Source of the DNA: Bacteroidales bacterium Bact_09
GTDB lineage: Bacteria > Bacteroidota > Bacteroidia > Bacteroidales > UBA932
Length of the DNA stretch: 35,968 nt
NCBI GenBank assembly: GCA_001603455.1
Contig: LUZA01000016.1
Span: 1-35,968 of the forward strand
Reading direction: 5' to 3'
This document shows, one piece after another, positions 1-35,968 of this stretch. The notes under the pieces were generated by a model. The model made no database searches. It saw nothing but the letters and a program-made list of their open reading frames with translations, and was not told the DNA's origin. The translations under genes and the position numbers were made by a program. Every line of letters starts with the position of its first letter. Position 1 is the stretch's first letter.

Positions 1-1826
1 GAGTAGTCATACGGTAATTTAAACCGGTCCAGTTGAGAGCGGTCCGAAAGCAGGGACGGGTAACCCAGGGCATCTTTAATATACCGGGAATCCAGTTCAA
101 TATAAAGGTCCTGTGACCCACTGTAGCTGTAAAAAGTAAATACTCCTATGTAACTTATATTTCCCAGTTTGTTGTCGATATTGTAAAATCTGGAGTTTTC
201 CGCCAGCGGGGTACCGTTCCTAAGGATTTCGCTGTGAAAAAATTGATAACATGAAACCGGCCTGGGCATGCCGGCAACGATCAGAACATCTCCCGGTTCG
301 CAGATGGTGATCTGTATTTGATATTTCTGCAGAAAATCCTGAAAGTATGTTTCCCTTATACGCGCAAGTATCAGGTCGTGGTCCTGCTCCATTTGGATCA
401 TAATAGAAAGGATGGGATCTATAGCGAGCCTCTCCTCTACCCGGCGTAGTTGCATCTCCAGTTCCAGGTCTCTTTCAATGGACATTTTCTGGGTCCATAC
501 CTGGTAGAGGTTAAGTTCTTTTTCCCGGCCGTACAGACTTACCGTCAGCATGGTGTAAGTTGCTGACAGTAAAACAAACAGATAAGTCATACGGTTCCCT
601 GAAAGCAGCGTGCTGTTTTTTACCCTATTGATAGACAGAAGCGTCAGTAACAGCAGGAAGAAAGACAGGAACAGCAGGGCTGCAATCACGTAGGCTATAA
701 CCGTGTACCAAGTAATCTCGTCCAGTTTGAACATCTCCAGGACTATATTTGAATCCATGGTCAGAGCCTTCAATGTATGGTGTGTAAGCAATAAAATACC
801 GGCCAGGAAAACCACTATAGCTGAATCTATAAAAATGCGGTAGCACTTCTTAAGGTTATTCCTTACAACTTCCAGATCGGAACGGGCCAGGTAAATTACC
901 CATACGCCTGTAAAGACACATAACGTATTCAGAATCATCGCTGCCAGTGAATTTTCCATGGGGCCACCGGCAAAGAGCAGCGGCGAAAAGAAAAGGGTGT
1001 CAATTTGCAGGTAAGATGCATAGATAAAGGTCAGGAACCGCAGTAGGCAGAGCCCCGCGATAACACCCAGGGCATAGGCGACTTGCCTGTTCCTGAAATA
1101 AAACATCAGCATGGCCAGCAATCCGAATGCGATGGCCAGCCACCGGAGAATGACCGACTCGGAATAAGTCTGCATAGACGTATTGCTCAGGATGGTGAAC
1201 AGTACCCCGTCGTCCTTGCCGAAAACAATGAACCCCTCGTCCAGGTTCAGAGGGACAATGGAACAATGAGCCGGCAGTTTCAGCTCTCTGTTGACCTCGG
1301 ATTCCACAAAACTATTGCTGAAAGGAAAATCAGTCCGGATAAGGATTCCCGTAATGATGGTGACATCCTCGCGGCTGTATGCCCGCACTACGTACCAGGC
1401 ACTTCCCAGGTTCATGTATTGTTCGGTACCGTCAACCCCGGAAAGAGGCTGATGCAGAATGGTATTTCTGGAAAAAAAAGAAAAATCAGGGAACATGGCC
1501 CCGGGGCTGTAACTGTCGTTAATGATAGGGAATGTGTTGACCCAGGATATAAGGCTGTCCTTGTAATACTTGTATATTACCATGTCCGTAGGGACATCCT
1601 TTCCGGACAAATCCGCCATATCATCCTGTTCCAGCTCTTGCAATGTAATGTTTTCAATTTTGCGTTGTTTGCGGTGAAGTGACTTTTCAACATCCACCAG
1701 ACGCATCATGCGGCTGTTGTGCGAGGTGAGCTCAAAGAATGACAATACCAGGCAAATGGCTGAAAGGATCAGCGGTATGAGGAATTTCCTATTCCATATT
1801 TCCCTGAGTATAGCTGGAATTTTCAT
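1..1826 (-). CDS. Membrane sensor protein, probable histidine kinase (N-terminal part, truncated by window edge)
   Basis: The frame is open from an ATG at 1826 to the left edge, about 608 codons; I checked it codon by codon and found no stop. A first membrane segment (residues about 15-33) is followed by about 195 residues that should lie outside the cytoplasm. A block of about six hydrophobic segments follows (about 229-410), then a soluble stretch with the motif YIELDSRYIKDALGYPSLL near the edge. That motif resembles the sensory region of large Bacteroidales sensor histidine kinases, where the kinase core lies further C-terminal. The kinase domain itself is outside the window, so the family call is inference. 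The ATG overlaps the rlmH stop as ATGA, so the two genes are probably translationally coupled. Confidence 0.5.
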   Translation of the reverse strand, partial: MKIPAILREIWNRKFLIPLILSAICLVLSFFELTSHNSRMMRLVDVEKSLHRKQRKIENITLQELEQDDMADLSGKDVPTDMVIYKYYKDSLISWVNTFPIINDSYSPGAMFPDFSFFSRNTILHQPLSGVDGTEQYMNLGSAWYVVRAYSREDVTIITGILIRTDFPFSNSFVESEVNRELKLPAHCSIVPLNLDEGFIVFGKDDGVLFTILSNTSMQTYSESVILRWLAIAFGLLAMLMFYFRNRQVAYALGVIAGLCLLRFLTFIYASYLQIDTLFFSPLLFAGGPMENSLAAMILNTLCVFTGVWVIYLARSDLEVVRNNLKKCYRIFIDSAIVVFLAGILLLTHHTLKALTMDSNIVLEMFKLDEITWYTVIAYVIAALLFLSFFLLLLTLLSINRVKNSTLLSGNRMTYLFVLLSATYTMLTVSLYGREKELNLYQVWTQKMSIERDLELEMQLRRVEERLAIDPILSIMIQMEQDHDLILARIRETYFQDFLQKYQIQITICEPGDVLIVAGMPRPVSCYQFFHSEILRNGTPLAENSRFYNIDNKLGNISYIGVFTFYSYSGSQDLYIELDSRYIKDALGYPSLLSDRSQLDRFKLPYDY

Positions 1827-2296
1827 TCGTGGTGGTAGGCTTCTCCTTTAATGATTGTAAAGCAGCGGTAGATCTGTTCTATACACAATAAACGTACCAA
1901 TTGGTGAGGGAAGGTAAGTGAAGACAGTGACCAGGCATCATTGGCCCTTTGCCTTATTTTAGGTGAAAAACCATAAGCGCCCCCGATGGCGAAGACAAGG
2001 TTGCGGGTCCCTTTTTGCATATGCTGTTCAATTTGGAACGACATTTGCTTGGATGTACAGGTGATGCCTTTCTCATCAAAGAGAACCAAATGGTCTGATA
2101 TTTTGATGTTCTTTAAAAGCAGAATGCCTTCTTTCTCTTTGATCTGATCGCAGGATAGTGACGATGTGTTCTTTACATCGGGCAATTCCAGACGTTTGAA
2201 ACGGACATACCGGACAAGCCGTTTTTCATAGTCCAGAATGCCTTCACGCAGGTAGGATTCCTGTGTCTTGCCCATGCAAAGCAGCACTATGTTCAT
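1823..2296 (-). CDS. rlmH: 23S rRNA (pseudouridine1915-N3)-methyltransferase RlmH
   Basis: A 157-residue protein of the SPOUT methyltransferase family, the usual length for RlmH. It methylates pseudouridine 1915 in helix 69 of 23S rRNA, using S-adenosylmethionine on assembled ribosomes. Visible family features are the start MNIVLLCMGKT, the cofactor-loop region FAIGGAYGFSP near residues 103-113, and the C-terminal stretch with LTFPHQLVRLLCIEQIYR and a final tyrosine-histidine pair (KGEAYHHE). A TAnnTTTG -7 box lies only four bases before the ATG. The stop overlaps the start of the downstream membrane sensor gene. The divergent DUF4783 gene begins about 50 bases away. Confidence 0.95.
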   Translation of the reverse strand: MNIVLLCMGKTQESYLREGILDYEKRLVRYVRFKRLELPDVKNTSSLSCDQIKEKEGILLLKNIKISDHLVLFDEKGITCTSKQMSFQIEQHMQKGTRNLVFAIGGAYGFSPKIRQRANDAWSLSSLTFPHQLVRLLCIEQIYRCFTIIKGEAYHHE

Positions 2297-2300
2297 TAGG

Positions 2301-2308
2301 CAAAAGTA
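2301..2308 (-). promoter_or_regulatory. Bacteroidota-type -7 box for rlmH
   Basis: On the minus strand this reads TACTTTTG, matching the TAnnTTTG -7 consensus of the Bacteroidota primary sigma factor. It is separated from the rlmH ATG by only four bases (CCTA), so the transcript may start at or next to the start codon. I see no good -33 TTTG at the expected spacing. Confidence 0.5.
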
Positions 2309-2349
2309 AGAAATTATGTGTAACTTGCCGTTGTTTTAGGTTATTTGTT

Positions 2350-2760
2350 ATGATCAGAAAGACGATCTTATCTCTGTTACTGGCCTCTTTTTCTGCGGTC
2401 GTTCCTGTTATTCTCGGGGCGCAGGATGCCGAGTCAAAGGTTGTTTTCACTTCTATTGGAAATGACCTGAAAAGTGGTGATGCTGCCACTTTTGCCCAGT
2501 GGTTCGCAGAAGATATTGAGATAGATGTTCTGGGAACAGCCGGAGTGTGCAGCCGGAGCCAGGCAAGGCAATTGATGAAAAATTTCTATTCGCGGTATAC
2601 ACCAAAATCATTCACCATAGTGCATCTAAGTGGTTCTTTACCCATGCGCTACTGTATTGGAACGCTCATAGCCGGGGGTGAACGGTTTCGTGTGACACTG
2701 TTTGTCAAGTCACAGCGGGATATTCACACCCTTCAACAGATCCGTATAGAAAAGGATTGA
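2350..2760 (+). CDS. DUF4783 family secreted protein
   Basis: A 136-residue protein. I chose the ATG at 2350 because it gives a clean signal peptide (IRKTILSLLLASFSAVVPVI, then LGAQD with likely cleavage after Ala-Gln or Gly-Ala). An upstream in-frame ATG at 2263 would lie inside rlmH on the other strand. The mature part is about 113 residues with the pattern of the small NTF2/SnoaL-like fold (IGNDLKSGDAATFAQWFAED, then a beta-rich C-terminal half). It resembles DUF4783, a Bacteroidota family commonly found beside rlmH. No catalytic function is established for it. It is convergent with der; the two stop codons are separated by one base. Confidence 0.75.
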   Translation: MIRKTILSLLLASFSAVVPVILGAQDAESKVVFTSIGNDLKSGDAATFAQWFAEDIEIDVLGTAGVCSRSQARQLMKNFYSRYTPKSFTIVHLSGSLPMRYCIGTLIAGGERFRVTLFVKSQRDIHTLQQIRIEKD

Positions 2761-2761
2761 T

Positions 2762-4066
2762 CTACTTCCGACGCATAAAGATCTGAACCGGAGTTCCGTG
2801 AAGATCAAAGTGCGAACGTAATTTGTTCTCCAGAAAGCGTTTATAATCCTCACGTACGTATTGGGGCAGGTTGCAAAAGAAAGCAAAAGAAGGGCATGCT
2901 GTTGGCAATTGCGTGATGTATTTAATCCGGATGAATTTTCCTTTTATGGCAGGTGGGGGAAAAGCTTCGATCTCGGGTAAGATGGCTTCGTTAAGCCGAG
3001 AGGTGGGTATGCGGCGGGCACGGTTCCCAAAAACTTTTGCCGAAGCTTCCAGCACTTGCAGGATACGCTGCTTTTTAACAACAGAGGTGAAAATCACGGG
3101 CACATCGGTGAAAGGTGCGATCCGGGTGCGGATGCCTTTCTCGTATTCCTTAAGGGTGTTGGTCTCTTTTTCCACCAGGTCCCATTTGTTTACCGCGATT
3201 ACGCACCCTTTCTTGTTTCTGAGGATCAGCTGGAATATGCTCATGTCCTGTGCTTCAACTCCCTGGGTGGCATCCAGCATCAGGATGCACACATCGGAAT
3301 ATTCAATGGCCCTTATGGCCCTCATGGAAGAATAGAATTCCAGATCTTCACGGGTCTTGGTCTTTTTTCTGAGACCTGCCGTATCGACCAGAATAAAATC
3401 ATACCCGTATTTATTGTACCGGGTCGCAATGGCATCGCGTGTGGTTCCTGCCACCGGGGTGACAATGTTTCTTTCTTCACCAAGTAACGCATTGGTAAGA
3501 GAAGACTTGCCCACGTTGGGCCTTCCCACTATGGCAATGTGAGGAATATCGTGTTCTTCTGTCGTATCGGGGACATCGGGAAGCATTTCCAGGACCCTGT
3601 CCAGCAGATCTCCGGTGCCGCTGCCATTAACTGCTGCTATAGAAACAGGATCGCCCAATCCCAAGGCATGGAATACGAAAGTGTCAAACAATTTGCCTCC
3701 GTGATCTACCTTGTTCACCGCTACAATCACCGGTTTGTCCGATTTTCGGAGAATCCGTGCTATACCCTGGTCGTAATCGGTAATTCCTGTCTGCACATCT
3801 ACCACAAAAATGACCGCATCGGCTTCTTCAATGGCCAAAAGCACCTGTCGTCGAATCTGTTCTTGAAAAATATCGTCTGTATTTTCTGCATACCCTCCTG
3901 TGTCTATAATCGAAAACTCTCTGCCGTTCCAGTCTGTTTTTCCGTAATGACGGTCACGTGTGACACCGGCAGTCTGATCAACTATCGCCTGGCGTTTTCC
4001 AACCAACCTGTTGAACAATGTGGATTTTCCCACATTAGGCCTTCCTACAATCGCTACAATACTCAT
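2762..4066 (-). CDS. der: Ribosome biogenesis GTPase Der (EngA)
   Basis: A 434-residue protein with two tandem GTPase domains followed by a KH-like domain, the diagnostic architecture of Der, which acts in 50S subunit maturation. Domain 1 has a P-loop GRPNVGKS at residues 8-15, switch DTGG near 55-58 and NKVD near 118-121. Domain 2 has a second GRPNVGKS at 181-188, a DTAG switch and NKWD. The C-terminal part (about 350-434) ends [15 protein letters not shown], typical of the Der KH domain. It is last in the minus-strand run prs-nadE-small membrane protein-der, and its start lies inside the 3' end of the small membrane protein gene (32-base overlap). Confidence 0.97.
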
Positions 4067-4250
4067 TCTTTCCTTTTTTGTATAGCATCCTTTCTTCCTC
4101 CCTGGGACAACGTATGCCCTGTTTCTTCATACTCCTGTTTTGCCCGATGGAATATACAGGGAATTTCCCGTTTTTTTTGATAATGATTGTAATACACATA
4201 CCAATTGTGCTCAGGGCTACCAAACCCAGAGTCAGGAGGAAGATGGTCAT
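4035..4250 (-). CDS. Small conserved-looking membrane protein, unknown function
   Basis: A 71-residue protein beginning [19 protein letters not shown]. One N-terminal membrane segment (about residues 3-24) is followed by a basic stretch KKNGKFP and a short cysteine-containing tail (GIRCPREEE, then NEYCSDCRK). I placed the start at 4250 because this ATG overlaps the nadE stop as ATGA; an ATG six codons upstream is possible. The KKNGKFP-type segment after one membrane helix resembles small membrane proteins I associate with Bacteroidota, but I cannot name a family. Its position in the prs-nadE-der operon and the overlaps at both ends support it as a real gene. The three tail cysteines could bind metal; that is speculation. 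Confidence 0.65.
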
Positions 4251-5083
4251 AGGTTGTAACGTAAACATTTGTTTTCCGGGATCAGCGGATGATCAGTCAC
4301 AGCCAGCACCGGAGGGACCTGGTGTACTTTGAATGAGGCCAGTTTCACTCTGTTGGCTATTCCGGCGACTATATCGGGACTGGCGCCAGGTACTGCCAGA
4401 TCCGTGGCAGACCGTTCTTCTTCAATGAGTGCATGCAGGATGGGATCCAGTACACAGTACTCCGGCATGGAGTCACTGTCTTTCTGGTCAATGTGCAGTT
4501 CGGCTGAAGGCTCCTTAACAATGGTATGTTCGGGTATGCGTTCAATTTTGTTGTTCAGAAATTCAGCAAGATCGTAAATATCTGTCTTGTAAACATCTCC
4601 CAGGACCATCATGGCTCCTGCCAGGTCCCCGTACAAGGTTCCGTAACCCATGGCCAATTCACTTTTATTGCTTGTATTGAGTACCAGGGAGTCTTTTTTG
4701 TTGGCGTATGCCATCAGGAGAACCGCGCGAATACGTGCCTGGATGTTTTCCTCCGTGACATCGTGGGGGGCATGTTCAAAAACAGGAGACAGTTCGCGCA
4801 GGAACTTGTGAAATATGGAGTCAATGGGAATGATATGATAACTAATCTCGTTCAGGGTGCACAGCTTAAGGGCGTCTGTCAGCGAATGCACAGTAGAATA
4901 CGGTCCCGGCATCAGCAGTCCGTGCACGTTCTCCTTTCCCAGTGCATCCTGGGCCAGACAGGCCACTACAGCAGAGTCTATCCCTCCGGAAATGCCCAGA
5001 ACAGCGGTTTTCTTCCCGGTTTCCCGGAAATACTGTCTGATACCACCGGTCAGGATCTCGTATATTTCTGAAGAAGTTTTCAT
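4247..5083 (-). CDS. nadE: NAD+ synthetase, synthetase domain only
   Basis: A 278-residue protein that should adenylate and amidate nicotinic acid adenine dinucleotide to give NAD+. The ATP-pyrophosphatase P-loop SGGIDS is at residues 32-37. Further family blocks are TEENIQARIRAVLLMAYANK, NTSNKSELAMGYGTLYGD and KEPSAELHIDQKDSDSMPEY. These blocks resemble the synthetase half of glutamine-dependent NadE more than the short ammonia-dependent enzymes, yet there is no N-terminal nitrilase-like glutaminase domain and the start is fixed by the prs stop (TAATG overlap). It may use free ammonia or a separate glutaminase subunit. The downstream small membrane protein gene starts within its stop codon. 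Confidence 0.93.
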   Translation of the reverse strand: MKTSSEIYEILTGGIRQYFRETGKKTAVLGISGGIDSAVVACLAQDALGKENVHGLLMPGPYSTVHSLTDALKLCTLNEISYHIIPIDSIFHKFLRELSPVFEHAPHDVTEENIQARIRAVLLMAYANKKDSLVLNTSNKSELAMGYGTLYGDLAGAMMVLGDVYKTDIYDLAEFLNNKIERIPEHTIVKEPSAELHIDQKDSDSMPEYCVLDPILHALIEEERSATDLAVPGASPDIVAGIANRVKLASFKVHQVPPVLAVTDHPLIPENKCLRYNL

Positions 5084-6033
5084 TATAAAGTGAATTTACT
5101 GCTGATAGACTGGAAGTTGTACACTTTGTCAATAATATCAGCAAATTCCCTTGCAATAGACAATACTTTAATCTTGCTCTTGTCCACATTCGGGTCTGAG
5201 CAAAGGGGAATGGTATCTGTAACAATCACTTCTTCCAGGGCAGAATTGGCAATGGTGTTGTAGGCAAGGCCGGAGAGAACGGGATGCGTTGCTATTGCCC
5301 TTACGCTTCTGGCCCCTTTTGACATCATCATTTCGGCAGCTTTGGCTATGGTTCCGGCTGTGTCAATCATATCGTCCAGTATGACAATATTCCGGTCAGA
5401 TACTTCTCCGATGGCCGTCATACTACCCACAACGTTTGCCTTTTCGCGGGATTTATGGCAGATAATCAGCGGACATTCCAGTTTCCGGGAATAAGCATTT
5501 GCCCTTTTTGCCCCTCCCATATCGGGTGCGGCTACTGACAGGTTCTCCAGTTCCAGGCTCTTGATATAGGGTACGAATACAGAGCTGGAATATACGTGAT
5601 CCACCGGGAAGTCAAAGAATCCCTGTATCTGGTCTGCATGCAGGTCCATGGTCATGACCCTGTCACATCCCACTGCATGCAAAAGGTTGGCCACCATCTT
5701 GGCGCCGATCGAGACCCTGGGCCTGTCTTTACGGTCTTGCCTGGCCCATCCAAAATAGGGCATCACGGCTATTACTTTGTAGGCCGATGCTCTTTTTGCA
5801 GCGTCAATGGTCAGGAGTAGTTCAAAGAGGTTATCAACGGGAGGGAATGTGGACTGTATGATAAAAATGGTAGCCCCTCTTACGCTTTCATCGAAAGCCG
5901 GTTGAAATTCCCCGTCACTGAAAGTGGTCACAGATAACAATCCCAAGGGCATACCCAAGTGGGAGGCAACGCGTTCGGCAAGATATCTGGATCCGCGGCA
6001 CGAGAAAATTTTAAATAAATGAAGATGATCCAT
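5083..6033 (-). CDS. prs: Ribose-phosphate pyrophosphokinase (PRPP synthetase)
   Basis: A 316-residue protein making phosphoribosyl pyrophosphate from ribose 5-phosphate and ATP for purine, pyrimidine, NAD and histidine synthesis. Visible family features are the FSDGEF motif, the ATP/Mg loop MPYFGWARQDRKDRPR, the MDLHADQIQGFF segment, and the PRPP-binding loop DDMIDTAGT. I chose the ATG at 6033; a longer frame runs upstream, but its residues (YFFFLSLFHLLTKGT) are not family-like and contain the promoter. Pairing with nadE is sensible because PRPP feeds NAD synthesis. The prs stop and the nadE start share one base. Confidence 0.96.
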   Translation of the reverse strand: MDHLHLFKIFSCRGSRYLAERVASHLGMPLGLLSVTTFSDGEFQPAFDESVRGATIFIIQSTFPPVDNLFELLLTIDAAKRASAYKVIAVMPYFGWARQDRKDRPRVSIGAKMVANLLHAVGCDRVMTMDLHADQIQGFFDFPVDHVYSSSVFVPYIKSLELENLSVAAPDMGGAKRANAYSRKLECPLIICHKSREKANVVGSMTAIGEVSDRNIVILDDMIDTAGTIAKAAEMMMSKGARSVRAIATHPVLSGLAYNTIANSALEEVIVTDTIPLCSDPNVDKSKIKVLSIAREFADIIDKVYNFQSISSKFTL

Positions 6034-6057
6034 TGTCCCTTTGGTTAGAAGATGGAA

Positions 6058-6065
6058 CAAAGATA
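6058..6065 (-). promoter_or_regulatory. -7 box for the prs-nadE-der operon
   Basis: The minus-strand sequence is TATCTTTG, a full match to the Bacteroidota -7 consensus. It lies in the 48-base gap between the engB stop and the prs ATG and would give a leader of roughly 20 bases containing AAAGGGACA just before the start codon. This supports starting prs at 6033 and separates the operon from engB. No clear -33 TTTG was seen. Confidence 0.55.
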
Positions 6066-6081
6066 AGAAGAAAAAATACAA

Positions 6082-6681
6082 TCACAGGTCCCTGTTGAGG
6101 ATAGAACCGATATAATCCAAAAGTTCCTTTTGACCTGCCGATGTTTTGGATGATACGGCAAAAAGAGGCGGAAGCGGTTCCCAGTATGCTTTAAGCAATT
6201 CCCTGAAAGATAATGCTTGTTTCTCCAGTGCGGTTTTTGAAAGTTTATCCGTTTTGGTCAGGATTATAGCAAACGGGATACTCCACTCCCCCATCAGGAG
6301 TAAAAAATCCAGGTCAATCTGCTGGAGAGGGTGTCTTGAATCCAGCAATACGAACAACAGAGTCAAACGGGGTGAGCGACTGATATAACCTTTGATCATC
6401 GATTGTATCTGAGCCCTTTTCGTTTTTGATACCTTCGCGAATCCATATCCGGGCAGGTCAGTGATGATCCATTTGCCATCTATTAAGAACCTGTTGATGC
6501 ATTGTGTTTTTCCAGGTGTAGAGGAGGTGCGGGCAAGGCCCGGTTTCCGGCATAATATATTGATAAGGGAAGATTTTCCCACATTAGATCTTCCGATGAA
6601 CGCAAATTCTTCCAGATCATTTTCCGGCCTTTTATCCGGATCTGTTGTGGAGAAGAGGAATATGGCCTGTTTGATTTCCAT
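6082..6681 (-). CDS. engB: Ribosome biogenesis GTP-binding protein EngB (YsxC/YihA)
   Basis: A 199-residue GTPase of the EngB family, needed for assembly of the large ribosomal subunit. The P-loop GRSNVGKS is at residues 30-37. DLPGYGFAK supplies the G3 region, TKTDK the G4 motif, and SSKTSAG the G5 region. The start at 6681 matches the normal family N terminus (MEIKQAIFLFS); the longer upstream frame overlaps the divergent xseA gene and is not family-like. It is divergent from xseA across 46 bases. A degenerate -7 box lies four bases before the ATG. Confidence 0.95.
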   Translation of the reverse strand: MEIKQAIFLFSTTDPDKRPENDLEEFAFIGRSNVGKSSLINILCRKPGLARTSSTPGKTQCINRFLIDGKWIITDLPGYGFAKVSKTKRAQIQSMIKGYISRSPRLTLLFVLLDSRHPLQQIDLDFLLLMGEWSIPFAIILTKTDKLSKTALEKQALSFRELLKAYWEPLPPLFAVSSKTSAGQKELLDYIGSILNRDL

Positions 6682-6685
6682 GAGG

Positions 6686-6693
6686 CTAAGATA
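6686..6693 (-). promoter_or_regulatory. Possible degenerate -7 box for engB
   Basis: The minus strand reads TATCTTAG, one mismatch from TAnnTTTG, and is followed by four bases (CCTC) and the engB ATG. The identical box-to-ATG spacing seen at rlmH and xseA is the main reason for listing it. Confidence 0.35.
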
Positions 6694-6715
6694 GCGTTTT
6701 TTTGATAATTTAACG

Positions 6716-6723
6716 TAAATTTG
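6716..6723 (+). promoter_or_regulatory. -7 box for xseA
   Basis: TAAATTTG matches the Bacteroidota -7 consensus and is followed by CCAA and the xseA ATG. With this spacing the transcript would start at or very near the start codon, leaving no room for a ribosome binding site. No -33 element at standard spacing was seen. Confidence 0.5.
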
Positions 6724-6727
6724 CCAA

Positions 6728-7894
6728 ATGGAGAAAATTGATCTCATTGACCTGCAGAAGCGATTGGAAGAGGCTGTCAATAAAGCCTTTGAAGAACCGT
6801 GCTGGGTCTGTGCCGAGGTCAATCAGCTGGCCATACGCAACGGCCATTGTCACATGGAACTCGTACAGAAGGAACCGGGAACGGACAGGCTTCTGGCAAA
6901 AGCCCAGGCGGTGATCTGGGCAAGTGTTTTCTCCATGCTGGATCCTTATTTCAGGACGACTACGGGAATGGATCTTCGTCCGGGATTACAGGTTCTTCTG
7001 TGTGTGGAACCAAGGATGCATCCCCTATACGGATTGAGCCTGGTGGTTAGTGACATCGATCCTTCATTCACCTTAGGGGGGCTGGAACTGGAAAGGAGAA
7101 AGACCATGCAGCGGCTGGAAAAGGAAGGCATCCTGGATATGAACAGGCAATTGCCTTTTCCGCGGATACCGCTGCGCCTGGCCGTAATATCGTCCCCGAC
7201 AGCAGCCGGATATCAGGATTTTATGGAGCAGATAAATGCATCGGCTTACGGATTCCGCGTGACCCTGTTCCCGGCACTGATGCAGGGAAGCGAAGCTCCT
7301 GCAAGCATCATCTCGGCCATGGAAAGCGTAATGGGTTCGGGAAGGGAGTTTGATTTGCTGTTGATGTTACGTGGTGGCGGTGCCGTGACCGACCTACATT
7401 GTTACGACAATTACGAGCTGGCTGCTCACATAGCCCAGTTCCCTATCCCGGTTATAACCGGGATAGGGCATCACAGGGATGTCCATATTGCGGACAGGGT
7501 GGCGCATATGGCCCTGAAAACACCCACGGCAGTTGCCGGATTTCTTGACGGTCAGCTGGCAGTTGAGGATGAAGACCTGTTTCAGCTTTCCCACAGGCTG
7601 GAGCGGGCCGTTCATAACAGGATAAGTGAAGAACAGCAGAGCCTAGACCATCTGCTCAAAGACATCAGGAGTGCCGTCAGGTGGATTGTACAGCAGCATG
7701 GCCATGTTATAGAATTGCTGGAACAGCGGATCCGGAGGAACAACCCCCTTGCGTTGCTGCAGAAAGGATATTCCCTGACTTTGTCCCAAGGCAGGACTCT
7801 CTTGGATGCCGCCCTGCTTAGAAAGGGGGACAGGATCACCACCATACTCTCAAAAGGCAGCTTTGATGCCACTGTCGATAACGTTGAAAACTGA
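6728..7894 (+). CDS. xseA: Exodeoxyribonuclease VII large subunit
   Basis: A 388-residue catalytic subunit of exonuclease VII, which degrades single-stranded DNA in both directions together with XseB. The N-terminal 100 residues match the OB-fold domain (WVCAEVNQLAIRNGHCHMEL). The nuclease core contains SSPTAAGYQDF, LMLRGGGAVTDL near residue 213, and GIGHHRDVHIADRVA with KTPTAVAG. A helical segment (about 270-340) follows, then the conserved tail NNPLALLQKGYSLT. Somewhat shorter than the E. coli protein but complete. xseB follows after five bases, so the two are almost certainly cotranscribed. Confidence 0.95.
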   Translation: MEKIDLIDLQKRLEEAVNKAFEEPCWVCAEVNQLAIRNGHCHMELVQKEPGTDRLLAKAQAVIWASVFSMLDPYFRTTTGMDLRPGLQVLLCVEPRMHPLYGLSLVVSDIDPSFTLGGLELERRKTMQRLEKEGILDMNRQLPFPRIPLRLAVISSPTAAGYQDFMEQINASAYGFRVTLFPALMQGSEAPASIISAMESVMGSGREFDLLLMLRGGGAVTDLHCYDNYELAAHIAQFPIPVITGIGHHRDVHIADRVAHMALKTPTAVAGFLDGQLAVEDEDLFQLSHRLERAVHNRISEEQQSLDHLLKDIRSAVRWIVQQHGHVIELLEQRIRRNNPLALLQKGYSLTLSQGRTLLDAALLRKGDRITTILSKGSFDATVDNVEN

Positions 7895-7899
7895 TTCTT

Positions 7900-8106
7900 A
7901 TGAAGAAGAAAACAGAGATGACTTACCAGCAGGCACGTCAGGAACTTGAAACACTGGTGGAAGAACTGGAACAGCCCGATGCCGATCTGGGCCAGATAGC
8001 CTCGAAAGTGAAAAGAGCCCTCGAACTGGTGGCCTTTTGCAGGAACTACCTGCGCAAGGTCCATGAAGATGCAGAAACAACACTCGATGCCTATGATAAA
8101 GGATAA
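7900..8106 (+). CDS. xseB: Exodeoxyribonuclease VII small subunit
   Basis: A 68-residue protein matching XseB in length and pattern: an N-terminal helix with TYQQARQELETLVEELEQPD, the turn DLGQIASKVKRALELV, and a C-terminal helix. Several XseB subunits bind each XseA. It starts five bases after the xseA stop. The glycogen branching enzyme gene begins 29 bases downstream with no visible terminator or promoter between them, so the glycogen genes could share this transcript. Confidence 0.92.
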   Translation: MKKKTEMTYQQARQELETLVEELEQPDADLGQIASKVKRALELVAFCRNYLRKVHEDAETTLDAYDKG

Positions 8107-8135
8107 TCTGTAAAAACACGAAATAATTTCTGATC

Positions 8136-10118
8136 ATGGGAGAACTGGAGATATGGAACCAGGACCCTTACCTGAAACCTTACAAACCCGTTATTTGGAG
8201 ACGCCATCAAATGCGTCTTGCAAAAGCCGCTGAGATCCGTGGAATGCACGAAAAGTTCAGCCATGCGGTCAATAACCACCTTTATTACGGGATTCATAAG
8301 ACATCAGGCGGATGGGTATGCCGTGAATGGGCGCCCAATGCCACGGCCTTGTATCTGACAGGGGAATGCAACGGATGGAAAAAAGATCCTGAATTTGCTT
8401 TCCGCCCGGTCGGATCCGGAAATTGGGAACTGAAGCTTCCCGGAGGGACCCTGGAGCACGGACAATTGTACAAATGGATCATAGAATGGCTAGGAGGGGC
8501 AGGGGAGCGTCTTCCCGCCTATGTGCGGCGTTGTGTACAGGATCCGGATACAAAGATTTTTTGCGCACAGATCTGGGACCCTCCTGTGCCTTACCTTTGG
8601 AAGCACAGGAATCCGGGGCGGGTGAAAAATCCCCTGATCTATGAAGCGCATGTTGGCATGAGCGGTGAAAAACCGGGCATAGCCGGTTTTGAATGGTTTC
8701 GCACCAGGGTACTCCCCAGGATTGTCCATCTGGGATACAACACCATTCAGTTGATGGCCATTCAGGAACATCCTTATTACGGATCTTTCGGATACCAGGT
8801 ATCCAATTTCTTTGCTGTCAGTTCTCGGCTCGGGACACCGGAAGAATTGAAAAGACTGGTGGACGAGGCCCATGCCCATGGTATTGCTGTGATCCTAGAC
8901 CTGGTTCATTCCCATGCTGTAAAAAATGAGATTGAGGGACTGAGCCGGTTTGACGGCACATATGACCTCTACTTCCATTCCGGGCCAAGGGGAGAACATT
9001 CCCTGTGGTCCTCCCGTTGTTTCGATTACGGGAAAAATGCTGTGTTGCATTTTCTTCTGTCCAACGTCAAATACTGGCTGGAGGAATTCAGGCTGGACGG
9101 ATTCCGTTTTGACGGCGTAACTTCCATGATGTACTACGATCACGGACTGGGGCGCGATTTTACGGAATATGGGCATTATTTTGACGGGAATCAGGACGAA
9201 GATGCCATTACTTACCTGGGTTTGGCCAACAAGCTTGTACACGAATTATACCCCGATGCCATTACCGTGGCGGAAGACGTAAGCGGTATGCCTACTCTGG
9301 CATATCCGCTGGAAAAGGGAGGTGTCGGGTTTGATTTCCGTATGAGCATGGGAGTGGCCGATCATTGGATTAAATGGATTAAGGAACTACGCGATGAGGA
9401 CTGGCACGTAGGGGATATTTTCTTCCAGCTGACCAATAAAAGGCGGGATGAACACACGATTTCGTACGCCGAATGTCACGATCAGGCTATGGTGGGAGAT
9501 AAAACCATAATATTCAGACTCATAGACAAAGAGATGTATACTTCTATGAGTAAGGATATTCCATCCCTTGTGGTTGACCGGGGCATAGCACTGCACAAGA
9601 TTATACGCTTACTTTCTCTATCTACGTCGGGGGATGGTTACCTGAATTTTATGGGCAACGAATTTGGCCATCCGGAATGGATCGATTTTCCACGGGAAGG
9701 GAATGGATGGAGCTATTATTATGCACGCAGGCAATGGTCCCTGGCGGACAATGATCTGTTGCGTTACAAGGGGCTCGAACTTTTTGACAGGGATATGATT
9801 GCTATGGCCAGGGCGCAGAATATATTCAGTACGGCACCGCGTCCCATAATACAGGATATTGGATCTCAGGTACTGGCTTTTGAACGCGGCCGGTTGCTAT
9901 TTGTGTTCAATCTGAGCCCGGACCGGTCTTATACCGGCTATGGGATGGAGGTCAGACCAGGTAAATACCGTTGCATTCTGGACACAGATGATCCTTTGTA
10001 CGGAGGCTTTGGAAGGAACGACCTAAGCGTGGTACATTTGACTGTTACGGAGAGGGAAACAAATTTCTTGTTGTTGTATCTGCCCTCACGTACTGCGATG
10101 GTATTTATTGCAGAATAA
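8136..10118 (+). CDS. glgB: 1,4-alpha-glucan branching enzyme (GH13)
   Basis: A 660-residue enzyme that cuts alpha-1,4 chains and re-attaches them by alpha-1,6 bonds during glycogen synthesis. An N-terminal CBM48-like domain (REWAPNATALYLTGECNGW, about residues 63-81) precedes the GH13 barrel. Barrel motifs are DLVHSH (255-260), GFRFDGV with nucleophile Asp326, VAEDVSG with acid/base Glu380, and AECHDQ with Asp449. The sequence is of the eukaryote-like branching enzyme type (KNPLIYEAHVGMS, YYGSFGYQVSNFFAVSSR) rather than the E. coli GlgB type, as is common in Bacteroidota. It is first of five glycogen-metabolism genes running to 18764. Confidence 0.94.
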   Translation: MGELEIWNQDPYLKPYKPVIWRRHQMRLAKAAEIRGMHEKFSHAVNNHLYYGIHKTSGGWVCREWAPNATALYLTGECNGWKKDPEFAFRPVGSGNWELKLPGGTLEHGQLYKWIIEWLGGAGERLPAYVRRCVQDPDTKIFCAQIWDPPVPYLWKHRNPGRVKNPLIYEAHVGMSGEKPGIAGFEWFRTRVLPRIVHLGYNTIQLMAIQEHPYYGSFGYQVSNFFAVSSRLGTPEELKRLVDEAHAHGIAVILDLVHSHAVKNEIEGLSRFDGTYDLYFHSGPRGEHSLWSSRCFDYGKNAVLHFLLSNVKYWLEEFRLDGFRFDGVTSMMYYDHGLGRDFTEYGHYFDGNQDEDAITYLGLANKLVHELYPDAITVAEDVSGMPTLAYPLEKGGVGFDFRMSMGVADHWIKWIKELRDEDWHVGDIFFQLTNKRRDEHTISYAECHDQAMVGDKTIIFRLIDKEMYTSMSKDIPSLVVDRGIALHKIIRLLSLSTSGDGYLNFMGNEFGHPEWIDFPREGNGWSYYYARRQWSLADNDLLRYKGLELFDRDMIAMARAQNIFSTAPRPIIQDIGSQVLAFERGRLLFVFNLSPDRSYTGYGMEVRPGKYRCILDTDDPLYGGFGRNDLSVVHLTVTERETNFLLLYLPSRTAMVFIAE

Positions 10119-10155
10119 TTAGTAAATTGCATACTTATGGAATAACGAAAATACG

Positions 10156-12066
10156 ATGGCATATTTACAGTTCAACAAACACGCACTGGGAAACCTGGAG
10201 TATTCATTGAACAGGGAAATACTTTCGACCAACAGAGCGGGTGGCTACCTGAACACTACCCTGACAGGATGTAATACCAGGAAATACCACGGTCTTCTTG
10301 TGGTTCCCGTAGATGCGCTGGGGGGAGGTAGTTATGTACTATTATCGTCGCTAGATGAAACCCTCATTCAGCACGGCCAGTCATTCAACCTGGGAATACA
10401 CAGATATCCAGGTATCTATGACCCCCGCGGCCATAAATACATCATAGACTTTGAGATGGACAGGAACATTGTCCTTACCTACAGGATAGGGGGAATGATA
10501 TTCCGCAAAGAGATCGTTTTCCTGCACAACCGGGAACAGCTCCTTATCCAGTACACCCTGCTGGATGCTCATTCTCCCACTTCACTCAGGCTTAAGCCTT
10601 TTCTGGCATTCCGAAACATCCACGACCTTACCTATGCCAATTTATCAGCCAACATCTTCCATTCTAAAGTGGAAAAAGGTGTGGAATATTGCCTTTACGA
10701 AGGGTTTCCCAAGCTGTATATGCAACTCAACGTGCTGAATGAATTCATTAGTAACCCTGACTGGTACAGGAACATAGAGTATCCTCAGGAAAAGATCAGG
10801 GGGTATGAACACAGGGAAGACCTTTTTGTCCCCGGGTATTTTGAATGTCCTATCCGCAAAGGACAGAGCATTGTTTTTTCAGCTTCGCTGACCCCGGCAG
10901 ATCCATCCAGATTGAAGGACTTGTTCAGCAAAGAGATCTCAAAAAGACCGTCCCGGGATTCTTACCGCGAGTGCCTTAAGCTATCGGCTTCGCAGTTTCT
11001 GATCAACAGGAACGGAAAGACCTGTGTCATAGCAGGCTATCCATGGCTGGGAAGAAATCCGAGGGATACAGCCATTGCCTTGCCGGGGCTGGCTTTTTCC
11101 GGTGACAACGGGATGAAACTTTTTGCATCGGGACTTGCCACACTGGCTGAGGAAGAGGACAGGCTTTACGGATCGGCCGATGCTCCTCTTTGGTTTTTCT
11201 GGACCCTGCAGCAATACCTCGGCCAAACAGGAAACAAGGCTGACCTGTGGAATACATATGGAAAGATCATGAAATCGATCCTGTTCCATTATAAGAAGGG
11301 CACGGATATGGTAAAAATGCACCCCAACGGTCTGATATGGGCCGAAAAGGCCGGGGTGCCCGTTACGTGGATGGATTCCATGGTAGACGGGAAACCGGTG
11401 ACTCCGCGCACCGGATATATCGTGGAAGTGTGTGCCCTTTGGTATAATGCCGTATGCTTTGTCCTGGAACTGGCAAAAGATCAGGGAGATACCGGATTTG
11501 TCTCTGAAATTGAAGAAATACCCGGACTGGTAAGAGAAAATTTCCTGCCAACTTTCTGGTGTGAGTCGCGTTCTCATCTGGCCGATTACATTAACCAGAA
11601 TGGACAAAACATATATACAAGGCCTAATCAGATAATTGCCTGTTCGTTGCCCAACACACCCCTGCGAGACGAAACGATCAACACCATCCTGGAAACGTGT
11701 ACCAGGGAGCTCCTGACGCCCCGTGGGCTAAGGACGCTTTCTCCCATGAATCCTTTGTTTGAAGGTCATTGCGAGGGAGATCCGGTAAAACGGAATACAG
11801 CTTACCATCAAGGCTCGGTATGGCCATGGCTGATGGGTCCTTATCTGGAAGCGCAGTTCCGTCTGCACGGAAAGGGATTTGCTGCCTGTGCCGCAGATAT
11901 TTTAGGGGTGTTTGAAGAAGATATGACCGAACACGGCATAGGGTCCGTTGCCGAACTCTACGATGGGAACCCCCCGCACCGACCGCACGGCTGTATTTCC
12001 AGCGCCCGTAGTGTTGCCGAGATCCTGCGTATGATGAACCTCATAGAAAAATACAATAAGCTATGA
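10156..12066 (+). CDS. Glycogen debranching enzyme, amylo-alpha-1,6-glucosidase type (GH133)
   Basis: A 636-residue protein matching the bacterial/archaeal GDE_C family that removes alpha-1,6 branch points. The N-terminal domain has NRAGGYLNTTLTGCNTRKYH and GLLVVPVDALGG (about residues 27-57). The (alpha/alpha)6-barrel half carries MDSMVDGKPVTPRTGY followed by EVCALWYNA (about 405-431) and AYHQGSVWPWLMGPYLEA (549-566), both family signatures. The stop overlaps the next gene's start as ATGA. I leave the symbol blank because glgX names a different (GH13) debranching enzyme. Confidence 0.92.
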   Translation: MAYLQFNKHALGNLEYSLNREILSTNRAGGYLNTTLTGCNTRKYHGLLVVPVDALGGGSYVLLSSLDETLIQHGQSFNLGIHRYPGIYDPRGHKYIIDFEMDRNIVLTYRIGGMIFRKEIVFLHNREQLLIQYTLLDAHSPTSLRLKPFLAFRNIHDLTYANLSANIFHSKVEKGVEYCLYEGFPKLYMQLNVLNEFISNPDWYRNIEYPQEKIRGYEHREDLFVPGYFECPIRKGQSIVFSASLTPADPSRLKDLFSKEISKRPSRDSYRECLKLSASQFLINRNGKTCVIAGYPWLGRNPRDTAIALPGLAFSGDNGMKLFASGLATLAEEEDRLYGSADAPLWFFWTLQQYLGQTGNKADLWNTYGKIMKSILFHYKKGTDMVKMHPNGLIWAEKAGVPVTWMDSMVDGKPVTPRTGYIVEVCALWYNAVCFVLELAKDQGDTGFVSEIEEIPGLVRENFLPTFWCESRSHLADYINQNGQNIYTRPNQIIACSLPNTPLRDETINTILETCTRELLTPRGLRTLSPMNPLFEGHCEGDPVKRNTAYHQGSVWPWLMGPYLEAQFRLHGKGFAACAADILGVFEEDMTEHGIGSVAELYDGNPPHRPHGCISSARSVAEILRMMNLIEKYNKL

Positions 12067-13361
12067 AAGTCCTGATGTTTGGATGGGAATTTCCTCCCCA
12101 TATAGCCGGCGGATTGGGGACGGCCTGTGACGGGTTGACCAGGGGTCTGGCAAAGCATCGGGTGGAAGTCCTCTTTGTGATGCCTTCGGCTTCGGGAGAT
12201 GAAGACCAGCGTGCGGTCCGCATAATCAATGCAAGCGAAGTGGCTGCATTTGAGACAAAGGAAGAAGCCCGCCAGATTTTTGATAAGGTGCAATTTATTA
12301 AAGTCACATCTAACCTGATCCCATACCTAGGCCCCGATGAATTCGAAGAACAGGTGGACTTGGAAAGGGAAAAGGAATGGAACGAATTCAGGATCTCGTT
12401 CGGGCAAAAATTCAAATTCTCGGGTAAATACGGAAAGAACCTTATGGAAGAGGTTATGCGCTACTCGCTGGTGGCTGCCTCCATTGCCAGGCAAAACCAG
12501 TTTGACGTGATCCATGCCCACGACTGGCTGACCTACATGGCCGGGATCGCTGCAAAGCGTGTATCGGGGAAGCCCCTGGTCATACACGTGCATGCCACGG
12601 AATTTGACCGTTCGGGAGAAGACATCAATACGCAGGTTTACGATCTGGAAAAACGCGGCATGGAAGCCGCAGACAGGGTCATTGCAGTGAGCAACCTGAC
12701 ACGCAATATCATCATTAACCGGTACCACATAGATCCCGTAAAAGTTTTCGCTGTGCACAATGCGGTGGATTTCAGTTCTGCAGAGAGCCGCAAGATCACG
12801 AGGGGTGTCCCGGAAAAAATCGTTACATTTCTGGGCCGCATCACTTTCCAAAAGGGACCGGAGTATTTCATTGAAGCCGCTTATAAAGTATTGCAAAAAA
12901 CGCAGAACGTACGTTTTGTGATGGCCGGGAGCGGGGATATGTTCAACCGGGCCGTACGCCGGGTAGCCAAACTGGGCATTTCCTCCCATTTCCATTTTAC
13001 CGGCTTTCTGCGTGGGGAAGATGTCAGGAACATGTTCGCGTATTCCGATGTATATGTCATGCCCTCAGTCTCGGAACCGTTCGGGATATCTCCTCTGGAA
13101 GCCATGCGTGCCAATGTGCCTGCCATCATATCCAAGCAGTCTGGAGTGGCTGAAGTATTGCACCATGCCATCAAGGTAGATTTCTGGGATGTCAATGCTC
13201 TGGCCGATGCCATTTACGGATTGCTGACCTATCCGGCATTGTCTGCCATGACTGTCAGGTGCGGACTGAAAGAAATCAATTCCCTCAAATGGGATAACGC
13301 TGCACTCAAGGTCAAAGAAATCTATGAATCGGTTATGGAAAAAAATCAAAAAAAACCATAA
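12063..13361 (+). CDS. Glycosyltransferase, GT4/GT-B type, in glycogen cluster
   Basis: A 432-residue GT-B glycosyltransferase. The N terminus MKVLMFGWEFPPHIAGGLGT is the acceptor-side loop typical of this fold. IHAHDWLTYMAG lies near residues 157-168. The C-terminal nucleotide-sugar site is EPFGISPLEAM (Glu338 and Glu346, the E-x7-E motif). Homologues occur beside GH57 and GH133 genes in many Bacteroidota and are usually labelled glycogen synthase or glycosyltransferase. The donor cannot be read from the sequence. It may prime or extend glucan chains alongside the GT3 domain downstream, or make a different alpha-glucan. It overlaps the debranching gene by four bases and the GH57 gene follows at once. 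Confidence 0.85.
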   Translation: MKVLMFGWEFPPHIAGGLGTACDGLTRGLAKHRVEVLFVMPSASGDEDQRAVRIINASEVAAFETKEEARQIFDKVQFIKVTSNLIPYLGPDEFEEQVDLEREKEWNEFRISFGQKFKFSGKYGKNLMEEVMRYSLVAASIARQNQFDVIHAHDWLTYMAGIAAKRVSGKPLVIHVHATEFDRSGEDINTQVYDLEKRGMEAADRVIAVSNLTRNIIINRYHIDPVKVFAVHNAVDFSSAESRKITRGVPEKIVTFLGRITFQKGPEYFIEAAYKVLQKTQNVRFVMAGSGDMFNRAVRRVAKLGISSHFHFTGFLRGEDVRNMFAYSDVYVMPSVSEPFGISPLEAMRANVPAIISKQSGVAEVLHHAIKVDFWDVNALADAIYGLLTYPALSAMTVRCGLKEINSLKWDNAALKVKEIYESVMEKNQKKP

Positions 13362-13362
13362 T

Positions 13363-14550
13363 ATGAAAAAGACACTCTGTTTGTACTTTCAGGTGCATCA
13401 GCCTTACAGGTTACGTCAATATCGTTTTTTTGACATAGGCAAAAACCATGATTATTTTGATGATTTTGCCAACAAGACCATCATGGCCCGGGTTGCCACA
13501 CGCTGTTACATACCAGCTAACCGTCTGATGCTTGAACTGATAAATAAATACGACGGGGCATTTAAAATAACTTATTCCATCAGCGGCATAGCCCTGGAAC
13601 AAATGGAACAATTCGCTCCCCAGGCGCTGGAATCCTTCCAGGAACTTGCCAAAACGGGACACGTGGAATTCCTGTCCGAGACATATTCGCATTCCCTGTC
13701 TTCGCTGATTTCACCCAGAAAGTTCAGAGACCAGATTAAAGTACATGTCAATGCTGTGGAAAAACATTTTGGTCAAAAACCCAAGGCTTTCCGGAATACC
13801 GAGCTGATTTACTCGGACACCATAGGGGAAATGGTCGCCGGGATGGGTTTTGCTACCATGCTGACAGAGGGGGCACGGCACATCCTGGGATGGAAAAGTC
13901 CCAATTACATTTATGTGAATGCACTGAATCCCAAATTGAAACTGCTGCTCAGAAATTTCAGGTTGAGTGACGATATTGCATTCCGCTTCTCCAACAAGAG
14001 CTGGGGGGACTGGCCCCTGACGGCAGAAAAATATGCGGGATGGATCGCGGGAGCCCTCGAAAAGGACGATATCGTGAATATCTTCATGGATTATGAAAGC
14101 TTTGGAGAACACCAGCCTGCCTCATCGGGTATCTTCGATTTTCTGAAAGCCATGCCAGGAATGATACTTAATCATACAAACCTGGAGATTATGACACCTT
14201 CCCAGGCCGCAGCCAAGCATCAGCCCATCGCGCCCCTAAATGTTCCATATGCCATATCCTGGGCAGATGAAGAAAGGGACATCAGCGCCTGGCTGGGCAA
14301 TGAGCTGCAACAGGAAGCCTTTAACAACCTGTACAAGATAGAAGATCTGGTAAGGGACAGTAACGATCCCGATCTGCAGAGGGATTTCCGGAGGTTGCAG
14401 GCCAGTGACCATTTTTACTATATGTGTACCAAATTCTTTTCGGACGGGGACGTACATAAATATTTCAATCCCTACGACACCCCGTACGAAGCATTTATCA
14501 ATTATATGAACGTGTTGAGCGACATTACGCTCCGCGCATCTAAAAAATAA
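13363..14550 (+). CDS. GH57 family alpha-glucan-active glycoside hydrolase
   Basis: A 395-residue protein of family GH57 (alpha-amylase, 4-alpha-glucanotransferase or branching activity). Conserved regions are YFQVHQPYRLR with HQP at 12-14, the nucleophile motif FRNTELIYSD with Glu147, and the acid/base motif FMDYESFGEH with Asp243. I chose the ATG at 13363, two bases after the upstream stop, because MKKTLCLYFQVHQP is the expected family N terminus. It probably trims or transfers maltooligosaccharides during glycogen turnover. The substrate is inferred from its neighbours. It is three bases from the GT3-GT35 fusion gene. Confidence 0.9.
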   Translation: MKKTLCLYFQVHQPYRLRQYRFFDIGKNHDYFDDFANKTIMARVATRCYIPANRLMLELINKYDGAFKITYSISGIALEQMEQFAPQALESFQELAKTGHVEFLSETYSHSLSSLISPRKFRDQIKVHVNAVEKHFGQKPKAFRNTELIYSDTIGEMVAGMGFATMLTEGARHILGWKSPNYIYVNALNPKLKLLLRNFRLSDDIAFRFSNKSWGDWPLTAEKYAGWIAGALEKDDIVNIFMDYESFGEHQPASSGIFDFLKAMPGMILNHTNLEIMTPSQAAAKHQPIAPLNVPYAISWADEERDISAWLGNELQQEAFNNLYKIEDLVRDSNDPDLQRDFRRLQASDHFYYMCTKFFSDGDVHKYFNPYDTPYEAFINYMNVLSDITLRASKK

Positions 14551-14552
14551 AT

Positions 14553-17500
14553 ATGAAGAGTGAACTGAATCATAGTCCCGATTATTTGTTTGAAGTGAGC
14601 TGGGAAGTCTGCAACAAGGTAGGAGGGATCCATACCGTAATTGCTACAAAAGCGTTGCATATGTCCAGGGATATGGAGAACAGGCATATCCTCATCGGAC
14701 CGGACGTTTGGAGAGAAACAAAGCAAAATCCCGAATTTCTGGAAGATCCGCGGTTGCTGCGTTCCTGGAGGGACCGTGCTGTACAGGAAGGATTGAGGAT
14801 AAGGGTGGGACGCTGGAACGTTCCGGGTAATCCTATTGCCGTACTGGTTGACTTCTCGTCCTATATATCGCGGAAAGACGAGATATTTACCGATCTGTGG
14901 AAAAAATTCATGCTGGATTCCATCAGCGGGCAGTGGGATTATATAGAACCGGCACTTTTCGGATATGCAACCGGGATCGTTATTGAAAGTTTTGTGCGCC
15001 ATAACCTGGCGCCTCATCATAAAAGTGTGGCTCAATTCCATGAATGGATGACAGGGACCGGACTCCTTTATTTAAAATCGCTCAGGATACCGGTTGCCAC
15101 CACATTTACCACCCATGCCACAGTCCTGGGGCGTTCCATAGCAGGGAATATGCTGCCCCTGTATGATAACCTGGAACTTTACAATCCGGCAGAAAAAGCC
15201 AGGGATTTCAATGTCATAGCCAAACACTCTCTGGAGAAAACGGCTGCTTATTATGCAGATGCCTTCACAACAGTGAGCGACATAACAGCCAGGGAATGTG
15301 CGCACTTTTTGGAAAAAAAAGTTGATATTGTTACGCCTAACGGGTTCGAAAACAGCATTACTCCCCCGGATGAAGAATTTGATAAAAAAAGATGGGAGGG
15401 AAGGAGTGCATTGCTTCTGACCGCATCCCGTATGTTACACAGGGAAGTCAATAAAAATGCTTTCCTTGTGGGGATAAGCGGTCGTTATGAGTTCAAGAAC
15501 AAAGGAATTGATGTGTTCCTGGAATCAATGGCCATACTTAATAGAGAGCGCGGTCAGGCAGACCGGCAGATACTTGCTTTTCTGATGGTACCTGCCAATC
15601 ACAAAGGACCCAGGAATGATTATGACGATCCCCTGACCACCCATTACCTGCACGACCCGGAATATGACCCGGTGCTCAACGTGATGCGCGAACAGGGCTT
15701 GTCCAATGCGGAAAAGAACAACGTGAACGTTTTTTTCATTCCCTGCTATTTAAACGGAGATGACGGACTGATAAATAAAACATATTACGAACTGCTTATA
15801 GGACTGGACCTGTCTGTGTTTCCTTCCTATTATGAACCATGGGGATACACACCGTTGGAAAGCCTGGCATTCCGGGTACCAACCATAACCACATCGTTGG
15901 CTGGTTTTGGCGCGTGGGTGGAGAAAACCTACAAATCACCCCATCCGGGCATTGAGATCGTCGTGCGTGGCGACAACAACCACACCGCAGTGGTGAACGA
16001 TGTGACATCGGTCATTCGCCGCATGAGTGCCTTATCTCCAGATGAAGCCGCAATGGTCAGGGACAATGCCCGTGATGTGTCTGCTATTGCCCTGTGGGAT
16101 AATCAGCTGAAATATTATAAAAAAGCTTATTCCGTAGCACTGGACAAGATTGTCGAGAATCTGGGCCGTTTTCCTCTCAGGAGGGAAGAATGCAGTACCG
16201 TTCACCGTGAATTGTTGCTATCTGCTCCTACCTGGTCACCTGTAACCATCCAGAAACAATTGCCACAGCGTCTTAATTTTTTGGAGGTATTGTCCAGAAA
16301 TCTCTGGTGGTCATGGAACCAGGATGCCAGAAGGCTTTTTTCAGGGATCGATCCCGATATGTGGAAACAGGTGGAAAAAAATCCCATATTATTGCTGGAC
16401 AAAATTCCGTACAAGAAATATAAAGCCCTGGAAAAGAACAAAGCGTTCCTGGAACAACTGGACAAGGTGGAAGCCCGTTTCAACGCTTACATGAAGGCAA
16501 GGGAAACATTAAACGGTCCGGCAATAGCCTATTTCAGCATGGAATACGGCCTGGACTGGACGCTGAAGATCTATTCCGGAGGTTTGGGCATACTAGCCGG
16601 AGATTATTTGAAAGAATCCTCCGATAAGGGCGTTCCCATAACCGGTATAGGATTGTTGTACCGTTACGGTTATTTTCGCCAGTTTCTCTCTGCCCAGGGA
16701 GATCAGGTAAGTGACCGCGAAGCAGTGGATTTTCAGAAGATCCCTGTGATTCCGGTACGTGACGGGAACGATAATTGGACAACCATCAGCATAGCGTTTC
16801 CGGGACGTAATGTTTATGCCCGTATCTGGAGGGTGGATGTGGGTCGGACTCCCCTTTACCTGCTGGACACCGATTTTGAAGATAACCTGCTCGAAGACCG
16901 CAGCATAACACACCAGTTATACGGCGGTGATTGGGAAAACAGACTTAAGCAGGAATTACTGCTGGGCGTGGGGGGGATCCGGGCGCTTCGTGCTTTGGGC
17001 ATCAATACCGATGTTTTCCACTGCAACGAAGGCCATGCGGCTTTCACGGGACTGGAAAGGATCAGGGAATATGTGTTCAATGATAACCTGTCTTTCGAAG
17101 AAGCCAGGGAAGTAGTGCGTGCCTCGTCGCTGTTCACCACCCACACTCCGGTACCTGCCGGTCACGATGCCTTTACCGAAGACATGCTTCGTCCCTATTT
17201 TTCGCATTATCCAGATAGGCTTAAAACGTCGTGGGATACCCTTATGGCGCTGGGAAAAACCGATGTATGCGATGTCCACGAGAAATTTTCGATGAGTTTT
17301 CTGGCTTCAAACCTGTCCCAGGAGATCAACGGTGTGAGCAAGCTGCACGGACAGGTGAGCCGCAAGATCCTCAATCCGCTGTGGCCCGGTTACCTGCCTC
17401 AGGAATCGCATGTGGATTACGTAACAAACGGGGTCCATTATCCCACATGGACTGCCACTGAATGGAAAGAGGTTCATTCCCGCATTTTTGGGGAAGATTT

Positions 17501-18764
17501 TAGCACCCATCATTACAACAAAGACTGTTTCATGGAGTTCCTCAAGGTTAGCGACAAGGAAGTGTGGCATATCCGCAACAGATTGCGCGGTAAGCTTATG
17601 GACAGAATCGTGACAGCCTTGTCCAGTACAGAGAATGCTCCTGAATTTTATTCTCCCCGGGATGTTGTCGCCATCCGGGGTGCTCTGAACAAGGATATAC
17701 TGACTATAGGTTTTGCCAGGCGCTTTGCCACCTATAAAAGGGCACACCTGCTTTTTGCCAGCCTGGACCGTCTGGATGCCCTGATTAATAATCCCGGACA
17801 TCCCGTTCAGTTCCTATTTGCAGGAAAGGCACATCCTCACGATAAAGCCGGTCAGGATTTGATCAGGCGGATAGTGGAAGTGTCGCGCATGCCGCGTTTC
17901 GTAGGCAAAATCCTCTTCCTGCCAAACTATAATATGGAAATGGCCAAACGTCTTGTTCAAGGTGTGGATGTGTGGATGAATACGCCTACCAGACCATTGG
18001 AAGCTTCCGGAACGAGCGGGGAAAAAGCGGCCATGAACGGAGTAATGCATTTTAGTGTGCTGGATGGCTGGTGGGTAGAAGGATATCGCAAGGGTGCCGG
18101 ATGGGCACTGCCTGAGAAACGGACTTATGAAAACCAGGATTATCAGAATGAACTCGATGCCGCCACCATATATAATATGCTGGAACATGAGATCGTACCG
18201 CTGTTCTACAAGAGGAACCACGAAGGGATCCCTGTGGAATGGGTGCAGCACATCAAGAATACAGTGGCATACGTGGCAGGCAATTTTACGACCAACCGCA
18301 TGATGGAGGATTACCAGCAGAAGTTTTACCAGCCATTGCAGGAGAGACATGCTAAAATGATTGAAAATAATTATGCATTGGCCAAGGAAATGGCATTCTG
18401 GAAAAAAAGAATGGAAAGGGAATGGAGCTCCCTGGAAGTATTATCCTATACGCATCCCAATGATAGCAAGGACATACTTACCTTGGGCAGTGAAAGTGAA
18501 TCTAGGGTCAGATTGTACCTGGGAGCCCTTTCTGCCAAAGATATTGGGGTAGAGATGGTCATCACCAGGCGTAGCAAGGACGGCGAGATCATCATAGACG
18601 AGATTGTACCCTTTACCCTGGAACATGTTTCCAACGGAGAAGCCACCTATGTTTGCAAATTGGTACCACAGACGGCAGGTTCGTATTACATTGCATCCAG
18701 GATATATGCGAATAATCTAAAAATGTTCCACAGACAGGATTTTGCTTTAGTAAAATGGTTATAG
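14553..18764 (+). CDS. Fused glycogen synthase (GT3) - glycogen/alpha-glucan phosphorylase (GT35)
   Basis: A 1403-residue protein with two complete enzymes. Residues about 1-550 are a eukaryote-like GT3 glycogen synthase: FEVSWEVCNKVGGIHTVIAT near 13-32, FHEWMTGTGLLYLK, and SYYEPWGYTPLESL as the C-terminal donor site. From about 570 a DUF3417-type segment (NFLEVLSRNLWWSWNQDARR) opens an alpha-glucan phosphorylase with the PLP-attachment motif EASGTSGEKAAMNG, Lys1158 being the expected Schiff-base lysine. The last 110 residues look like a small beta-sandwich. Synthase adds glucose from UDP-glucose; phosphorylase releases glucose 1-phosphate. Such fusions exist in Bacteroidota. I saw no frameshift or internal stop at the junction. 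It overlaps ribF by 10 bases. Confidence 0.93.
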   Translation: MKSELNHSPDYLFEVSWEVCNKVGGIHTVIATKALHMSRDMENRHILIGPDVWRETKQNPEFLEDPRLLRSWRDRAVQEGLRIRVGRWNVPGNPIAVLVDFSSYISRKDEIFTDLWKKFMLDSISGQWDYIEPALFGYATGIVIESFVRHNLAPHHKSVAQFHEWMTGTGLLYLKSLRIPVATTFTTHATVLGRSIAGNMLPLYDNLELYNPAEKARDFNVIAKHSLEKTAAYYADAFTTVSDITARECAHFLEKKVDIVTPNGFENSITPPDEEFDKKRWEGRSALLLTASRMLHREVNKNAFLVGISGRYEFKNKGIDVFLESMAILNRERGQADRQILAFLMVPANHKGPRNDYDDPLTTHYLHDPEYDPVLNVMREQGLSNAEKNNVNVFFIPCYLNGDDGLINKTYYELLIGLDLSVFPSYYEPWGYTPLESLAFRVPTITTSLAGFGAWVEKTYKSPHPGIEIVVRGDNNHTAVVNDVTSVIRRMSALSPDEAAMVRDNARDVSAIALWDNQLKYYKKAYSVALDKIVENLGRFPLRREECSTVHRELLLSAPTWSPVTIQKQLPQRLNFLEVLSRNLWWSWNQDARRLFSGIDPDMWKQVEKNPILLLDKIPYKKYKALEKNKAFLEQLDKVEARFNAYMKARETLNGPAIAYFSMEYGLDWTLKIYSGGLGILAGDYLKESSDKGVPITGIGLLYRYGYFRQFLSAQGDQVSDREAVDFQKIPVIPVRDGNDNWTTISIAFPGRNVYARIWRVDVGRTPLYLLDTDFEDNLLEDRSITHQLYGGDWENRLKQELLLGVGGIRALRALGINTDVFHCNEGHAAFTGLERIREYVFNDNLSFEEAREVVRASSLFTTHTPVPAGHDAFTEDMLRPYFSHYPDRLKTSWDTLMALGKTDVCDVHEKFSMSFLASNLSQEINGVSKLHGQVSRKILNPLWPGYLPQESHVDYVTNGVHYPTWTATEWKEVHSRIFGEDFSTHHYNKDCFMEFLKVSDKEVWHIRNRLRGKLMDRIVTALSSTENAPEFYSPRDVVAIRGALNKDILTIGFARRFATYKRAHLLFASLDRLDALINNPGHPVQFLFAGKAHPHDKAGQDLIRRIVEVSRMPRFVGKILFLPNYNMEMAKRLVQGVDVWMNTPTRPLEASGTSGEKAAMNGVMHFSVLDGWWVEGYRKGAGWALPEKRTYENQDYQNELDAATIYNMLEHEIVPLFYKRNHEGIPVEWVQHIKNTVAYVAGNFTTNRMMEDYQQKFYQPLQERHAKMIENNYALAKEMAFWKKRMEREWSSLEVLSYTHPNDSKDILTLGSESESRVRLYLGALSAKDIGVEMVITRRSKDGEIIIDEIVPFTLEHVSNGEATYVCKLVPQTAGSYYIASRIYANNLKMFHRQDFALVKWL

Positions 18765-19633
18765 CAGCTACAGGTTTTTTTGATGGTGTACATCTGGGGC
18801 ACCGTGCCGTGCTCAATTCATTGGTAGAAACAGCACGAAAAATGGGTGGACGCAGTTTGGTGCTGAGCTTTTGGCCGCACCCAAGAGCTGTTTTGCAAAA
18901 AGACGCCCAACGGTTCCGGTTGCTGACATCACTTGACGAGAAAAGGGAGATGATCCGGGCCCTGGGCGTGGATGATTTTCAGATCATTCCTTTCACACGT
19001 GACTTTTCGACCATCACATCGGGTGTGTTTTTCAGGGAATATCTGCGTACCCGCTTTGGAGTGAAAGTCCTTATCGCAGGATACAACCACAGGCTGGGAT
19101 GTGACGGGGTTCATGATCCGGAAAGAATGGACCAGGAAGCCAGAATGACCGGCCTGGAGATCATCCGTGTTCCGGAATTTGTATCTGGGCAAGGGGAGCA
19201 TATCAGTTCCACAAAGATCCGGGGAGCATTATCTTCCGGATTTGTGGAAACGGCAAACCGCTGGCTGGGTTATCCCTACTGCCTGCACGGAGTAGTGGTT
19301 GAAGGAAACCGGATAGGAAGGACACTTGGCTTTCCTACAGCCAACATGCAGCTTTATGAACCCATAAAACAACTCCCCGCCAACGGGGTATACAAAGTCG
19401 AGGCAAAAGTCAACGGAACGTGGCGAAAAGGAATGATGAACATAGGTTTTCGTCCCACAGTAGCCCATAATTTGGAACATACTATAGAAACGCATATCTT
19501 TGATTTTGATGACAATATTTATGGGCTAGACATCAAGGTCCGGATATTGAAACACCACAGGCAGGAAATAGCTTTTCCTTCTCTGGATGCGTTGAAGGAA
19601 CAGTTAAAAAAGGATAAAAAAGAATTGTTATGA
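18755..19633 (+). CDS. ribF: Bifunctional riboflavin kinase / FAD synthetase
   Basis: A 292-residue protein converting riboflavin to FMN and FMN to FAD. The N-terminal adenylyltransferase domain shows GFFDGVHLGH (7-16), IAGYNHRLGCDG and ISSTKIRGAL. The C-terminal kinase domain shows GRTLGFPTAN and NGVYKVEAKVNG. The protein begins almost directly at the first catalytic motif, about 15 residues shorter than usual; no upstream ATG extends it sensibly because the frame overlaps the end of the GT3-GT35 gene. The missing part is normally a non-catalytic beta-strand lead-in. Its stop overlaps the next start as ATGA. Confidence 0.94.
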   Translation: MVIAATGFFDGVHLGHRAVLNSLVETARKMGGRSLVLSFWPHPRAVLQKDAQRFRLLTSLDEKREMIRALGVDDFQIIPFTRDFSTITSGVFFREYLRTRFGVKVLIAGYNHRLGCDGVHDPERMDQEARMTGLEIIRVPEFVSGQGEHISSTKIRGALSSGFVETANRWLGYPYCLHGVVVEGNRIGRTLGFPTANMQLYEPIKQLPANGVYKVEAKVNGTWRKGMMNIGFRPTVAHNLEHTIETHIFDFDDNIYGLDIKVRILKHHRQEIAFPSLDALKEQLKKDKKELL

Positions 19634-20004
19634 ATTCAGATACCCTGGTAACCATTTTACTAAGCGTGCTGGCTATTGTCTTTGGTATTATAAACGCCCG
19701 CAGCAAAAAGAAAAAGGCTGTTACACGGTTCCCCCGGCCCCCCGGAGGACAACACGGTCCTGTCCCCGCTCCACGGCCTCATAACCCGTATCCTGCTCCC
19801 GTTATCCTGCACGAAGAGATCCCTGAAGAAGAGATCCCTGAAGAAGCCCCTCCCGCAACCATCCGGCAAGTTAAACCATCGGAGGGGAAGAAAGCAGAGA
19901 AAAAAATCGCTGTAACCCAATCAGGGCAAAAATATGGATTCAACGCAAAGCAGGCCGTTTTGTTTTCAGAGATCCTGAAACCAAAATTTGACGAATTTGG
20001 TTGA
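19630..20004 (+). CDS. Small single-pass membrane protein with proline/glutamate-rich linker, unknown function
   Basis: A 124-residue protein with an N-terminal membrane segment (about residues 5-22), a basic RSKKKK stop-transfer, a proline-rich linker with a direct repeat (EEIPEEEIPEEAP, encoded by a duplicated 15-base unit near 19815-19845), and a short C-terminal block KQAVLFSEILKPKFDE. Similar C-terminal blocks occur in small Bacteroidota membrane proteins, but I know no function. It is translationally coupled to ribF (ATGA). The greA promoter begins inside its last codons. Confidence 0.7.
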   Translation: MNSDTLVTILLSVLAIVFGIINARSKKKKAVTRFPRPPGGQHGPVPAPRPHNPYPAPVILHEEIPEEEIPEEAPPATIRQVKPSEGKKAEKKIAVTQSGQKYGFNAKQAVLFSEILKPKFDEFG

Positions 20005-20027
20005 TTCATAAAGAAGTATTATATTTG
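19996..20027 (+). promoter_or_regulatory. Promoter for greA (-33 TTTG, -7 TATATTTG)
   Basis: TTTG at 19996-19999 and TATATTTG at 20020-20027 are separated by 20 bases, a good match to the Bacteroidota primary promoter. The -33 box lies within the last codons of the upstream small membrane protein gene. The predicted start near 20034 leaves a leader of about 60 bases before greA. Confidence 0.65.
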
Positions 20028-20031
20028 TAAT

Positions 20032-20063
20032 AAGAAGAGTCCTGCAGTTGCAGGGTTCTTCTT
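20032..20063 (+). promoter_or_regulatory. Strong hairpin in the greA leader
   Basis: GAAGAGTCCTGC and GCAGGGTTCTTC can pair as a 12-base stem (two G-U pairs) with a four-base loop AGTT; two further A-T pairs extend it to 20032-20063. Moderately U-rich sequence (TTCTGCTTTATTTATTG) follows. It lies just downstream of the predicted greA promoter, so it may be a leader structure or attenuator. It could instead end transcription arriving from ribF. Confidence 0.55.
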
Positions 20064-20092
20064 CTGCTTTATTTATTGTTTAAGACTTAATT

Positions 20093-20566
20093 ATGACCAA
20101 GACTCATTATGTAACAGCCGAAGGTCTGGAGAAACTAAAGGAAGAATTAAACCGTCTGACCTCTGTCGAACGTGAAGCTGCGGCCCGTGCCATAGCAGAA
20201 GCCCGGGATAAGGGAGATCTTTCTGAAAATGCTGAATACGAGGCAGCAAAAGATGCACAGGGTTTGCTGGAACTGAAAATCGCTAAATTGCAAAACGTAA
20301 TTGCCAATGCAAGGGTGATAGATGAGTCTAAGCTGAATACAGATGTGATCCAGGTCATGAACAAGGTAAAAATCCGGAACATGAAAGATAAGTCTGTAAT
20401 GGAAGTAACCCTTGTCGGCGAGAGCGAGGCCAACCTGGAGCAAAAGAAATTAGCTGTTTCCTCACCTATAGGTAGGGGACTGCTTGGTAAAAAGAAAGGA
20501 GAGATAGCTCAGGTCAGAACGCCTTCAGGGATTATAGAATTTGAAATTCTGGAAATATCACTTTGA
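20093..20566 (+). CDS. greA: Transcription elongation factor GreA
   Basis: A 157-residue protein, the usual GreA length. It binds RNA polymerase and promotes cleavage of backtracked RNA. The N-terminal coiled coil (LEKLKEELNRLTSVEREAAA) carries the acidic tip segment GDLSENAEYEAAKDAQ near residues 40-56, where the tip acidic residues are needed for cleavage. The C-terminal FKBP-like domain contains SPIGRGLLGKKKGE. The HIT-family gene starts two bases after its stop. Confidence 0.96.
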   Translation: MTKTHYVTAEGLEKLKEELNRLTSVEREAAARAIAEARDKGDLSENAEYEAAKDAQGLLELKIAKLQNVIANARVIDESKLNTDVIQVMNKVKIRNMKDKSVMEVTLVGESEANLEQKKLAVSSPIGRGLLGKKKGEIAQVRTPSGIIEFEILEISL

Positions 20567-20567
20567 T

Positions 20568-20963
20568 ATGGCAACAATATTCTCACGGATCGTTACGGGC
20601 GAGATTCCTTCCTACAAGGTAGCGGAGGATGATCGTTTTTATGCCTTTTTGGATATCAATCCCCGTAAGCCGGGGCACACCCTGGTGATCCCCAAACAGG
20701 AAGTGGATTATATTTTCGATCTTGATCCTGTGCAGCTGGGAGACCTTTTCCGCTTTGCCCAGCGTGTGGCTCGTGCTGTCAGGGAGGCCGTCCCCTGCCA
20801 AAGAGTAGGAGTGGGGGTCCTGGGAATGGAAGTGCCCCATGCCCATGTACATCTGATCCCTATGGATACGGAAGGGGACATGAACCTGAGCCGGCCGGTA
20901 TGCAGGATCCCGGCAGAAGAAATGCAGCGTATTTGCCGTTCGATTGCACAAAAATTCGAATAA
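20568..20963 (+). CDS. HIT family nucleotide-binding protein
   Basis: A 131-residue histidine-triad protein, probably a purine nucleoside phosphoramidase or related nucleotidyl hydrolase. It begins MATIFSRIVTGEIPSYKVAE and carries PGHTLVIPK near residues 35-43 and the triad HAHVHLIP at 91-98. I chose the ATG at 20568, just after the greA stop, because it fits the family start; the upstream frame lies inside greA. It is probably cotranscribed with greA. The physiological substrate cannot be predicted. Confidence 0.92.
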   Translation: MATIFSRIVTGEIPSYKVAEDDRFYAFLDINPRKPGHTLVIPKQEVDYIFDLDPVQLGDLFRFAQRVARAVREAVPCQRVGVGVLGMEVPHAHVHLIPMDTEGDMNLSRPVCRIPAEEMQRICRSIAQKFE

Positions 20964-20968
20964 TACCT

Positions 20969-22117
20969 ATGAAATACTACAAACCTTTAATTGTGGCTGC
21001 CTTTCTGTGCGTCACATTGTTTTGTTCATGCAAAAAAAATAAAATTGTTAGAATAACAGGTCATGTCAGCGATTTGACCGAAAATAATTTTCTTGTGTTC
21101 AAGCGTCTTGATTTTACAGCAGAAACGCTCTTGGACACACTGCATACCGATGAGAACGGCAATTTCCGGTACAGTCTGGAAAAAGGAACAGAACAACCCG
21201 GTTACTATTATTTATATGCAGGTGAAAAAAAGATTGCTTCGCTCATTCTCAAAAAAGGCGACAGGGTGAAAATACACGCCACGGCAGACGGAAAAATGCT
21301 GAAAGTGGAAGGCTCGGACGATTCTGAACTCTTACGGCAGGTCAACGACAGATTGCATCAGACAGTCAGAAAGTTTGATTCGCTCTATGTTTTATATGAA
21401 AAGGCCACAGGCAGGGAGCAGAAGGCGCTCAGCCTTGAACTGGGGTCCCTATTTATTAAGTACAAACAGGAAGCTATCCGTTTCCTTTATGCGCATCCCC
21501 GCTCGTTTGTCAATACTTCTGTGGTGTTTCATGCATTCCCGGGACAATTTTATGTATTTTCCGATTCCAAGGATGCCCCTTTGTTACACCGCGTATACGA
21601 TTCGCTTTATGTGAATTACCCGCTTTCCCCGTATGTGATGGCCATCAGGAACCGATACGAAAGTATGGAAAAAACCCTGCAGATGGAGCAGTTGTTATCT
21701 CAGGCCGATGTCTCTGATTTTCCGGACATATGTCTACCCGGACTGGATGGACAGACTACCTGCCTGTCATCATTGAAAGGTAAGGTTGTAATACTGTCTT
21801 ACTGGCATTCGGCCAATGTAGAGATGAGATTGGACAACCGTGAATTGGCCGGAATTTACGATACATATGCCCCGCGCGGTCTGGAGATCTTTCAGGTAGC
21901 ACTTGATATAGACAAAACGGCTTGGGCAAAGGCTGTCAGGGATCAGTCACTGCCCTGGATCAGTGTATGCGATGGTCTTGGTATAGGCTCACCATCGGTT
22001 GTGTCATACAACGTAGAAACGATCCCTGTTTTTTTCATCATCACCAGACAAGGGGATATCGTTGTCCGGTCAGGCGATGTGAATGAAGTGATCCGGCAGG
22101 TCAAAACTCTTTTTTAG
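20969..22117 (+). CDS. Thioredoxin-fold (TlpA-like) lipoprotein lacking the CxxC motif
   Basis: A 382-residue protein. I chose the ATG at 20969, which gives a signal peptide and a probable lipobox ending at Cys21 (TLFCSC); upstream residues belong to the HIT gene frame. Residues about 28-120 match the DUF4369-type N-terminal domain (ITGHVSDLTENNFLVFKRLD). Residues about 250-382 match the TlpA/AhpC thioredoxin fold: LPGLDGQTTCLSSLKGKVVI, then a cis-proline loop ETIPVFFI (Pro353). Where the redox CxxC should follow SYW, it reads WHSANVEM, so both active-site cysteines are missing. It is unlikely to be an ordinary disulfide reductase. It overlaps the convergent tsaB by 17 bases. Confidence 0.85.
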   Translation: MKYYKPLIVAAFLCVTLFCSCKKNKIVRITGHVSDLTENNFLVFKRLDFTAETLLDTLHTDENGNFRYSLEKGTEQPGYYYLYAGEKKIASLILKKGDRVKIHATADGKMLKVEGSDDSELLRQVNDRLHQTVRKFDSLYVLYEKATGREQKALSLELGSLFIKYKQEAIRFLYAHPRSFVNTSVVFHAFPGQFYVFSDSKDAPLLHRVYDSLYVNYPLSPYVMAIRNRYESMEKTLQMEQLLSQADVSDFPDICLPGLDGQTTCLSSLKGKVVILSYWHSANVEMRLDNRELAGIYDTYAPRGLEIFQVALDIDKTAWAKAVRDQSLPWISVCDGLGIGSPSVVSYNVETIPVFFIITRQGDIVVRSGDVNEVIRQVKTLF

Positions 22118-22811
22118 GACAGATAGCTACAAATTCCTTCAGGTAAAAGGGTATATAATAGGCAACGTCCTCAAATTTTTTTTCTGTATATGCCTTCATA
22201 GCTGCCTGTGCCATGCCGTCGGCATGTGATAAGACCTCTGCAAACAGGGCATTGGGATGCACTATCGTATTCCGGCACTTGGGAGCTCCGTTCCCGGTAA
22301 AGATCACCTTACCCATGACCAATTCTTCCATAAAGCTTTCACCGGTGATATTCATTGCCTGAACAGATCCTTCCAGGAAAGCCATCCTTCCCAGAGATCC
22401 TTCTTCCCTGACAGAATACGGGGCGGTATAAACTTCCATTCTCCGGGCGTCGATCATGGGATAAATACGCAGGGGATCTGCCGTAGTGTTACTATTGAGG
22501 TATAATTGTGCGATCACCTCCAGTGAACTGACATGTATAAGTGGTATGGAAGCCCCAAAACAAAGACCTTTGGCAGTGGATACACCTACGCGAAGTCCGG
22601 TATAGGATCCCGGGCCTCCACTTACGGCAATGGCCGCTAAATCTTTTACCTTCATACCGCATTCCCGGAGAATCTGGTCAATGAAAACAGCCAGCAACGA
22701 TGCATGCGCTTTTGCCTCTGATGTCTGACGACGGGCTATGATGTGCATTCCCTCTGCCAGCGATACGGAGCAAACCGTCGTGCTAGTTTCAATCAACAGA
22801 AATCGTGGCAC
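22101..22811 (-). CDS. tsaB: tRNA threonylcarbamoyladenosine biosynthesis protein TsaB
   Basis: A 236-residue ASKHA-fold protein that pairs with TsaD (and TsaE) to make t6A at position 37 of ANN-decoding tRNAs. Visible blocks are the N-terminal phosphate-1 region IETSTTVCSVSL and the family signature SGGPGSYTGLRVGVSTAKGL near residues 64-83, then a variable C-terminal half. Its start lies 23 bases inside the upstream adaptor gene, so it is last in the minus-strand run that includes the exporter and peptide genes. It is an essential housekeeping gene, so the transport genes may have joined an existing operon. Confidence 0.93.
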   Translation of the reverse strand: MPRFLLIETSTTVCSVSLAEGMHIIARRQTSEAKAHASLLAVFIDQILRECGMKVKDLAAIAVSGGPGSYTGLRVGVSTAKGLCFGASIPLIHVSSLEVIAQLYLNSNTTADPLRIYPMIDARRMEVYTAPYSVREEGSLGRMAFLEGSVQAMNITGESFMEELVMGKVIFTGNGAPKCRNTIVHPNALFAEVLSHADGMAQAAMKAYTEKKFEDVAYYIPFYLKEFVAICPKKEF

Positions 22812-24078
22812 GGACTTGATTTTCTTTTGTTTCCTTATTTATTTCCTGTTCTGTCTTTGGCTCCACTTTAGTGCTGTTGAGCAATGTGCGTGAAATGGCC
22901 GAGTAAGGACCTGTCACCACTTTGTCTTCCTGTGTGAGTCCTTCACTGATCTCTATATGGATATGGTCCTGCAGGCCAGATCTTACCCTTACGGCTTCTA
23001 CCGTGTTGTCCGGACGCACCACAAAGACCTGTTCCACCAGTTCGTTGGGTCCCAGCTGTTGTCTAAGGCTGTCTGACAAGAGTTCGGTTCGTGTGGTGAT
23101 GCATTGGATGGGAATAGCAATGACGTTGTGTCTGGTTTCTGTCTGGATAGATACCGAAGCCGACATGCCGGGCCTGAAGGGGGTGGCATAACCCACGGTC
23201 ACCAGATCGCTGTAAGACTGGGGTAGGATAAATACCCTCACTTCAAAATTAGTGACCTGCTCGAGCGAGGAACCAATATTCTTGGCCGAATTGGCTATTT
23301 GTGTCACTATACCTGTAAACTTGCGTCCGGGATAGGCGTCCACCTCGACCATGGCCGTATCGAGTTGTTTGATGCGGACAATATCGTTCTCGTTCACATC
23401 AACCAGCACTTCCATTTCCTCAAAGTTGGCAATGCGTAGCATTTCGGTTCCGGCCATTTGGCTGGTTCCCACCACGCGTTCCCCACGTTCCACGGCGAGT
23501 TTGGATACGATACCGTTCATGGGCGAGAAGATGGTGGTCTTGGCAAGACTTTCTTCTGCCTCGGCAAGCGCCGCTTCTGAGCTCTGGACATGGAATTTGG
23601 CGGCATTCAGCTGTTCCCTGGCAATGGCGTATTCAGAGGATGAGGCCTCGAACTCGGCCTGGGAGATAGCTCCCTGCTGGTGAAGAGATACGTTCCTGTT
23701 GTAGGAAAGTTCCACCTGCGTGAATTGGGCTTCCTGCTGCGCCAGTTGTGCCCTAGCCTGGTTAAGGGCGGCTTTCATCCTGTCCCGGGCCGATATGTAC
23801 TGATCCTGCTTGATTTGCAGCAATACCTGCCCCGCTTTCACATGGTCGCCTTCGGCCACGTTCAGCACCACGATCTCGCCCGAAACATCGGGACTTATCT
23901 TGACTTCGGTTACGGGCTGTATCTTTCCGTTGGCAGGAATGATCTCGGTAATGTTCTTCACAACCGGGTTTGCCACGGTAACTGGTGTACCCTTGCGCGA
24001 ACGGCTTCTTCCGGCGATGATCAGAATGACAATAAGTACTACTGCACTTATAATGATCCACAATATAGATTTCTTCAT
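22789..24078 (-). CDS. Periplasmic adaptor (membrane fusion) protein, MacA/HlyD type
   Basis: A 429-residue inner-membrane-anchored adaptor. A single membrane segment (about residues 4-22) is followed by a lipoyl-like half motif (ISPDVSGEIVVLNVAEGDHV), a long coiled-coil hairpin (about 95-195, with NQARAQLAQQEAQFTQVE), the second lipoyl half (FSPMNGIVSKLAVERGERVV) and beta-barrel domains. Such proteins bridge an inner-membrane pump and a TolC-type channel. A TolC-like gene lies immediately upstream, and the only transporter in the run is the C39-peptidase ABC exporter. No MacB permease is present, so pairing with the exporter is plausible but inferred. Confidence 0.88.
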   Translation of the reverse strand: MKKSILWIIISAVVLIVILIIAGRSRSRKGTPVTVANPVVKNITEIIPANGKIQPVTEVKISPDVSGEIVVLNVAEGDHVKAGQVLLQIKQDQYISARDRMKAALNQARAQLAQQEAQFTQVELSYNRNVSLHQQGAISQAEFEASSSEYAIAREQLNAAKFHVQSSEAALAEAEESLAKTTIFSPMNGIVSKLAVERGERVVGTSQMAGTEMLRIANFEEMEVLVDVNENDIVRIKQLDTAMVEVDAYPGRKFTGIVTQIANSAKNIGSSLEQVTNFEVRVFILPQSYSDLVTVGYATPFRPGMSASVSIQTETRHNVIAIPIQCITTRTELLSDSLRQQLGPNELVEQVFVVRPDNTVEAVRVRSGLQDHIHIEISEGLTQEDKVVTGPYSAISRTLLNSTKVEPKTEQEINKETKENQVRATISVD

Positions 24079-24093
24079 AGGGAGTGATAATTA

Positions 24094-25482
24094 TTATAAC
24101 GTAATGGGAATGCCTTTATAGAAATCCAGGATCTTGAGCTTGAATACGTGTTCATATTTTGCCTGGATGTAATTGCTCTGTGCTTTGAATAAATTTGTTT
24201 TAGATACAATGTAGTCGGTCCCGTTAAGCATCCCTATGTCGAATTTTTGCTGTACATAACGGAATGACTCCTCCATAGCCGTTACGCTCCTTTCAGTAGC
24301 CTGGATACGGAGCCAGGTTGAGGTAGCGTCGTTGGCAGCCTGTTGTACTTCCTTCATGAGCATATGCTGTGCATTCTTCATTTCGAGTTCTGCCATCTCG
24401 AGGCCAAGCCTGGCGTTTTTCACATTGGTGTTGACCTGCCACCGGCTGAATAGGGGAATGGTCATGGACAATCCTATGGACGGATTGTTGTTCTTCTTCA
24501 TTTGATCCCAGAATCCTGCAGAAGAATTACCGAAAAGATCATCTATGGAACCGGTGCCGTTTTCTTCGGGATCGGGATCTTTGTCTTTTTTCTTGTTGGC
24601 ATCTGAAAAAAAGGATGAATAGCCAAAAGAAAGGGAAAGCCTGGGGTAGCGACCGCCTTGGGCAATGGCCAGTTCGTGTCTGCGTTGTTCCAGATTATAT
24701 TCGGTCTTTTTAATCTGAGGAAGGCCCAGCGAAGTGTAATAGAGATCCTCTACAGAAATGGGCTCCATCTCCTGAAGGTCCCCGAGCCCTGGCTCTATGA
24801 TTTCAAAATCCTCTTCTACGGGAAGGTCCAGCAATTGTTTCAGGTTCAGGTAGAATGTCCGCTGGTTGTTCTGCGCTTCGACCACCTGCAGCTCTTCTGT
24901 TGCCAGTTGGGATTCAATCTCTAACAGAGCACTCAGGGGCTGGCTGCCTGCCTCAACCAGTTTTCGTGTACGGGAACATTGTTCAGTCACGCTTTCGCGG
25001 CTTTGCCGGGTAGCTTCCAGTATCTCTCCGGCCAGCAGAACGTTCAGATAGCTGCGCGTGATCTCTATAGAAATCTCGTTACGTAATTTTTGTACTTCTT
25101 CGATGGCAATTTTCAATCTGGATTGCTCCTGCTTTACCGTATTGAGTTTCTGAAAACCCGTGAACAGGTCCATGTCGGCATAGATTCCCACGCCAGTATT
25201 GGTGCTTCTTACATGGTTGAGGATCGTAAGGGTTGACAGGTCAACGGACTGTCCCCAGTTTACATTCTCGCTTACCCGTGCACTGACCGAAGGGGCAAAA
25301 GCCATTTTTGACTGAAAATGGGTGTTCTCCGACTGGGCCACTCCCAGTTCCTGTTGTTTGATCGTAAGGTTGTTTTCCCAGGCATACCGGATGCATTCTT
25401 CCAGGGACCATTTTTTTTGCGCCTGAAGTGACAGGGGCAGAATCAGAACAAGGAACCACAATAGACAGGAACGTTTTTTCAT
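24094..25482 (-). CDS. TolC family outer-membrane efflux protein
   Basis: A 462-residue protein with a signal peptide (CLLWFLVLILPLSLQAQ, cleavage before KKW) and two outer-membrane-efflux repeats. The first starts SLEECIRYAWENNLTIKQQE; the second is in the C-terminal half (KNARLGLEMAELEMKNAQHM). Like other Bacteroidota members it ends with a helix reading VSKTNLFKAQSNYIQAKYEH. It would form the trimeric outer-membrane channel. The adaptor gene starts 15 bases downstream and the CPBP gene ends five bases upstream, so all three are probably cotranscribed. Confidence 0.92.
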   Translation of the reverse strand: MKKRSCLLWFLVLILPLSLQAQKKWSLEECIRYAWENNLTIKQQELGVAQSENTHFQSKMAFAPSVSARVSENVNWGQSVDLSTLTILNHVRSTNTGVGIYADMDLFTGFQKLNTVKQEQSRLKIAIEEVQKLRNEISIEITRSYLNVLLAGEILEATRQSRESVTEQCSRTRKLVEAGSQPLSALLEIESQLATEELQVVEAQNNQRTFYLNLKQLLDLPVEEDFEIIEPGLGDLQEMEPISVEDLYYTSLGLPQIKKTEYNLEQRRHELAIAQGGRYPRLSLSFGYSSFFSDANKKKDKDPDPEENGTGSIDDLFGNSSAGFWDQMKKNNNPSIGLSMTIPLFSRWQVNTNVKNARLGLEMAELEMKNAQHMLMKEVQQAANDATSTWLRIQATERSVTAMEESFRYVQQKFDIGMLNGTDYIVSKTNLFKAQSNYIQAKYEHVFKLKILDFYKGIPITL

Positions 25483-25487
25483 ATTCT

Positions 25488-26207
25488 TTAAGTATATCTT
25501 GCAAATTTACTTTTATTTATAGAATATGCAACAACGATGCCTAAAAGCGAAAGCAGGCAGAGCAAAACGTTAAGTCCGGCACGCGGAGCGGAGTACAAAG
25601 CAGTAACTTCCTGCAAAGTAAACTGAAAAGTGTAGATCACAATATTGAAAACCCAGTGAACGGCCACGTTCAGGGAAATATCCCCTCTTTTCAGAAAGAG
25701 ATATCCCAGAAGTGCTCCAAGAAAAAACCGTTGCACCAATAGCGATACCGATTCCGGCCTGTGACAAAGAGAGAACAACAGAGCCGGCAGTAGGACCGTG
25801 AGCCAGCCAGGAATATTGACCTTACGCATCCTGAAAATGAGAAATTCTCTGAAAAGCAATTCCTCGCAGCATGAAATCCAGAAAAAAGACCAGAAACAGT
25901 TGATCAGATACGTTACCAGGTCAGCATTAAGAAAAGCCTTTCCCGTAAGGCTTGCTGTCAGCGCTGCCACAGGGACGAGCATGATCCCTGTTGTCAGAAA
26001 AACACGTTTCCAGGGCATGGCAGGCAATTGTGTCATTTTTTTACGTTTTCCGCACAGATGGATAAGAACCATTGCCAAGGCCCCGGCGGAATTAATTATC
26101 AGCAGATCTGAGAACTTTGAGTAAAAAAGGGCAGATACCAATAAAGTGGGTACGCTAAAAATGACATACAGCCATACGGGATAGGCTATAAACAGGTACT
26201 TACGCAT
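25488..26207 (-). CDS. CPBP family intramembrane glutamic protease; candidate peptide immunity protein
   Basis: A 239-residue protein with about seven hydrophobic segments and the CPBP (Abi/CAAX-protease-related) motifs: EELLFR at 115-120, FSLCH with His149, and HWVFN with His184 and Asn188. All expected catalytic residues are present. CPBP proteins of Gram-positive bacteria such as PlnI and SkkI give self-immunity to class II bacteriocins. The start overlaps the end of the second precursor peptide by eight bases, the arrangement expected of an immunity gene. Alternative roles are peptide maturation or an unrelated membrane protease; the immunity role is inferred from position. Confidence 0.85.
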   Translation of the reverse strand: MRKYLFIAYPVWLYVIFSVPTLLVSALFYSKFSDLLIINSAGALAMVLIHLCGKRKKMTQLPAMPWKRVFLTTGIMLVPVAALTASLTGKAFLNADLVTYLINCFWSFFWISCCEELLFREFLIFRMRKVNIPGWLTVLLPALLFSLCHRPESVSLLVQRFFLGALLGYLFLKRGDISLNVAVHWVFNIVIYTFQFTLQEVTALYSAPRAGLNVLLCLLSLLGIVVAYSINKSKFARYT

Positions 26208-26421
26208 TAGCCGGAATCGGCTTTTTGATCAGTTTACCGATCAGGTTGTAACCCAGATCGTATAATGCACGGAAAGCCTGTCCCAGGATCTCTCCGAATT
26301 TATATGCCAATTCGGCATCAAACTTAGACATGCCGCCCGTTATGGCACAGCAGGCAGTGTCGCCCAGCAACACAAAGCCAGTCATAGAATCATTGCAGTT
26401 CAATCGTCTCATTTGTTCCAT
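26200..26421 (-). CDS. Double-glycine leader precursor peptide B (putative two-peptide bacteriocin component)
   Basis: A 73-residue precursor. The leader (residues 1-30) ends GFVLLGDTACCAITGG. The predicted mature peptide (31-73) is 43 residues: it begins MSKFDAELAYKFGEILGQAF, contains a GxxxG motif (GEILG), and ends LIGKLIKKPIPANA. I count a net charge of about +2 and no cysteine. The pattern suggests an amphipathic helix with a basic, proline-containing tail. Ten of the last 16 leader residues are identical to peptide A. The start is either 26421 (13-base overlap with peptide A) or the ATG at 26412, which overlaps the upstream stop as ATGA. The CPBP start lies in its final codons. I recognise no described family. 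Confidence 0.8.
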   Translation of the reverse strand: MEQMRRLNCNDSMTGFVLLGDTACCAITGGMSKFDAELAYKFGEILGQAFRALYDLGYNLIGKLIKKPIPANA

Positions 26422-26633
26422 CCCGCTTTAAATCCATCAATAAAACTGTCAACGTTTTTGGCTAGCATGGCAACCAGGATTCCTGCCTTACCCATTTTTG
26501 ACGCCAGTCCGCTCAGGAGATCCTGAATTATTTCACCCAGGACGCCATACTCGGAATCTCCTCCGGTAATAGCACACTGGAGTGATACATCCAGGGTGAC
26601 GAACCCAAAATTCCGCATCACATAATCACTCAT
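26409..26633 (-). CDS. Double-glycine leader precursor peptide A (putative two-peptide bacteriocin component)
   Basis: A 74-residue precursor. The leader (residues 1-25, or 20 if the second ATG at 26618 is used) ends GFVTLDVSLQCAITGG. The predicted mature peptide (26-74) is 49 residues: DSEYGVLGEIIQDLLSGLAS, then a hydrophobic stretch KAGILVAMLAKN, and a C-terminal GxxxG (DGFKAGWNK). I count a net charge near -1 and no cysteine. It lies directly downstream of the C39-peptidase exporter gene and overlaps peptide B. The GG cleavage site, small size, glycine-rich helix-like core and exporter context all fit a class II bacteriocin-like peptide. The family is not recognised. Confidence 0.8.
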   Translation of the reverse strand: MSDYVMRNFGFVTLDVSLQCAITGGDSEYGVLGEIIQDLLSGLASKMGKAGILVAMLAKNVDSFIDGFKAGWNK

Positions 26634-26670
26634 AATCTTTAGGTTTTATTTAATATTTCTCACAGATCAG

Positions 26671-26698
26671 GCGCGTGAGATTCCGCCGGCAAGCGCGC
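26671..26698 (-). other. GC-rich possible hairpin between exporter and peptide genes
   Basis: The 72 bases between the exporter stop and peptide A contain GCGCG (26671-26675) and CGCGC (26694-26698), with the self-complementary GCCGGC inside the loop. The arms are only five bases long. It could reduce read-through or stabilise a peptide mRNA. No TAnnTTTG box was seen in this gap, so the peptides probably depend on the upstream promoter. Confidence 0.25.
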
Positions 26699-26705
26699 GT
26701 TTGCT

Positions 26706-28904
26706 TTATAATCCCTGCTGCCTGCACCAGGCAGCGTATTGTTTGTTCTTTCGTACGAGTTCCCCGTGTGGCCCTTTACCTTTTATCTTACCGTTTTCTA
26801 GCACCAGTATGGTTTCTGCAATGGAGAGGGTAGACATCCTATGACCTATAACAATGATCCCGGTACCCAGTCGGCTCCAGCTTTGTAAAGCATTGAGCAC
26901 ATATGTTTCCGAGGTGCTGTCCAGCGACGAGGTAGCCTCGTCCAAAATGATCCATGAAGGATTCCGGTAAGCTGTTCGGGCCAGGGCAATGCGTTGGCGC
27001 TGTCCGCCTGACAGCTGGACGCCCTGTTCTCCTATAGGTGTAAGGATCCCTCTGGGCAGAGACGCCAGGAACTGGTCAAGTCCCAGTTCCTGGCACAACG
27101 ATGCCACACGATCCATATCGGGCGAAGGATCTCCCAGGGCAATATTCTCTAGGATGTTTCCCTCAAACAGGCCTGCTTTCTGCGGAACGATTCCTATATA
27201 CCTGCGCCAGGCCTTCAGGGGGATGTCGCCGGCTGCTATTCCGCCCAGGCGAACGACTCCTTTATCCGGTTCGTACATACGCATGATCAGGGATCCGAGG
27301 GTACTTTTACCCGAGCCGCTTTCCCCTGCCAGGCCCGTAATAGTCCCTGCCGGAAAGATGCAGCTGAAATCCTCAAACAGTGGCATTCTCCCCGGATAGT
27401 GGAATGATAATCTTTCCAGGGCAATGTCTCCGTATTGAACGCTGTCTGTATTCGTTCCCTGGTCATCACCGCCGGGATCCTCTTCTGTTTCCAGCTCCAT
27501 GATCTCGAAAAGCCTTTCCGTGGCGATGCGCGCATCGCGGTATTTCTGGCTGAAGGAGATGATCTCTGCCACCGGAACTGAGAAATAGGCAGTGAGGGCA
27601 TAAAAAGTAAATAATTCTCCCAGACTCAACATATTACGCGTAACAAATGTGGCCCCCAACCACAGGATTGCCAGGCCCATTCCCCGGGTAATAGCGTCTC
27701 CCCAGGTAGTTGCCCGCAATTGGTTCATACCGCCCTTCCAGGCATGACTTACATACGTATCGAATTGTTCCCGGACCTTTTCTATCATTTGTTCCTGGGC
27801 TGTACAATATTTAATCTGGGCAACGTCCCGCAGGGAGTCCACCAAGTGTGTTTCCAGTCCGGCCTGTGCAATCGTGATCTGGCGCTGCGTATCCTTGTTG
27901 CGCCTGTCAAACAGGTAATAGACCATGGTATACAGCGGCAGCGAGGCTATACAGATCCAGCTCAGTACCCTATTAAAAAGAAACATGACCACGAACGAGA
28001 AAAGCAGGGTGAAAACGCTCAGCGCGATATTCAGCAGTCCGTTACCCAGGAAAGCACTGACCTTGAAAGCATCGTTGATTCGTGCCACCAATTCACCCGA
28101 CTGTCTCTGGTCAAAGAACCGTTGCGGCAGGTACATAATATGCCTGTAAAAGCCCCCGGCCAGCCTCATGGCTGTTCTGAGACCGGTGCGCAACAGGAAC
28201 CGGATTCTGAAAATATTGAGTGCCATGGCACATAGTGCAATGTAAACCATCGCAAATCCCAGTGTACGCAGTACATCTCCGGCCCCATGGGGAATGACCC
28301 TGTCTGCGATTTGTTGTAAAAACAGGGCCGAGGCGATCCCGGTCAGGGTATAAAGGAACGAGGCGCCCAGAGCGGCTAGGAACTGTCGCTTTTGCCCTTG
28401 CATCAGGACCCGGGTCCTGTAAAGAAATCCGGGAATGTATTTTCCTTTTTTAAATCCTTCCCCCGGGCTCAGGGTCACCACTACTCCGGTCCATTCCTTC
28501 ATAATGTCAGCCACCTGCCTGCGGTGCATCCTGCCGTCCTCCGGATCCATGATGCGGCATTTCGCTGTTCTTCGGAACCGCGGCGAAGTCATTCCGTAAA
28601 AGACCACAAAATGGGTGTATCCGTTCTGTTTGAGCATATGAAAAACGGCAGGGTATGGGAGGCCCGGGAACAGATTCTGCTCTGTGACCCTTGCATCGGG
28701 ACTGCGACGGTAAGCCCTGGCTTCCAGATGCAGGGCACGGGCCCCTTCCCGGATCCCCTGTACGGAAATGCCGTGCGTCTGCGTACCGCTCCATTGCCGG
28801 ATCTGCTCCAGAGGAAAGCGCAATCCGAACCAGGCGGCGGCAGACGCCAGGCATGCCGCTCCGCAATCACTAACGTGGTGTTGTCTGATGCGTATTTTTT
28901 TCAT
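26706..28904 (-). CDS. Peptidase-containing ABC exporter (C39 peptidase, PCAT) for double-glycine peptides
   Basis: A 732-residue half-transporter. The N-terminal C39 cysteine peptidase has DCGAACL with Cys14, GYTHFVVFYG with His98, and MDPEDG with Asp120: a complete catalytic triad. The membrane domain spans about 175-455. The ATPase domain carries Walker A GESGSGKST (527-535), Q-loop Gln575, signature LSGGQ (631-635), Walker B WIILDE (651-656) and H-loop His688. The family removes leaders after Gly-Gly and exports the cores; two such substrates are encoded immediately downstream. I chose the ATG at 28904 because MKKIRIRQHHVSDCG is the normal C39 start; a frame extension to 28979 is arginine-rich and overlaps the upstream gene. 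Confidence 0.94.
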   Translation of the reverse strand: MKKIRIRQHHVSDCGAACLASAAAWFGLRFPLEQIRQWSGTQTHGISVQGIREGARALHLEARAYRRSPDARVTEQNLFPGLPYPAVFHMLKQNGYTHFVVFYGMTSPRFRRTAKCRIMDPEDGRMHRRQVADIMKEWTGVVVTLSPGEGFKKGKYIPGFLYRTRVLMQGQKRQFLAALGASFLYTLTGIASALFLQQIADRVIPHGAGDVLRTLGFAMVYIALCAMALNIFRIRFLLRTGLRTAMRLAGGFYRHIMYLPQRFFDQRQSGELVARINDAFKVSAFLGNGLLNIALSVFTLLFSFVVMFLFNRVLSWICIASLPLYTMVYYLFDRRNKDTQRQITIAQAGLETHLVDSLRDVAQIKYCTAQEQMIEKVREQFDTYVSHAWKGGMNQLRATTWGDAITRGMGLAILWLGATFVTRNMLSLGELFTFYALTAYFSVPVAEIISFSQKYRDARIATERLFEIMELETEEDPGGDDQGTNTDSVQYGDIALERLSFHYPGRMPLFEDFSCIFPAGTITGLAGESGSGKSTLGSLIMRMYEPDKGVVRLGGIAAGDIPLKAWRRYIGIVPQKAGLFEGNILENIALGDPSPDMDRVASLCQELGLDQFLASLPRGILTPIGEQGVQLSGGQRQRIALARTAYRNPSWIILDEATSSLDSTSETYVLNALQSWSRLGTGIIVIGHRMSTLSIAETILVLENGKIKGKGPHGELVRKNKQYAAWCRQQGL

Positions 28905-29199
28905 TGTAATATCCGTAAAAAAACGGAGCTGTCTTTCTTTTCTCCTCCTTTCTGTTTTCCGAAAACAGAGCCCGCACATCCCCGGTGGAAACGGTATGCA
29001 GATCTTTCTCCCCGGACAGCTCCGCGGAAATAAATAACAAGAAGACGACCATTCCTCCCAGGGTAGCCAGTACGATCATTATAAAAAGAATGACAAACCC
29101 CCTATTCACAAACCTTTTATTCCTTCGTCCGGGAAGGGCATCATCACCGGCCGAAGCACGTATCAGAGCTGGGTAGGAAGGTTTACATATGGTCTTCAT
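28870..29199 (-). CDS. Small single-pass membrane protein at head of exporter operon, unknown function
   Basis: A 109-residue protein: about 35 N-terminal residues that are basic overall (RRNKRFVNRG), one strong membrane segment (FVILFIMIVLATLGGMVVFL, about 37-56), and a charged C-terminal tail. No family is recognised. The ATG at 29199 sits four bases after a full TAnnTTTG box, and the 3' end overlaps the exporter start by 35 bases; both support a real coding sequence at the head of the operon. It has no double-glycine leader, so it is not an obvious exporter substrate. An accessory, regulatory or second immunity role is possible but unsupported. Confidence 0.55.
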   Translation of the reverse strand: MKTICKPSYPALIRASAGDDALPGRRNKRFVNRGFVILFIMIVLATLGGMVVFLLFISAELSGEKDLHTVSTGDVRALFSENRKEEKRKTAPFFYGYYNEKNTHQTTPR

Positions 29200-29203
29200 G
29201 TTG

Positions 29204-29211
29204 CAAACATA
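29204..29211 (-). promoter_or_regulatory. -7 box for the exporter/peptide operon
   Basis: The minus strand reads TATGTTTG, a full match to TAnnTTTG, followed by CAAC and the ATG of the small membrane protein at 29199. It is the only clear promoter element I found for the run of genes down to tsaB. A TTTG upstream is about 25 bases away, longer than the usual spacing. Confidence 0.5.
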
Positions 29212-29277
29212 AAGCACGAAAAAGAAAATTTTCGGACAAAAGAAAAAAAAGATAGAACAGGATAAAAAGATCCGGGA

Positions 29278-29781
29278 TCAATCCAGAAAAGGCAGGTAGG
29301 GCAGCAGAATGGAGGAAAAAGTCTCGATCACCCTGTATAGGCGTGATCCGGCAAAAGTTTCTTTGGGTAAAAACCGGACGTAGGCATCTATCAAGTTTAA
29401 CACGTACATGATGATGACTACAAGAATATTCCACTTGATCCATCCGAAAATGGCACCCGTCAGCCGGTTTAGCCATCCGAGCAGGACAATTTTCATCAGT
29501 TTATCCAAAAGATGTCCCAGGATCAGGACAATGATCAGCACAACAATGAAAGTCAACACAAAAGCCACAACACGCAGACCTTCACCGTTCCAGCCGAACC
29601 ACTCAACAATGCGGTCTGCAGCAAAACTGGTGAAATGATAAGAACAATAACAGGCAAGAATCAGGGCCAGGATGCCGAAAACCTGCTTGATGAATCCTTT
29701 GGTCAACCCCTCGATTATGGCCACGATCCATATAATCAGGAGAATAATATCTACGTAGTTGAGAGAAAGTTTTGCCAACAT
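29278..29781 (-). CDS. CvpA family membrane protein
   Basis: A 167-residue protein with four hydrophobic segments (about residues 8-25, 31-52, 68-92 and 108-130). It carries the CvpA pattern near the first helix (DIILLIIWIVAIIEGLTKGF) and GWLNRLTGAIFGWIKW before the last. CvpA was named for its requirement in colicin V production in E. coli; its homologues are broadly conserved envelope proteins. It lies next to a double-glycine peptide export operon (78 bases apart, same strand), but the family is so widespread that this may be chance. Its start codon lies in a divergent promoter region shared with ileS. Confidence 0.85.
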   Translation of the reverse strand: MLAKLSLNYVDIILLIIWIVAIIEGLTKGFIKQVFGILALILACYCSYHFTSFAADRIVEWFGWNGEGLRVVAFVLTFIVVLIIVLILGHLLDKLMKIVLLGWLNRLTGAIFGWIKWNILVVIIMYVLNLIDAYVRFLPKETFAGSRLYRVIETFSSILLPYLPFLD

Positions 29782-29782
29782 G

Positions 29783-29813
29783 TTTCCAAAGATAGGTAAG
29801 ATTCGTATCTTTG
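29783..29813 (+). promoter_or_regulatory. ileS promoter
   Basis: TATCTTTG at 29806-29813 is a full -7 match. TTTC at 29783-29786, 19 bases upstream, is one mismatch from the -33 TTTG. The predicted leader is about 20-25 bases. The -33 element lies within three bases of the divergent cvpA start codon. Confidence 0.65.
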
Positions 29814-29817
29814 CAAA
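29787..29817 (-). promoter_or_regulatory. cvpA promoter interlocked with the ileS promoter
   Basis: On the minus strand TTTG (29814-29817) and TATCTTTG (29787-29794) are separated by exactly 19 bases, a perfect consensus match. Five bases (GAAAC) separate the -7 box from the cvpA ATG. Each -7 box lies between the -33 and -7 boxes of the opposing promoter, forming an inverted repeat of 8-base arms 11 bases apart. Confidence 0.65.
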
Positions 29818-29838
29818 CTATTTTTAGCCCTGTTTATT

Positions 29839-32800
29839 ATGAAGTTCCCTGAATATAAGACCTTTGACCTGCCTGCCATACAGGAGAAAATCATAGAGAA
29901 GTGGAACCGTGAGAAAACATTCCTCTGCAGTATTGAAGACCGTCCCCAGGCTCCTTCGTTTATTTTTTTTGAAGGACCTCCGTCGGCCAATGGTATTCCG
30001 GGCATTCATCACGTTATTTCACGTTCCATCAAGGATGCCGTTTGCCGCTACAAAACGCAACGCGGTTACAGGGTAGAACGCAGGGCCGGTTGGGATACCC
30101 ATGGACTTCCCGTAGAACTAAGTGTGGAAAAACAGTTGGGCATTACCAAGGAAGATATCGGTAAGAGTATTTCCGTAGAAGAATACAACGCCATCTGCCG
30201 GAAAGAGGTCATGCGATATACCCGTGAATGGGAAGTGCTTACAGAAAAAATGGCTTACTGGATAGACATGAGCCGTCCATATGTAACCTGTCACAATTCC
30301 TACATAGAAACGGTCTGGTACCTGTTAAAGGACATATACAACAAAGGTCTCCTGTACAAGGGTTATTCCATACAACCATATTCTCCCGCGGCCGGATCGG
30401 GCCTGAGCTCACACGAATTGAACCAACCCGGCTGCTACAAAGACGTGAAGGACACCACGTGTACCGCACAATTTGAGATCATACACAATCGCTCCAGCGA
30501 GTTCCTTTTTAAAAGTGAAAAGGAGCGGGTTTACTTTCTGGCCTGGACCACCACCCCCTGGACTTTGCCCTCCAACACGGCATTGTGTGTAGGACCGGCC
30601 ATCCGTTACATCAAGCTGCGTACCTTCAATCCCTATACCGGGGATCCCATATCGGTAATCATAGCCCGGGACCTGAAAGAAACCCTTTTCCCGGAAAAGA
30701 ACAGGGGTATCGCGATGGATTCCTATACACCGGGAGAGAAAGCTGTACCCTGGCAACAGGCAGATGGTCCCTTTTCAGGAAAGCAGCTGGAGGGTATCGC
30801 TTACCGTCAGCTCATTCCCTGGGTCAACCCGGGAGAAGGCGCCTTCCGCGTGGTTACCGGGGACTTTGTGACCACAGAGGAAGGTACGGGTATCGTGCAC
30901 ATAGCCCCCACCTTTGGGGATGATGACAACAAAGTGGCTAAAAAACACAACATCCCCGCCCTGCTGATGACTGACAGCAACGGCAACCTGTGCCCCATGG
31001 TGGACAAAACCGGAAAATTCTACCGCCTGGAAGACCTGGATCCCGATTTTGTCGGCTCCCGGGTGGACGCCCAGACCTACGGGCCCTTTGCCGGCCGCTA
31101 CGTAAAAAACGTGTATGATCCGCTATGGAATGAGGGCAATGCCTCTTCTGCCGAGGCCGGTTCTTTGGACGTGGATATCTGCATGTGGCTGAAAAAGAAC
31201 GGGCTGGTGTTCCGTATAGAAAAAATGGTCCACAACTATCCCCATTGCTGGCGGACCGATAAGCCCGTACTCTATTATCCGCTGGATTCTTGGTTCATCC
31301 GTACTATGGCTGTTAAGGAGCGCATGATGGAACTCAACGATACCATCAACTGGAAACCGGCTTCGACCGGTACGGGCCGCTTTGGAAAATGGTTAGAGAA
31401 TCTCCAGGACTGGAACCTCTCGCGCAGCCGTTTCTGGGGAACGCCTCTGCCCATATGGCGCACAGAAGACGGGATGGAAGAACGGTGCATAGGCTCATTG
31501 CAGGAATTGTACGATGCCCTGGAAGAATCGGCAGGCAAAGGATTCATGGCATCCAACCCGCTGAAGGACAAGGGTTTTGTTCCCGGCGATTTCAGCCCGC
31601 AAAACTACGACAGGGTAGATTTGCACCGGCCTTACGTGGACGAATGGATCCTGGCCTCGGCAAACGGAAAACCCATGCGCCGTGAACCCGATCTGATTGA
31701 TGTCTGGTTTGACTCGGGCTCTATGCCCTTCTCTCAGGAAGGTCTGGAAAAATTGGGCACCCCTGCATTTGGGCAGGTAGCCGATTTCATTGCAGAAGGT
31801 GTGGATCAGACCCGCGGCTGGTTCTTCACCCTCCATGCCATTGCTACGATGGTCAACGACCGTGTCTGCTTCCGCAACGTCCTTTCCAACGGACTGATCC
31901 TGGACAAAAACGGCAACAAAATGAGCAAACGCCTGGGCAACACCGTAAATCCGATAAAATTGCTGGATACTTATGGAGCCGATCCCCTGCGCTGGTACAT
32001 GTTGACCAACGCCCAACCTTGGGACAATATGCGCTTTGACGAAGGCGGTGTGGACGAAGTCCGCCGTAAATTCTTTGGTACCCTGTACAACACCTACTCA
32101 TTCTTTGCCCTTTATGCGAACGTGGATGGTTTTACAGCCGCCCATGCCGCTGAGGACTCTGCGGGATGGGTACCGATTGGTGACAGGCCCGAGATTGACC
32201 GCTGGATCATCTCGTTGCTCAATACCCTGACAATAAAAGTTCTGAACGCCTACGACGATTACGATTTGACCACTGCCGGCCGCCTGATCCAGGACTTTGT
32301 CTGCGACCAATTGAGCAACTGGTACGTACGCTTGAACCGCAAACGCTTTTGGGGAGGCGACATGGACGCAGACAAGCGCGCTGCCTACCAGACACTTTTT
32401 GCGTGCCTGAAAACCGTAGCACTGCTGGGTGCCCCCCTCGCCCCGGTCTACATGGAACGTCTGTACCTGGACCTGACCGGAGCCAGATCCGTCCACCTGG
32501 AACTGATGCCCGCTGCCGATAAAACCCTGGTGGATGCTGCTTTGGAAGAACGCATGGACCTGGCCCAACGCTGCACCTCGATGGTACTGGCCCTGCGCCG
32601 TAAAGTCAACATCAAAGTCCGTCAGCCCCTGGGCAAGATCCTCATGCCTGTTCTGGATCCTGCACTGGCAAACAAACTGGACCAGGTCCGGGCCATCATT
32701 CTGAACGAGGTAAACGTCAAGGACCTGGAATTTATACACGACACAACAGGTTTGATCCTCAAAGCTGTCAAACCCAACTTCAAGGTAATGGGCAAAAAAC

Positions 32801-33288
32801 ATGGTTCCCGAATGAAAGAGATCACTGCTGTACTCAGTAATTTTACCCAGGAAGACATTGCTGCTCTGGAACAAGATTTTGAACAGGGTACTTACACCCT
32901 GGACCTGCCCTCTGGCCCGGTTGCCCTGGAACGCGATGACGTCACCATCACCTCGCAGGACATGCCCGGCTGGCTCATAGCTATTGAAGGGCCCCTGACC
33001 GTTGCCCTGGACGTGACCATTACCGATGCACTTCTGCGCGAAGGTACAGCCCGCGAACTGGTTAACCGTATCCAGAACCTAAGAAAAGACACCGGACTGG
33101 AAGTCACTGACAAGATCAGGGTTGTCATAGAAAACAGAAAAGAAATTGCCGATGCCCTTCAGGATTTTTCCCAATACATTGCCCAACAGGTGCTTGCTAC
33201 AGAAATTACCCTTGCAGCCACACTCCCTGCAGCCCATCAGGTGGGATGGGACGACGGCATCCTGTCCATTCATATTGAGAAATCATAA
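29839..33288 (+). CDS. ileS: Isoleucyl-tRNA synthetase
   Basis: A 1149-residue class I aminoacyl-tRNA synthetase. The HIGH-type motif is in PSANGIPGIHH (residues 48-58), followed by AGWDTHGLPVELSVEKQLGI, a strong IleRS signature. The editing domain lies roughly at 200-420 (with WTTTPWTLPSNTAL), and KMSKR at 694-698. The anticodon-binding domain and a long C-terminal extension follow. It is of the long, eukaryote-like type usual in Bacteroidota, which lacks the zinc-cysteine tail of the E. coli enzyme. It heads the ileS-dksA-lspA group. Confidence 0.97.
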   Translation: MKFPEYKTFDLPAIQEKIIEKWNREKTFLCSIEDRPQAPSFIFFEGPPSANGIPGIHHVISRSIKDAVCRYKTQRGYRVERRAGWDTHGLPVELSVEKQLGITKEDIGKSISVEEYNAICRKEVMRYTREWEVLTEKMAYWIDMSRPYVTCHNSYIETVWYLLKDIYNKGLLYKGYSIQPYSPAAGSGLSSHELNQPGCYKDVKDTTCTAQFEIIHNRSSEFLFKSEKERVYFLAWTTTPWTLPSNTALCVGPAIRYIKLRTFNPYTGDPISVIIARDLKETLFPEKNRGIAMDSYTPGEKAVPWQQADGPFSGKQLEGIAYRQLIPWVNPGEGAFRVVTGDFVTTEEGTGIVHIAPTFGDDDNKVAKKHNIPALLMTDSNGNLCPMVDKTGKFYRLEDLDPDFVGSRVDAQTYGPFAGRYVKNVYDPLWNEGNASSAEAGSLDVDICMWLKKNGLVFRIEKMVHNYPHCWRTDKPVLYYPLDSWFIRTMAVKERMMELNDTINWKPASTGTGRFGKWLENLQDWNLSRSRFWGTPLPIWRTEDGMEERCIGSLQELYDALEESAGKGFMASNPLKDKGFVPGDFSPQNYDRVDLHRPYVDEWILASANGKPMRREPDLIDVWFDSGSMPFSQEGLEKLGTPAFGQVADFIAEGVDQTRGWFFTLHAIATMVNDRVCFRNVLSNGLILDKNGNKMSKRLGNTVNPIKLLDTYGADPLRWYMLTNAQPWDNMRFDEGGVDEVRRKFFGTLYNTYSFFALYANVDGFTAAHAAEDSAGWVPIGDRPEIDRWIISLLNTLTIKVLNAYDDYDLTTAGRLIQDFVCDQLSNWYVRLNRKRFWGGDMDADKRAAYQTLFACLKTVALLGAPLAPVYMERLYLDLTGARSVHLELMPAADKTLVDAALEERMDLAQRCTSMVLALRRKVNIKVRQPLGKILMPVLDPALANKLDQVRAIILNEVNVKDLEFIHDTTGLILKAVKPNFKVMGKKHGSRMKEITAVLSNFTQEDIAALEQDFEQGTYTLDLPSGPVALERDDVTITSQDMPGWLIAIEGPLTVALDVTITDALLREGTARELVNRIQNLRKDTGLEVTDKIRVVIENRKEIADALQDFSQYIAQQVLATEITLAATLPAAHQVGWDDGILSIHIEKS

Positions 33289-33304
33289 TTAAATACTACA
33301 TTTG
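33274..33304 (+). promoter_or_regulatory. Promoter for the DksA-like gene
   Basis: ATTG (33274-33277) and TACATTTG (33297-33304) are separated by 19 bases. The -33 box is one mismatch from consensus and lies in the last codons of ileS. It would give the dksA-lspA pair its own transcript with a leader of about 20 bases. Confidence 0.55.
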
Positions 33305-33326
33305 TGTTTTCCTAAAAATCAGAACC

Positions 33327-33749
33327 ATGACTACGAAAAAAAGCAAAACCGATCAAAAGGTTACGGAAGAGGTAAAAGAAAAGGTTCGTTATTCCGATGA
33401 GGAACTACAGGAATTCAAAGCCCTGATAAACGAAAAGCTCGCCCAGGCACGTGCCGACTATGAAGAATTGAAAGCCATAGTTACCCACAGCCAGAGTAAC
33501 GACACTGAAGACACATCTCCTACATTCAAAGTGCTGGAAGAAGGCGCCTCGGCCCTGTCCAAGGAAGAGGCTGGACAATTGGCTTTGCGACAGCATAAAT
33601 TCATCCAATCCCTGGAAATGGCCCTGATAAGGATTGAAAACAAATCCTATGGTATTTGCCGTGAAACAGGAAAGCTCATCCCCAAAGAACGCCTTCGCCT
33701 GGTTCCGCATGCCACACTTTCGGTAGAAGCGAAGAACAATCGCGAATAA
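33327..33749 (+). CDS. TraR/DksA family regulator, zinc-cysteine-poor Bacteroidota form
   Basis: A 140-residue protein with an N-terminal helical/coiled-coil region (about 22-105) and a C-terminal DksA-type segment YGICRETGKLIPKERLRLVP. DksA proteins enter the RNA polymerase secondary channel and tune transcription with ppGpp. Canonical DksA binds zinc through four cysteines; here only Cys111 remains, with Thr or other residues at the other positions. The coiled coil is short and the tip acidic pair is not obvious to me. This form is common in Bacteroidota, so it is not damage. lspA starts eight bases downstream. Confidence 0.88.
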   Translation: MTTKKSKTDQKVTEEVKEKVRYSDEELQEFKALINEKLAQARADYEELKAIVTHSQSNDTEDTSPTFKVLEEGASALSKEEAGQLALRQHKFIQSLEMALIRIENKSYGICRETGKLIPKERLRLVPHATLSVEAKNNRE

Positions 33750-33757
33750 TCCGTCTT

Positions 33758-34384
33758 ATGGGCAAGAGCAAGCTATCCAAAGGCAAAATCCTTGCGATAA
33801 TCATTACTTCCATCCTGCTTCTGGATCAGTTCTCCAAGATCTGGATCAAGACTCACTTTACCCTTCACCAAAGTATAAACGTTTTTGGCAACTGGTTCCA
33901 GATCTATTTTGTAGAAAATGAAGGTATGGCCTTTGGCTTGGTCTTTGGCGGAGAAACCGGTAAACTCATTCTCAGCCTATTCCGCATTGCCCTGAGCATC
34001 TTCATTATGTGGTACATTTGCAGGCTGCTCAAAAAACCCGGTACCCCCATGGGCGTTTTGGTAGGACTTGCCCTTGTCTTTGTAGGCGCCGTCGGCAACA
34101 TCATTGACTGTGCCTTCTACGGCCTGATCTTTGACGAATCAGGCGTAACCGAAGTTGCCCGTCTCTTCCCCCCAGAAGGCGGCTACGCCACCTTCCTACA
34201 CGGCAAAGTAGTAGACATGCTCTACTTTCCCCTGATAGACACCGTCCTGCCCGAAAACTTTCCCATCTGGGGCGGCCGCCGTTTTGTCTTCTTCCAATTC
34301 ATCTTCAACCTCGCCGACGCCGCCATCACTTGCGGTGCCCTCTACCTGCTCATCTTCAAATACAAATTTTTCTCCAAAAAATAA
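33758..34384 (+). CDS. lspA: Lipoprotein signal peptidase (signal peptidase II)
   Basis: A 208-residue inner-membrane aspartic protease that removes signal peptides from prolipoproteins. It has four membrane segments, the conserved NEGMAFG (54-60), and the catalytic aspartates in VGNIIDCAFYG (Asp117) and FNLADAAI (Asp187). It is longer than the E. coli enzyme because of a periplasmic insertion (about 122-178), as is common in Bacteroidota. The ileS-lspA association is widely conserved. Likely substrates encoded in this window are the lipoproteins at 20969 and 34858. Confidence 0.96.
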   Translation: MGKSKLSKGKILAIIITSILLLDQFSKIWIKTHFTLHQSINVFGNWFQIYFVENEGMAFGLVFGGETGKLILSLFRIALSIFIMWYICRLLKKPGTPMGVLVGLALVFVGAVGNIIDCAFYGLIFDESGVTEVARLFPPEGGYATFLHGKVVDMLYFPLIDTVLPENFPIWGGRRFVFFQFIFNLADAAITCGALYLLIFKYKFFSKK

Positions 34385-34394
34385 AAAGATTCCT

Positions 34395-34402
34395 TACCTT
34401 TG
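34395..34402 (+). promoter_or_regulatory. -7 box downstream of lspA
   Basis: TACCTTTG is a full match to the -7 consensus, 10 bases after the lspA stop. The next recognised gene is tRNA-Ser, about 175 bases on, so the box may drive a long pre-tRNA or an unrecognised small RNA. No matching -33 element was seen. Confidence 0.4.
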
Positions 34403-34445
34403 CCATCCTTGAGAGGAACAAGGAAATGCACCACCGTATTGGATC

Positions 34446-34530
34446 TGCCCGCAAACCTGCCACAGAAGGCACATTAGCTACTACAGGCACATTTGGCTTT
34501 GTGCCCGCAAACCTGCCACAGAAGGCACAT
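34446..34530. repeat. 29-base perfect direct repeat (two copies)
   Basis: Positions 34446-34474 and 34502-34530 are identical over 29 bases, with a 27-base spacer. Each copy contains a small inverted motif TGCC-ACAGAA-GGCA. The spacer contains another inverted pair, GGCACA and TGTGCC. The repeats lie in the non-coding stretch between lspA and tRNA-Ser. Two copies only, so this is not a CRISPR array. Confidence 0.85.
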
Positions 34531-34576
34531 CTGCACAGATCTCAAATACGCACCTTGCACCCAAATGAACGGAAAC

Positions 34577-34666
34577 GGAGAGATGCCGGAGCGGTCGAAC
34601 GGGGCGGTCTCGAAAACCGTTGAACCCTTATGGGTTCCGGGGGTTCGAATCCCCCTCTCTCCGCCA
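34577..34666 (+). tRNA. tRNA-Ser (anticodon CGA)
   Basis: A 90-base tRNA with a class II long variable arm. The acceptor stem pairs GGAGAGA (34577-34583) with TCTCTCC (34656-34662), followed by discriminator G and an encoded CCA. The anticodon arm GCGGT/ACCGT encloses loop CTCGAAA, giving anticodon CGA, which reads UCG. The variable arm pairs GAACCC with GGGTTC around TTAT. The T arm pairs GGGGG with CCCCC around TTCGAAT. All elements of a functional serine tRNA are present. tRNA 3' ends are common integration sites, and the sequence beyond this one is repeat-rich. Confidence 0.95.
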
Positions 34667-34705
34667 GTTTCCCTCAGGGAGATACCGAGCGCCTTTGGCA
34701 CTCAG

Positions 34706-34720
34706 CCAGACCCGGTCTGG
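34706..34720 (+). terminator. Hairpin downstream of tRNA-Ser, possible terminator
   Basis: CCAGAC and GTCTGG pair as a perfect 6-base stem around CCG, 40 bases after the tRNA. There is no following T run, so intrinsic termination is uncertain. Confidence 0.3.
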
Positions 34721-34801
34721 TGCGCAATAAGAAATTTATACATCACTATATGTCAGGTATTCAGCTATATAACTACTTTTGCAAAAACCTATTGCGCACC
34801 A
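34718..34801. repeat. 12-base perfect inverted repeat enclosing about 60 bases
   Basis: TGGTGCGCAATA at 34718-34729 is the exact reverse complement of 34790-34801. The right arm continues into the 28-base tandem repeats, and similarity to the left arm's outer flank extends imperfectly. The enclosed AT-rich 60 bases carry no gene that I can see, only a -7-like box at 34774. It could be a remnant of a mobile element end or a large stem structure. Confidence 0.7.
34774..34781 (+). promoter_or_regulatory. Possible -7 box for the metallophosphoesterase gene
   Basis: TACTTTTG fits the -7 consensus and lies about 75 bases upstream of the ATG at 34858, inside the inverted repeat. There is no clear -33 element. 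A transcript from here would carry both tandem repeat units in its leader. Confidence 0.35.
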
Positions 34802-34846
34802 AGCCCGATCTGGGAAAAATTGCGCACCAAGCCCGATCCGGGAAAA
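34791..34846. repeat. Two tandem 28-base repeats
   Basis: Units 34791-34818 and 34819-34846 differ at one position (T/C). Each begins ATTGCGCACCAAGCCCGATC. A partial inverted copy of the first 12 bases or so lies at 34718-34729. They end 11 bases before the start codon of the metallophosphoesterase gene. Confidence 0.85.
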
Positions 34847-34857
34847 ATTGAAATGAA

Positions 34858-35968
34858 ATGAAAATTATTTTGAGATTATTTGACGTATTATTGGTGGTAT
34901 TGGCCCTCCTTGTTTTGGCATCATGTGTAAGACCAGATTCCTCTGACCCATTCAGAAAGTTTGCGATGGAAAGAAATCTGATCGTAGTAATCAGTGATAT
35001 ACATCTGGGCGCAGACCTGGCTTATGCCGAATGCAAGGATAACCTTTCATCTCTTGAAAATTTCCTGACTCAGATAAGGGAGTCAGCCAATGTAAAAGAA
35101 CTGGTCATTGCCGGAGACTTGCTTGACGAATGGTTTGTACCGGCTCCCATAGATACCTATCAGGGAAAAGATCAGGCAGATTTTGTCAAACGTATAGCGG
35201 CAACCAACAAAGGTGTGATAAATGTTTTAAAAAGGATCATACGGGAAAAGAAGATTCTGGTAACATATGTGCCCGGTAACCACGATCTTACTATAACCGA
35301 GGCAAATATTAACCTGATCCTGCCGGGGATCAACCAGAAGCGGGATCCGGAACTGGGTTTAGGGACTTACTCACCCGAGGGCTATCCTAAGATTGTGATC
35401 GAGCACGGTCATCGGTATAATTTCTTTTGTGCCCCTGATCCGTTCTCAAATCAGGATATTGCCCCGGGGACCATATTACCTCCGGGATACTTTTTTACGA
35501 GAATAGCTGCGCTATACGTATCTCAGAAATATCCACCGGCAGGTGATGTTGTTCCTGTCGTTACTCCAAATACTTCCGGCGATGAAAGTCAGAACCTTCT
35601 TTTTTCCTATTATAAAATGTGGGAATGGACGCTCAAAACTTTTACCATTAAGAATAAATTTGACGAAAAAATTATTATGACCCATGTTGACGGATTTTCC
35701 GGATCATTTTCCGTTAACGATCTGCTTCCCTACCAAACAACTCCCGGCGGTTTTATTGATTTGAATCTTTACAACGGGATTCAGGATACCTGGGCGCAGC
35801 GACAGGAGCACAATCATGTTCCGATCCCCATTCCCACGCAACAGGCCATAACCAGGGCTGCCTTGGCTAGCGAGACCGATGATCAGGCTGCAGTTCAATA
35901 TTTTTTAAATCCGAAATCAAACGTACGGATAGTAGTTTTTGGCCATACGCACGTACCAACGATCCAAT
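34858..35968 (+). CDS. Calcineurin-like metallophosphoesterase lipoprotein (3' end beyond window)
   Basis: About 370 residues are visible; the frame is open to the right edge. It starts with a lipoprotein signal (VLLVVLALLVLASC, lipobox LASC near residues 20-23). The metallophosphoesterase motifs follow in order: SDIHLG (Asp/His metal ligands), GDLLDEW, GNHD, EHGH and GHTH near the edge. It would hydrolyse a phosphoester on the periplasmic or outer-membrane side; the substrate is unknown. The spacing of motifs is wide (an insertion of about 150 residues between EHGH and GHTH), unlike compact LpxH. Another in-frame start is unlikely; an ATG at 34853 is in a different frame. Confidence 0.85.
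   Translation, partial: MKIILRLFDVLLVVLALLVLASCVRPDSSDPFRKFAMERNLIVVISDIHLGADLAYAECKDNLSSLENFLTQIRESANVKELVIAGDLLDEWFVPAPIDTYQGKDQADFVKRIAATNKGVINVLKRIIREKKILVTYVPGNHDLTITEANINLILPGINQKRDPELGLGTYSPEGYPKIVIEHGHRYNFFCAPDPFSNQDIAPGTILPPGYFFTRIAALYVSQKYPPAGDVVPVVTPNTSGDESQNLLFSYYKMWEWTLKTFTIKNKFDEKIIMTHVDGFSGSFSVNDLLPYQTTPGGFIDLNLYNGIQDTWAQRQEHNHVPIPIPTQQAITRAALASETDDQAAVQYFLNPKSNVRIVVFGHTHVPTIQ

Follow-up and report, generated by a model that had tools for sequence, protein, structure and literature searches.

A candidate two-peptide microcin locus with double-glycine leaders and a C39 exporter in a family of Bacteroidales

A short run of genes on contig LUZA01000016.1 of Bacteroidales bacterium Bact_09 (GCA_001603455.1) raises the question whether a Gram-negative lineage secretes a pair of peptides of the two-peptide bacteriocin kind, and what such a pair would do. 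The window is the whole stretch of 35,968 nt that was analysed. To our knowledge, two-peptide bacteriocins with GxxxG motifs are essentially a Gram-positive theme. The class II bacteriocins experimentally shown in Bacteroidales are, in the available part of the literature (PMC6671954), the bacteroidetocins. If one gut-associated family of Bacteroidales conserves such a pair in many of its genera, along with a full Gram-negative exporter, the lineage would have a secreted system of its own for antagonism or signalling, with two defined cores that can be synthesised and tested.

Gene run and exporter in the window

All genes of the run, from cvpA through tsaB, lie on the minus strand (Table 1). 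An earlier note on this DNA had described a C39 exporter, two overlapping small genes and an overlapping CPBP gene within positions 25488-29199, and the window sequence and Pfam bear this description out. Its borders, however, have to be moved: 29199 is the start of a gene that it did not mention, coding for a protein with one transmembrane (TM) segment (29199-28870), and past 25488 the run continues into the TolC and adaptor genes. The PepA and PepB genes overlap by 13 nt and the PepB and CPBP genes by 8 nt, while the gaps from the CPBP to the TolC gene and from the TolC to the adaptor gene are 5 and 15 nt; from these overlaps and small gaps, pepA and pepB probably belong to one operon. No kinase or regulator (window annotation) and no thiol oxidoreductase gene (Pfam on window genes) were found between cvpA and tsaB. 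Just past tsaB, on the opposite strand, a DUF4369/thioredoxin-like protein is encoded at 20900-22117.

Table 1. Features of the gene run, in window positions
Feature	Position	Strand	Remarks
cvpA	29278..29781	-	PF02674 'Colicin V production protein', E=9.7e-29; conserved neighbour on the upstream side, not counted in the system
Small single-TM protein, 109 aa	28870..29199	-	precedes the exporter gene and overlaps it
C39-peptidase ABC exporter (PCAT), 732 aa	26706..28904	-	Peptidase_C39, ABC_membrane and ABC_tran above Pfam cut-off
PepA precursor, 74 aa	26409..26633	-	leader 26633-26559 ending GG; core 26558-26412
PepA GFKAG (GxxxG) motif	26421..26435	-	near the core C-terminus
PepB precursor, 73 aa	26200..26421	-	leader 26421-26332 ending GG; core 26331-26203
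PepB GEILG (GxxxG) motif	26281..26295	-	in the core helix
CPBP-family (PF02517) membrane protein, 239 aa	25488..26207	-	PF02517, E=1.3e-14
TolC-family outer membrane channel	24094..25482	-	PF02321 OEP, E=4.1e-50
Membrane-fusion (periplasmic adaptor) protein, RND-adaptor/MacA-like	22789..24078	-	TIGR01730, 161.3 bits, cut-off 94.9
tsaB	22101..22811	-	PF00814, E=7.2e-29; housekeeping, last gene of the run, conserved downstream neighbour

PF03412 has a single match in the assembly, namely the exporter. Its Cys/His/Asp triad, described earlier as intact, is indeed so: Q8, C14, H98 and D120 are identical in all 12 sequences of the genus and invariant across genera in an alignment of 10 sequences. 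The nearest NCBIfam models of the exporter (TIGR03796, TIGR01193 and TIGR01846) all score under their cut-offs, as do the MacA model (113 bits, cut-off 342) and the HlyD-type TIGR01843 with the adaptor. Exporters of the C39 ABC kind need a TolC and an adaptor, and the three proteins together make up what their sequences predict to be a complete tripartite exporter.

Leaders and cores of PepA and PepB

Both leaders of the window genome (25 aa in PepA and 30 aa in PepB) share the ending CAITGG, as had been observed before. As a diagnostic the literal string was rejected, PepA leaders elsewhere ending in VITGG or AISGG and some PepB leaders in TAG or IAG. Cysteine is absent from both window cores and is held by 10 of 49 PepB cores elsewhere in the family. 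The 49 unique cores of each peptide are 28-51 (PepA) and 30-48 (PepB) residues long. The helix-contact motif GxxxG, which is typical of class IIb two-peptide bacteriocins, was found in 48 of these 49 PepA cores, where G67 and G71 are invariant in alignment A2; all 49 PepB cores have [GA]xxxG and 42 of them strict GxxxG. Taking each genus once, PepA has GxxxG in 11/11 genera compared to 3.1 +/- 1.4 in shuffles, and PepB has [GA]xxxG in 11/11 (shuffles 5.2 +/- 1.6) and strict GxxxG in 9/11 (shuffles 2.5 +/- 1.3). The cores are also amphipathic, with mean maximal moments of 0.61 for PepA and 0.56 for PepB versus 0.38 and 0.36 in shuffled sequences, and 0 of 200 shuffles were as high. Class IIb peptides are typically cationic, whereas these cores are mostly near neutral (-2 to +2 in 39/49 PepA and 33/49 PepB cores).

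In seven genus pairs dN/dS was 0.00-0.17 for PepA and 0.07-0.20 for PepB, as low as that of the exporter, so pepA and pepB are not chance ORFs. In six of the seven pairs dN of PepB was lower in the core than in the leader. Between genera the aligned cores are strongly divergent. AF2 gave low-confidence models for both precursors (mean pLDDT 52.5 and 59.2), the middle of the PepB helix excepted; in the low-confidence PepB model the helix spans residues 33-65 and includes the GEILG motif.

No Pfam or NCBIfam family matched the window peptides over its cut-off. Named bacteriocin and GG-precursor families gave only weak listed matches with 17 A2 and 16 A3 members (best E 0.0043; curated cut-offs are given for the first member). 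One NCBIfam family, lactococcin G-beta/enterocin 1071B, is listed for members of both peptide sets; its scores are no better than chance would give (best E 0.019 in 2 of 17 members of one set, E 0.009 in 1 of 16 of the other), which makes it a weak hint at most. Equally weak matches connect single PepB members with two pheromone families, VP1 (E 0.011) and ComC (E 0.039). Sequence searches of the PDB gave nothing better than E 0.05: the chains were unrelated or belonged to designed helical proteins, and no solved bacteriocin was among them. Among the open-access titles and abstract openings listed there was no two-peptide GG system in Bacteroidales; the IIBacFinder predictions may include these peptides.

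Distribution, site and descent

Profiles of the two peptides (E <= 0.05) were run against 299 genomes of the family, where PepA was matched in 166 and PepB in 170. PepA is present in all 13 genomes of the window's genus, and the pepA-pepB pair could be read behind the exporter in 11 of 25 family genera. Among the matches listed, 139 of 150 PepA matches have a listed PepB match directly downstream. Locus counts refer to 51 distinct loci; L092 and L196 lie on the same contig and were counted once, and the near-identical stretches L069 and L192, from two genomes, were both retained. PepB lies directly downstream of PepA in 49 of them, L059 and L100 being scored otherwise only because the longest ORF starts early (PepB is visible by eye), and L042 is without PepA as its contig ends inside the exporter. 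The exporter is directly upstream of the peptide genes in 50, and in the remaining L195 the contig ends just before PepA. The proposal of a GG-leader pair with its own C39 exporter thus holds well beyond the window, with pairing, order and exporter linkage kept in the family and GxxxG in both cores, and the peptides without any C39 exporter, which the earlier note would have taken as evidence against it, were not encountered in these loci.

The site of the pair is nearly always between cvpA and the TolC-adaptor-tsaB genes. Directly before the exporter, cvpA was found in 44 of the 51 loci, and it also occurs where there is no cassette. Behind the peptide genes TolC is present in 47 and the adaptor in 46, and tsaB follows the cassette in 49. 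A side question, compatible with any of the roles considered below, is whether adaptor and TolC are an older efflux unit, with the exporter-peptide cassette placed in front of it and using other channels. TolC and adaptor are still beside cvpA in two loci from genera without the pair (L164, L171), and the cassette is present with no TolC or adaptor match at the site in three (L062, L066, L196). We nevertheless regard this as rather doubtful, given the co-directional run in 46-47 of 51 loci, the short gaps in the window and the need of C39 ABC exporters for both components.

The system is old and mainly inherited vertically, and it is not a mobile cassette, since purifying selection on both peptide genes is strong and the tree of the exporter is largely like that of ileS (Mantel r 0.736; 29 of 45 splits shared). 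Exporters of this type do occur on plasmids (1258 records at E <= 1e-60; eight of the 1258 are listed, 35-36% identical), but PepA had no match at E <= 0.01 in plasmid and phage collections, which together with the fixed site speaks against a mobile cassette here. This conserved, mainly vertical character was not foreseen in the earlier note, and it is compatible with a signalling role.

Immunity candidates and the possible role of the pair

The CPBP protein is a candidate immunity or peptide-processing factor. Of its motifs, EExxxR and FxxxH are present in 13/13 and HxxxN in 12/13 genus sequences. With the window protein as tblastn query, the gene was found after the pair in all 13 loci of the window's genus and in none of 38 distinct loci elsewhere in the family, one of which (L093) is uninformative because its contig ends just behind PepB. 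Apart from L048 of genus g18, the 13 listed loci of other pair-bearing genera have no large ORF separating PepB from the gene that follows. The CPBP gene is therefore rejected as a general immunity gene of the family, being confined to the window's genus. What stands of the earlier suggestion is a credible functional link: behind remote PepA/PepB-like pairs in other Bacteroidota a PF02517 gene was found in 7 of the 19 loci read (all but L227 and L228 of the 21 non-family loci at E 0.0014 or lower), which is far above chance in genomes holding 1-7 PF02517 genes each. This recurrence makes the old idea of CPBP proteins as immunity factors directly testable in a new phylum.

The small single-TM protein is a possible immunity or accessory gene. 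It has no Pfam match, full or partial tblastn matches in 12/12 genus loci, and dN/dS of 0.33-0.42 in five available pairs, the weakest constraint among the genes measured. In other genera, 16 of the 31 judgeable loci have a small hydrophobic ORF (46-72 aa) in this position, which does not establish a single universal small-TM immunity gene. Between them, the CPBP gene and the small TM ORF yielded no immunity gene common to the whole family. Within the genus, mean identity falls from 71.2% in PepA to 57.4% in CPBP and 48.4% in the small TM protein.

The locus resembles class IIb bacteriocins, as lactococcin G and plantaricin EF/JK are generally known, in its two adjacent GG-leader genes with a C39 exporter, in short amphipathic cores which both have GxxxG-type motifs and, in the window's genus, in a membrane protein adjoining the pair. 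From the usual description of such cores (amphipathic, cationic, about 25-50 residues) length and amphipathicity fit, while charge is mostly near neutral. Further differences are the Gram-negative host, a gene run that also encodes an outer-membrane channel and an adaptor, sequence matches not above chance, a fixed chromosomal site under purifying selection and no uniform immunity gene. Class II microcins (the MccV/colicin V system) have five parts in the portion of PMC10233263 at hand, four of which are present here, i.e. GG-leader pre-peptide, PCAT, membrane-fusion protein and TolC; here, however, there are two peptides instead of one, an RND/MacA-type adaptor, only candidates for the cognate small inner-membrane immunity protein, and a host from Bacteroidota and not Enterobacterales. 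Bacteroidetocins share with the pair their occurrence in Bacteroidales, GG leader, C39 ABC exporter and no clear immunity gene, but as described in the available sections (Coyne et al. 2019, PMC6671954) they have at least two cysteines, leaders of 15-16 aa, a TM protein and, in most loci, a thiol oxidoreductase, whereas the window pair is cysteine-free with longer leaders. In silico class II clusters of Bacteroidota include one of Bacteroides sp. 2_1_56FAA, which has a C39 exporter, two hemolysin-type secretion proteins and, upstream of a PF02517 gene, a gene for a peptide (PMC4573289), and the IIBacFinder predictions (preview article PMC12648078); in the parts of these two papers covered there is no system with two peptides, with GxxxG or with conservation across a family.

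We lean towards reading the locus as a class IIb-like two-peptide microcin with Gram-negative class II microcin hardware and an unmodified product, because paired GG-leader genes follow a C39 exporter, GxxxG exceeds shuffles, the cores are amphipathic, adaptor and TolC are in the same run and PF02517 genes recur behind remote pairs. PepA and PepB would be co-produced from their overlapping genes and, from what is known of the families, the C39 domain would cleave each precursor after GG (or AG) and the ABC-adaptor-TolC channel would let the cores out; this processing and export is very probable. Outside the cell two amphipathic helices would pair via their GxxxG faces, a joint action which is probable by analogy, and would insert into a related target cell's envelope; that the pair mainly serves antagonism is, however, about as likely as not. 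Within the window's genus, protection of the producer or help in maturation may come from the overlapping CPBP protein; in other genera the small one-TM protein may protect, or dedicated immunity may be absent.

A bacteriocin engaged in an arms race would not usually stay at a fixed chromosomal site under strong purifying selection, and this weakens the reading, as do the lack of a family-wide immunity gene, the mostly near-neutral cores, the weak VP1 and ComC matches, the low-confidence AF2 models and the PDB searches without a solved bacteriocin. A serious rival, although in our judgement an unlikely one, is that the two peptides form a conserved signal, as a pheromone or for kin recognition; they would leave by the same export path, act on an unlinked receptor in the producer's own kind and be processed or cleared by the CPBP protein. 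This rival is in accordance with the fixed site and mainly vertical inheritance, the exporter-like dN/dS of the peptides, the absence of family-wide immunity, and PepA being more conserved within the genus than the putative immunity genes. It agrees less well with the lack of a kinase or regulator from cvpA to tsaB, with the strong divergence of cores between genera, and with the fact that a conserved GxxxG peptide pair is more typical of two-peptide pore formers. In a broader form, the pair would be no weapon of the usual sort but an ancient, mainly vertical two-peptide secreted factor of this one family, maintained at one site by purifying selection; with hardware like that of bacteriocins it would act on the producer's own kind (as pheromone, in kin recognition or in envelope modulation), CPBP proteases being recurrently recruited across Bacteroidota for processing or protection, and this we regard only as a tentative possibility.

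Improbable is a surface-retained, contact-dependent toxin whose cores would assemble on the producer's outer membrane with no diffusion, like CdzC/CdzD of Caulobacter, a Gram-negative two-protein, type-I-secreted glycine-zipper pair in which its authors, in the part of the paper available (PMC5380434), see some genetic similarity to class IIb: small-xxx-small motifs are indeed present in both PepA and PepB cores, but the terminal regions of CdzC/D are reported there to resemble RTX secretion signals, with a dedicated 3-TM immunity protein CdzI, while PepA and PepB each start with a GG leader and are accompanied by an exporter of the C39 type.

Gene content and constraint of the locus

The C39-peptidase ABC exporter, the two overlapping small genes (PepA and PepB) and the CPBP-family gene overlapping PepB, all described in the earlier note, were confirmed on the minus strand, while the small one-TM gene, TolC and the adaptor had been overlooked there. 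Judged by sequence, the locus encodes a full tripartite exporter along with two peptides that are its candidate substrates.

Features of the peptide and exporter locus
Feature	Position	Strand	Remarks
Small one-TM gene	29199-28870	minus	precedes exporter
C39-peptidase ABC exporter	28904-26706	minus	Pfam Peptidase_C39 and both ABC domains
PepA	26633-26409	minus	overlaps PepB by 13 nt
PepB	26421-26200	minus	overlaps PepA by 13 nt and CPBP gene by 8 nt
CPBP-family gene	26207-25488	minus	PF02517; 8-nt overlap with PepB
TolC	25482-24094	minus	5-nt gap after CPBP gene
RND/MacA-like adaptor	24078-22789	minus	15-nt gap after TolC

Assignment of the exporter to the C39-peptidase ABC proteins was borne out by its Pfam domains and by residues Q8, C14, H98 and D120, which all 12 genus sequences share; it scores below the cut-off of the nearest NCBIfam models. 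Its C39 domain was the only one found in the 1.93 Mb assembly. Each of the 12 further genus genomes searched has the exporter (62-84% identity), and 11 of them keep one order, ileS / cvpA - small TM - exporter - PepA - PepB - CPBP - TolC, continued by the adaptor and tsaB in 10 of the 11, those in which the contig goes on. The twelfth, G011, has the halves of the locus split over two contigs (L042, L195). PepA and PepB are real genes under selection, constrained about as tightly as the exporter, while the putative immunity genes drift faster: in seven pairs dN/dS was 0.00-0.17 (PepA), 0.07-0.20 (PepB), 0.08-0.15 (exporter) and 0.14-0.23 (CPBP), whereas the small TM gene, with five pairs available, had 0.33-0.42. 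Mean within-genus identities were 71.2% (PepA), 69.8% (exporter), 62.0% (PepB), 57.4% (CPBP) and 48.4% (small TM).

Distribution and descent of the cassette

Other genera of the family have the same layout, exporter, PepA-like and PepB-like genes, usually then TolC, adaptor and tsaB, with cvpA and ileS adjoining. Among 299 family genomes the profiles of PepA (A2) and PepB (A3) matched in 166 and 170, respectively (E <= 0.05), and among the 144 that are at least 90% complete in 64 and 67. Each profile was tallied in 14 of 25 genera, a few of these as single weak matches, and the pair was read in DNA in 11 genera. A PepB place was listed directly downstream on the same strand for 139 of the 150 PepA places listed (median gap 32 nt); the remaining 11 had no PepB among the matches listed. 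The earlier note had tied the peptides to a C39 exporter and the loci agreed, with the exporter directly upstream in 50 of the 51 distinct loci in which PepA could be read (the remaining one starts at a contig end). In these 51 loci PepB lies directly downstream of PepA in 49, the exporter is preceded by cvpA in 44, and TolC, adaptor and tsaB were present in 47, 46 and 49. PepA matched two of 295 genomes in an even draw across the order (E <= 0.001), both from the window's family, and three of 296 across the phylum, the window's own and two from another order or family of the class. The named pair-bearing loci include Candidatus Cacconaster merdequi (L090) and Candidatus Coprenecus merdigallinarum (L093), placed by ileS beside genera g16 and g6, respectively. 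We take both to belong to GTDB family UBA932; in NCBI taxonomy Coprenecus is Rikenellaceae incertae sedis and Cacconaster Bacteroidales incertae sedis.

Descent of the cassette is mainly, though not wholly, vertical. In 48 loci with both genes, patristic distances of exporter and ileS were correlated (Mantel r = 0.736, a value reached in none of 1000 permutations) and their trees had 29 of 45 splits in common. We also examined the surroundings of cvpA in 15 genomes chosen as being without the pair (11 of the family, four of other families), and neither PepA nor PepB was found there. In these cvpA adjoins TolC (family loci L163, L164 and L171, the last two with the adaptor too) or tsaB (L165, L168, L169, L170), the other stretches being short or otherwise arranged, and for this reason the cassette resembles a unit that has come or gone as a whole at the junction of cvpA and tolC. 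PepA had no match in plasmid or phage collections.

A different cassette occupies this neighbourhood in genus g18 (L048 of G064, 485-5379; L047 of G029): a HlyD-like gene and a further C39 exporter come after cvpA, joined in L048 by a PF02517 gene and GG-leader peptides. Further adjacent GG-leader peptide ORFs near C39 exporters were seen in Pedobacter, Tenacibaculum and Allomuricauda (L072, L074, L075, L078), which suggests that paired GG precursors are common in Bacteroidota.

Candidate immunity genes

The earlier proposal of CPBP as the pair's immunity gene does not extend to the family as a whole: CPBP stands at the site in 13 of 13 loci of the window's genus and in 0 of 38 elsewhere in the family (the L093 contig ends too early to judge), and the PF02517 gene of L048 (1.6e-06) lies in a different arrangement. 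Of 395 genomes across the phylum, a profile including distant pairs (A4, built among others from L198 and L199) matched 26, the window's own included (E <= 0.02), mostly weakly and in several cases over the leader only. Outside the family 21 loci had E up to 0.0014, and 19 of these were read; 16 have at least two GG-leader ORFs in a row (L204, L210 and L213 do not), and in seven a PF02517 protein scoring over cut-off lies no more than about 1.5 kb downstream (L200, L201, L202, L203, L208, L211, L226). L200 and L201 are the same as L198 and L199 and are not independent finds; an eighth downstream candidate, in L215, had no Pfam match. In Sunxiuqinia (L077) the pair is followed by one below-cut-off and one clear PF02517 protein. 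The 16 genomes tested carry 1-7 PF02517 genes, and by our own estimate one would stand behind a given pair by chance in well under 1% of cases at 3-5.6 Mb; in G872 three of four stand behind its two PepA/PepB-like pairs and in G763 two of four stand behind pairs. Because PF02517 genes behind remote pairs are far above this estimate, CPBP is, on gene order, linked to two-peptide GG pairs in several lineages, not obligatorily.

Small one-TM ORFs lie between cvpA and exporter in L059, L067, L068, L070, L090, L093, L100 and others, several sharing an MLP or LLP stretch ahead of the TM helix; they are possibly divergent counterparts of the window's gene at 29199-28870. Outside the family, G872 (L201/L226, contig C12) and G807 (L202/L225, contig C9) each have two PepA/PepB-like pairs separated by about 2 kb. 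L206 (G836) and L209 (G892) carry arrays of about four different genes for GG-leader peptides; the array of L206 precedes a HlyD-like gene (judged by eye).

Peptide cores and probable mode of action

PepA cores are 28-51 residues long and carry a block like F..GF..GW towards the end; PepB cores, 30-48 residues long, have G.G.G or GY.[IVL]G in a helix. Among 49 unique cores of each peptide, 48 of PepA contain GxxxG, while all of PepB have [GA]xxxG and 42 strict GxxxG. With one sequence per genus (n=11) the counts were 11, 11 and 9, against shuffled-core expectations of 3.1 +/- 1.4, 5.2 +/- 1.6 and 2.5 +/- 1.3, reached by 0, 2 and 0 of 5000 shuffles. The motif is kept in both cores, which does not imply repeated origin since the shuffles ignore shared descent. 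Mean maximal helical moment of PepA and PepB cores was above all 200 shuffles. AlphaFold2 predicts a single helix spanning the PepB core (residues 33-65; pLDDT 70, 85 and 74 in ten-residue blocks from residue 31) and a helical PepA at low confidence.

The best reading, by analogy, is a two-peptide product with putative killing activity that would act as class IIb bacteriocins do, using the hardware of a class II microcin. The precursors would be made together, cleaved at GG by the C39 domain and exported through ABC, adaptor and TolC, as the exporter family leads one to expect, and the cores may then act jointly on the membrane by GxxxG helix pairing, as in class IIb. The class IIb identity proposed earlier holds for the gene pair, the C39 exporter and GxxxG in both cores. 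Charge and immunity give a less clear picture: most cores are near neutral, and within the family CPBP accompanies the pair in the window's genus only. The main rival is that PepA and PepB are a conserved two-peptide signal, and strong conservation, the fixed site and the absent common immunity gene count against a plain bacteriocin. The last point is not decisive, because bacteroidetocins too are reported as being without immunity genes (PMC6671954). The system itself is not a bacteroidetocin, as the window's cores are cysteine-free, the leaders longer and the peptides two, and its GG leaders set it apart from Cdz.

A preview article (PMC12648078) mentions bulk prediction of class II bacteriocins in Bacteroidota, and a 2015 publication (PMC4573289) noted a cluster in Bacteroides sp. 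2_1_56FAA in which a peptide gene adjoins a PF02517 gene, together with a C39 exporter. Among the open-access literature matches listed, no conserved two-peptide system of such kind was described. Elsewhere in the window, 8136-18764 (plus strand) is a run of glucan-metabolism-like genes, including a 1403-aa fusion of glycogen synthase (PF05693) and carbohydrate phosphorylase (PF00343) parts, the other genes being judged from translation alone. A DUF4369/thioredoxin-like protein gene (20900-22117, plus strand) is convergent with tsaB, just past the end of the gene run that holds the cassette.
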